Source: Owenia fusiformis
Lineage: Eukaryota > Annelida > Polychaeta > Sabellida > Oweniidae
Length of the DNA stretch: 64,000 nt
Assembly (NCBI GenBank): GCA_903813345.2
Contig: CAIIXF020000001.1
Coordinates: forward strand, 60,746,270 to 60,810,269
Direction: 5' to 3'
A program made the position numbers and the translations under genes. Below are positions 1 to 64,000 of the stretch, in pieces (positions within the stretch are counted from its first letter, which is position 1; each line of letters opens with the position of its first letter). The notes beneath the pieces are model-generated. The model saw only the letters and a list, made by a program, of their open reading frames with translations, searched no databases and was not told where the DNA came from.

Positions 1-392
1 ATCACCTTACATTATCATCTTGTATTTTCACATTGTGTTATTACCTTACATTATCATCTTGTATTTTCACATTGTGTTATCACCTTACATTATCATCTTG
101 TATTTTCACATTATGTTATCACCTTACGTTATCATCTTGTATTTTCACATTATGTTATCACCTTACGTTATCATCTTGTATTTTCATATTGTGTCATCAC
201 CTTACATTATCATCTTGTATTTTCACATTGTGTTATCACCTTACATTATCATCTTGTATTTTCACATTGTGTTATCACCTTACATTATCATCTTGTATTT
301 TAACATTGTGTTATCAACTTACGTTATCATCTTGCATTATCACCTTATGTAACTTGTTATCACCTTGTTTTATCATCTTGGGTTATCACCTT
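1..392. repeat. 39-bp minisatellite in KLHL17-like intron
   Basis: About nine tandem copies of a 39-bp unit (core TTATCATCTTGTATTTTCAC) run from the window edge almost to the splice acceptor at 395-396. The last copies are degenerate. The open frames across it are periodic translations of the repeat and are not genes. It lies in the intron before the first visible KLHL17-like exon, and the end of the array probably supplies the pyrimidine-rich acceptor tract. Confidence 0.9.
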
Positions 393-396
393 CCAG

Positions 397-3001
397 ATCA
401 TGAAGCATATACGACTGCCCCTTCTTAGTAGAGAATTCCTCACCAGTAATGTAGAGAAAGAGACCATTATTAAGAATAACACACAATGCAAAGACTACCT
501 CATAGAAGCCATGAAGTACCACCTCCTTCCTGAACAGAGGAATTCCCTGCAGACTGAGAGAACAAAACTCAGACAATGTCCTGGAAGAAAATCAGCTCTA
601 TTTGCAATAGGTGATAATATAGATTATATTGGGGAAGTTTGTTTTTGGAACACCCTGTAGTTTTTGATATGTTATATGGGTAAATTTTTATTTGAAACAC
701 AATTACTAGTATTTTTGTAATATTTTATGAGGACATGTTGGTTTGTGGAACACCCTGTAGTTTTTTGAAATGATATATGAGCAACTTTTGTTTGGAACAC
801 CCTCTAATATTTTTAAAGAGATGTTTGTTTTTTTACAGCCTGTAATTTGCACAATATTTATGAGAGGAAGTTTGTTTTTGGGACACTCCGTAATAGATGC
901 TATTATTTCAGGTGGAGGAAGTCTGTTTTCCATCCACACGGAATGTGAGAGTTACGACCCAGGATCTGACCAATGGAGTATCATGGCACATATGACATCA
1001 CGACGTGCCAGAACGGGAGTTGCGGTCACTTATAATAAACTATATGCAGTGGGAGGGTAAGTGGAATAACATGGCAACTAATTGAAAGAAACTAATGGAC
1101 TTTGAGAAATTGATGTACAGTAAAACTTGTGTATAGTGAACATTTTTTTGCCAAGAAAAAACGTTCACTGTAGGTAGGTGTTCACTAGAGAGAGGGTAAT
1201 TTATACAGAAGTCAGTGGACTATGTGCGTAGGAAGGGTGTCCACTAGAGACAGGTGTTCACTAGAGAGAGGTGTTCACTAAGACAGGTTTTACTGTATAT
1301 GGTGAAATTGACATACTTGATAAACTGACTAACTCACCAAACTGTTTTACTGTGGATTACTATTGTAGGTATGATGGAGCAACTGATCTCTCTACAGCTG
1401 AATGTTATGATGCCAAGTTAAACAAATGGACTAGGATTGCATCCATGGGAACCAAACGCAGTTGCCTAGGTGAGTACGGGGTGAGGTACATGTTCATTAA
1501 AAGTACTGTACAAAGGTGGTACATGATTTTATTATTTTTATAAAAAATATGATAGAGTAGCCTGTTGTATCTGAGGAGCTATTTATCAGAGGTAACATCA
1601 ATTCTAAAAGTATATATTGACAGCAAAATGTATTCTCTTTAACGTATCAATTGTATCCATGTATTACCATTGACCACTTTAGGTGTATGTGCCTGGAACT
1701 GTCTCATCTATGCAGCTGGGGGATATGACGGTGCCTCTTGCCTCAATAGTGTAGAGAGGTATGATCCACTGACAGGAACTTGGAGCTCAGTGGCAGCCAT
1801 GACGCTCAGAAGACGTTACCTCAAACTAGAAATATTTGGTATGATTTAAAATGTGTTTCAGAATGAACTTAGATGTCTATGTAAAATTGGGCAGTATTAT
1901 CATTATCATGTATATTATATTATGACCATGAAATGGCTATTAATTTACATGAACTATTATAGCACATGTAAACTATTATTCCTACATTGAGTTGAACATT
2001 TAAAATATACCATATTATACTATCAAATCGCCTCGCATGGTTACACTCACAATCATTTTATATCTATAGGCTAATTAGTACATTTTATGGTCAAATTTAA
2101 ATTGGTTATTCATATTTCAGACAATCAGATCTGGGCCATTGGGGGCTATGATGGATCAACTCACATGGCCAGTGTGGAGAGGCTAGACCCACAGGTATGC
2201 AAATACAATCCCTTAATTATGCATTAGTATTAAAACCTATATTACCAGCACCAGCAATAAAGGATTCTATTAAAGCTGTTCTATTGTGAGATTGTAAGTT
2301 AATGGATATGATTTCAGGAAAACAAATGGCAGGCAGCGCCATCTATGATAAGTCGCCGTAGCAACGCAGGTGTTGCTGTTCTGGATAACTTCCTGTATGT
2401 CTGTGGAGGGAACGATGGCTCCAACTGTCTCAGTAGCGTAGAGAAGTTCAACCCTCGGAGAAATATTTGGGAAGCCGTGTCATCTATGCATTCTAGAAGG
2501 TAATAGTTATTATATGTATGCCAATTGCCCAAGTCTTGAATACTGGGAGGCTTTGGATACAGGGTTTATAAATGAGAAAAAAATATAATATTGGGGTCAT
2601 TTTGTGAGAGACTTGAATGTTAAAGGTCTCTAAGTTAGTAAATGGAATTAAGTAAATGTGAATGAAGAAAAGTTTTTAACAGGCCAATCATTAGAGATAT
2701 TTCTTAACCCACTTATAGCATACAAATTGTTTATAAGTGTACTACTTTATCATTTGTCTTGTTATAAGGAGCCATTGCTTATAAAGCATTTTTGATTGAT
2801 ATTTGCAGGAGCACTCACGATGTTGTTGTTATGGATGGTTATCTGTATGCAGTAGGAGGCAATGATGGCAGCACCAGTCTCAATAGTGCCGAACGCTACG
2901 ATCCAAAAACAAATCGTTGGACATTAGTTGCTACAATGAACCTCAGACGCAGTAGTGTAGGTGCTGCAGTGCTGGAGGTCACCAGCAAGAAGAAAACATG
3001 A
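397..3001 (+). CDS. KLHL17: KLHL17-like Kelch protein, 3' part (7 exons)
   Basis: Substrate adaptor of CUL3 ubiquitin ligases by family knowledge; mammalian KLHL17 (actinfilin) acts at the actin cytoskeleton and synapse. Exons: 397-610, 912-1056, 1369-1469, 1683-1838, 2121-2194, 2318-2499, 2809-3001. They sum to 1065 nt (354 codons plus stop) with matching phases. The first exon encodes the end of the BACK domain (MKHIRLPLLSREFLTSNVE, then IEAMKYHLLPEQR). The rest encodes six Kelch blades with GG doublets and the usual Y-D-P and W residues, beginning GGGSLFSIHTECESYDP and ending NRWTLVATMNLRRSSVGAAV. Blade order and wording match vertebrate KLHL17 as I remember it, more closely than KLHL20. 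The BTB domain and start lie upstream of the window. The C-terminus is short (EVTSKKKT). The donor at 611 (GTGATA) is weak. KLHL20-group membership is the alternative. Confidence 0.88.
630..900. repeat. degenerate tandem repeat in KLHL17-like intron
   Basis: Three to four diverged copies share a core like GTTTGTTTTTGGAACACCCT (near 640, 735, 790 and 865). The last copy abuts the acceptor of the exon at 912, whose first bases (GGAGGAAGTCTGTTTTCC) resemble the repeat, so the array may have grown out of the splice-site region. Confidence 0.6.
1116..1297. mobile_element. TA-flanked MITE (CAGTAAAAC ends)
   Basis: A 182-bp insert in a KLHL17-like intron with termini TACAGTAAAACTTGT and, inverted, TACAGTAAAACCTGT. 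The interior repeats GTTCACTAGAGAGAG-like words. A terminal TA on both sides suggests a Tc1/mariner-type target duplication. A relative with the same ends lies at 54961-55099. Confidence 0.8.
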
Positions 3002-4573
3002 CGCCAGGTCAACGATCACGAGGAAGTGGTACATGTATTTAGGTTAAAGGACGTATGTGCAAATAAGGGTGCTGAAATCCAACTCAAAGATCTAAAATGA
3101 ATCTAGTTTTGTAAGGTACATTATCGTATAGCATGTTTACTCTACTCTGCATATGTAAATTTGATATATAATATTACGGATTGTTTCAACAGATCCGGGC
3201 AACAGTGTAGTAAAACTACTTAATAATGTATATTTAGCATGCAGCACAAACTGTTTAAAAGTGCCTATATACAATATTTATAATGTATCGTCAACCAGCC
3301 AGTAAAATGTTAGATCATTCCATATTCATTTCAATTTTTAGATGTAGCACAATTTACATGCTTCAGTAGCAATATTTATAAGTCTGTAATACACAGTGTA
3401 TATGAAGGTTAACAATAATATAATTTAGATTAGGTGTAATAAGTAGTAGTGCATTCCATAAATTCTATATATTACTGCATATATTTATCATATGCATTGA
3501 AATCCAGTTTTAGATTTCAGTATTTTGTAGCCATTCCATAACATTAGTTTGAATCTCTTCTGAAAGATGGCGTTTGCATTCATCATAGTGCTAGCAATCA
3601 AGGCTCTTCATCCAACGTCAGAGTGATTCATAAGCAGGGAGTCAGGGACAATTAGTGTTGATCTGAGTCAGTTTATCTTTTCAGCACGTAAAGGAAGATG
3701 CCAGCTCATTTTCAGATCATATTTGACCAGCAGATCAGTAATCCTTATGACACACTCTGCACATAGCCATAGTTATCATTTGTTCAAAGGAACATAGTTT
3801 CCAATATTGGCTGTAGAGAATTCGGAATTCTAAAGGTGCTGCAATTTGCCATAACCGAGTATTATTAAAAGCAGGGTCCCTAAAAATGGATTTAGTGACA
3901 TTTATGATGACAGCATGACAGATGTGCACTAGTGTTCTCCAGTAAATCTCTGATAGATATTCCATGAAGAGATAAATCAAGTAAATGTGATTAAAAGTGC
4001 AATTATGTTTAACGATCAACTTGATCTCAGAAGATGAGGCTAGAGTTAATAGATAAAATGATTACTACAGTATATATTCCCACCCCTCTTTCAAACCTGG
4101 AATAATACATGAATTCCAGGAGACATTTATGCAAAACAACCTTCGGTGTCTATCATGTATTTCTTCTATTTTGAAAGCATTGTGTACGGTCATTATTTTC
4201 ATCTCTATTCTTCAAAAATATCTCTGTCTTATACTCTAGCCTCAGGATAATGTGATTTTGTAACAGTGAACCTGAAGTGCAATTCTAATATATGAGTTAC
4301 CCTCATAATACTTAGGTTACCCCTGTAATTTGTAGGTTACCAATGGAAAATAGGGTTCCCCTTTTGTGTTTAAATAAGGGCTTGTGTGCAATGACGGGTT
4401 TGACATAATGACAGTTTGTTCATAAAAGTATTTAAGTTACATGGGCGAAATGACAATGAAAATTGGTGAATAGAAGTACATGTGTTTATCTCTTTGCTAA
4501 ATTAAAGAGGGAACCACCTTAGTAGAATATAGTAGTGCATTGAAATTGAAGTCCAACATATGTAGAATACAGA
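3002..4573. other. KLHL17-like 3' UTR and intergenic DNA
   Basis: No coding exon can be supported. The first few hundred bases are probably 3' UTR of the Kelch gene. The remainder is AT-rich with no repeat structure I can see. Confidence 0.6.
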
Positions 4574-5029
4574 CACTGTTCCACAGCTGGATGACTCTAA
4601 CTGCAGTTAGTGTCATTCAAGATGTTTGCCAAATTCTTTCGTTTTCCACAAAACTCTGATTTATCTTTTCTTTTATCCTAAAGTTTCATCATGCAAACTG
4701 ATAAAACTATGATTGTGAAACCACAAATAAATGCCCAAACACCTGCAATATTAGAGAATTTGAAAGAAAACAGCTTCACTTAGATTGACTCTAACTGAAG
4801 TTGATGACAACTTCAATTAGATTCATTCTAAGTGAAGCTGTTTTCTTTAAAATCCACCCATACCGCAGTTGTAAGAGCATTTATCTGTGGTTGTTTACAA
4901 TCGCAGCTTTATTAGTTTGCATGGCGAAACTTTTGAAATCCAGATTCAACTTCGTTTAGCTGAAATCAGATGTTTGTCGAAAATGAAAAAGGCTAACTGT
5001 AGCTAGAGTCATCCAGCTGGGGAACAGTG
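4574..5029. mobile_element. 456-bp foldback element with 5-bp TSD
   Basis: The whole element is an imperfect palindrome centred near 4808. The outer ends are CACTGTTCCACAGCTGG and, inverted, CACTGTTCCCCAGCTGG. The central arms, with core AAAACAGCTTCACTTAGA, pair almost perfectly. The flanks ACAGA (4569-4573) and ACAGA (5030-5034) form a perfect 5-bp target duplication. It has no coding capacity. A second element with the same CACTGTTCCCCA end and size is at 47953-48425. Confidence 0.85.
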
Positions 5030-5129
5030 ACAGAGGTACATCGAATGTGTTAGATATTCAGAAAAGAGAAATAGTTTGCATAGGAGCAAAGAGAACACAC
5101 AAAGTCAATTTATTTGATTTAGCATATTG

Positions 5130-6855
5130 CAGGCCCGTAAGACACTTTTCTCCAAGGGGGGTGCGGTTTTTAGCTTACTATAAAGAGAATATAAAATTGT
5201 CAATTTTTTTGCCGCGTAAATCAAATCGCGTAAGTCAGATGGGGGGGGGGGGGGGGGGGGTGCTCAGTTACTCTCTATATTGGTTTGGAATTAACAAATG
5301 CAACTTCCAAACGTTCCAATTGTTTTGTGGGGGGCGTGAGGAGTGGTCCACTCCCCCTAGAAAATTTTACAGTTTTGAGATGCTATTTGGTGCTTTCTGG
5401 GCACTTTCAAAGTGTAAGTTTCCAAGTAGTACGCCACCACCACGGAAATAAGAGTTGAGTGAATAAAAACCGAGCATTCAGGGGGGTCTGGGGTCCTTCC
5501 CCAGGAAAATTTTGAAATTTGGTTGTATTTGGAGCGAATTTGCAACTATCTGGTACGCCTCTGCGTTATGAGTCAATAAGAAAAATGTGAATTTTTTTCA
5601 AATTCTTTTGGGGGTGTCAAAGAGGATGAGAGGGTGAAGTGGGCTGGGGTGCCAGTAGGGGAGCAAGGGGTTGTCCCCCAGAAACATTGACCATATCAAG
5701 GTGCTATTTGATGATGTCTGGGCACTTAAAAAATGTCTGAGACAATACATGAAATTCAGAATATTTTCTTTTGTTTTTGGGGGGATGTGAGGGGTGGCTA
5801 ACTCTCCTAGAAAATTTTACAATTTAAAGATGATATTTGGTGCTTCTGGGCACTTTTAAAGTGTATTAGTCAATAAAAACATTGAAAAACAATCACAATT
5901 TTTTTAATTTTGGGTGTGTCAAAGGGGGGGGGGTGCCAGAGGGGGAGGTGGGGCTGGGGTGCCAGAGGGGGAGCAAGTGTTTGTCCACCATATCAAAATT
6001 TACAATATCAAGGTGCTATTCGATGAAGTTTGGGCACTTTAAAAGTGTCTGTGCCTAAAAGTGCCTATTTCCCAAGAAAATTTTACAATTTTAAGGTGCT
6101 ATTTGGTGCTTTCTGGGCACTTTCAAAGGGGGGTGTTAGGGGGAGGGGTCTGCCAGAGGGGGAGGTGGAGTGGGGATGCCAGAGGGCGAGTAAGTGTAAG
6201 TCTTCCAGAATCATTAACTTTATCAAGGAGCTATTTGATGATGTCTGGGCAATTTAAAAGTGTCAACACATAAAACAAATTCAGAACTTTTGCATTGTTT
6301 TGTTTGGGGTGTGAGGGGTGGCCCACTCCCCCTAGAAAATTTTACAATTTTACGACGCTATTTGGTGCTTTCTGGGCTCTTTCAAAGTGTATGAGTCAAT
6401 TAAACAATTTGAGAAAATCAAAATTTTTTAGGGGGGCGCCAGAGGGGGGGGGGGGGGGGGGGGCGCCAGAGGTGGGGGGGGGGGTTCGCCAGGGGGGGGG
6501 GTTATGCAAGTGCAAGATGCAAGAGGGGGAGCAAGTCCCCCAGAAACACTTACTATATCAAGGAGCTATTTGATGATGTCTGGGCACTTTAAAAGTGTCT
6601 GAGACAAAACACTAAAATAAATTTAGAACTTTTCCATTGTTTTGTGGGGGGTGTGAGGGGTGGCCAATGCCCCTAGAAAATTTTACAATTTTAAGATGCT
6701 ATTTGGTGCTTTCTGGGTACTTTCAAAGTGTATGAGTCAATGAAAAAAAATTACAAAAATTTTTTTTTTTCAAATTTTTTTTTTAAAATTTATTTTGGGG
6801 GGTGACAAAGGGGGGTGCGGTCGCACCCATCGCACCCCCCCATCTGACGGCCCTG
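5130..6855. mobile_element. G-rich non-autonomous DNA transposon with internal repeats
   Basis: Termini are CAGGCCCGTAAG on the left and, inverted, CAGGGCCGTCAG on the right, each followed by a run of G and GGTGCG. TATTG occurs immediately outside both ends (5125-5129 and 6856-6860), a perfect 5-bp duplication. The interior consists of five to six diverged tandem copies of a roughly 280-bp unit. Each copy carries AGAAAATTTTACAATTTTA, TTTGGTGCTTTCTGGGCAC and a poly-G tract. No transposase is present. The CAGGSCC end is hAT-like, but the 5-bp duplication is shorter than the usual 8 bp, so the superfamily stays open. Confidence 0.8.
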
Positions 6856-7165
6856 TATTGCTTTATGAGTATAGTGTTTATATTATACTACAGTATGTAA
6901 TAATTATGATTCTTTGGTGCAAGCAGTTTCAATGCAAACCATTCATAATTGTAATTATATGTGTATTTAATAATCTACAAATTTTTGTTTTGGTGACTCA
7001 TAATGTAAAATTGTAATAATTAAATGCTGAATGTTAAGATATAGGGATGGTTATGCCAATGTTTAGTAATAGACCATATACCTTGTGCAAGATTGCAAGC
7101 AATGCACATAAACCAGTAAGAGTCAAGATCGAGTTTAGAATTTTTACACCCAGTGCTTGACATAA

Positions 7166-7420
7166 ATGTACAGTACTTGTAACTCAGTTAATGCACATGT
7201 ACTCAATCAGTTCATGTGCATGGACTCAATTAATGTACATGTATTCAGTTATTGTACATGTACTCAGTCTGGTAATGTACATGTACTCAGTCTGGTAATG
7301 TACATGTACTCAGTTAATGTACTCAATCTGGTAATGTACATGTACTCAGTTAATGTACATGTATTCAGTTAATGTACATGTACTCAGTCTGGTAATGTAC
7401 ATGTACTTAGTTAATCTTCA
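7166..7420. repeat. 18-24 bp minisatellite (GTACATGTACTCAGT)
   Basis: Tandem copies of AATGTACATGTACTCAGT, alternating with a longer form that adds CTGGT. The core GTACATGTAC is itself palindromic. Confidence 0.85.
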
Positions 7421-7520
7421 CATATTTACTCAGAATAATGCACAAGTACAGTGGATGATGTAAACAGCTTATCGGTTTACTGTTTTGTTTTACCTGTTAG
7501 TCAATACGAAAACCCAAAGT

Positions 7521-7604
7521 ACTGTACTCCCAGTTAGTTTGGCAAGTTTTAATTTCGCGAATTTAGAGAAAACATGATTTTGCGAAAAATACCGGGAGTA
7601 CAGT
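7521..7604. mobile_element. 84-bp palindromic MITE
   Basis: ACTGTACTCCC (7521-7531) and its exact inverse GGGAGTACAGT (7594-7604) bound an imperfect hairpin whose arms contain AATTTCGCGAA and TTTTGCGAAAA. It is too short to code. Confidence 0.7.
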
Positions 7605-8880
7605 TTAAATATATATAATAAATGCACAAAATCATCGTTCTGTCAGCCAGTTTCCAGACTTCAGTGTATATATCAATGCAATACATAATAATAACAGTTC
7701 CTCAATTCAAATTTGCCAAATAATTTATTCAACACAATTCCAAATAGGTTTGATTTTATGAATCTCATTTTGGTATTAATTCTGCATAAGATAATATTGT
7801 ATTATACTGATATTGTATTGTATAATACTGATATTGTAATGTGCTTATATTGTAATTTATAATGCTTATGTTGTATTGTTTAATGCTTATATTCTGCTCA
7901 TATTTATAATTTGTATTGTATTATCTGTTCATTTATTTATATTTATTTGTCACTATAAACTGTACAACACACAACAATCATGCACTTTCACGTGGCACAT
8001 AAAACACTTCTTTCATGTGGTTCATATAATACCACTTTCATGTGGCCCATTATACTGTTCTTACCTATTTCAGCACATTAATTCACATGTCTGATTCAAA
8101 GAAAACAGTCACTGAGTGGATGTAGTACTGAACTAAATTATTAAAAGATATCCCATGTTGTTAAATAAATTGTCAAATAAACAAGAAATGTTATGTTGTT
8201 TTATCTTTATGTACAGTTTATTTCATGAAGTCTATTAATGTAACATTATTCAAGTTTTTCATTTGGCATAATTCGTTTTTTTGAAAACCATGATCAAGGC
8301 AAAATGCATGTAACATTTGCAGTATGCAACACTTTAAATTAGTAGTACATCAGACTGATATAACTTCAGTAATTTTACGAAGAAATAAAACTATGAACAA
8401 TGAAACATATGATGAAAAAATTAATAATCTTCAATTTGGCAATTATACAGTAAGTTACATGTTGAAATTCCATGATTTATTTCCCAAAATCCAGTAACTG
8501 CATCATAACATGAGATTTCCACTGCATGCAATATTGTCACCTATAAAATCCATACAGTTGAACCCATAAAATACCCCATGATCTTCTATGGCAATACATG
8601 AAAATAACTTATGATGCTATAAAGGTTTTCAGGATGAGTTTGGAAATAATGGGTTTTGTAGTACTTGAATTTATTAATGATTATTTATCTACAGGGCACC
8701 AATGTTTGTGAATGTATGACAATAAAGTAATGTATCAAGTTCACTGTGAGTAGTTTCCATGGTAACAGATTTCAAAATCATTCAACACTACCATTTAAAT
8801 CACTATTGCAGTGACTGTACAGAAATCAGCTACTGCCCCACATTTGCTTTTGTTTATCTAAAATTGTCCTAAGATATTGT

Positions 8881-11800
8881 CTATTTTTTCTTTCCCTTTG
8901 TTACGGAAGCCTCTAGTGTCTTATCAAATTCCTCGTCCACAATGTTCAGCATTAGACTGCCTGCGTTCAAGTAGACACGGTTCTTAGACTGGGCAATCTG
9001 AAATGCACAATAAAATGTGATCAACAATCATATAAATGTTCAAAATTCAACTTTTGACTAACAAAATACAGTATTGTACAAATACCAATGCTGTATTCAA
9101 ACAATATGTAAATGAACTTCTATTTTCACCCAACAGGTTAAGGCAAACATCAGTTACATGTATAGCACGATTCATTGGGCGCACATGCTGAAAAGGCTGG
9201 TTTCTTAAAAACGAGACATAAGCCAGGTTGTTGCCACTTGCCAGCATGTTTAGTGGTGTAAATCACCTACATGAATCCCAAAAATGAATATGAGTATCAG
9301 TAAGACAGTAGCTAGTTTTTTATAAAGTCTAAAAATTGACATGCCCCTAAGAAGGTGGAACACATTTTCGAAAAATTACTTACTGTTCTAGATATGTTTT
9401 GTGCTGCTCTTAGTTTTCTCAGCTTCAGGTATCCAGGGTTATTAGATATAGCTTCACCTATCTATTAGAGTGGTCAAGGAATATTTGCGTAAAGTAATAA
9501 AAACAAGGCATTAACATGCAAAATGTTACTACCTGCCATTTGTTACAGATGCCAATCACCAACCACCGATCGTGATCACAAAAAAGGTGGTGGTGGAGAC
9601 ACAATACTAAATAAAAAAAATAAAAAGGCTTTGTTTCCCTTTACATAAGCAGGGATGGCTATTAACGTTTTGTTCATACTGTATCTAGATATTTCATCAT
9701 CTTAAAATCATTGACAAACACAAACTTTGTATGACATAAACCAGAGGGTGGTGAAGTTTTCTTAAGTTGACATTGTGGGCTCCTTAGCCTCTAATGAAAG
9801 AGAACAGATCTCTCACGAGTTTTAGATAGAGTCGGACTCAGAAATCAGAATGTTAATTTTGTGTTTTTCTACATGACGGAAAAGAGGAGGAAATGCCCAG
9901 AATTCATTATTGAACTTAATTCTGTGTTAAGATGAGTCTAAAAAGTTAATCTTTAAAAAATGGAGAAAGGCTCATCAATGAATTCTGGGTATTTCCCTCT
10001 CTTGTGATAAGATGACCTGCCATCAGGTTACTAAAGATGTGATCATGCCACTAACACAGGGAACATCACCTCGCATTCCCTCCCCCCACTCCCCCCTGTT
10101 AATAGCCCTAAATGTACTGCCAAAAGATATTCATCAACAATAAAACTCTATGTTGATGCCATGGATCGGCAGGTTTGTCTACGCCTGGCCTTACAGAATG
10201 CATCCAGACTCAGGATTGCACCCCAAGATTTCAAGCGATTGTTTTAGGTTTCTCTCATCGCAGCAATGCCCCTGGTTAGAATCACTATTTAGGTTTCATC
10301 ATATGGCAAATAATCTAGTCATTTTCAATTATGAATAGAAAAATCACATGTAGTATAAATTGTAGTTGAAATCATATCTTCATTGATCAAAAATACCCAT
10401 TGTTAATTTCTTATATCCTTTAATTTCAATCCACATGACTGACGTTTAATGTCTTCATATAGAGCAACTATATTTTATGTGAAAGGATACCAAACTAGCT
10501 GATGTTGCTTCTCCCTCAGCTTGGATTATTTTCTGTTGTCGTTCCTGCTTGGCACGTTCCACAAAGAACTGGGCTCTTTGGGCATCTTGTTGTGCAATCT
10601 AAATAAAATATTCATAGTGTTGTAATTCGTTGACTATAATATTTTGGCATCTAAACACACAATGCAATGCATGTAAAATTTGAAATCCTGGCATGTATTT
10701 CAATGAATTAATAGCATGTGGAATGTAAAACATACCTGTTTAGCTTCAACAGCATTAGTGTACTCCTTGCCAAAGCTCAGCTCCGTGATAGACACGTCAT
10801 CAAGTATAATATGAAAGTCCTTGGCTCGCTCTACAAGGGCTTGACGTATAAGCAAACTGACCTGAGAACGCTGCGTAATAAGCTGGGAAGCATTGAATTT
10901 TGCAACAACACTTTTTAAAACCTAAAATAAGAAAGAGCATTGGTAAATATTTTGTAATGATATAAATTTTGATAACTCAATACCTAATAATAATATTCCA
11001 ACTTAATTGGAAGACTTCTTTCGCAAGACATGGAAGACTGACTTACTTCATTAACAATAGATGGCAGTACTCTCTCATCATAATCCTGGCCCAGTTGTCT
11101 GTACACTTGTGGTAACATTGTCTGCATGGGGCGAGTCAACACACGGAGTGATATATTAACCATCTGTAAATCTGAAATCATCCCAATTGATGACAAGTCT
11201 TACAATATGCAACACTGCTTAGAAGTGTTTTTATTATATCCTCCTCTAAAAGTCTACAACTTATCCCGTGCCAGGACTATAGGCCTGTAACGAGCGCATT
11301 CTTTTGCCTGTACGATTACAGCTTGGGAGAATTATCTACGCCCCTTACACTTACACTCAACTACACGAAAAGAATGCTAAAATACCAAGGAATCTATTGA
11401 AATAGGTATCTTAAGTGTAAGAAGCGTAGAAAATTCCCCCATGTTGTAATTGCACAGGCAAAAGATTAAGACGTTCGCAGGACTATAGTCCTGGCACGGG
11501 ATAATCTACAACAATTTCAGGAGTCAGTCAAATATAGCGACACCATCTCAAAGCATTACATAACATGCACTTTTTTATGAAATGATCAAGAGGGAGGACT
11601 ATTACACTGCTGAGGGAGAAATTAGCCATGTGCCTTACCTTTACTTCCTGTTGGAGATGCTACTCTTCTTGGTTTTGTTCTGATGTCATATATAATAGGA
11701 TACTGAAACCATGGCACCCTACAACAACAAGATACGATTATTGTATAGTGGATATGGGCTTTGTCTTGAAAGCCCATGGTATAATAATTCATTACAAATT

Positions 11801-13065
11801 GCAAAGTCTATTAGATTCCTTCAGAAAGTTACTGTATAAGTTAAGTATATTGCAAAAGGCTTCTAGCTAAGGTTTTGAGGGATGCAGATCAATATGGCAC
11901 TATAGACCACGTGCAGTGTTAATATTTGCTGATACCTTAAATGTCATTAAGTATCAACATTCAACAAGTCCATATCAAAAGTAATCTGGCAATAACAAGT
12001 GAACATGGCTTATACCCTGATTCTTGGGAGGTACCATATCTATACTAGGAACTATGTTCTGAAATGAAATGAGTATTATGCAATGGTTTACTCACCTAAA
12101 ATGAAGTCCTTCTGACATTATATAATCTTGCACGCCACCTATCCTGTTGAACATTATAGCTCTGTGACCTCCCTCCACTGTAAAAACATATGTCAGACAT
12201 TAGGAAATGAGAACAATTGGTGCTGTATCTGATGCATTCAGAGACTCAGATAACAGCTCAACAATATGACAGGTACAAAGGAGAGATTAAAACTCGAAAA
12301 AACCACATTACTGAGATGCTGAGACATTACATCAAATCCAGAGTTCTAATCAGAGCTAATCCACATCTATATCCAGGGGGGTTCACTCCAATATACCTCT
12401 TAATACCTATGTGCCGCGCCAAATACCCCCTTTTTGAGCATTTTTTCCATGTCAATTTCCTCTCAAGATTGAAAGTTTCCATGTATACTTCCTCTTGGAC
12501 TTATAAAAGGGGGTAAATTTCCTGAAATATTGGTGTATAACTATAAAATCCACTTTTTAGGTGATTTATCCCAGACCACGCCAAATGATTTTACCCATTT
12601 ATTACCATTATTTGTAGAAAAACTGATTTTTGACTTAAAAAAGGCTCTCTCTTCGACAAATTTTCCATGTTTTTTTCCTCTCAGATTAAAAAGGGCATGG
12701 TGGTCAGGTGATAATAATGATTGAATCCTCTGAGCAAGCATTTTTTCAAGAGATAGGCTATGGGAAATTTGAAATATTGAATTATTTCCTCAAACTTTCT
12801 GTAAGGCATAAATGGGACAAATGTCTTTCACATCTACACAATGAAAATGAAGAAAACAAGTGGTAAATGTCTGAATCATGAGGCTTATGAAATTTTTTTT
12901 CTGGAAAAAATTCCAAAATGACGAACCTGTATACATGGAATTATAAAGGCCGTATGCCAGTCCTCCTGCAGCTGCAAGAAGGCCAAGGCCTGTTGGTAGA
13001 CCTCTCCCAGCCCCTTTCAGCCTCCCAGCCATATCTGCCATCTTCTTAGGATCCATATTCAACAA
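8881..13065 (-). CDS. PHB2: prohibitin-2 (8 exons)
   Basis: Subunit of the ring-shaped prohibitin complex of the mitochondrial inner membrane, a scaffold and chaperone for respiratory proteins. Exons: 13065-12927, 12177-12096, 11718-11639, 11171-11047, 10921-10736, 10598-10491, 9461-9384, 8997-8881. The total is 915 nt (304 codons plus stop; human 299) with all phases consistent. The N-terminal hydrophobic anchor ([20 protein letters not shown], about residues 27-46) precedes the SPFH/PHB domain, which starts at [19 protein letters not shown]. Diagnostic stretches follow: [61 protein letters not shown], the coiled coil [20 protein letters not shown] and [16 protein letters not shown]. Translation could start at 13065 or three codons later at 13056 (MDPKKMAD). 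It is divergent from MRPL47. Confidence 0.96.
11261..11504. mobile_element. 244-bp foldback MITE with 8-bp TSD in a PHB2 intron
   Basis: Perfect terminal inverted repeats TTATCCCGTGCC / GGCACGGGATAA extend into long imperfect arms (CAGGACTATAG, TTTTGCCTGT, CTTACACTTA on both sides). TCTACAAC flanks both ends exactly (11253-11260 and 11505-11512), an 8-bp target duplication as in hAT and P superfamilies. It sits in the PHB2 intron between exons 11718-11639 and 11171-11047. Confidence 0.92.
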
Positions 13066-13313
13066 AATATATTATTTTTGAGCACCGGCAAAAAAATGGC
13101 GACCTTCAGCAACACATGTAATCAATTCTCGTGTTTTCTCGTTTGAAATTTGAGACTAACCATGGTATTTTAAGTCATTGTTTTGGTTTCTTTATTTACC
13201 TTTAACATTTTTAGTTCAATTAAATCTAGTATTACTGTAAGAAAAGTAAAGATATTCAGAATAAACGCAAGTCTCGTTTGACCTGTGTCCATCTGGCGGC
13301 TGTGAATCGAACT
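13066..13313. promoter_or_regulatory. divergent PHB2/MRPL47 promoter region
   Basis: Only 248 bp separate the two start codons, which point away from each other. The interval contains AAAAAAATGGCGACC (around 13090), close to the YY1-type core AANATGGCG common in promoters of genes for mitochondrial and ribosomal proteins. No TATA box is evident. Shared regulation is an inference from geometry and from both products being mitochondrial. Confidence 0.6.
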
Positions 13314-16300
13314 ATGACGACCTGTCTCACTAGAAGTGTTCTCCAAATATCCAGGAATTTCATCGGAAATCTTGCTTTGTGCGCTACTAATGCATCACGA
13401 GTGATATGTCAATCAAACCTCACATATTCTTCTAGGCATATCGGGTAAGTGCAGTCCATGAAATATATCTGAATCATATTATTTTAGATAAATAAAAATG
13501 GGGACTTGTCATTTTTGAATAGTCTAGGCAAATTTGGCTTGCATATCTAAATATGATAAAACTGCACATTAATATTACACGAGGCCCATAGCCAAGGGCA
13601 ATTGTTGGGATCAGTCGATCCTCGATCCTCCTGAAGCAGTGGGATAGCTCGAAAATGTTGGGATTGTGAAGTTTGACCTAAACTGAATTGCTCGGTCTCA
13701 ATTATGAATTTTATCACGCATACTATTGAGTTCCGTGTCTTATAAAATTATTCGGAAAAAGGGCTGACCTTATTTGTTTTGAAGAAAGCTTGTGCAATAT
13801 ACAGACCTAGAGATTTCGTGATCTTTTTCGAGGATTTTGTGATATAACTTCTCTTTGCTTCAACACGAAGGTCAGATGTGATTCATTTATCTGGTCATAG
13901 GCCCGGGAACATGTATAAAAAAAATCGATTCGAATACTCCAAGTAGAGAGATCTCTAAAACTTGATGCATTGGACTCATCTTTTTATCGTACCTAAAAAA
14001 AGGTATGATATTGTCGTCAACTTGATGGGCGGGCAGCGTCTCTCTTTCTTGTCATCACGATTCCAGGAAAACCACTCGACAGATTTACTTCAAATTTTCA
14101 CACATGTTACATGGTAAGTTCTAGAGCCAATTAACTTTTCGGCGACCAACTTGCATTCTGGTGGCCATCTTGGAAGTTTTAAGATAAATCTTGTCATCGC
14201 TATTCCAGGAAAACTACTTGATGGATTTCCTTCAAATTTTCACACATATTACAAGATAAGAAGTTCCAGAGATGATTAACTTTTCGGTGGCCATCTTGCA
14301 TTCTGGTGGCCATCTTGGAAGTTTTTAGATAGATCTTGTCATCGTGATTCCAGGAAAACTACTTGGATTTCCTTCAAATTTTCACACATATATTACAAGA
14401 TAAGGTATGAGGTTCCATATCCATCCACCAAAAGGTATGACCCCTATATAGTCCATTTAAAAACTTGTTGTTTTGTTGTAAATAACACCATAGTTGGCTT
14501 CTAGGGTGCCTAGTATGCCACTATTTGGTATCAAAATAAAGAGGAGTTCAACTTTCATTTGAATTACAAAAATAGCAATGTAGGTCAAAATAGTTTCGAC
14601 GTGATCATGATTACTACGCGTTTGCCCCGTCATCTCAGAATTGAGGAAATGGTAGCAAACGCGAGTTACAATAAATGGATGCTGATATCTCAAAAAGTAA
14701 CCTGACTTCCTATTATTTGATGTAGATCAATTGAACCCCTATATGAACAGGTACATTTTGATATATAACACTATGGGGGGTAAGCGTTTTATAGTTGATC
14801 ACAAACGCCATCCATAAGTGCAAAGTATTGTTCTGAATTTTCGAATTTGGTGTTGGATTACGGAACGTTAGAGCCATGTTAGCTTTTGAAACTTATGGCT
14901 CTCAAACGGAGAAGTGAACAGCTGATCAATAGTGACCTTTGAAATCGAATTAAGTCGATCCGCGGCTTACTTTTGGTCTCTAACTGTGTCTTACATCAGT
15001 ATCATCAATCCGTGTAAGTATTGGAGCGCTGGAGTACTTCTTTTTCGATCAAGACTTGTAAATTGTTCATCGAATGAAAGTTTTTTTTAGACCTATTTCC
15101 AATATGGCGGTTTGCTAGGTGCGAGATACGCAACGAACGAAATGAATTTTGAGAATTAGTTAGGTTCGGACAACCTCCGGAGATTTACGAAAATGTCCGA
15201 GCAGAAACTGCCATATTGGAATTTGGCAGTAAAACGATTCACTCGACTAACAATTACAAGTCTTGATCGAAAAAGAAGTACTCCAGCGCTCAAATACTTA
15301 CACGGATTGATGATACTGATGTAAGACACAGTTAGAGACCAAAAGTAAGTCGCGGATCGACTTAATTCGATTTCAAGGGTCACAATCATTCAGCTGTCCA
15401 AATGCTCCATGGGAAAGCTATTATATCAAAATCCAAATTGCTTTCGCAGGAAGTAACTAGAGCTGATTTGCTTTTTGGCAGCCATCTTGCATTTTGGTGG
15501 CTGTTTTGAAAGTTTTTAGATAAATCTTGTCATCGCGATTCCAGGAAAACCACTTAACCGATTTACTTCAAATTTTTACACATGTTTCATGGTAAGAAGT
15601 TCTAGAACTGTTTAACTCTTTGGCGGCCATCTTGCTTTCTGGGTCATCAAGCCCACACTGCTATGTTTTAGGTATGATATTGTTCACCCTGTGTCTTGTT
15701 TATACATGTTCCTGGGCCTGTATCTGCTCATATCCTGAGGTATTATAGTTTTTTAGTTTTTTGCTAGGTAGCAATCATGTATCAGTGAAATTCACTGTAT
15801 TTAAAAATTAAATTTTTAGAATTCCGAAATTTTTGTTGGAAAATAGGCCTGTATATTTCAATGAAATTTTTTTGGAATAATCTGAACATTTTAATCGATT
15901 CATGATCTTTTAACTTGCATGCTCATTATGCTCCATGGATGTCGAGTGTGCATACCACAGAGTATATGAGTATAGAGTATGAAAAAGACTGACTGCCAAC
16001 CAGTCAATCATTCTCCACAGTTGGGATCACACAGTCAATGGACAGCTGTCAGTCTTTTACATAAAAATAAATAGATGCAAATAATAAGAGGAAAATAAAA
16101 CTAAAAACTAGGAATCAATTGACATATAGTATCTTTTACACGGTTGTGATTGAAATGTGTTGACCTATTTTAAATCACAATGGAAACGCAGATGTAAAAC
16201 GCAACATTGTCTTGGTCTGAAATGTTATATTTTTAACTGATGTCTTAGTTGTTACAAAACCAATTTCATTCTGGTTAGTCACTTTGGTCATGATGAGAAA

Positions 16301-19300
16301 ACACGTGTAACATTACATTATGTTCAGAAAGAAAATAACAAAAAACACTCTTTACATTATCAGTCTTTAAAATCATGTCATCATCTTTTTAAAGATTATT
16401 ACATAATGTTTCATTTCTCAGTTGTCAAACATCAAACTGGTAAAAACTACATTCAATATGACAAAAATAGCTTTCCAATGATGTGCTTCAATGGTTAGTC
16501 ACTTTTGATCGTGACTAGAGAACACATCGTAATACATCATGTTCAGTAATTAAAATGACAATAACAAATCATTTTGCTTAGAAATATGTAATTTTCATTA
16601 AAAACTAGGATTAATTCCTGTTGTAACTTGCCTACGATTGACATGTTTTAAAAATCAAATTATAATGTATAAAATAGAGGTGTCACGGATACCTGATTTT
16701 GTTCTGATCCGCGGAATTATGCCCTCGGAATGGAACACGGAACACAAATTGAGAATTTCGGTTTGGTTCCGGAACAAAAACATTTTACCCTTTCACAATT
16801 TTTGGCCCTTAATCGTCACAAAACAGTATTTTTCTTTCAATATTTTGCACCAAAAGAGGTTCATTCTTTTCACTCCTTCTCATTGAAGAGTTTTGAAGAG
16901 CTTTTCCCTACCAAATAGACCTAGATAATCAACTTATCTTATACACGCGGTCACTCTGTTCCGAACCGTTCAAAAATTGTTCCGTTCCGAAGCAAAATGT
17001 TCCGAACCGAACCGTTCCGATTTTTTTTTGTTCAGTGACATCTCTAGTATAAAAATAATTTAAGGCTACAAATGTGGTCCGTCTTTTATTTACATGTGAT
17101 ATGGTCGGTCTAAATTTTCCTCAAACTGTGTTTTGAGGCTATCTGTGGAAATCCTGTCCTGGGCATCTTGCATAAATTATTTGTTTTATTTTAAAGACTG
17201 TATCATACTGAATGGTCCTTTGCTTTATAGAATCCCAAGAAAGGGGAGAAAATTGATTTTAGCATGTAAAAACACTTACATTATTAACATTTACAGTTTG
17301 TTTATTCCAGCCCAGTTAGCTCAGTGTTAACGCAACAGCTCCACACGTCACCAGCACGCCATGGTTTACTTGAATTCTTTGATGACAAGAGGGAATGGGG
17401 AGAACAGAAAGCCAAAGCGGGTAGGATTTAATTAATGAAAAGAGTGTTCATTTTTTTACTCATATTTTTTCTCAGTTTTACAGATAATCGAGAAAAATAG
17501 AACTGTATATTATCTAAATTGCAGCAACCACCAAGAAATGAGCAAAATTGGTAAATACAAAGATTGTTTAATTCAGGTCACATCAATTTGGGCTGAAATT
17601 ATATTCACCAATTACAATTGTACAGTATTTTTATTGAACTTTTATTGATATGACTTGTAAGTCATAAAAGGTTTTTTCTGTTTTGTTTATTTAGAAATGT
17701 GTCATAATCTCAGAAATTTCAAAGACATCTTGTATGTACAATTGTCAATTTTTTGTTGTAGGTCGACCTTGGAAAGTGGAGGAACTCAGGTTAAAGAGTA
17801 ACAGTGATCTGCATAAATTATGGTAAGGTTTTTCATGGTCTATTGAATGCTCATGGGTTTTTCTAGTTCATTTGAAATTGCTGCTATGGTATAGTAAAGA
17901 GCAATATAAAGAGGTATAATAAATTTTGAAATGGGAAAATGGAGTTCTGCTTGTGCTTTATCATATGTCGTTGCTTTAAAGGTATAATGCACTCAAAATA
18001 TTAAGATGAAGGACAAAATCACAAGTTCATTACACCAGATGAATAAATGTTGTTGAGGTTGACTCATCAAAACAACCCTAGCAGAGATATGCACGTCACG
18101 GACCAAATGGGTTTGTTGTGAATAATAACTTAATCATATAATATGAAAATATTGTCATATTCTGAAATACTCTTGTCCAAGTAGTACCATGTTTTTGATT
18201 TAATTTATTAATCAAGGACATGAAAATTAGAAAAATATTTTGAAATGTTTTCCCTCAAACTTGAATATCTTGAAAAATTGATCAAATTGAAAACCCGGGA
18301 CATGACATTTTCAAATCCTAATTGTAGCTATAAAACAATTGTTCTCATCTATTGTTGCCTAGGAGATGTCATAACACAACTAGCACTATTATACAAAATA
18401 TTACAAATTAATAATATATAATTTTAATTTGACTCATTGTGATATATTTGAGGTATATTTAAAAGATGTGTGAAAGACGTCAAGGATGTATTCTTATTCT
18501 GTAACTAAGTTCAGAGAAGGGTCAGTAAGTTAAAGTTCTATGATTCAGTGTAGCTTTGATCTGTGATTTGAAGTCCTTGGCCTGGTATATAAATCAGTTA
18601 AGGGAGAGAATATGGGTGTATGAGAAGCAATTTGAGCGTAATGAGAGAATATGAGTATATTATGGAGAGAGAATATGGGTGTAAGGGAGAGGATATGGGT
18701 ATATGGAGAGAGAATATGGGTGTATGGAGAGATAATATAGGTGTATGGAGAGTGTACATATAAGTGTAAGGGAGAGAATATGGGTATATGGAGAGAGAAT
18801 ATGGGTGTAAGGGAGAGAATATGGGTGTATGAGAGAGAATATGGGTGTATGGAGAGTGTATATAAGTGTAAGGGAGAGAATATGGGTATATGGAGAGAGA
18901 ATATGGGTGTAAGGGAGAGAATATGGGTGTATGAGAGAGAATATGGGTGTATGGAAAGTGTATATAAGTGTAAGGGAGAGAATATTGGTGTAACGGGGAG
19001 AATATGGGTGTATGAGAGAGAATATGGGTGTATGGAAAGTGTATATAAGTGTAAGGGAGAGAATATGGGTATATGGAGAGAGAATATTGGTGTTAGGGAG
19101 AGAATATGGGTGTAAGGGAGAGAATATGGGTATAAGGGAGAGAATATGGGTGTATTAAGAGAGAATATTGGTGTTAGGGAGAGAATATGGGTGTAAGGGA
19201 GAGAATATGGGTGTAAGGGAGAGAATATGGGTGTATGAGAGAGAATATGGGTGTATGGAAAGAGAATATTGGTGTAACGGGGAGAATATGGGTGTATGAG

Positions 19301-22300
19301 AGAGAATATGGGTGTATGGAAAGTGTATATAAGTGTAAGGGAGAGAATATGGGTATATGGAGAGAAAATATTGGTGTTAGGGAGAGAATATGGGTGTAAG
19401 GGAGAGAATATGGGTATAAGGGAGAGGACATAGGTGTAAGGGAGAGAATATGGGTGTAAGGGAGAGGATATAGATGTAAGGGAGAGAATATGGGTGTATG
19501 GATAGAATATGGCTGCACGGATAGAGAATATGGGTGTATGGAGGGAATATGGGTGTAAGGAAGAGAATATGGGGAGAGAATATAGGTGTATGGGAGAGAA
19601 TCTAGGTGTAATGTGAAAAATATGGGTAATATGGGGAAATTAAATGACTCTATACAAGACATATGTGTTCTGCTTTCAGGTATGTGTTGTTAAAAGAGCG
19701 CAACATGCTGATGACAATGGAAGAAGAATACAACAGGGAACTTGAATTGCTCCCCTCCCCTGAGAGGTTTGAAAAGGTACATGCACTGTGGACTTTCTAA
19801 TTCATTCATAGAATTGTATAGAATTTACATAAATAACTTTATATATCTTATTTAAGGAATAAAGACCGGAATTCTATGATTTATGGTGCAATATGTGACC
19901 AAAAATGTTATTCTGTTTATTGTTAAAAGATTGAAATAGAGAAATAGCATGATAACTGGTCAGTATCAAGCGAAAGTAATGGCCGTAACCTTCGCATCTA
20001 AGATGGCGGACGGTAATTGATTTCGAAGTATTTAGCTTTCATAGAGTTAAACTACTTTATTGTTGACTTTATGCTTTGATATTTGAACCAAATCAGGCTT
20101 ATATGGCATGGGATCTCTGGAGTATTATAATTTGTTCATATATTGTGTGGGGACGCCACAATTAAACAATATCTTCCACTGCTTAAGCTCGCGATTATAA
20201 ACTCCCATAATGTTACCGCATTACCGTATTAGCGCATATCAGTTACCTTATCTTCTGTAAAATCAAAATCCAAGAGGTGTAACTCGCCAGAAAAATCCAA
20301 CTCGAGTTCAACTTGCCAAATATTTCCAATTTTCAAATTTCATTCATTTCGTCCAGTTTCTCTGGTTTAGTCACATCTAAAAGGTGTTTAACAGGTTGGG
20401 GCCATAAGAAAGAGTGGTATTCATGCAGTTATCTCATATTTCAATCAAAAATGATCTGGTATAGACGTCGCCGCATACGGTAAGGACGAGAGATCGCTAG
20501 AATCTAACCAAACAATATTTTTGCAAACCCAGAAGGCCCCCTCAAATTAATGAATGGTTTTCCCGGATTATCTTCATTATTTATACTAAAGACTGCTGGT
20601 TATCGATCTAAAGTTAAGACTTATGATCTTAATTTTATGATAGAACATCTTTTTATGTAAAAGTCGTGTAAACGACGTGAGAATAAGGACACAAATTTCC
20701 TTCAATTTTAGTGACTACTCTATTATCGCCCGTTGAGTTCCTTCGATAGTCATCTTTTTCTGATTTTTTTGGTGTAACTCGTCATTCCACGATATTTGTT
20801 GAACTTTGTGAAGCTTTGAGAGTGTTTTTTAGGTGATGGGAGCCAAATATGGTGATCATTGGTATATTTATTCCACTAATGAAGTAATGTTGCACGATCT
20901 CTGGGACCCGAATTCATTTTACATGCTTGCAAGATAGGCGAAACTCGCGAGTTGACTCGAGTTATAGCTAGCTCGCGAGTTGAAATAGATTGCGAGTTTC
21001 TAGAGGACAACTCGAGCAAATGTATAGGCAGCTCTGACGAGCTGTACTCGAGTTACTGACTCGGGAGTTACACCTCTAGTGGTTATATATACTCGATTAT
21101 AGACCAGTAAATCAATTGTTCTAGTTATTGTGACGTCATGTATCATATTAGAATTCACCAGAATGGTCAATCAGTCATTATTAGCTGGCTTTTATTTTAT
21201 TATCCCATCGAGAAGAAACTAGAAGAAGTATTAGAAGAAGTGGTGAGAAGTAAAGAAGAAGAAATAGGAAATAAATTATATATCAAAAGCCGCTATAGGC
21301 GTAATGGTTCAAACAAGAAGTCAAAAAGCAGCTGGGGAGCAGCCCTCCCCAATTGTAGCCTCCCCTAGTGTCAAACCAAACTCTAGGAGAAGTAAATGTC
21401 TTCGACAGGCTAAAGCTGATGTTGTAGCCCCCAATAAGGATAACGGAGGTAATTCTGAGGATACAGCAGGAGACTCTACTTCGAATAATCCTGGTAATTT
21501 GTCAAAGAAATGCGACAAAAGAGGATGTAAACTGTGTAAGTCATATAAAGAAGGAAAATATATTATAGCTAATAACACTGGTAAACAGTATAAAATCAGG
21601 ACAAACGACCTAAATGAAGTGTCCTGTGAAACAAAAAATGTGATCTACTTGGCTACATGTACATCATGCGGAATTCAGTATGTCGGACAAACGGGCCAGA
21701 CTGTTAAAGCAAGATTCAATGACCACAGAAGTAGGATAAAAAACAACAAAGGAACAAACAGTATGATCTTTGCGAATCACTTCAATGAAGGCCCATGTAA
21801 AGATTCAGAATATAATGTACAAATAATCGAAAGAGTTCCAATAGAGGATAAGAAAATTAGCAAACTAAGTAAAAAATATGAAATCAAAAAGGCAGCAGAC
21901 CAAAAACAAAGAGAGGACAAGGAGTCATACTGGATAAAGAAATTCCAATGTGCACACCCATACGGATTAAACAACAGACTGGAGAAAAATCCTCAGCAAA
22001 GAACAGAAGATGATGTAATATACAACGACTTTGATAACAAACGGAAGAAGAAAAACAAAAGGCCAAAGGGAAACCACCGTAAAGAAAAGGCATTAAAAGC
22101 CAATGACGTATTTGAAACTATAGTGGAACAAAGCAATGGAAATGTACTGGCAGGTATGAAAACAATCTTGAGATTAGTCCCACAAATGAAGAAGACAGAA
22201 TTGAAAAAACTTGGAATGATAAATATAGAAGATAATGATAGACTACACACACGACTTAAAATTACTCTGGAGGACAGAATCCAATCAAAACTTAGGAAAA

Positions 22301-25300
22301 ACAATGAACTAAAGACCAAGAATAGGAAAAAGAAACCAACAAAATTCTGTAAAATACTATTTGAAAACAAAGCAGTAGAAGTAATCAACATTGCAAATAT
22401 CTTAAGAGATGAAGAAGTGATCAAGACAATACCTTCAAGTATCAAAAATAAGGAACCACCAGGAATTGTCTATATATACACAAAGCCAATAAGGAATAAA
22501 TTGTTCAACTATAGTGAGATTACAGAAAGTATCGACGAAGGCAACAATACAGGAGAATGTGATTGTAATACATCTGAATTTAAGGATGAAGACCATGGTC
22601 ACGTCATAACAGGAAATCTGAAGATTATACAAAATTCAAAATTGAGAAAGCTATTTAGTAAAGGTCCTGGCTATAGAGAAAAACGAAACATTAACTTCAG
22701 GAAAGCAAAAGAAGAAATAAAGAAAGGAATAGATGAATATGCAATAAGTTGGACAAAAAATGAAAAAGTTTCAAAAGTATACTTAAATGAATGGAAAAAT
22801 ACTGTAATGGAAAAGGTTAAACAAAAGATTGAGTTACTTCAAAATACAAAATTTAGACATATTAAAAATCCAAAGCAGACACTAAAGGACCATAATGCTA
22901 TGGAAGAACTCAATCAACTCAAGGAAAAATATGCCATTGTACCTATTGATAAGGCAGCAAATAATATTGGGTTTATGTGCAAACAATACTACATAAAGAA
23001 GATTAAAGAGGAAATTGGGAGTGACACCTATCAAAGGATAGAAGATAAAGGAGAAGAAGATATAGTGGAGGAAATCAAAGAGACAATGAAAACAAAATTC
23101 AAGATTGAACTGGGAGAAGAACAAAATATTATACCAAGGATTCATCTTACAATTAAAATGCATAAACAGCCAATTAAATTTAGATATATCATTGGCTCAA
23201 AGAAAAGTTCTGTAAAACCAGCTGCCAAAAAACTGACCAAAATTCTTAAACTAGTGCAATATACTAACAAAAGATACTGTGAGAAGATTAAGGATTATAC
23301 AGGTGCCAATAGGATGTGGATCAGTGACAATAACCAAAATATGTTAGATAACATTAAAAGTGTAAATTTAAGGAACGGGGCAAGAAACATAGCCTCGTAT
23401 GATTTCTCTACACTATACACAAAGATTAATCTAACTGACATAAAGGAAAAACTGAAATGGGTGATAGATAAAGCCTTCAGAGGAGGAACTAACCAAAAGA
23501 TAACAGTAGGTGGAGATGAAGCCAAATGGGGTGGAAAGGCGGATAATAAAAAGGCATATACCAAAGGAGAGTGTAATGATCTAGTGGATTTCATCGTGGA
23601 TACAGCCTACTTTAAAGCAGGGAAATCAATTCTAAGACAGAAAATTGGAATACCAATGGGAATCGATCCGGCGCCATATATGGCAAACCTATACTTATAC
23701 AGTTATGAATTTCAAGCCATTGAGAAAATGTATAGGGAAGACTACTCCAAAGTACTAAAATATGCTAAAACTACAAGATTCATCGATGATTTATGTACTA
23801 TAAACAACGACGGAGAAATGGAGACTGATATGAAGAACATCTATCCTGAAGAACTAGTGTTAAACAAGGAAAATGAGAAGGATACAGAAACAACTTTTCT
23901 GGACATACAAATGAAAATAGTAAATAAACAAATCACTACAAAACTATACGACAAAAGGGAAAACTTCAATTTCCAAATAGTCTCATATCCTGATCTATCT
24001 GGAAATATTCCTAGAAACCAATCTTATGGAATATTTATATCACAAATAATAAGGATTTCAAGAATCTGCAGTCAACTGGAAGATGCAACAAACAGAGTTA
24101 CCAGCCTGGGAAATAAACTACAATGTCAAGGCTACAGGAGCAACATACTAAATTCGTATACTAAGAAAGCTATAACAAGAAATAAATGGATATGTACTAA
24201 ATACAATATGCAGGAGAATATCATCATGAAGGACTGGAAAATTAATGAGAGAAGAGAACATTAACAAATGAATGTGAAACAGTATCTTCTCCGCAAAGAG
24301 GGTAAACTAAGAGGACAAATCAGCATAAGACCAACAGTAAGGGGAAGGGGAGAGTTTTCCGGCCGGATCAAAACGTTTAACCCACCTATGCGCAGTCTCA
24401 AGTCTGTGGACCCTGAAGAAAGATAAGTAACATCGCAATCAAATCAAGACAAAGAAAGAAGAAAATGAATGAAGAAACCAATGCAGCAACAACAAATGAC
24501 GTCCGTCCGTCCGTCCATCCGTCCGGGCAATAACTCAAATACCGTTAGCCCAATTTTGTTCATATTTTGTACACATATACCCTATGGGGGAAGAAGTTCT
24601 GCTCGGAAGCTGATTTTCAAAATGGCCGCTCATTTAAAAATGGCGGCCATTTTAGTGCCGATTTTACAGTAATTTATGTGAAATATGTAAAACTGTTATA
24701 GGAATATGTTTTAAATGTAAAAAAAATTACATAGGACATTAATAAAGCTAGAAATGTAGATATTAAAGAAGCACATGGCAGCCATCTTGAAAAATGGCGG
24801 CCTTTACTCATTATTTTACGATTTTTGCTGTAACTCGAAAAGTAGTGGAGCGATTTTGTTCATATTTGGTATGTGAGTACTATAAGCATGGCACACTGTC
24901 TACACACTGTAACACTTTTGGTAGAAGGCGGCCATTTTTCAAAATGGCCGCCATTTTAACGTATTTTACTATAATTCGAAAAGTAGTGGAGCGATTTTGT
25001 TCATATTTGGTATGTGAATACTATAAGCATGGCACACTGTCTACACACTGTAACACTTTTAGTAGAAGGTGGCCATTTTTCAAAATGGCCGCCATTTTAA
25101 TGTATTTTACTATAACTCGAAAAGTAGTGGAGGATTTTGTTCATATTTGGTATGTGAATACTATAAGCATGGCACACTGTCTAATGACACTTTTAGTAGA
25201 AGGCGGCCATTTTTCAGAATGGCCACCATTTTAACGTATTTTACTATAACTCGAAAAGTAGTGGAGTGATTTTGTTCATATTTGGTATGTGAATACTATA

Positions 25301-26705
25301 AGCATGGCACACTGTCTAATGACACTATTGGTAGAAGGTGGCCATTTTGAAAAATGGCGGCCATTTTAATGTATTTTACTATAACTCGAAAAGTAGTGGA
25401 GCGATTTTGTTCATATTTGGTATGTAAATACTATAAGCATGGCACACTGTCTAATGACACTGTCTAATGGTAGAAGGTGGCCATTTTGAAAAATGGCTGC
25501 CATTTGTGCTATATACTTTGTTTGTAAGCGGCCATTTTTTAAAATGGCCGCCATTTTAATGTATTTTACTATAACTCGAAAAGTAGAGGAGCGATTTTGT
25601 TCATATTTGGTATGTGAATACTATAAGCATGGCACACTGTCTAATGACACTTTTGGTAGAAGGCAGCCATTTTGAAAAATAGCCACCATTTTAACATATT
25701 TCACTATAAGCATGGCACACTGTCTAATGACACTGTCTAATGGTAGAATGTTGCCATTTTGAAAAATGGCTGCCATTTGTGCTGTATACTTTGTTTGTAA
25801 ATATGCCAGCCATGGCTGTTTGATGGGATTCGCTACGCTTTGGCGTTGCTGTTGTTCTGGTTCAAACTCCCATGAAGACAGTTTGATGTAAGACTCTTGT
25901 GATATGAGATATATTTGACATTATTTAAGGATTTAAGCCCTTGACTCAGTGCAATGTGGTCTGAATCATTCTTCAAAAATTTCAAACTTCAACCAGCATC
26001 GAGTGTAAAGTTAAGGAAATAACGTCTGACTGGAGTGAATCAGTCACAATGTATCAAGTCTTGGGCTTAAATTTTTTTCACACATTTAAAAATATTTTGT
26101 ACAAAATCAAATACAAATATTTTCTACAAAGATACGAAATCACTTTAAGAACATATTTTCAGTGAAACTTTTTACAAGGGTCAAGTTGGCAAACATCAAT
26201 TTCAATCTGTAGAGCCAAGTTTTCATCTTGACAACCATTAATGAATGACCTTGGGTGAGTTATTGCAGTGCAGTTATATGAAATACTGTGTTTGGATTGG
26301 CTGGAATCAGAAACACCTTGCCCAGCTATGTGTGCATTTACATTTTGTAGTACATAATATCCTGTGTTGCAGGTTGAGGAAAGCATGGAGAACGTACTCA
26401 AAGTGGTCAAAGAGCGTGACAGAGCCTACAACTTGCTTGAGAAGGGGGAAACAGGGGAGCCAGGGGGCTACAGGGACACCAATATACTCGGACAAAAATA
26501 TTGGCGCAAAAGACGGGAATCAGTCATACCTTCCTTTATGAATAAGACATTTATGGCGCGACATGATCATCTTGGAGTTTGGATGAATAAATTGAGACGT
26601 AGGGAGATTGAACAAAAACTGCGAGTTCGCACTAAAGCATTGAGACGTGATAGACAAAGGAAGGAGAACCTTAAAAGGAGATATCCAAATGCAGATACAG
26701 ACTGA
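13314..26705 (+). CDS. MRPL47: mitochondrial ribosomal protein uL29m (5 exons)
   Basis: Component of the mitochondrial large ribosomal subunit near the exit tunnel. Exons: 13314-13444, 17311-17420, 17762-17822, 19680-19776, 26373-26705, giving 732 nt (243 codons plus stop; human 250). All introns are GT/AG and phases agree. The N-terminus is basic and serine-rich, as in a mitochondrial transit peptide. [17 protein letters not shown] marks the start of the MRP-L47 domain; then follow [34 protein letters not shown] and a long, very basic C-terminus ([20 protein letters not shown]). Introns 1 and 4 are large (3.9 and 6.6 kb) and full of mobile elements, including an intact Penelope-like element in the same orientation. 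A possible poly(A) signal ATTAAA lies near 26903. Confidence 0.95.
13898..15722. mobile_element. 1.8-kb hAT-like composite element in MRPL47 intron 1
   Basis: Left end TAGGCCCGGGAACATGTATA; the right end, inverted, is TACAGGCCCAGGAACATGTA. Outside them lie TCTGGTCA (13890-13897) and TCTGCTCA (15723-15730), an 8-bp duplication with one mismatch, which fits hAT. Inside are three tandem copies of a roughly 140-bp unit (core ATTCCAGGAAAAC, CTTCAAATTTTCACACAT, GGTGGCCATCTTG) near 14050, 14195 and 14340, plus one more near 15535. A long inverted repeat lies between (14917-15398). No transposase is readable. Confidence 0.72.
14917..15398. repeat. long inverted repeat nested in the hAT-like element
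   Basis: About 160-bp arms (14917-15075 and 15240-15398) pair nearly perfectly around a roughly 165-bp loop. Shared words include GAATTAAGTCGATCCGCG, TGTCTTACATCAGTATCATC and TACTTCTTTTTCGATCAAGA. If transcribed with the MRPL47 intron it would fold into a long hairpin. Confidence 0.85.
16675..17046. mobile_element. 372-bp hAT MITE with perfect 8-bp TSD
   Basis: Ends are TAGAGGTGTCACGG and, inverted, TAGAGATGTCACTGAAC. GTATAAAA occurs directly outside both (16667-16674 and 17047-17054). The interior is rich in GGTTCCGGAAC / GTTCCGAACC words and has no transposase. It sits in MRPL47 intron 1, about 265 bp before exon 2. Confidence 0.93.
18600..19660. repeat. 20-bp minisatellite with higher-order structure, MRPL47 intron 3
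   Basis: About 1 kb of GAGAGAATATGGGTGTAAGG variants (GTGTATG, GTATATG, GTGTTAG), with longer groups repeated as blocks of about 120 bp. It ends about 20 bp before the acceptor of exon 4 (19678-19679). Open frames on both strands are repeat translations, not genes. Confidence 0.93.
20273..21077. mobile_element. 805-bp element with AGAGGTGTAACTC inverted ends
   Basis: AGAGGTGTAACTC at 20273 is matched by its exact inverse GAGTTACACCTCT ending at 21077. The interior, especially 20935-21060, is dense in CTCGAG, CTCGCGAG and GAGTTGACTCGAGTT palindromes. I found no convincing target duplication. No coding frame is present. It lies immediately upstream of the Penelope-like element. Confidence 0.6.
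21304..24264 (+). CDS. Naiad-like Penelope-like retroelement protein (GIY-YIG + RT)
   Basis: Self-copying enzyme of a Penelope-like element (PLE), with the nuclease placed N-terminally as in the Chlamys/Naiad clade rather than C-terminally as in canonical Penelope. The 986-codon frame is uninterrupted. Residues 70-122 carry a cysteine cluster ([10 protein letters not shown]108; CTSC). GIY-YIG nuclease follows at about 113-225: [22 protein letters not shown]207, HPYGLNNR. Reverse transcriptase occupies about 545-920: [24 protein letters not shown], motif [12 protein letters not shown] (about 697), motif [16 protein letters not shown] (about 782), motif C RFIDDL (about 826; FIDD replaces the usual YxDD), then a thumb region [15 protein letters not shown]. 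No in-frame UGA occurs, unlike Naiads described as selenoproteins. It lies within MRPL47 intron 4, same strand. Element ends were not found; roughly 21080-24480 is likely. Confidence 0.9.
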   Translation: MVQTRSQKAAGEQPSPIVASPSVKPNSRRSKCLRQAKADVVAPNKDNGGNSEDTAGDSTSNNPGNLSKKCDKRGCKLCKSYKEGKYIIANNTGKQYKIRTNDLNEVSCETKNVIYLATCTSCGIQYVGQTGQTVKARFNDHRSRIKNNKGTNSMIFANHFNEGPCKDSEYNVQIIERVPIEDKKISKLSKKYEIKKAADQKQREDKESYWIKKFQCAHPYGLNNRLEKNPQQRTEDDVIYNDFDNKRKKKNKRPKGNHRKEKALKANDVFETIVEQSNGNVLAGMKTILRLVPQMKKTELKKLGMINIEDNDRLHTRLKITLEDRIQSKLRKNNELKTKNRKKKPTKFCKILFENKAVEVINIANILRDEEVIKTIPSSIKNKEPPGIVYIYTKPIRNKLFNYSEITESIDEGNNTGECDCNTSEFKDEDHGHVITGNLKIIQNSKLRKLFSKGPGYREKRNINFRKAKEEIKKGIDEYAISWTKNEKVSKVYLNEWKNTVMEKVKQKIELLQNTKFRHIKNPKQTLKDHNAMEELNQLKEKYAIVPIDKAANNIGFMCKQYYIKKIKEEIGSDTYQRIEDKGEEDIVEEIKETMKTKFKIELGEEQNIIPRIHLTIKMHKQPIKFRYIIGSKKSSVKPAAKKLTKILKLVQYTNKRYCEKIKDYTGANRMWISDNNQNMLDNIKSVNLRNGARNIASYDFSTLYTKINLTDIKEKLKWVIDKAFRGGTNQKITVGGDEAKWGGKADNKKAYTKGECNDLVDFIVDTAYFKAGKSILRQKIGIPMGIDPAPYMANLYLYSYEFQAIEKMYREDYSKVLKYAKTTRFIDDLCTINNDGEMETDMKNIYPEELVLNKENEKDTETTFLDIQMKIVNKQITTKLYDKRENFNFQIVSYPDLSGNIPRNQSYGIFISQIIRISRICSQLEDATNRVTSLGNKLQCQGYRSNILNSYTKKAITRNKWICTKYNMQENIIMKDWKINERREH
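24265..24500 (+). mobile_element. probable 3' tail of the Naiad-like element
   Basis: Non-coding, purine-rich sequence runs from the stop codon to the CCGT-repeat tract at about 24500. It contains GTGGACCCTGAAGAAAGATA. The stretch belongs to the PLE by position only. Confidence 0.4.
24498..25800. repeat. satellite rich in AAAATGGC/GCCATTTT palindromes
   Basis: It opens with GTCCGTCCGTCCGTCC and then holds about seven tandem units of about 130-190 bp. Each unit carries TATTTTACTATAACTCGAAA, GTGGAGCGATTTTGTTCATA, TATGTGAATACTATAAGCAT, GGCACACTGTCTA and a near-palindrome such as GGCCATTTTTCAAAATGGCC. Unit length varies through internal losses. Open frames here are repeat artefacts. It occupies the 3' part of MRPL47 intron 4. 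Confidence 0.9.
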
Positions 26706-27514
26706 GGTTTCTAATTAAGGTGGTCTTGGTAGAACAGTATGAAGGCCTACATGTAAAACATTCAAGCCTTGTTTCTCATTCTTTTCTGCCTACCTTAATT
26801 TGCAAGATTACTCATTCAACTCTGGCTTCCTTAAAGTAAAAGTGAACCTCACATTGTGTGAAGCTCAAGAAGTATGGTAAGCATTTCCCTAAATGCTATA
26901 ATTAAAGCTATTAAATCACTTTGATGATGTCTTATCTTTGATTTATTGTTATAAAGAACATGCTCAAAGTAATTAGTCTACTTGAGACTTGACAGGAGTT
27001 AGCGTAATATAGAATGTAAGAAACACATCATGAAATTACTGTTTGAATACACAGATCATTTTATCATTAAATATTTTCTTGTTTTTATTATTATTTTATC
27101 AGGTGTTTTCATTTCATTCAATTGCTTGTATCCTCAGCTTTTTAAAATTGTTTGTGTGCTAAAGTCATGCAATGTTTATATACATATAGCGTACTGTACT
27201 CCACTGTGCTCTTATGTACTCTATCATACTGTACTTAATTGTACTGCACTGTACTGCAACATCTCTCATTTCTCTAATATGAGGAAAATAACCCAGGCCA
27301 TTCACTGTTTAGTTTTTCTTTTTGATGTTAAATTAACTTAAATAGTCTATTTCAGCTCAATTATTCATGCTTGCACTGATAGATTGGTGCTTGGAAGAGC
27401 CTCAGTTTGTTTAAATATTTAGCCTCAGATTGCGTAGCCTCAAGTTGTTTAGCCTCACATTGTTTAGCCTCACATTATTGATCCTCGGGTTGTTAAGCCT
27501 CAGATTGTTAGTCA
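26706..27514. other. MRPL47 3' UTR and intergenic DNA
   Basis: No supportable gene. Features seen are ATTAAA near 26903 and, at 27420-27500, about six copies of a 12-15 bp repeat (minus strand AATNTGAGGCTTAAC) that would fall in the 3' UTR of the gene at 27515-29387. Confidence 0.5.
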
Positions 27515-29387
27515 TTAATTCTGTTTCTTGTTCATCAGTTTGGTCAAAACTCTTAAAGTGTTCATAGTTTTCTGATATGCCTAAAAATAGAAGAAAAGGA
27601 AACAACATGAGAATGTAATTAGGAAAATTAGATCAGATATATATTATTCATAAACATCTTTGACGTAGTTTCGGTGTTTGTTGAGGGGGAGTTGCTTGTT
27701 GGGACATCATTTACAGTAGGATGTTTTCTAATTTGTTAATCTCTCATGTTGATGATACCTGTCTTGTAAACAGTCATTCTGTTATGAATTTTACCACCCA
27801 ATCTCTCCCCTGATTAGCCTAGTGTGTTACTATAGCAATACTCAATTGATATTGTCAATTTTAATATTTAATGCATAAAAGTCAATTTAGTAAAATAATT
27901 TAATAATTGTGACAAAGTCGTGATGAAAGTAGAACAAATTAAAGTGATTCATCTAATAGTAATGTTATATAAGAATATTGGATTTAGCTTAATCAGTCTT
28001 ACCATCCCAATTGATATTGTGTCCTGATGGCTCTAATGTTATATTAGGAATGATATTATGGCATTACGTTAGAATACTGAGATAGAAAAGCAGCACAATC
28101 AATGGACTATAACAAGCTTTTGGGGGCATGTTCTGTGCAGCCAATCAAGAGGGCTCAAGATGGGGGTCAGTTTTTAAAAGATTTCAGGGGGTTCAATTTT
28201 GACAATTGGTCAAAAATCACATGAAAAATACTCGTGGAAAACTGTATAATTTTAAGAGAATTTTTGGCCAGGAGGCTTCACTCCAACCACCCCCCCCCCC
28301 TCCCTGGCTACAGGCCTGCATTTATTCAACTGTAGCTACTTCTGAATAAGAATTTGTCCTCAAATGAGCAGTGATGCCTCAATGAAGGCGCCGAATCACT
28401 CCCCTTGTGTTTTACTCCATTGGTTCCTGTTTTTCTACATTAAATGAACATGTTCTTCACACCTCATTCACCTCTGGGAAAAACAAAATATTTCCCTTGA
28501 AATAAAAGCTAAAGCTAATATCAACATTTCCTAGTGGTTGCCCTTGGTTAAGTACTTTGCCTAATGCCTATGCTAAAATAAAATGCCTGTGAGACTAAGA
28601 ATGTGTTAAGTAGCATGAAACTCCAGTAAGTAAAAAATAATTAATTAAGTTGATCTCTGGATATGCAATAAAAATCAATTAGTGCTAACATGATATCTTC
28701 ACTTTCAAAAACATTGATTTAATTAGATTATAGCTGTTACAAAAGATAGAGCCCATATTGCATGATTTGTTGCAGAAAGGCTATGAATTTTTAATTCTAA
28801 CTTCAACATGTTCAAATGAGGACAAGGTTAGTCCTGAAATATGGCTTGTACTGTTTTATGCCCACAAAAAAGTAATTAGTACCAAGAAGGGGTAAGAGTA
28901 CATTTGATTGTAGCATGTATTCATTTTTAAAACTAATTTACTTCATATCAATACAACTTGAAAAATATATGAGTTAAGGGAGTCAGTCTGAAATGTGATT
29001 AATCACAAGCGTAGACATATACTCCGTATTGTCCTGGCTATTGGTAAACCTTGGAAAACTTACCGTATCTTTTACACATAAACTGAAGCCTGTTCCATCG
29101 ACATGCTGGGTAGACACCTCCATTAGATGGCTGCAACATTTTGTCGCCTGTTTGCAGTATGAATATTCATTTCGTTCTCCTTGAAACATATCCCATGATG
29201 TTTTGAGACCCTCGGGACAACATCGCCATGCCTCTAGTTGTTTCTCCAAAGAATAGATGTCGGTCGGTGGGATGAATGAGCGTTTCCCATTGGCTGTGAT
29301 AATAGCTGGTCCCCATGACAATGATGACTGAAACATAACGGTAGCTAGCAATAAAGGGAACACTGAATTACTGATTTCCTTTCTCAT
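27515..29387 (-). CDS. small secreted cysteine-rich protein, possible neuropeptide precursor (2 exons)
   Basis: Exon 1 is 29387-29064 (donor GTAAGT) and exon 2 is 27580-27515, together 390 nt (129 codons plus stop). The N-terminus MRKEISNSVFPLLLATVMFQ is a good signal peptide. Just after the likely cleavage site comes WGPAIITAN followed by GKR, the classic amidation and dibasic processing signal, so an amidated nonapeptide could be released. The remaining roughly 90 residues hold six cysteines (RCCPEG, YCKQATKCC, LCVKD), probably disulfide-bonded. The layout of signal, short peptide, GKR and Cys-rich domain resembles vasopressin-neurophysin-type precursors, but six cysteines are too few for neurophysin and I recognise no family. 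Exon 1 is solid. Exon 2 (AYQKTMNTLRVLTKLMNKK) is a phase-compatible guess. An upstream in-frame ATG (29471) would put the signal peptide internally, so 29387 is preferred. Confidence 0.55.
27583..29063. other. intron of the secreted-peptide gene
   Basis: No exon can be supported here. At 28255-28320 an antisense remnant of a G-rich transposon end is visible (inverted: CAGGCCTGTAGCCAGGGAGG), of the same general class as the element at 5130-6855. Confidence 0.45.
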
Positions 29388-30116
29388 TGGGCGCGTAATG
29401 ACCCTGGATACCAAAGTGCTTAAGCTTTTATAGCTCAGTTTATAGCACAATCCTTGGATCATAAGGGTCATACGAGGGGCGTACCCAGCTTTCAGTCAGG
29501 GGTGTGCGATCGCCAAAAAAATTCGGTTTTCAGTCAGGGGGATGTGATTGTGGCATAAACAAGCCAAAATCTTCGGATTTATCTTGAATTTTATAAAAAT
29601 TGATGCAACTTCCTTCAAAATTGCTATGTCATGGTTATATTTTTATTGGTTATGGTGGGGTGCCCCCCTGGCTACACGTATGGTCATAGGTTTGATTCCC
29701 ATACAGGCACTGAATTTTGCATTTGAGTAACTTTATAATGTTTCTCTGTTTACTTGAATATCATTATAACATTACATGTATGGAATAGAAACAGTATTCA
29801 AAATGCAATTGTTGTCTAACATTGCTATAATTTATCAATGCTGTGTGGGTTCAGACAATGTGATGATTGAAGCAGGATGCCTGTTATAATAGTCAGCCCT
29901 TTATGACTTTGCGAAGGAGTTCGGTGGAAGTTCAGTTAGATTATGTACTCTAACAGGGTGTTAATAAATAATTAGAACAATGTAATAATTCCCTTTATAC
30001 CAACTCAGTAAAGGACTTTATCTATGAACCATTTAAGAAAAATGTTGGGCCTAAATAGTAAATGAAATCATGTCAGATATCAATTTGGCAACTACTGAAA
30101 ATGTCACAAACTATGC
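29388..30116. other. promoter side of secreted-peptide gene; possible MITE at 29475-29685
   Basis: No gene is seen. 29475-29685 is bounded by GAGGGGCGTACCCAGC and, inverted, CATACGTGTAGCCAGGG, both next to poly-G runs, so it is probably a small G-rich transposon remnant. Ends and target duplication are uncertain. Confidence 0.4.
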
Positions 30117-32345
30117 CTAGTACCAGATGCCACTCAACATGACTTATATCAAAGATGCCACTCAACATGGCTAATATTAAAGATGCCACTCAACATGACT
30201 TGTACCAGATGCCACTCAACATTGTTAGTACCAGATGCCACTCAACATACCTAGTACCAGATGCCACTCAACACACCTAGTATCAGATGCCACTCAACAT
30301 GGCTAGTACCAAATGCCACTCAACATGGCTAATGTCAAAGATGCCACTCAACATTGCTAATATTAAAGATGCCACTCAACATGACTTGTATCAGATTCCA
30401 CCCAATATGGCTAATATCAAAGATGCTACTCAACATGGCTAATATCAAAGATGCCACTTAACATAACTAGTATCAGATTCCGCTCAACATGGCTAGTACC
30501 AAATGCCACTCAACATGGCTAATATCAAAGATGCCACTCAACATGGCTAATATCAAAGATGCCACTTAACATAACTAGTATCAGATTCCGCTCAACATGG
30601 CTAGTACCAAATGCCACTCAACATGGCTAATATCAAAGATGCCACTCAACATGGCTAATATCAAAGATTCCACTCAACATGACTTGTACCAGATGCCACT
30701 CAACATGACTTGTATCAGATTCCGCTCAACATGGCTAGTACCAAATGCCACTCAACATTGCTAGTACCACCAGATGCCACTCAACGTGGCTAGTACCAAA
30801 TGCCACTCAACATGGCTAGTACCAGATGCCACTCAACATGGCTAGTACCAAATGCCACTCAACATGGCTAGTACCACCAGATGCCACTCAACATGGCTTA
30901 TATCAAAGATGCCACTCAACATGGCTAGTACCAGATGCCACTCAACATGGCTAGTACCAAATGCCACTCAACATGGCTAATATCAAAGATGCCACTCAAC
31001 ATGGCTAGTACCAGATTCCGCTCAACATGGCTAGTACCAAATGCCACTCAACATGGCTAATATCAGAGATGCCACTCAATGACCTGTACCATATTTCACT
31101 CAACATGGCTAGTACCAGATGCCACTCAATGTGGCTAGCACCAGACGCCACTCAACATGGCTAGTACCAGATGCCACTCAATGTGGCTAGCACCAGACGC
31201 CACTCAACATGGCTAGTACCAGATGCCACTCAACATGACTAGTACCACCAGATGCCACTCAACATGGCTAGTACCAGATGCCACTCAATGTGGCTAGCAC
31301 CAGACGCCACTCAACATGGCTAGTACCAGATGCCACTCAACATGACTAGTACCACCAGATGCCACTCAACATTGCTAGTACCAGATGCCACTCAACATTG
31401 CTAGTACCAGATGCCACTCAACATGGCTATTACCAGATTCCACTCAACATGCCTAGTGCCAGATGCCACTTAACATGCCTAGTACCACAAGATACCACTC
31501 AACATATCTGGTATCAAGGATGTCATATAACATGGTTAGTGTCAAAGATCTCAAACAGGTTGACAACATTACTAGTATCAAAGATGACACAACATTGCTA
31601 GTATCAAAGATGACTTGACATGACTTGTATCAAAGATGGTAAAACATGGCTTGTATCAAATATGACACAACGTGGGTGATACCAAAGGTGACACGACATG
31701 GCAAGTATCAAAGAAGACACACCATGACTAGTATCAAAGATGACACAACATGCCTAGTATCAAAGAAGAGACACCATGACTAGTATCAAAAATGTTGCAC
31801 AAGGTTGATATCAAAGATGATACAACTTACCTAGTATAGTTGTCACATAACACAGCCAGTATCCTATATCACATAGCATTGCAGCATGGTTAATATCAAG
31901 ATGACACAACATGACTAGTATCAAAGATGTCATACAGCATGGCTAGTATCAAAGATGATACGCCATGGCTAGTATCAATGATGACACAACATGGCTAGTA
32001 TCAAATATGTCATTCAACATTACATGGCTAGTATCAAAGATGTCACACAACATGGCTAGTATTAAATATGACATAACATGGCTAGTATCAAAGATGTCAC
32101 ACAACATGGCTAATATCAAAGATGACACGCCATGGCTAGTATCAATGATGACACAACATGGCTAGTATCAAATATGTCATTCAACATCACATGGCTAGTA
32201 TCAAAGATGTCACACAACATGGTTAGTATCAAATATGACATAACATGGCTAGTATCAAAGATATCACACAACATGGCTAGTATCAAAGATGTCGCACAAC
32301 ATGGCTAGTATCAAATATGGCACAGCATGTCTAGTATCAAACATG
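30117..32345. repeat. 2.2-kb minisatellite, 26-28 bp units
   Basis: About 80 tandem units. The left two thirds use TAGTACCAGATGCCACTCAA followed by CATGGC (26 bp), alternating with TAATATCAAAGATGCCACTC (28 bp). From about 31500 the unit changes to a GACACAACATGGCTAGTATC form with TCAAAGATG. Blocks of three to five units are re-duplicated (for example 30460-30560 resembles 30540-30640). It has no coding meaning. Confidence 0.95.
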
Positions 32346-32737
32346 TACCCAGAATGGGAATATTTGAATATGTCCGTGGCTAGGGTCAAAGATGCCACAC
32401 GCCATAGATCAGATGAAAGAACAGAAGAATCTAAATTGAAGCTTATAAATAAAAAAGGCTAGGGTAAATAAATAAATGGTAAACATATCTTTTCTATTTT
32501 CATACTGAATATTGAACAAGGTTCATGTATGAAAACGATCTGATTTAAAAGCTATTTTGATATATTTAAAATGACCATGACATAATTATGCTTCATAATC
32601 AAGCGAAAAATTGGTGTCAAATTAATTTTTTGAAAATAAAAGTCATTGATCGCCGATATTCTTTCTTATTATTGCTCTTTCAATAGACAATTTTTTAATT
32701 TTCGTATGTTTTCGCTAAAATGTTGCTAATTATTATT

Positions 32738-32901
32738 AGACTCCAGATTGAAAATCTGGAGTCTATTGCTTTTGCCAGTTTTCTTTATTAGACTCCAGAT
32801 TGAAAATCTGGAGTCTATTGTTTTTGCCTGTTTTCTTTATTATTATTATTATTATTAGACTCCAGATGAAAATCTGGAGTCTATTGCTTTTGCCAGTTTT
32901 C
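32738..32901 (+). repeat. three stacked 5' leaders of the 1.72-kb repeat family
   Basis: Three head-to-tail copies of a leader start with the hairpin GACTCCAGATT-GAAA-ATCTGGAGTC at 32739, 32791 and 32858. Each is followed by TATTGYTTTTGCCWGTTTTC and TTATT repeats. The third hairpin lacks one T. Only the last leader is next to a body. Confidence 0.9.
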
Positions 32902-35106
32902 TTATTATTATTATTTTTCTTTCTTCCTCTTCCTCCTTACAAGATTTCTCACCAACTAGAAGAACTTACTTTAAGCTACTTACATGATCAACTAGGGAAT
33001 GTATCTGGGATGATGGGAAATTAGGTCAAATTTTTATCTAGGTCAAAGGTCAAGAACTAGGTCAAATCCAGTACTTTGTCACTTTTTTCAATTTTCTCGG
33101 TCGTCCTTCAATATTTTCAATCCGGGTTTTTTTCATTGTGTTCCTCATAAAAAAGTAGGGGAAAACTGGTCGATTTAGTTTTTTGATATCTCAAACCGAT
33201 TTCGAGATATCAGTGTCCGAAAACGAGGTCCAAAAAAAAGTTCTCCCAATTCAATGTCCACGCTACTGGTCTTGTAGTAAATTTTCTCAGGATTCCGAAT
33301 CTGAAAACCAAATTTCGATCCGACTTCCGGTTCGGAAGTAATATCGTTTTGAAAGCTCAAAAATCGCTAAATTTGGTGCCCATGTTAAGTCAATGGGAAA
33401 AAAGATTTTTTTGAAGTGAAAAATACGAAATATAGACTGAGTTCAGCTAAATATAATGGAAGCTTTTAAAAGAAGGGGACCTCAAAAGCCATCTAGCTTA
33501 AAAATTTGGACACAAAAATGCCAAGGTCAAAATCTAGGTCAAATTCAAAGTTTTTCCTTATTTTTGCGATTCTGACACTACACTTTAATTATATTCTTCA
33601 AAATTGTGTATACATGTAGCCAAGAGTGTGCTAATAGTGTTAGCCTTTTGCCGTCAGGAAGTATTTTGACCCACTTTTGAGATATGGTGTCCCAAAAGTA
33701 GGTCAAAATAAAAAATTCTTCAAATTTAACTTATGAGTTATGAATCAGGGGTAGAATTTTGTCAGGAATCAGAATCTGCAAATCATATTTCGATCCGACT
33801 TCCGGTTCGGAAGTTATGGCGTGTCCAAAAAGTAGGTCAAAATAAAAAAATTCTAAATTTAACGTATGAGTTATGAATTAGGGGTAGAATTTTGTCAGGA
33901 ATCCGAATCTGCAAACCAAATTTCGATCCGATTTCCCGTTTGAAAGTTATGGCGTTTTGAAATTTCGAGAAAAATCGATCTGATGTTATCCTGATTGAAA
34001 GTCAAGGAAAAAAGATTTTTTTGAAGTGTAAAATACGAGATATAGATTGAGTACAGCTTAAGATAATGAATTCCTATAAAAGAAGGGGACCTCAAAAGCT
34101 ACCTAGTTTCAATATATGGACACCAAAATGCCTAGGTCAAAATCTAGGTCAAATTCATAGTTTTTCCTTATTTCTGCGATTCTGGCACTACACTTTTAGG
34201 ATTTGCTTCAAAATTTTGTATACAGGTAGCAAAGAGTGTGCTAATAGTGTTTGCCTTTTGCCGTCAGAGAGTATTTTGACCCACTTTTGAGATATGGTGT
34301 CCGAAAAGTAGGTCAAAATAAAAAATTCTCCAAATTTAACATATGAGTTATAAATTAAGAGTAGAATTTTCTCGGGAATCCGAATCTGCAAACCAAATTT
34401 CGATCCGACTTCCGGTTCCAAAGTTATGGCGTGTACGAAAAGTAGGTCAAAATAAAAATTCGCCAAATTTAACGTATGAGTTATGAATTAGGGGTAGAAT
34501 TTTGTCAGGAAAAAAGAAGGGGACCTCAAAAGCTACCTAGTTTCAATATTTGGACACCAAAATGCCTAGGTCAAAATCTAGGTCAAATTCATAGTTTTTC
34601 CTTATTTTTTCGATTCTGGCACTACACCTTTAGGATTTGCTTCAACATTTTGTATACAGGTAGCAAAGAGTGTGCTAATAGTAAAAGCCTTTTGCCGTCA
34701 GAAAGTATTTTGACCCACCTTTGAGATATGGTGTTCGTAAAGTAGGTCAAAATAAAAAGTTCTCATAATTTAACTTATGAGTTATGAATTAAGGGTAGAA
34801 TTTTCTCAGGAATCCAAATCTGCAAACCAAATTTCAATCCGACTTCCGGTCAAAAATTCCTACTTACCTACCTACTTACCTACTCGGCTACCTACTTAGC
34901 TACCTACTCAGCTACTTACTCAGCTACCTACTCAGCTACTTACTCAGCTACCTGCTCAGCTGCTTACTCAGCTACCTACTCAGCTACTTACTCAATTACT
35001 TAATCATTTACTTACTCAGCTTCCTACTCAGTTACTTACTCAGCTCTTTACTCAAGTAAATCAATCTGGAGTCTTAAATTGAACTTTGTTCAATTTACCA
35101 ATCTAG
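32902..35106 (+). repeat. array unit 1 (divergent)
   Basis: The most diverged body. It holds extra copies of the internal subrepeat and, at 34860-35055, a 12-bp minisatellite (core CTACCTACTCAG / CTACTTACTCAG) absent from other units. A perfect DR1 word lies at 33040-33052. Its 3' hairpin has an additional T in the loop. Confidence 0.85.
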
Positions 35107-36826
35107 TTATTATTATTCTTCCTCCTCACCAAATTTCTCGTCAACTATAACAGCTTACTTAATCCAACTTACATGGTTAACTAAAGACTGAAACCGGCTT
35201 TCTGGGAAATTAGGTCAAATTTTTATCTAGGTCAAAGGTCAAGAACTAGGTCAAATCTTACATTTTCAACATTCTTCATCATATCTTCGTCAATATTCTT
35301 CGTAACTCCTTCATCTTTTTTTCATCGTGTAGCTTAGAAAAAGGCGAATCAAAGATATGACATCAGAATTTTGATTACTCCTACCGATTTTGAGATATGG
35401 CGTCCGAAATGTAGGACACGCCTAAACATGCTCCAAATTGAATGTGTGAGCTATGAGAAAGATGTAGAATTTTCTCAGGAATCTAAATCTGCAAACCAAA
35501 TTTGGATCGGACTTCCGGTTCGGAAGTTATGGCGTTTTAAAAGCTCAAAAATCGCTAAATTTGGTGCCTATGTTAAGTCAATGGGAAAAAAGACTTTTTC
35601 GAAGTGTAAAATACAGGATATAGACTGAGTACAGCTTAACATAATGAATGCTTATAAAAGAAGGGGTCCTCAAAAGCTACATAGTTTCAAAATTTGGACA
35701 CCAAAATGCCTAGGTCAAAATCTAGGTCAAATTCATAGTGTTTCCTTATTTTTACGATTCTGACACTACACTTTAATAATTTACTTCCAAATTTTGTATA
35801 CAGGTAGCAAAGAGTGTGCTAATAGTGTTAGCCTTGTGCCGTCAGAAAGTATTTTGACCCACTTTTGAGATATGGTGTCCGAAAAGTAGGTCAAAATAAA
35901 AAGTTCTCCAGATCCAACGTATGAGTTATGAATTAAGAGAAGAATTTTCTCAGGAATCCGAATCTGCAAACCAAATTTCGATCCGACTTCCGGTTCGGAA
36001 GTTATGGCGTGTCCAAAAAGTAGGTCAAAATAAAAAAATTCCAAATTTAACGTATGAGTTATGAATTAGGAGTAGAATTTTGTCAGGAATCCGAATCTGT
36101 AAACCAAATTTCGATCCGACTTCCGGTTCGAAAGTTATGACGTTTTGAAAGCTCAAAAATCGCTAAATTTGGTGCCCCATGTTATGTCAATGAGAAAAAG
36201 GATTTTTTGAAGTGTAAAATACCAGATATAGACTGAGTACAGCTTAATATTCTGAAAGCCTATAAAAGGAGGGGACCTCGAAGGCTATCTAGCTTTAAAA
36301 TTTGGACGCAAAAATGCCTTGGTCAAAATCTAGGTCAAATTCATAGTTTTTCCTTATTTTTGCGATTCTGACATTACACTTTAAGGATTTGCTTCAAAAT
36401 TTTGTATACAGGTAGCAAAGAGTGTGCTTATAGTGTTAGCCTTCTGCCGTCAGAAAGTTTTTTGACCCACTTTTGAGATATGGTGTCCGAAATGTAGGTC
36501 AAAATAAAAAATTCTCCAAATTTAACGTATGAGTTATGAATTAAAGGTAGAATTTTCTCAGGAATCAGAATCTTTAAACCAAATTTCGATCTAACTTCTG
36601 GTTAGATAGTTATAGCGGTTTGAAGTCTCGAAAAGTCGATATGATGATATCCCCATGTTAAGCTAATAGAGTCGAAGATAGCCTTCTTAAAAGTTGTCTA
36701 AATGTCTATATTCTAGCTGACTCAGCTTATTCTGAATGACTCAGCTTACAAGTTCTGGATGACTCAGCTTAAAAAAAGTTTTTAATCTGGAGTCTTAAAT
36801 TGAACTTGTTCAATTTACATGTCTAG
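35107..36826 (+). repeat. array unit 2
   Basis: A body without its own adjacent leader, entered from TTATTATTATT directly after the CTAG of unit 1. DR1 word at 35229-35241. Confidence 0.85.
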
Positions 36827-36834
36827 TTATTATT

Positions 36835-36937
36835 AGACTCCAGATTGAAAATCTGGAGTCTATTGCTTTTGCCAGTTTTCTTTATTATTAGACTCCAGAT
36901 TGAAAATCTGGAGTCTATTGTTTTTGCCTGTTTTCTT
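36835..36937 (+). repeat. two stacked 5' leaders
   Basis: Hairpin leaders begin at 36836 (GCTTTTGCCAG variant) and 36891 (GTTTTTGCCTG variant), inserted in the TTATT tract that follows the CTAG of unit 2. Confidence 0.88.
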
Positions 36938-38672
36938 TATTATTATTATTTTTCTTTCTTTTTTCTTCCTCCTCACCAAATTTCTCGTCAACTATAACAG
37001 CTAACTTAATCCAACTTACATGGTTAATTAAAGACTGAAACCGGCTTTCTGGGAAATTAGGTCAAATTTTTATCTAGGTCAAAGGTCAAGAACTAGGTCA
37101 AATCTTACATTTTCAACATTCTTCATCATATCTTCGTCAATATTCTTCGTAACTCCTTCATCTTTTTTTCATTGTGTAGCTTAGAAAAAGGCGAATCAAA
37201 GATATGACATCAGAATTTTGATTACTCTTACCGATTTTGAGATATGGCGTCCGAAATGTAGGTCACGCCTAAACATGCTCCAAATCGAATGTGTGAGCTA
37301 TGAAAAAGATGTAGAATTTTCTCAGGAATCCAAATCTGCAAACCAAATTTGGATCGGACTTCCGGTTCGGAAGTTATGTTGTTTTGAAAGCTCAAAAATC
37401 GCTAAATTTGGTGCCTATGTTAAGTCAATGGGAAAAAAGACTTTTTCGAAGTGTAAAATACAGGATATAGACTGAGTACAGCTTAACATAATGAATGCTT
37501 ATAAAAGAAGGGGACCTCAAAAGCTACATAGTTTCAAAATTTTGACACCAAAATGCCTAGGTCAAATTCTAGGTCAAATTCATAGTGTTTCCTTATTTTT
37601 ACGATTCTGACACTACACTTTAATAATTTACTTCCAAATTTTGTATACAGGTAGCAAAGAGTAAGCTTATAGTGTTAGCCTTTTGCCGTCAGAAAGTATT
37701 TTGACCCACTTTTGAGATATGGTGTCCGAAAAGTAGGTCAAAATAAAAAGTTCTCCAGATCCAACGTATGAGTTATGAATTAAGGGTAGAATTTTCCCAG
37801 GAATCCGAATCTGCAAACCAAATTTCGATCCGACTTCCGGTTCGGAAGTTATGGCGTGTCCAAAAAGTAGGTCAAAATAAAAAAATTCCAAATTTAACGT
37901 ATGAGTTATGAATTAGGGGTAGAATCTTGTCCGAAATCCGAATCTGCAAACCAAATTTCGATCCGACTTCCGGTTTGAAAGTTATGGCGTTTTGAAAGCT
38001 CAAAAATCGCTAAATTTGGTGCCCCATGTTATGTCAATGAGAAAAAGGATTTTTTGAAGTGTAAAATACCAGATATAGACTGAGTACAGCTTAATATTCT
38101 GAAAGCCTATAAAAGGAGGGGACCTCAAAGGCTATCTAGCTTTTAAATTTGGACGCAAAAATGCCTTGGTCAAAATCTAGGTCAAATTCATAGTTTTTCC
38201 TTATTTTTGCGATTCTGACATTACACTTTAAGGATTTGCTTCAAAATTTTGTATACAGGTAGCAAAGAGTGTGCTTATAGTGTTAGCCTTCTGCCGTCAG
38301 AAAGTTTTTTGACACACTTTTGAGATATGGTGTCCGAAATGTAGGTCAAAATAAAAAATTCTCCAAATTTAACGTATGAGTTATGAATTAAGTGTAGAAT
38401 TTTCTCAGGAATCAGAATCTTTAAACCAAATTTCGATCTAACTTCTGGTTAGATAGTTATAGCGGTTTGAAGTCTCGAAAAGTCGATATGATGATATCCC
38501 CATGTTAAGCTAATAGAGTCGAAGATAGCCTTCTTAAAAGTTGTCTAAATGTCTATATTCTAGCTGACTCAGCTTATTCTGAATGACTCAGCTTACAAGT
38601 TCTGGATGACTCAGCTTAAAAAAATGTGGAATCTGGAGTCTTAAATTGAACTTGTTCAATTTACATGTCTAG
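36938..38672 (+). repeat. array unit 3
   Basis: Preceded by the 36891 leader. Very similar to unit 2. DR1 word at 37076-37088. Confidence 0.85.
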
Positions 38673-38683
38673 TTATTATTATT

Positions 38684-38792
38684 AGACTCCAGATTGAAAA
38701 TCTGGAGTCTATTGTTTTTGCCTGTTTTCTTTATTATTATTATTAGACTCCAGATTGAAAATCTGGAGTCTATTGTTTTTGCCTGTTTTCTT
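38684..38792 (+). repeat. two stacked 5' leaders
   Basis: Hairpin leaders begin at 38685 and 38746, both of the GTTTTTGCCTG variant, in the TTATT tract after unit 3. Confidence 0.88.
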
Positions 38793-40527
38793 TATTATTA
38801 TTATTTTTCTTTCTTTTTTCTTCCTCCTCACCAAATTTCTCGTCAACTATAACAGCTTACTTAATCCAACTTACATGGTTAACTAAAGACTGAAACCGGC
38901 TTTCTGGGAAATTAGGTCAAATTTTTATCTAGGTCAAAGGTCAAGAACTAGGTCAAATCTTACATTTTCAACATTCTTCATCATATCTTCGTCAATATTC
39001 TTCGTAACTCCTTCATCTTTTTTTCATCGTGTAGCTTAGAAAAAGGCGAATCAAAGATATGACATCAGAATTTTGATTACTCTTACCGATTTTGAGATAC
39101 GGCGTCCGAAATGTAGGTCACGCCTAAACATGCTCCAAATCGAATGTGTGAGCTATGAAAAAGATGTAGAATTTTCTCAGGAATCCAAATCTGCAAACCA
39201 AATTTTGATCGGACTTTCGGTTCGGAAGTTATGGCGTTTTGAAAGCTCAAAAATCGCTAAATTTGGTGCCTATGTTAAGTCAATGGGAAAAAAGACTTTT
39301 TTGAAGTGTAAAATACAGGATATTGACTGAGTACAGCTTAACATAATGAATGCTTATAAAAGAAGGGGACCTCAAAAGCTACATATCTTCAAAATTTGGA
39401 CACCAAAATGCCTAGGTCAAAATCAAGGTCAAATTCATAGTTTTTCCTTATTTTTACGATTCTGACACTACACTTTAATAATTTACTTCAAAATTTTGTA
39501 TACAGGTAGCAAAGAGTGTGCTAATAGTGTTAGCCTTTTGCCGTCAGAAAGTATTTTGACCCACTTTTGAGATATGGTGTCCGAAAAGTAGGTCAAAATA
39601 AAAAGTTCTCCAGATTCAACGTATGAGTTATGAATTAAGGGTAGAATCTTCTCAAGAATCCGAATCTGCAAACCAAATTTCGATCCGACTACCGGTTCGG
39701 AAGTTATGGCGTGTCCAAAAAGTAGGTCAAAATAAAAAAATTCCAAATTTAACGTATGAGTTATGAATTAGGAGTATAATTTTGTCAGGAATCCAAATCT
39801 GCAAACCAAATTACGATCCGACTTCCGGTTCGAAAGTTATGGGGTTTTGAAAGCTCAAAAATCGCTAAATTTGGTGCCCCATGTTATGTCAATGAGAAAA
39901 AGGATTTTTTGAAGTGTAAAATACCAGATAAAGACTGAGTACAGCTTAATATTCTGAAAGCCTATAAAAGGAGGGGACCTCGAAGGCTATCTAGCTTTAA
40001 AATTTGGACGCAAAAATGCCTTGGTCAAAATCTAGGTCAAATTCATAGTTTTTCCTTATTTTTGCGATTCTGACATTACACTTTAAGGATTTGCTTCAAA
40101 ATTTTGTATACAGGTAGCAAATAGTGTGCTTATAGTGTTAGCCTTCTGCCGTCAGAAAGTTTTTTGACCCACTTTTGAGATATGGTGTCCGAAATGTAGG
40201 TCAAAATAAAAAATTATCCAAATTTAACGTATGAGTTATGAATTAAGGGTAGAATTTTCTCAGGAATCAGAATCTTTAAACCAAATTTCGATCTAACTTC
40301 TGGTTAGATAGTTATAGCGGTTTGAAGTCTCGAAAAGTCGATATGATGATATCCCCATGTTAAGCTAATAGAGTCGAAGATAGCCTTCTTAAAAGTTGTC
40401 TAAATGTCTATATTCTAGCTGGCTCAGCTTATTCTGAATGACTCAGCTTACAAGTTCTGGATGACTCAGCTTAAAAAAATGTGAAATCTGGAGTCTTAAA
40501 TTGAACTTGTTCAATTTACATGTCTAG
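38793..40527 (+). repeat. array unit 4
   Basis: Shares private variants with unit 5: CCAGATAAAGACTGAG, AAAATCAAGGTCAAATT and GTTATGGGGTTTTG. DR1 word at 38931-38943. Confidence 0.85.
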
Positions 40528-42260
40528 TTATTATTATTATTCTTTTTTCTTCCTCCTCACCAAATTTCTCGTCAACTATAACAGCTTACTTAATCCAACT
40601 TACATGGTTAACTAAAGACTGAAACCGGCTTTCTGGGAAATTAGGTCAAATTTTTATCTAGGTCAAAGGTCAAGAACTAGGTCAAATCTTACATTTTCAA
40701 CATTCTTCATCATATCTTCGTCAATATTCTTCGTAACTCCTTCATCTTTTTTTCATCGTGTAGCTTAGAAAAAGGCGAATCAAAGATATGACATCAGAAT
40801 TTTGATTACTCTTACCGATTTTGAGATACGGCGTCCGAAATGTAGGTCACGCCTAAACATGCTCCAAATCGAATGTGTGAGCTATGAAAAAGATGTAGAA
40901 TTTTCTCAGGAATCCAAATCTGCAAACCAAATTTGAATCGGACTTCTTCCGGTTCGGAAGTTATGGCGTTTTGAAAGCTCAAAAATCGCTAAATTTGGTG
41001 CCTATGTTAAGTCAATGGGAAAAAAGACTTTTTCGAAGTGAAAAATACAGGATATTGACTGAGTACAGCTTAACATAATGAATGCTTATAAAAGAAGGGG
41101 ACCTCAAAAACTACATAGCTTCAAAATTTGGACACCAAAATGCCTAGGTCAAAATCAAGGTCAAATTCATAGTTTTTCCTTATTTTTACGATTCTGACAC
41201 TACACTTTAATAATTTACTTCAAAATTTTGTATACAGGTAGCAAAGAGTGTGCTTATAGTATTAGCCTTTTGCCGTCAGAAAGTATTTTGACCCACTTTT
41301 GAGATATGGTGTCCGAAAAGTAGGTCAAAATAAAAAGTTCTCCAGATTCAACGTATGAGTTATGAATTAAGGGAAGAATTTTCTCAGGAATCCGAATCTG
41401 CAAACCAAATTTCGATCCGTCTACCGGTTCGGAAGTTATGGCGTGTCCAAAAAGTAGGTCAAAATAAAAAAATTCCAAATTTAACGTATGAGTTATGAAT
41501 TAGGGGTAGAATTTTGTCAGGAATCCAAATCTGCAAACCAAATTACGATCCGACTTCCGGTTCGAAAGTTATGGGGTTTTGAAAGCTCAAAAATCGCTAA
41601 ATTTGGTGCCCCATGTTATGTCAATGAGAAAAAGGATTTTTTGAAGTGTAAAATACCAGATAAAGACTGAGTACAGCTTAATATTCTGAAAGCCTATAAA
41701 AGGAGGGGACCTCGAAGGCTATCTAGCTTTAAAATTTGGACGCAAAAATGCCTTGGTCAAAATCTAGGTCAAATTCATAGTTTTTCCTTATTTTTGCGAT
41801 TCTGACATTACACTTTAAGGATTTGCTTCAAAATTTTGTATACAGGTAGCAAAGAGTGTGCTTATAGTGTTAGCCTTCTGCCGTCAGAAAGTTTTTTGAC
41901 CCACTTTTGAGATATGGTGTCCGAAATGTAGGTCAAAATAAGAAATTATCCAAATTTAACGTATGAGTTATGAATTAAGGGTAGAATTTTCTCAGGAATC
42001 AGAATCTTTAAACCAAATTTCGATCTAACTTCTGGTTAGATAGTTATAGCGGTTTGAAGTCTCGAAAAGTCGATATGATGATATCCCCATGTTAAGCTAA
42101 TAGAGTCGAAGATAGCCTTCTTAAAAGTTGTCTAAATGTCTATATTCTAGCTGACTCAGCTTATTCTGAATGACTCAGCTTACAAGTTCTGGATGACTCA
42201 GCTTAAAAAAAATGTGAAATCTGGAGTCTTAAATTGAACTTGTTCAATTTACATGTCTAG
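40528..42260 (+). repeat. array unit 5
   Basis: No adjacent leader. Nearly a duplicate of unit 4. DR1 word at 40660-40672. Confidence 0.85.
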
Positions 42261-43982
42261 TTATTATTATTATTCTTCCTCCTCACCAAATTTCTCGTCA
42301 ACTATAACAGCTTACTTAATCCAACTTACATGGTTAACTAAGGACTGTATCCGGCTTTCTGGGAAATTAGGTCAAATTTCTATCTAGGTCATAGGTCAAG
42401 AACTAGGTCAAATCGTTGATTTTCACTAATTCACCACTTTTCTCAGTCGTCTTTCAATATTTTTGCTCCGGGTTTTTTTCATCATGTTCCTTGGAAAAAA
42501 CGCTAATTCCGATGGCAAATCGTTTTTTGATTACTCTTACCGATTTTGAGATATTGCGTCCGAAAAGTAGGTCAGAACAAAAAACTCTCCAAATTCAACA
42601 TGTGAGTTATGAAATAAGTGTAGAATGATCTCAGGAATCCGAATCTGCAAACCAAATTTGGATCGGACCTCCGGTTCGGAAGTTATGGCGTTTTGAAAGC
42701 TCAAAAATCGCTAAATTTGGTGCCTATGTTAAGTCAATGGGAAAAAAGACTTTTTCGAAGTGTAAAATACAGGATATTGACTGAGTACAGCTTAACATAA
42801 TGAATGCTTATAAAAGAAGGGGACCTCAAAAGCTACATATCTTCAAAATTTGGACACCAAAATGCCTAGGTCAAAATCTAGGTCAAATTCATAGTTTTTC
42901 CTTATTTTTACGATTCTGACACTACACTTTAATAATTTACTTCAAAATTTTGTATACAGGTAGCAAAGAGTGTGCTAATAGTGTTAGCCTTTTGCCGTCA
43001 GAAAGTATTTTGACCCACTTTTGAGATATGGTGTCCGAAAAGTAGGTCAAAATAAAAAGTTCTCCAGATTCAACGTATGAGTTATGAATTAAGGGTAGAA
43101 TTTTCTCAGAAATCTGAATCTGCAAACCAAATTTCAATCCGACTTCCGGTTCGGAAGTTATGGCGTGTCCAAAAAGTAGGTCAAAATAAAAAAATTCCAA
43201 ATTTAACGTATGAGTTATGAATTAGGGGTAGAATTTTGTCAGGAATCCGGATCTGCAAACCAAATTTCGATCCGACTTCCGGTTCGAAAGTTATGGTGTT
43301 TTGAAAGCTCAAAAATCGCTAAATTTGGTGCCCCATGTTATGTCAATGAGAAAAAGGATTTTTTGAAGTGTAAAATACCAGATATAGACTGAGTACAGCT
43401 TAATATTCTGAAAGCCTATAAAAGGAGGGGACCTCGAAGGCTATCTAGCTTTAAAATTTGGACGCAAAAATGCCTTGGTCAAGATCTAGGTCAAATTCAT
43501 AGTTTTTCCTTATTTTTGCGATTCTGACATTACACATTAAGGATTTGGTTCAAAATTTTGTATACAGGTAGCAAAGAGTGTGCTTATAGTGTTAGCCTTC
43601 TGCCGTCAGAAAGTTTTTTGACCCACTTTTGAGATATGGTGTCCGAAATGTAGGTCAAAATAAAAAATTCTCCAAATTTAACGTATGAGTTATGAATTAA
43701 GGGTAGAATTTTCTCAGAAATCAGAATCTTTAAACCAAATTTCAATCTAACTTCTGGTTAGATAGTTATAGCGGTTTGAAGTCTCGAAAAGTCGATATGA
43801 TGATATCCCCATGTTAAGCCAATAGAGTCGAAGATAGCCTTCTTAAAAGTTGTCTAAATGTCTATATTCTAGCTGACTCAGCTTATTCTGAATGACTCAG
43901 CTTACAAGTACTGGATGACTCAGCTTAAAAAAAGTTTTAAATCTGGAGTCTTAAATTGAACTTGTTCAATTTACATGTCTAG
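42261..43982 (+). repeat. array unit 6
   Basis: No adjacent leader. The first third (TGTATCCGGCTTTCTGG, TTGATTTTCACTAATTCACC) is a different subtype, shared only with unit 7. DR1 word AGGTCATAGGTCA at 42386-42398. Confidence 0.85.
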
Positions 43983-45696
43983 TTATTATTCCTCCTCACC
44001 AAATTTCTCGTCAACTATAACAGCTTACTTAATCCAACTTACATGGTTAACTAAGGACTGTATCCGGCTTTCTGGGAAATTAGGTCAAATTTCTATCTAG
44101 GTCGTAGGTCAAGAACTAGGTCAAATCGTTGATTTTCACTAATTCACCACTTTTCTCAGTCGTCTTTCAATATTTTTGCTCCGGGTTTTTTTCATCATGT
44201 TCCTTGGAAAAAACGCTAATTCCGTAGGGCAAATCATTTTTTGATTACTCTTACTGATTTTGAGATATTGCGTCCGAAAAGTAGGTCAGAACAAAAAACT
44301 CTCCAAATTCAACATGAGAGTTATGAAATAAGTGTAGAATGATCTCAGGAATCCGAATCTGCAAACCAAATTTCGATCCGACTTCCGGTTCGGAAGTTAT
44401 GGCGTTTTGAAAGCTCAAAAATCGCTAAATTTGGTGCCTATGTTAAGTCAATGGGAAAATAGACTTTTTCGAAGTGTAAAATACAGGATATAGACTGAGT
44501 ACAGCTTAACATAATGAATGCTTATAAAAGAAGGGGACCTCAAAAGCTACATAGTTTCAAAATTTGGACACCAAAATGCCTAGGTCAAAATCTAGGTCAA
44601 ATTCATAGTGTTTCCTTATTTTTACGATTCTGACACTACACTTGAATAACTTACTTCCAAATTTTGTATACAGGTAGCAAAGAGTGTGCTAATAGTGTTA
44701 GCCTTTTGCCGTCAGAAAGTATTTTGACCCACTTTTGAGATATGGTGTCCGAAAAGTAGGTCAAAATAAAAAGTTCTCCAGATCCAACGTATGAGTTATG
44801 AATTAAGGGTAGAATTTTCTCAGGAATCCGAATCTGCAAACCAAATTTCGATCCGACTTCCGGTTCGGAAGTCATGGCGTGTCCAAAAAGTAGGTCAAAA
44901 TAAAAAATTTCCAAATTTAACGTATGAGTTATGAATTAGGGATAGAATTTTGTCAGGTATCCGAATCTGCAAACCAAATTTCGATCCGACTTCCGGTTCG
45001 AAAGTTATGGCGTTTTGAAAGCTCAAAAATCGCTAAATTTGGTGCCCCATGTTATGTCAATGAGAAAAGGGATTTTTTGAAGTGTAAAATACCAGATATA
45101 GACTGAGTACAGCTTAATATTCTGAAAGCCTATAAAAGGAGGGGACCTCGAAGACTATCTAGCTTTAAAATTTGGACGCAAAAATGCCTTGGTCAAAATC
45201 TAGGTCAAATTCATAGTTTTTCCTTATTTTTGCGATTCTGACATTACACTTTAAGGATTTGCTTCAAAATTGTGTATACAGGTAGCAAAGTGTGTGCTTA
45301 TAGTGTTAGCCTTCTGCCGTCAGAAAGTTTTTTGACCCACTTTTGAGATATGGTGTCCGAAATGTAGGTCAAAATAAAAAATTCTCCAAATTTAACGTAT
45401 GAGTTATGAATTAAGGGTAGAATTTTCTCAGGAATCAGAATCTTTAAACCAAATTTCGATCTGACTTCTGGTTAGATAGTTATAGCGGTTTGAAGTCTCG
45501 AAAAGTCGATATGATGATATCCCCATGTTAAGCTAATAGAGTCGAAGATAGCCTTCTTAAAAGTTGTCTAAATGTCTATATTCTAGCTGACTCAGCTTAT
45601 TCTGAATGACTCAGCTTACAAGTTCTGGATGACTCAGCTTAAACAAAGTTTGAAATCTGGAGTCTTAAATTGAACTTGTTCAATTTACATGTCTAG
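43983..45696 (+). repeat. array unit 7
   Basis: Same subtype as unit 6, with the DR1 word degraded to AGGTCGTAGGTCA. Its CTAG at 45693-45696 is followed by TTATTATG and then unique sequence, so the array ends here. Confidence 0.85.
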
Positions 45697-47466
45697 TTAT
45701 TATGTACCAGCGTGCACCAGAATGCATTAAAAATGCCCTAACTGGGTGTTTTTTTTATAAAATCCATCAAGATATGTATCATTGATTCAAAGTATAAAAC
45801 TAATTTTTCAAAAGTGTTATATCTAGAACTTTTTATTGTCTAAAGCTGATGGACGGTCATCAAATCACTGCTCTAATGCATGGAGTCACCTATTGCTAGT
45901 AAATTTCTTTATCCTTCCTCCAAAGCATACTGTTTAACGAAAGATTGAAAAACTCCGGCCTAATATACTTTATATTGCCTTTCTGGTTGATTGGTACAAA
46001 CAAGTGGACATTGTTCTACTACCTATAATCCTATCTATTCAATGATGCAATTTTCCAATTAATCATACCATTATATTTGGTAAATGGCCAGTTATAGACT
46101 CTGATCCCCATGATTGGAGGGCATTACAAGAATTTATATTACGCCAATGTACTTGCAATGGCTTTTACCTTGAATTCCTCAATTTATACAACGGGTTCCC
46201 ATCGAAAGATTTGTTCAGCTTCGGGAAGCATGCTAGTTTTCATAAAGACACCAACAAAACTTCAAAATTATTTTTACCAAAGAAAATTAACCACTCAGAT
46301 ATGCAATGAGTATATTATTCGGACGACCTTGATGTAATTTGTTTGTTTGGCAAAATACAAGTATGTTTATGTATATACTTTATTTTTTGTTGTGAAATAT
46401 ACCATAACTCCCATTTTTAATTGAATTACATACAGTATTGATATATATAGACTTCAAATGCTCGAGCAAAGTAAGGTATAAATGAGATTTGGTGAAATTC
46501 CAAAAAGATCTGATGATGGCGACAAGCTGGAAAGCTTTTTGTAAATGCGTTCGTGTCGCCCTCATTAGATTTTATGGATACAAGCGCATGGGCGATAACT
46601 CAAATACTGGTTGACGGATTTTGTTCAGATTTTTATGCTTTCAGAAATATACCCTCTATACTTATCAGCGTATTTCAGTGATAAAGATATGGAATTATGA
46701 ACCCATTTATTCCGTGTTCCGCAACATCCAAAAATATCAAAATTGGGATTTTATCGCGCTTGCTGATCTATCGAGGTTATTGTTCCACGTATTGAACAAA
46801 TTGAAAATGCAGATGTCCTCCTAATTCATTAGAATTGAAAACAGCGACGCCTGCTTTTTCATAACCTTCTTGTAGGCATTTTCACGAAATAAACTCATCT
46901 TGAACATTTTTAAAGCAAAATTATGACATCGACTATTGTGAACAAAAATGTTATAAAACAGACAATTTTTGTGTTCGGCGATATCAGATGAAAAAACAGT
47001 TATGGATGAGGAGAAAATACATATAGGCTATGACTACACTTGTAGCTACTAATCTAGTAATTAAATTCTCAGAATAGATAATGATTAAACGTGTGAGTCT
47101 TTAGAGCCTTTAATATTTTGATTTTATATTTGTTTTAGGGGATAAGTCTTCTCATCTTCTTCCATTTAGGCGTTGAAGTTCCCAAGTGAAAAACTCTAAC
47201 AGTAAAATTCAAAACATCTAACTCGCGGGATATCATCGACTATTTTGGATGATGTGGCGGAGCAGGCCGTTTTTACAATAAATTTCAATATTTTCACACA
47301 ATTTATTTTTAACAGAATAGCTTTAATGATAAATCTGTCTTTATATTATTGATTCATGATATAATGTACCTGAGATATACATAGTACCGACAATATTTTA
47401 TTATATATGCTAAATATTTTAGGCGCAACCTTTGCTTCATAAAAATAACGCGAATGATTCACTTAC
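45697..47466. other. intergenic or intronic DNA
   Basis: No supportable exon. At 46585-46650, GCGATAACTCAAATACTGGT and GGATTTTGTTCAGATTTTTA are related to the head of the satellite at 24520-24570, probably a lone fragment of that family. Confidence 0.5.
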
Positions 47467-47532
47467 CACAGTCACTAAACCACAGTAGAAAAGCAGTGTC
47501 ACTTTGAGAAGTAAATGTTGACTCATCTCCAT
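47467..47532 (-). CDS. possible signal-peptide first exon
   Basis: The minus strand encodes MEMSQHLLLKVTLLFYCGLV plus TV, then a strong donor GTAAGT (47466-47461). This is a hydrophobic secretory leader in good exon form. I could not find a convincing next exon to the left, so this is only a candidate start of an unidentified secreted protein. Confidence 0.3.
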
Positions 47533-49203
47533 TTTGAGCGAATGTGGAATATATTGTCGCACACCAAACAACCAACAGTTCTTAATCTTCCCGATATACC
47601 CGATATATTACTTCGGCTGAGTCCTGTGATTTCCCTTATATACAATCTTGGAGCTTGCAGTTGCGAACAGCTGAATGAGACCACACAATTATCACTCTGT
47701 ACAACAATGGACACCTAATCTCATATAAGATCATGATTAATTTGACTGCGTGTATTTTCAAAAGACGATTTGGCTTATGGTTTCATATTAAAGAATATTG
47801 GCTAACGTGTGTGGCTAATATGGTCATTTTGTAATTATTGTATTGAATCGCGGTGACAATCGGTTGTAGAATTGGATATTGTTTATAGGTATTTGTATTC
47901 ACCATTCGTTGATTTTGAATTGTATCCTTTTCAAGCTATATAGTTCATGGATCACTGTTCCCCAACTCGTTACTTTGAAGGAACGTCAATGTTACAAAAT
48001 GGATGAACTTCCTGGATACGAGTTGGATTGTCATTTGGCACAAAGTAAGACAATAATAGTCTAGCTTTTAGAAATGCTCTCGGTTTGGAATTTGATTATT
48101 GAATAAAGCTGTAATTCATGAATTTTGACTGTCGCTTTTGTTACATTGACGTTAGTCGTCAAAGTAACCTCCATTGGTAACATAACCGAGTTTTGACAAT
48201 GTAACAAAAGCGAGGGGTTAAATAAATTAATTGCAACTTCATTTAATAAACAAATTCCAAATCGAAGAAACCTATTAAAACTAGACTATATTTTCTAGCT
48301 TTGTGTCAAATTATACTCTGCAACTTGACTTATAAGTAGGTTTAAATCGAGAAAACAAAAAACCTGGAAGTTCATCCATTTTGTTACATTGACGTTCCGT
48401 CAAAGTAACGAGTTGGGGAACAGTGATGAATTGATGTCTATCATATTGTAGCAAATGACTTTAATAAACTTATTGATTTTCTACTCTCTAACTTCCAAAT
48501 TATCGATTTGGGCCATCGTGGTCTTCTCTTTCAATTAATTGTAAGAAAAAGAGTTGATGAGTACATTTAGTTTTATTTCAGTAAAGCGTTTTGCATTGTC
48601 TTTATTATCATTTAAAGGTTTGTCCTTCCAAATAATCAGTGGTGTCCCATTGTAATTTTTAATATCTTTGATATATCTTGAGAACAAATTATGGGGACAG
48701 TATCGACGATATATTGAGAAAATCAACTGAACAACCAACAGTCAGAAAGAACACAATTAGTCTAAGCAACATGCAACATACAATCGTTTTATCTACATTT
48801 TAAAACCCTTTAAGGTATTTATTGCTTTGGATACCCTTTAAAGTAGTTCATACCCTTTGTAATACTGTAATACTGTTGCTTCTTTAAAAAGAGCTTCACC
48901 TACATTATGTATTACGTTATTTGACGTTCAGGTCTAAATAAATAGTCTTGTCTAGATAGATGAATTCCCATTCCCTAAGGTTTGGGAGAGGGAGGGCCAA
49001 GCTTTTAGTCTTGACTACGCCACACTGATAATTTTCAAGTGTCACTGTTGTACTATCCATGAAAGCAAACGTTTTGAAATTTATCTTGAATAATATATGT
49101 ATCCTTTCTAATCATTTTTGTGTAGTATTATCTTGAGAATACAGAGAAGTCTGTATTGGGCACAGTTGTACTAAATGCCATTTAGAGTTACAAGTTGATA
49201 GCT
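47533..49203. other. intergenic DNA with one foldback element
   Basis: Apart from the element at 47953-48425, no gene is evident. This stretch includes the downstream side of the GPCR gene. Confidence 0.5.
47953..48425. mobile_element. 473-bp foldback element, relative of 4574-5029
   Basis: Ends CACTGTTCCCCAACTCGTTA and the inverse TAACGAGTTGGGGAACAGTG. The arms continue through ACGTCAATGT and ACAAAATGGATGAACTTCC on both sides. A nested pair in the middle (TCGCTTTTGTTACATTG / CAATGTAACAAAAGCGA) completes the palindrome. No clear target duplication (ATGGAT and ATGAAT are close). Confidence 0.85.
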
Positions 49204-51863
49204 TTATTGAATGGGACCTTCGGTATAATTCGCAGCTCCTGGTATTTCCACATTTTCTTTCTCCGTTGCCTCCTTGAGCTCCGCGGCTTTCTCCTTCATT
49301 TCTCTTCTTTCTTCTATCAATCGTCTTTGTTTCTTTCTCTTCACAAAACGCTTCCATCTGCGCACCGCCTTGATGGCCAAACTTACATTGAAGAAATTTA
49401 TCTTACGCCTGAAGGCCTGGTGGAAAACTTTATCCCACGCTGATACGGTTTTGGCTACCTTTCTCTTCACCTAAAAAGATTGGAAGCCCATTTAATACAT
49501 ATTTAATGTATTTTGCCAAACGTATTGAGTTTGCTTTAACAATAATTAACAACGCTTAGCTAAGTATAGTTAATCATGTGCTTGAAATTTCTTCAAGTTC
49601 ATGGTCTACTATTGATATCTCTAGGGATTCAATACATTCTGGATCTCATGCCGAGTGGGACTGGGTAGTGGGTATACACCTCCAAACGTATAGCAACCAG
49701 AACCCCCACCCCGATTAAACCTGTTGGTGATTTAGAAAAAGTCACCAAGTATGTCTTTCTTAACTGAAATGAATGTTATAATTGAAAAAAGAACAAAATG
49801 AAGATTAAAACATCAGATACGCTTTAACAAGCTTGCAGAAGAGTTCCCATTTCCAAAGGTTTTTACTATAAAATACGTAGATACCTTATTAGCTTTATCT
49901 GTCCACTGTTTAGGAAGTGACATTTCTACTTCCTCTTTTATCTGCTTGTTGTGGCTGAGATAGACCAGTGGTTTGATGACCCACCAGATGTCCACTATTA
50001 ATACACCTGTAGTCCACCAACCCGACCATGTCTCAACGGACGATGTAAAAACCTTAAAACAAATCGGCGGTATTCAACATATGTAGACAGACCTGGAGCA
50101 ATATACCTTATGCCGTGATCTATTTTGTAGGATAGTCTTACTAGAGAATACCATCAAGCTGAGCTTCATTGAACAAGTTGTCAGTGATAGTTTAATTGCA
50201 TATTTGATACAGCTAAATGGTAAAAAATCGCAAGGACTATATAATTCTGCATCAAGTTCAGCTGCACATTTACCTAGTTTAGCTTATTTTAGTTGTTTTT
50301 AAATGGTGCTTTCCTCGACGAAATGTTGCCTTTCTAGTCTGAGCAAAATATGTTTGATATAGTAGTTGTAAGGATATAGAAATGCACAATGTATGTGTTT
50401 ACCTTGTAAAGGACAATGCCAACGAACGGGGCCCAGGTGAGCAGGGCAAACACCCAGATCAAGAGGACTGTGAACGCAAAGTGGAACTCTTTATGTTGGT
50501 CATCCAGTTCGCCTAAAGTGAATATCTTTTCCCTTTCACTCGCTAACTTCTTCCATCGCTTATTCCCTTTTTGTATTTTGGAGATCTGAAAGTATGATAT
50601 TTAATGAGGTTCTATCGGTCATCCTGCTTCTGTTTGTTACAAAATGACTGGCAGCGGCACTGCTTACTGGCAGCTCCACCATATATGGGAAATACTGATT
50701 TTAAAACAGACACATAAATCGTTCACGAATTCATTATGAGAAATTATACGCGGCCTTCTTAGTTATTCTCCAGAATAAAACTGAAAGCTAGAGAACAAAA
50801 AGATGTGATGCGTATCAGAATGATACTGCTTTGATGAATAATAAAATATAAATCAAAAGAGTTGATTGAGAATCACAATTGAAAGCTTTACCTTAGGTTT
50901 CTCTTCAATGACTGATGGTTTTGTAGCAAGTTCAACACGCGGGGATTCTGCTTCAACGTCATCAACAGTTAATGTAGTTTCCTTTGATCCCATTGAATCT
51001 TTAGATGAGCTCTTTGGTCTTTCTTTCTCATTTTTCAAGTCAGCCATTTTAATAAGGTTTTGCGTGGAGCCTTTGGAAGATCCTTCTGAGGGACTGGCCT
51101 CTCTGATGAGAGACCGTCGTTTGTGAATAATAATAGACATGGTGACGATTCCAAATATAATAGGGATGAAGTATCCATACACCAAGTAGAGGATTGTGTT
51201 AATCATGTCCTGGACGAAGTCTATGTTACACTGGTACTGAGAAGGATGGTAGGCGATGGGGGCAGTAAGTCCCCAAAGCGGGATGGACGCAACGACACCA
51301 TTGAAAACCCAACTGCCAACAATCATGACTAGCACTATTGTGGAATTCCCAAATATTTTAGTATGATGATTTGGATAACAAACCACTAGACATCTCTCCA
51401 TGCTGAGTAACATTAGGCCTGTGAAGCTATTCAAAAATATCATTTCCACAAAATATCCATGGACGTAGCAAAAGCCGAAAAAGCCTTGCTCGAGTGACGC
51501 CACAGACGCTATACCAGATGGAATCCCAACGACGCTGATAGCTATTAAATCAATTACTAATAAGTTTATGGTTAGCTTACAAACTGGTTCAGAAAATTTC
51601 TTCAGCTTCTTGCACATATGAAGATAGGCTCCGTTGAGGGCCGATGAAACGATGAGGACGACAACCTTGAGGATGAAAATCAGATATGGTAGCAGGTTCT
51701 TCTTTAGGAACTCGAAGAATGGTTCAGCATATGCGCTTATGAAGTTAAAATCATCCGCGCCAGCACCAGCAATACTGCCAGTTGTGTTGACGCTACTGGC
51801 GGTTGTGGCATTCGCGTTGCTCATGATGGTGGAGTTGATGCTACTCACTGTTGTGGCGTTCAT
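49204..51863 (-). CDS. class A (rhodopsin-like) orphan GPCR (4 exons)
   Basis: Seven-helix plasma-membrane receptor; ligand unknown. Exons: 51863-50892, 50585-50403, 50052-49885, 49470-49204 (1590 nt, 529 aa; phases agree). The N-terminus is Asn/Ser/Thr-rich with several N-glycosylation sequons. TM1 58-81; TM2 97-121 with Asp105; TM3 132-156 with Cys132 and ERC in place of DRY; TM4 with Trp185; Cys212 in ECL2 for the disulfide; TM5 220-245 with a proline; a long ICL3 (246-357); TM6 358-383 with LTWAP for CWxP; TM7 ending KPLVY (412-416) in place of NPxxY. The opsin retinal-lysine position aligns to Asp, so it is not an opsin. The tail is strongly basic and helical (KRFVKRKKQRRLIEERREMK). The stop codon overlaps an AATAAA word. 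A 5' non-coding exon may exist upstream. Confidence 0.88.
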
Positions 51864-54319
51864 ATTGCTGATGTTAGTAGAAACGGTTCTGTGAATTACG
51901 TCGTTACGAATTATGTTTTACAAAATCTACATTTCTCCAGTTCATCCATCTTGATTAAGTGTTAACTAAAGGGCTTTCACCTCTACTTTATTGTCGTTTG
52001 CTACATTTTTTTGTAAATTCTCTGCTATTGTGGGAAACCTGTATTATTCCATTTCATGCGTTCTTCCACTAAGATAAAGTTATAAAATGGCCTGATCTTT
52101 GCACAATCGTAGATTAACTTGGGTCAGATCAAAACATTTTATTCTAATACTGGATTACAGGATTATTACTATTAGCAATTGCATTGTGGGTGGATTGTTA
52201 ATACTTAAGTTAATCCCATCCGATGGCAAGTTTGACAATGAACTTGTGCAACATATTCACCCTTAAGTTGAACGTGTCTTGGAAGCACAAACAGGATTAA
52301 CAAATATTCATTGTCGCTTGTTAAAACCTGTGGATAAACAGAATTGCTTGAGTGAAAGGTCGGGAATCAGGAGCTCGGGTATTTAACAGACCTGTTAACT
52401 TATCTTTTTAAGGTGATCTAGAATACTGTTTTTAGTCTACTTTACTTGTCCATTAAATTGGACTTTCAACAACTTAGAAATATCAAAAATAATATGAATT
52501 TCACATAAATGTAAATGGAATAAATGGTCGGTGTGCAAATAACTGGCAAAAATAGTTTTTAAAATAAAACTTAAGTTTGCTGGAAAGTTATAGTTTTTGG
52601 TAGAATATTAATGTATCTTTATAAAATGTACCGGAAAATATCTTACTGATTATCTTAAAGATAGCTTCATCCACCAAGTCTCCTGACACTTCTAGGCTAT
52701 TAGTGTAGCACTTGGAGAAGTGGGTATGTGGTTTCACGATTTGTACAATCATTCTACTGTAACGCCATCTTTATTTCCATGGGGAATGTTTATGATCGAT
52801 TACTCTCATAAACCCAAAAGAAAAGGAATAAAAACAAATTCATATGAGATTCCTTATTGACATTTATTTATTACAAACATGTACTTAACATGTTTTGGAC
52901 GGAATAAAATAATGAAAAATAATAAGACAGATCTAGTGGAGAAATGTAGGCTAACAGAAGACTTGATATAATCATAACAAAGATCAATTACATTGTTAAA
53001 TGATTGTAATACGACTATAACTATTAAAGTTCTCCATTGGAACTTAGCATTTTCTTCTACTGTACACATGTTTATACAAATAAGTTCATACTTTTACAAA
53101 ATAATTATTTACAAAGTTACAATAGTTCTGTCCTATTCACATTTTTATATACAAACTTGATTTGGCATCTAAAGATTTAAAACAGAAACATTGTAATTGA
53201 AAATTAACTTTCATGTACAGGGTGATCCAAAATATGGAACCCTCTAATTTTGAATAACATTCATAATTTTGGTGGTATCTTCTTGCAATTAGAGGTTGGC
53301 ATTTTGGGCCAACCTGTACATGTAGTCATATAGTTTTCAACTCTTCCTGAGAGAAATGAGATCTTAAGTTTGTCTATTATGCAATAACTAGTTAACAGTA
53401 CAGGACGTGCAATAAGAAAGTTAATTTTGCTCTTAAATGTTTTGTTATCAATATTATTATCTCAAACTTTCACAATACATCTTCAAATATTCAACTTTGC
53501 CCATTGAATACCCTATACTTCCATACAAATGTAGTTTGAACAAAGCACATGAGAAATCAAACTAACATAACTAATAAATGTGAAGATAATTACTCTAGGA
53601 CATTAAATATATAATGTGCTTCACAGAAACACAAGCTTTTTTCAAATACATGGTTCATTAAATCACAAAATACAAACAAACAGAACAAAAGCACACTATG
53701 GCACTCTGCCCATATTGCAACATGCACTTATGGATAATTGAGATCTTGCTAAAGATTTTGAAATGATATTAAAAAATGAAACAGATACAGAGACAGGGAG
53801 GACATCTTAATGTTTATGTCTGTTTGATACCCAACGAATGTTCTGCATTGAACCTTTAACAATTTTTGCTTTACTATTTTGTGTCATGTTGTCATAAAGT
53901 TGTGAGTGTATTAAAAAAGAAGTATCATTGAATGGGAGTTCTTTCCAAATTAATTTTTCAAAAGGTGAAGTAGCATATAGTTTTATACCACGTTCTTTAC
54001 ATCATTAAAATTTTAATGAAATTGTTGATTGGCTTACCTAACCTCCCCATTCTCTCCAACTAAGTCAAAGTGAAAGTATAGACATTTGCTTTATAGAGAT
54101 TCAAAGAAAATATTCAGATTCAAAAATAAAATAAATGGTTCATGTATAATAATAGTAAACAAGAAATCAGCACCTTCTAATATATCTACAATATTTACAA
54201 TTTATAAATGAGATGACTACAGACCTAAATATGAATGTTATTTTCGTGTAAATAATATAATGAGATATTGCTCGTTGAAGTGATCACATCCACACCTTTG
54301 GAGTTGTATATCCAATTCT
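51864..54319. other. intergenic DNA and probable long 3' UTR of the mucin-like gene
   Basis: No coding exon is supportable. On the minus strand an AATAAATAAA signal lies near 52860-52875, about 1.45 kb past the mucin-like stop, and could end its 3' UTR. The MITE at 53216-53318 lies inside. The 5' flank of the GPCR gene is at the left end. Confidence 0.5.
53216..53318. mobile_element. 103-bp TA-flanked MITE
   Basis: Left end TACAGGGTGATCCAAAAT; the right end, inverted, is TACAGGTTGGCCCAAAAT. A TA pair at each end fits a mariner-type duplication. Confidence 0.7.
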
Positions 54320-57300
54320 TTAAAGCTCTGTTACTTCTTTATGTGGCACATTAGATTGTTCTGTGTTATTGCCGCCCATAGTCACATTAGTGTTTTGGTT
54401 TGGGTCCATTTGTTGAGTAGATACCATTGTACTGTTCATTGGTTGTGTTGTGTTCATCGTGCTATTCATTGGTTGATGTGTTGTATTCATTGTGCTCATC
54501 ATGTTATCACCTTCAGTGCCATACAATGGGTTTTCAAAAGCTCCATGTTTGTCTTTCTTATGCTTCTTCTTTTTCTTTTTCTTTTTCTCCTTCTTATCTT
54601 CTTTTCGGACTGATGGTGGGGGTAGCGCGGGAAGCCGACTGTGATGTGTGGCTTCTCCTGCTGTGGAATGTTGCGGAGGCAGAGCTTTAGGGATTGGACG
54701 CTCATTCTCTATCACAAATAGATGATCACCACTGGAATGAAGAATAATATCTTATTAATGATGCTATCATCATATCTTGGGTGACTTCAGTCTGTCACTT
54801 GACCATCATAATAAGATTTGTCAACTTCCTATAAAAGTTAGTCCTTTTTACGAAAAATAACTAAGATGTTGTACAATATTAAGTGGTTATTTTTTAGTTT
54901 TAACGAAAATTTCTACATTGCTTATGAGTGACTTGACACTTGAGCCTGAAATGGTACCAATACAGTAAAACATGTATATCAGAACACATTTAAGCTGCCA
55001 TAGACTTTCAGGTTTAAAAACCTCAAATGTGAACATCTGCAAATCCAAGCATTTTTAGACAGGTCTCAGTAGTGTTTTGTTTAGACAAGTTCTACTGTAC
55101 TTCAATTAATCAAATCGCTTACTTTGGTTGGGAGTGATCATTCTGGTGTATTCCATTTTCAAGCTGAGTGTCACCTGGGCCGACCTTGTTCTTCCTGGTT
55201 AGACTACTCTCACTTCCTGCATCGTCATCTTTTAGTCGATTTGTATTCAACAGTTTCGTTTTCAATTCTTTCTTCTCCTTTCGCTTTTCCTTTTTCTCCC
55301 TTCGTCCCTGCTTCTGCTTTCTTACCCTAAAATAAATGATATTATTTTTATATGTTCATCATATTATTCTCCAAATCAATAAATTACCAGAGTCTAAGAT
55401 TTTCTGATAATCAAAAGGGGAGATACTGGGATTTTTTAGATACACACAACAATGTTTCATTAATACCTTCAAAATAACATCAAATCATTTAAATGCATAT
55501 TTTGATCCCTATTCATAATATTTTCAGTTGACTCCAAGGACTGGCAGACATGTGAGGCAACATTATGGGAAACTCTGTTATATTTATTAAGTACAATTGT
55601 ATGTATCTTTTATTGACTCTCTGATGACACTGTCACTTACCTATAAAGGTGACAACTAACGGCTGCTACTATGACAATGATGAGAAGGAAGAATGCAACA
55701 GGGATGAAGATGACATTCCAAAAGTGGTCGGCAGGTGGAAGATAACTCTTATTGCTGACCCCAATGATGGCAAAACCTGTCATTTCCTCAACTCTGTCTC
55801 TTCCAGCATAAGAATCAGAAGAATCTAGAATGGAATATGAAATATTATTACGGGGAAGTGTCATTCCTAGCAAGGTGATTTGTCTATATGATGTAAATAT
55901 TAACTGTATTGTTTACACTTATACTTTCCTACAGCATTTCTGGGACACAATTTTTCTGTGTTTCATTCAAATCTTTGACTGTATTATTTTAATATCCAGC
56001 TAATATGAATGACTGTATATGTGATTATATTAATTGGTACATCCAGGTTTCGTGTTATTTACATGTTATTTTCATCAAATTTATGTTCCGTTCAAATCAA
56101 GTAGATCATAACATTTTCTTTATTAAAACCACAAAATACTCCTTTTTGAAATCACAATGAGATTTTCTAACAAGTCTTATCTCAATCATTGTTGAGATTT
56201 TCAGGATTTTACCAAACCTCGTGTCTACTATTTGTAATATCTCTCTTCTTGAATATTCTACTTTTCAAATCCTACTTACAGAATATAGCATTCTTATTAA
56301 GAATGAAGTTAGTTGGGGGCACATAGTCCAATGTTACGTCAGGTGGAAACTTCAGGTAGTACTTGACAGTCAAGGTGTTCTTATCAGCCTTGGGGTACCC
56401 ATCAACAATGACGACATCACTGTCTTTAAAGCCACTGGAAATATAAAAAAATAAACACCTACTATAGAGAACTTGACAGAATCATTTCAAATTAGATTGA
56501 TGTTTAAGCTATTTTTCGAAGCTTGTTTGTTTGAAATCTTACTGTTGTAAATACAATGGATAAATGCCAAGAAATAAAGATTATTTCGAAAAGTTTAAAA
56601 AATATATTAAGCATCGTACATATTCCAGAGATTAAACGACGACACCAGCTTCATGATTAATATTGTGATTCAAGCAATTAGCAAAGGGTATTGACAATGT
56701 GCTTCTGTATAATGATATATTGATTCCAACAGGGAAATGTTTGAAATCAAAACTTAAATAAACAATGGCTCAGGCAGTGTTCAAACTTCCTGTTCCTAAG
56801 AGCTCTGTTATTCTTGCATGGTTGTTAGGTATTATATTCTGAAGGGTGATACATCAAACAAACTGTTAATAATATAACATTAGGTAAGGCTAGGAGGATT
56901 TGATTCAATTAATACATGGTGAAACATATGTAAGTTCCTAAGTAATCCATATGCAGTGTATGATCTATCAAACTCCCATCATGGTTATTGATGACAATTG
57001 AACCAGTACAGCAAGAATGAGTTTTATTGTTAGTTTGTTTCTTACTTGCTTGTTGGATATAGTTGTTTAGTAAGGCAATGACATTGTGATATTGTATAGG
57101 TGTAAATATCATGCTCTATGTGGAACAATACACAGCAATCTCTCAAATATATATTAATAGTGAACTCATTATTACCATTGTGTCACTTTGACATTAATTC
57201 TAATCAGCCGTAATGCTAACATGCCATGGAGATAATATGATTGTTACAACTAATAATTAATGCACCTGGAAGGTCATCTGGAAGATTATTTTAGAAAAAT

Positions 57301-60300
57301 GAAGCTGAATACAGTTGAAGGTGAAAATTATTTTCTTTAATTAATGCCATACATGAACAAAGCAAAAATGTCACCAAAGGATGCATTTCAGTCGTGGATT
57401 TTGACTGAAACTGCAAACCGTCCCATGAAAATAATAGAATATCATCACCTATTTTCTTTTTTCCTGTATGTTTAGGATTCAAACTACATCCCTGGTACAT
57501 TGTATGCTATATGTTAATAATTGTCTTACGTGTATGTTGAGTTGGGCCTTATTGTGACACCACAAATGTCCATGTTATCCCCGCAGAATTCATTAGTTTG
57601 GTACGCAATTCCTGCACGGAACTTCCACTCCAGCCCATTGTCATTCCACTAAAACAATATTACAAATACAATATTATTTGAGAAAAATATTAACGAACAT
57701 TCCATTATTATAATAGTTATATTAGTGTCACTTATGTTTTCAGGGGTAGGAGTAAACCAAAAATGTTTTGTCATCATAAATCAATATATTGATGTATTCT
57801 CTGATGGCACTTACATGATGCCACAAATGGGGGTTGTGACATTTCTAATTTATTCAAGTGAAGTATATTTGAAATCAATTAGAATCTATTGGTGAATTTC
57901 ATAGTCACTTTGTGGTATTGGATTTTGAATGGCAAAAGCTTAAACGCATGCAGAGTAGACATAGGGTACATCATACAATGATGTAGTTTGTTATGAATAA
58001 GTAAAAGAAAGTCTATCAATGATTGATCAAACTCTGGTATCAAACTGCCAAATATGTATACGATCACAATGTAAATTGTCAGATGAAAGAACTGAATGCA
58101 TGCAACTTTCATCCAGAAATAAATGGCCACAGTACCAGAGTTCATGTATACACATCAATAATTCATTATAAATCATTTTATGGTAGATATACAATGTCAC
58201 CCTCACCTCACTCATATATATTCCGTAAAATGTCACATTCATGGTGTTTTTCATAGCTTCCTCTGGAAAAATAGAGAATGAGAATATGAGGGGATAAATA
58301 ATGGGATAGTACATTTTCAATATTATTTGGAAGTGGAAAACATTCTGCATTATAGTTGCAAAATCCACAAATTTTGTACTGCACATTTATCAAACTGGAC
58401 ATCACATTTAACAACATATTATAACATAAACAAATACACACAAGGAATGAATACAACAGAATCTGATTTTAACATACTAATAAATCTTTACTTTCTGTTA
58501 TAGTTATACAAAGTTTCATGTAGGACAATGTATGTAGGTCCTTGGATTTTAACACATATATGTTAGAATATGAAATATGTTAGAATATAAAATTGTATGT
58601 AGGTCCTTGGATTTTAACACATATATGCTAGAATATAAAATTCAACTTATAAGGTTAGGTCTACCATTTAAGAAAGTTTAACTAAAGGCTTTAGAATTGG
58701 TTATACTTTAATTTAGTGGTACAGTAATTTTAAACAAAATCATAAAATTATGTGACAATAATTATAAAGGTAGGTATGTTATCAAACAATAAAGTTGGTA
58801 TTGTTTTGTTAATTTTTGTGGTAGGGGTTATAAAATATTAGTACAATAATACAAATTATTCTATCTAGACATTTATAATACAAACACACACACTTTTATG
58901 TTAGTAATTAGTGGAGAAAATTGTTTACAGATCCTAGAAACATTCTTTGACCAGAAAACAGTATATTGTTTCTTATATACGTATGTATACAATACAGTGC
59001 CCGCTATCCTTTCCCTACTAAAAGCTAAGCGAGAAGAGCAACCACCATAGATTGAATAAGATAGACCTTTTCAATATCTTGTCTCACATCAAATCCCTTA
59101 ATACCCCATTTTGTTCCTTCAAAAGCCAGGATAGGTGACAAAAAGTGTTTTTTGGGGCTGTGATGAAGATGTTGATGCAAGAGTATTAATGAATCAAAAT
59201 GATATGTGATACTGTAGCATTAACAATGTAATGCATGCTCTACATGTTCAGACATTCAAAGGTGTAGCTCCTTTAAAAGTCATGACTTAAAGCTAAATGT
59301 AATTTCTTCACAAGTCATGACTCTTATTAATGGTGAAGTCCCTTCAAAGCTGGTTGACAACAGCTAGCTAACTATAGTGCAATATATAACATGCAGGATA
59401 TGGTCCACTTACGCAGTAACAATGGGCTATTATAATCGGGTTCTACCACAGGGTTCACTGTACTAATGGGTATATTAACCATACTTGACGTAAGAACTGA
59501 TTGAACAGTTGTGACCTTAGGGGTAACAGATTTAACAGTTGTGGATGCTTTAGTAACATCTGCAACTGTAGGAGGTTTGGTTGTAGCTGACGTTGTTACT
59601 GTTGAATTGATTGCCTCTGTGGTAGAACCATTGATAGCATTTGTTGTGACATTGGTTGATGAGCTCTTATTTAACTGCCCACTTGTTGTTGTGTCTGGAA
59701 AATTGTGACAAATTATGGTGACGACATTTGGGTTTCTAATTATAAGCAAAGCAAAAAGCGTCAAAATATCAAAATGCCAAAATACATCTTGCAAATTGAT
59801 TACATTTACTGTATGGCTGGAGTGACTACAATTACATGAAAGGGCATTAGCAAAATGGGAAAAGATATGAACTTTTAACCAACATTCAGATGATGTTCAT
59901 GTTAACAAAAAGGTGTATGATTTCATAAAGGAAGTATTTACAGAATTTATCAGTACAACTTCATGTTCAAACATATTATCGATTAGGCCTATGGAACAAA
60001 ATAGTAGATCTATGTGTCATACTGGGCACTCTCCCAAAATTCAAATTAGGACCATGCTCATGCTAAAGCACAAATCAAATCTTTCTGGAATAGTAAACTG
60101 AGTGTCTCAGTTCAGAATTATGAAACTCGAGTCACTCCGTAATTTGAGGGGGTCAGGTTTTTGAGCCTCCAACAGTATCTAAAAAGCACAAAGAATTGAT
60201 TTTCAATCTACCCAAATATCAAGCTACATGCATTATATCCACCATGATAATTCATCTATACTATCATGCATCTCTAACAAGTTATGTTTTCTACTAATTT

Positions 60301-60434
60301 TACATACCATTCATAGTGAGAACAACAGGGCCTGATGTTGAAGTTTGTCCATTTGTAATTTGAAATCCAAGCATGGTCATAATTAACACTCCAAATATGG
60401 TCCTTCTATCCATTCTAAAGCGAACGTTTAGCAT
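54320..60434 (-). CDS. mucin-like single-pass membrane protein (8 exons), family unknown
   Basis: Exons: 60434-60308, 59694-59413, 58262-58207, 57648-57530, 56434-56280, 55824-55641, 55326-55123, 54731-54320. All junction phases agree: 505 aa from the ATG at 60413, or 512 from 60434. Order from the N-terminus: signal peptide (MDRRTIFGVLIMTMLGFQIT); a Ser/Thr/Asn-rich mucin-like stalk (to about 129); a compact ectodomain (about 130-270) with YGIYMSEWNDNGLEWKFRAG, two cysteines in CGDNMDIC and VKYYLKFPPD; one transmembrane helix (VIFIPVAFFLLIIVIVAAVS, about 275-297); a highly basic cytoplasmic tail with a poly-Lys block, FENPLYG (an FxNPxY PTB/endocytosis motif), Met/Asn/Ser/Thr repeats, and C-terminal VTEL (class I PDZ-ligand form). 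The layout suggests a sorted or scaffolded surface receptor or adhesion protein. I recognise no family; the ectodomain could be SEA-like. Confidence 0.82.
54961..55099. mobile_element. 139-bp MITE, relative of 1116-1297
   Basis: TACAGTAAAACATGT and, inverted, TACAGTAGAACTTGT. It sits in an intron of the mucin-like gene, ending about 18 bp from the splice donor of the exon at 55123-55326. Confidence 0.72.
58529..58640. repeat. 65-bp tandem duplication in mucin-like intron
   Basis: TGTATGTAGGTCCTTGGATT followed by TTAACACATATATG occurs twice, about 65 bp apart, with a shared TAGAATAT trailer. Confidence 0.75.
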
Positions 60435-60777
60435 CCTTCAGTTTCTTTGAAATGAATTTTGCAATATGGAAATATTCATTAGTCCAACACTAATCTATTT
60501 TGGATAGAAAATCGTTTGTAAAGTTCAACAATTTCAGCAGCACAACACACGGTTGCTGTTTACTCCGTCTCTACTACATCAACTTGATTGGCATATTGAC
60601 TACAAAAGAACCAATCAGCAGTCTGATTTCCTAATGTAGGCGGAGTAAAATTCAAGTCTCTTCTCGCAACAGGTGCACGAGATATTATGAGATCTTTCCC
60701 ATTTGTGTTAGCTATTTTGATTGGATAAAATCCCGAAAGTGAACCAATCAAAATTCCGATGACAATAAAAAGCAAAA
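60435..60777. promoter_or_regulatory. candidate bidirectional promoter with CCAAT boxes
   Basis: Between the mucin-like start and a possible rightward first exon are two CCAAT boxes on the + strand, AACCAATCAGC near 60609 and AACCAATCAAA near 60741. CCAAT (NF-Y) boxes are typical of TATA-less and divergent promoters. No TATA box is evident. Confidence 0.45.
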
Positions 60778-60825
60778 ATGGCGCTGCCCATGAATCTGTT
60801 TTCAAAATTTCGTAGTTTGTGGCCT
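60778..60825 (+). CDS. possible first exon of a rightward gene
   Basis: AAAAATGGCG gives a good start context. The 16 codons read MALPMNLFSKFRSLWP and are followed by the strong donor GTAAGT. The peptide would suit a mitochondrial targeting or membrane N-terminus. No downstream exon was found before the window ends; the next exons may lie beyond 64000. Confidence 0.35.
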
Positions 60826-60959
60826 GTAAGTGTATTTAGTCGTCATTCTTCATTGCAGAGCTGTAATTTATATTTTATAATGTATGTAAATAGGTTAGGC
60901 TATATCCGAAAGAGTTGTCCAGTGTTACAAATCACTGTCAAATAGTCTATGAATAAAAA

Positions 60960-61050
60960 TTTTAAAAATCATTATAGATCTAATTTTAAATCATTTAAAA
61001 TTTAAATTTAAATTTTTTCATTTAAATTTTAATTTAAATCATATTGAAAA
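60960..61050. repeat. AAATTTAAAT low-complexity tract
   Basis: A run of ATTTAAAT-type words, largely self-complementary, directly before the LINE 3' tail. Confidence 0.8.
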
Positions 61051-62550
61051 ATCATCATCATCATCATCATAGTACACGATTCAATCATTTACTGATTACT
61101 ACATCGCGGGTTAGTATGCATAGTAAAAGATAAAAACAGTGTTAGAGTAAAAGGTAAAGTTAAAATCGGTTTAAAAACAGTTACACAACAGTAAGAGTTA
61201 AGGAATGGGGTTTTGGTAGTAAGAACCCAGCGTGGTTTTAAAGCCTTCTAATGTTCCCGCTGTCACTATTGATTCTGGAAGTGAGTTCCATTCCCTGATT
61301 GTATTTGGGAAGAAAGACTGCAAAGTGACATCTTTGTTGTATCTGTGGCGGACAAAGGCTTGGCTGTTAGTTACTTGTAATCGTCTGGGTCTATTGTGGG
61401 AGGGGGGTTCAAGATATTGGTCCTTGGGAATTCCAACTAGGCTATTGTTGATTTTATAGAGCATGGTGAGCCGTTGTTGTTGTCTTCTCTGCTCCAGCAA
61501 CTCCCATTGTAGCTTGGACAGCATAGCACCGACAGAGCTAACACGGTTGAAGTCATTCATGACATACCGTGCTGCTCTTCGCTGGGTCATCTCCAGAGCT
61601 TGTTTTTGGGTTGATGTGTAAGGGTCCCAGACACAGCCTGCATATTCAAGCCTTGGTCTAATCAGGGTGAAATATGCAGTCTGCTTAGTATGTTGAGGAG
61701 CTTTCCATAAATGACGTCTCAGCATGCCAAGGAGCTGGTTACTCTTGGTTATGGATTTAGCAATATGCTGGTTCCACTTAAGGTCTGCCTGCACTGTAAC
61801 ACCAAGATATTCTGCAGACGATACCTGTTTAAGGGCATGTCCCTGCATGTTGTAGATGGAGACAGCAGGTGTTCGTCTTCCAGTTGCCGACAGCACGGTG
61901 CACTTGTCTGGGTGGAATTGCATCAGCCATTGATTTTCCCAGGCTACTGCAGCATTAAGGTCTTCTTGTAGTAATGCTGCATCGAGTGGTGAATCAACTT
62001 GTCTGTAAATGATGCTGTCATCTGCAAAAAGCCTCAAGGTACTATGTTGCAGGACATCAGGTAAGTCGTTAATGTAAATGAGGAAGAGGATCGGACCGAG
62101 GACAGTCCCCTGGGGGACTCCTGATGTTACAGCTGCCTCATCCGATGTCACTCCATCTACACTAACTCTTTGGGTTCTTGCTTGCAGGAAGTCTTTGATC
62201 CAGTAGTTGGCCTGACCTCTGATACCGTAGTATTGGAGTTTGTAAAGCAGGTGGCGATGTGATACCTTGTCAAATGCCTTTGCAAAGTCCATCACTATGA
62301 CATCAGTCTGGTGATTAGTGTCATTCGCCAGTACAAGGTCATGGAAAAAGGTGACAAGTTGTGTTTCACATGACCTCTTACTCCTGAAACCATGTTGCAA
62401 GTCATACAGGATCCCATTGGTCTCAAGAAACTGCATCATGTTGCTAACTAGAAGATGTTCAGCAAGCTTGCAACATATGCAGGTAAAAATAGAATATCTC
62501 CTCTCCATAGGGCTAGTAGTTCGGGTCAAGATTGCAGTTAAAAATCCCAT
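61051..62550 (-). mobile_element. CR1/Jockey-group LINE, 5'-truncated, RT frame open
   Basis: Non-LTR retrotransposon fragment. The frame 62550-61198 encodes reverse transcriptase from just before motif 1 (TCICCKLAEHLLVSNMM), then QHGFRSKRSCETQL, motif A VIVMDFAKAFDKVSHRHLL, motif B TSGVPQGTVLGPILFLIYIN, motif C FADDS, HPDKCTVLS and YLGVTV. The C-terminal block ends SFFPNTIREWNSLP, typical of the CR1/L2/Jockey superfamily. The endonuclease and the RT N-terminus are missing, and similarity stops near 62490, so the first roughly 20 codons belong to flanking DNA. The 3' tail is a (TGA)n microsatellite (61051-61070 on the + strand as ATCATC...), as in CR1/L2-like elements. The uninterrupted frame suggests a fairly young copy. 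Confidence 0.88.
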
Positions 62551-62554
62551 TTAG

Positions 62555-64000
62555 CACCATTATAACGTTTCATGTCATAATATATTCATGGGCACAGATC
62601 TAGCTCAGCGAAACAGTGCCTAGTGTTCATTGGAGTCTTGTCTAGCTTGCCGTTACAAAATAATGATACGGTGACCACACCGTTTTTGAGATAACTGAAT
62701 CTGGAGAGAGCTACCACGGTAAAGCTACCTGTTTCAGAAAATTATTCTGCTCTACATAGTCTTGGAAATCACTCCGCCATCTCTAAAAATTCTGTTTCTA
62801 ACCAAACTTGTAAATATTTCCTGATAGATTAGTACCTACCCTATCGAGAATAAACATTGATTCATTTATCAAACACTAGATGGCGCTGCGATGGGCCGGA
62901 AAAGGAGAGAAGGTATTTTTATACAGGAAACCAAATAACCAACGGTAACCGCTAGTATCCCTACTCCGAACTATATTCTTCAACAACGTAACTAGGCTTT
63001 CTTTAGTGATCGGAATCTTCTTGGCCATTATTAGATTAGAGTTTGGAGGAGAAAAACAGAAATTCCGAACCAAATGCGTGACATGTACGCAATTATTTTC
63101 CAATTTTTCTGGGTTCGTTTTTTTGATGTTCTCCTGAAATATTTTTGTTTGATAATAATCAGAAAAATGTGTATATTCCGCTAAAATTCAATTCCTTCAG
63201 CAAATGAGTAACAAATACGCAAATTGTGGGACAGTTGGATAGGCTGTTCATGAATGCAAATGTTATATCACCTAGAACATTTCCAAACAGATTTGTTTGG
63301 ACCTTTCGCTTTTGGAAATGATGAAACCCTGGGAAACTGAAGATCGATATCTCTCACCTAAATAAGATCTCGGGATAATTATCAGAAATTTACACTAAAA
63401 AAATCATGTGGATTTTAGAATTTTTTGAATGAAGATAACAGAGTTCTGCTTTCACCTTCAATCAGTTCTACTACTCCCATATCTTATTTACATGACCAGG
63501 ATCACAATGGTCATGGTCAAAATGACCTTTACCATGCTGAAATAGCTTTTTCAGCACTCTGAAATTGTGACTGAAAAAAAGTTAAAAACTAGCATTTCTG
63601 AAAGGTCACGGGACAGAATATTTTGAAATTTTCAGAAAATATGCCCAATATATTGTTTTAAATGATAAGAGCTTTGAAAATTAGAAAAATTGTCTGAAAC
63701 AAAAATTGTTGTCATAAAAAGGAAAAAAGTCAGCTTTTCAAATCATTTTTTCATTTTTTCTCTATTTCTAAAAATGAATTCAAATTTTCAAAGCTCTGAT
63801 ATCTACCCTGAGACTTTAAAATAGCATTTTACTCCCTCTTCCCCTAACATAATTAATTACGTTTTTTGACGGACATCAATATTTTGACCCGGCCCCTAAA
63901 TTTACACAGAGAATACAAAGAGAATGGGGAAGGCTCTAATGTGCATGTGAACTTACTAGTGCTATTCTGTCTAAACTAAAATCTCATTTGACATTCAACT
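62555..64000. other. no supportable gene
   Basis: A minus-strand frame at 63025-62876 (MAKKIPITKESLVTLLKNIV...) has a good start context but no clear donor or family. A + strand ATGGCGCTGCGATGG at 62880 overlaps it. Either could be a first exon and neither is convincing. 63400-64000 is AT-rich and featureless. Confidence 0.4.

Follow-up and report, generated by a model that had tools for sequence, protein, structure and literature searches.

How could a repeat array come to hold as many 5' leaders as 3' ends, in an order that reads as a closed string of brackets? Such an array occupies positions 32736-45696 of the window, a 64,000-nucleotide stretch of the genome of the annelid Owenia fusiformis. 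Writing each leader, which starts with a GACTCC hairpin, as an opening bracket and each CTAG end as a closing one gives ((())(()(()))), with 7 leaders and 7 ends, all on the + strand, and zero left open (Table 1). A TTA/TTATT tract lies behind every leader and every inner copy is located in such a tract; all 7 bodies carry a 3' end, and 4 of them lack an adjacent leader. The preliminary description had claimed a balanced string of seven opens and seven closes, a return to depth zero where unique DNA resumes, and a TTATT tract between leader and body that harbours the inner copies. The coordinates bear this out, and the flanking DNA on both sides of the array matched none of 28 other loci read. 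BLAST searches with one leader and two whole copies detected no further copies in the window.

Table 1. Leaders and bodies of the array, with the start of the GACTCC hairpin (leaders) or of the terminal CTAG (bodies).
Feature	Class	Positions	Strand	GACTCC or CTAG start	Partner body	Remarks
Leader L1	alpha	32736..32787	+	32739	B7	5' terminus, outermost element; TTA+GACTCC hairpin; upstream flank unmatched at other loci read
Leader L2	beta	32788..32839	+	32791	B2	
Leader L3	gamma	32855..32904	+	32858	B1, adjacent	
Body B1		32905..35106	+	35103 (E1, 35103-35106)		diverged, 78-79% to others; 3' subTIR, hairpin, CTAG
Body B2	P	35107..36826	+	36823 (E2)		nested copy between leader and body
Leader L4	alpha	36833..36884	+	36836	B6	
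Leader L5	beta	36888..36939	+	36891	B3, adjacent	
Body B3	P	36940..38672	+	38669 (E3)		
Leader L6	beta	38682..38733	+	38685	B5	
Leader L7	beta	38743..38794	+	38746	B4, adjacent	
Body B4	P	38795..40527	+	40524 (E4)		two ~608-bp repeats inside
Body B5	P	40528..42260	+	42257 (E5)		
Body B6	Q	42261..43982	+	43979 (E6)		
Body B7	Q	43983..45696	+	45693 (E7)		3' terminus, outermost element; DNA beyond unmatched at other loci read

Judged by their sequence anatomy, the units are seven putative non-autonomous Helitron-like elements of the Helentron group, belonging to one superfamily and organized like HINEs. Each reads 5'-TTAGACTCC-hairpin leader with a palindromic 5' subTIR, TTA tract, body with internal tandem repeats, 3' subTIR, hairpin, CTAG-3'. 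HINE/DINE-1 elements (non-autonomous Helentrons) likewise have a palindromic subTIR, a left-module microsatellite, central tandem repeats, a 3' subTIR and a 3' palindrome, with no target duplication and no coding capacity (PMC4067079, PMC7492417). Their subTIRs measure 11-15 bp and are palindromic in some families; here the 5' subTIR GACTCCAGATT lies in the hairpin (one T of an arm is missing in L3) and the 3' subTIR is AATCTGGAGTC. The TTA tract corresponds to the microsatellite, ~608-bp and 133-bp body repeats to the central repeats, and the palindrome TAAATTGAACTTGTTCAATTTA stands ahead of CTAG in 7/7 ends, with one extra T in E1. Leader L4, the sole leader folded, forms a strong hairpin (z = -6.4; 0/200 shuffles equal it), and folding of the two 3' ends analysed is moderate (z -1.9 and -3.1). 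CTAG in 7/7 window ends also agrees with the 3' CTRR and upstream hairpin of Helitron-like elements in the broad sense; the 75 ends of our genome scan were required to carry CTAG and are no test of this feature. The 5' terminus, TTAGACTCC, is not the 5'-TC of canonical Helitrons (Helitron1). The preliminary description was therefore wrong in knowing of no named element of this kind, because the units show the already known anatomy of HINEs and Helitron2-type elements, and published work describes Helitrons that inserted into themselves and carry several 5' termini (PMC5148889).

Such elements would presumably move by rolling-circle transposition, with a Rep/helicase supplied in trans. Helitron_like_N gave 58 matches, many in long open frames; in the two of these loci that were read, over about 3.6 kb each, no leader or end was found around the Rep/helicase domain. 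A protein search with a chance ORF of a body gave no match, nor did exact-motif scans of viral contigs and prokaryote genome contigs.

The insertion site could be read directly, since the search for empty sites yielded one, in the 714-bp satellite of locus L014, where four intact junctions read CCTATTATAATTTTTGC. The filled site at this locus reads CCTATTA / TTAGACTCC...CTAG / TAATTTTTGC (slashes mark element boundaries), one T being assignable to either side, showing at this one site, by comparison with four satellite units, that insertion occurred between A and T with neither duplication nor loss. A/T insertion without target duplication is a feature of Helitron-like elements in the broad sense. 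HINEs prefer TT (PMC4067079, PMC7492417), whereas the Owenia site allows A^T (T^A if one T is assigned to the element) and not T^T; TT targeting was rejected as the cause of the common orientation, the site being A^T. TTA precedes GACTCC in 101/101 leaders scanned, with an A ahead of it in 100/101, and a T directly follows 75/75 ends. Outer sites read TTA^TTAT, with the left TTA in 17/21 and the right TTAT in 9/10, against background frequencies of 0.084 and 0.027, respectively, at 10,610 A^T sites of the window. The same motif is repeated in the element's own tract.

The array was very probably built by repeated self-insertion of these elements into the TTA tract behind a leader. Elements would insert between A and T, preferring TTA^TTAT, and the tract right behind the leader would constitute a run of this target, so that new copies would land in it. 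They would enter in the orientation of the host copy, presumably because TTA^TTA reads TAA^TAA on the other strand. Each insertion would part the host copy's leader from its body, producing leader-leader-body-end-body-end, and repeated insertion would create a stack in which the newest leader is closed first. Self-insertion into a landing site carried by the element was already proposed in the preliminary description, and is supported by the empty site, by 580 leader-to-leader junctions in the genome and by the matching of partners described below.

Pattern searches of the whole genome returned 962 exact leaders, the 580 leader-to-leader junctions and 1030 leader tails (the junction pattern is looser, so 580 and 1030 give no strict fraction), together with 53 end-to-body junctions (a single body type) and 35 end-to-leader junctions (a single end type); controls, with the pattern reversed in the case of the leaders, returned 0 throughout. 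Solo copies, which the preliminary description had suggested looking for, were found at L030 and L033. No opposite-strand end occurred among 75 ends at 29 loci, and the minority-strand openings in the output of the array scan, which used regular expressions, are the same leader palindromes. An enriched leader HMM could not tell the strands apart, the leader being a palindrome.

The same junction types recur on multiple chromosomes, which argues against an assembly error whereby a longer repeat array was collapsed or misordered. The locus is highly repetitive and in L014 five 714-bp units show 100% identity, both in favour of such an error, but we regard it as very improbable: the published O. 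fusiformis assembly, presumably the one used here, combines PacBio reads with an N50 of 25.75-30.75 kb, an optical map and Hi-C (PMC9977687), and the array measures 13 kb.

Rolling-circle replication could also make a tandem array in a single event, through bypass of the end or a truncated circle template, as has been proposed for centromeric plant Helitrons. The element class is the same, and tandem arrays of head-to-tail rolling-circle elements are known in plants (Xiong et al., via PMC12628747, PMC8268682). Many of these plant arrays, as reported there, combine several 5' ends with just one 3' end, for which truncated circles are the explanation given, whereas 7/7 bodies of the Owenia array keep a 3' end. 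With 4/7 bodies lacking an adjacent leader and different subfamilies nested in one another, an origin in one replication event is highly unlikely.

Equal numbers and balance, taken alone, are poor evidence for self-nesting. Seven opens and seven closes in random order form a balanced string in 1 in 8 cases, and in 0.46 of cases if the string must start with a leader and stop with an end. The feature of the window array that goes beyond chance is the class pairing of bracket partners. Leaders sort into three classes of identical sequence (2, 4 and 1 members), bodies form three 5'-module classes of the same sizes, and partners agree by class in 7/7 cases, a result given by 1 in 105 class orders, or by 1 in 6 if the three pairs that lie side by side are kept constant. 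The link between class-alpha leaders and class-Q bodies is not exclusive elsewhere. When P and Q were separated, intact pairs joined P with beta in 6/7 cases and Q with alpha and beta once each, and split P bodies had 4 beta and 1 alpha partners while split Q bodies had 2 alpha (both in the window) and 1 beta. The order of insertion ages deduced from private changes in the window fitted only partially. An objection that the split bodies of the window lack part of a pyrimidine tract was dropped, as intact elements and further split junctions carry the same variants.

We then considered arrays elsewhere in the genome, 20 of the 28 fetched loci coming from a search that favoured double leaders. 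Loci L001-L008 (2.0-3.1 kb each) were excluded from array, pairing and insertion-site counts: L001 and L005 lie inside the window, L002, L007 and L008 inside L009, L010 and L011, and L003, L004 and L006 at separate places. Counting only arrays that end within the fetched stretch, 9/12 complete arrays, window included, were balanced (7/10 without solo copies). The expectation that other clusters would be balanced thus held for most of them and failed for three, L014 (2 leaders, 3 ends), L035 (3, 2) and L031 (3, 4). L014 was treated as complete, being flanked by satellite DNA on either side, although its last flank carries a body-like label. L022 was counted as complete and balanced; the DNA past its last end resembles a body on visual inspection and three other loci share its 5' flank, and without L022 8/11 arrays are balanced.

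What succeeds an end also depends on open depth. In 20 arrays with a known start, ends with leaders still open were followed by a body 24 times, by unique DNA once and by a leader 8 times, and ends with none open by a body 5 times, by unique DNA 8 times and by a leader once (Fisher test for body against unique DNA, 2e-4; 1.2e-3 with the window excluded). L011, L012 and L026 contain bodies that follow at depth 0 or less. Leader class fitted the class of the partner body across 37 split bodies (LOD 17.9; 0/20,000 shuffles reach it), as it did without the window (33 bodies, LOD 17.7, 0/20,000). Misfits occurred in L011 at 5397, L013 (two), L026 at 3750, L027 and L028 at 7155; P and Q were unseparated in this test, so the two Q bodies of the window scored as misfits too. 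At 19 sites offering a choice of leader, last-in-first-out pairing scored 8.3, first-in-first-out -11.9 and random choice -4.9 on average, with 78/20,000 random choices reaching 8.3. A class-free test was weaker (sums of 26 for last-in-first-out and 46 for first-in-first-out, mean 35.5; 1316/20,000 random choices equal last-in-first-out), the top of the stack being best or tied in 11/18 cases. Both tests excluded split bodies for which no split leader was still open.

These results bear on a further explanation, that unequal exchange or slippage between TTA tracts duplicated and deleted leaders independently of body-end units, in which case the window would be balanced by coincidence. The imbalance of L014 and L035 would fit, as would L031, where a tandem body duplication left two consecutive leaderless bodies with near-identical starts and one surplus end. 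Neighbouring bodies resemble each other in the 5' module (a fraction of 0.022 of 720 orders is equally close), not in the remainder (0.247). Past column 400, the window bodies depart from the P/Q classes and B4, B5 and B6 cluster; exchange within arrays has therefore also happened. As the source of the array itself it is nonetheless improbable: it predicts neither stack-like matching of leaders and bodies, nor an effect of open depth, nor a clean A^T empty site. Simulated, it yielded arrays that were both balanced and class-consistent in 0.7-7.6% of runs, and such arrays with at least four split pairs in 0.06-0.7%, both depending on the assumed event sizes.

FoHeli of Fusarium oxysporum (Helitron2) has inserted into itself and carries hairpins, asymmetric inverted repeats and more than one 5' terminus, and nesting was proposed as a possible source of the multiple termini (PMC5148889). 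The account given there concerns one nested case and short 5' duplications; arrays with matched partners and a target in the element's own tract go beyond what it describes. The Phytophthora infestans proto-Helentron shares 5'-TT ... CTAG-3' termini and A/T insertion but is ~14 kb long and encodes Rep/helicase, and palindromic subTIRs and a TTA tract go unmentioned in the cited text (PMC4067079). Lepidopteran Hel-2 has a microsatellite behind its 5' subterminal repeat (PMC4344730), and a lepidopteran Helitron superfamily disrupts (GAAA)n microsatellites (Coates 2010); a nested array is not among the features described in these sources, nor is nesting into the own microsatellite for HINE/DINE-1 in the texts cited above (PMC4067079, PMC7492417).

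The literature cited here explains Helitron tandem arrays mainly by replication or recombination events, whereas the hundreds of junctions in Owenia speak for ordinary insertion at a specific site, the microsatellite carried by the element itself, and the order and partner of insertions can be read from the sequence. Self-nesting offers a testable explanation for the microsatellite of HINE-type elements. The TTA tract might conceivably be a kept trait, a landing pad that draws copies into old copies and away from host DNA as a safe-haven strategy, although we put this forward only tentatively. If arrays are stack-ordered insertion records, relative insertion order could be read from one genome, and the arrays would be a natural system in which to put transposition events in order.

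The window array lies on one strand and comprises seven hairpin leaders (L1-L7) and seven hairpin-CTAG ends; a BLAST search of the window found no further copies inside it. Most bodies are ~1.7 kb long, B1 reaching 2.2 kb. A repeat of ~608 bp occurs twice in B4, and B1 carries an additional partial one; the longest open frame in the array is at most 99 codons. The units have the termini 5'-TTAGACTCC...CTAG-3'. The preliminary description knew of no named element of this kind; this was wrong, since the anatomy matches that of HINE/Helitron2 elements in the parts of the published descriptions available (PMC4067079, PMC7492417), namely a palindromic 5' subTIR followed by a microsatellite, central tandem repeats, a 3' subTIR and a 3' palindrome. 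The Owenia fusiformis elements insert between A and T and in this resemble, according to the same partial sources, the proto-Helentron of Phytophthora (PMC4067079), whereas Helentrons target TT. The genome contains 58 Helitron_like_N matches, several of them on one small contig and many in open frames of ~3,000 residues (e.g. on contigs C505, C13 and C515), which suggests that a Rep source is present; these are possible autonomous Helitrons.

Features of the window
Feature	Position	Strand	Remarks
snoU85-type small nucleolar RNA	10018-10307	-	Rfam RF01296
Exon-like frame with Band_7 domain	10700-10921		near the snoU85-type RNA
Open frame, 998 codons	21268-24264	+	no Pfam match; by eye, putative Penelope-type retroelement
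26-bp-based long tandem repeats (ATGGCTAGTACCAGATGCCACTCAAC)	30113-32346		stop ~400 bp before the array
Element array	32736-45696		
Receptor-like open frame	50853-51917		100% identity over 92% of length to an O. fusiformis protein
Reverse transcriptase open frame	61198-62550	-	PF00078

The proposal that such arrays grow by repeated self-insertion behind the leader of an earlier copy is very probably right, and it is carried by an empty site, a target motif and the matching of leaders to bodies. The empty site comes from locus L014 (G000:C3:18335287-18345286), where an array breaks into a tandem satellite of 714-bp units. Four intact unit junctions show insertion between A and T, with no duplication and no loss, one T being assignable to either side; as copies within a single satellite array, they count as one site evolutionarily. 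Across 29 loci, including the window, TTA precedes GACTCC in 101/101 leaders, the base before it is A in 100/101, and T directly follows CTAG in 75/75 ends. Of the outer flanks, 17/21 on the 5' side end in TTA and 9/10 on the 3' side start with TTAT, against 8.4% and 2.7%, respectively, of A^T sites in the window background. Repeats of this motif make up the TTA tract behind the leader. The motif differs from its own reverse complement, which would explain why none of the 75 ends in these loci is on the opposite strand.

Leader and body classes were defined after the sequences had been seen, and their association was taken from 42 intact leader-body pairs. Applied to 37 split bodies, this association gives their bracket partners a fit of LOD 17.9, reached by 0/20,000 shuffles. 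At the 19 sites offering a choice, last-in-first-out pairing scores 8.3 (reached by 78/20,000 random pairings), compared with -11.9 for first-in-first-out and -4.9 for random pairing; a class-free distance test points in the same direction but is weaker (1316/20,000). Partner classes misfit in L011 (at 5397), L013 (two), L026 (at 3750), L027 and L028 (at 7155). In the window, leader and partner classes agree in 7/7 cases, which is one of 105 possible orders, or one of six with adjacent pairs given. P bodies have beta leaders in 6/7 intact pairs counted, window included. The alpha-Q pairs of the window are compatible with nesting without being strong proof of it, because intact Q bodies elsewhere have an alpha leader once (L017, with a short tract resembling that of B7) and a beta leader once. 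Beyond the 5' module, window bodies have exchanged sequence between copies. Body subfamilies with distinct 5' modules are nested in one another in L010, L016, L018, L021, L024, L025 and others, and the landing site is therefore common to subfamilies.

Searches of the genome returned 962 exact leaders, 1030 leader tails and 580 leader-to-leader junctions; for one end type there were 35 end-to-leader junctions, and one body type gave 53 end-to-body junctions. Every reversed-pattern control gave 0. The sequence after each end was compared in 20 arrays that share their 5' flank with no more than two other loci, DNA being counted as unique if it matches fewer than three of the other loci read. While leaders are still open, a body comes next in 24 cases and unique DNA in one; with no leader open, the counts are five and eight (Fisher 2e-4; 1.2e-3 without the window).

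The bracket order ((())(()(()))) is real in the window, yet balance, the strongest-sounding argument of the preliminary description, is the weakest part of the case. Nine of 12 complete arrays are balanced (L010, L017, L021, L022, which is doubtful, L024, L030, L033, L036 and the window), or 7/10 without two solo copies, in a sample where L009-L028 were fetched with a two-leader query and are biased toward nested cases, and L029-L036 are a systematic pick of eight from ~58 hand-grouped exact-leader clusters on contig C1, where the window also lies. The unbalanced arrays are L014, L031 and L035, and bodies occur with no leader open in L011, L012 and L026. L031, additional to the 20 arrays, adds further cases of what comes after an end: one body each at depths 1 and 0, and unique DNA at depth -1. 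Its two consecutive leaderless bodies have near-identical starts, as tandem duplication would give; tract-mediated exchange therefore also shapes arrays, and neighbouring ~50-bp leaders are likely gained or lost in the same way.

Self-insertion and multiple 5' termini are in print for Fusarium Helitrons (PMC5148889), and single 3' ends for plant tandem Helitron arrays (via PMC12628747, PMC8268682), as far as the available parts of these sources go. Within a partial coverage of the Helentron/Helitron literature on nesting, self-insertion, microsatellites and tandem arrays, no account was found of serial insertion into an element's own internal microsatellite, which does not prove absence.

The five complete 714-bp satellite units of L014 are 100% identical. 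A second array starts at 9416, with 584 bp of full identity to the start of the first, and satellite and array therefore seem to have been amplified together as a higher-order repeat. The 714-bp unit starts with a hairpin and has a stretch in common with element bodies; its relatives flank the arrays in L026 and L011.
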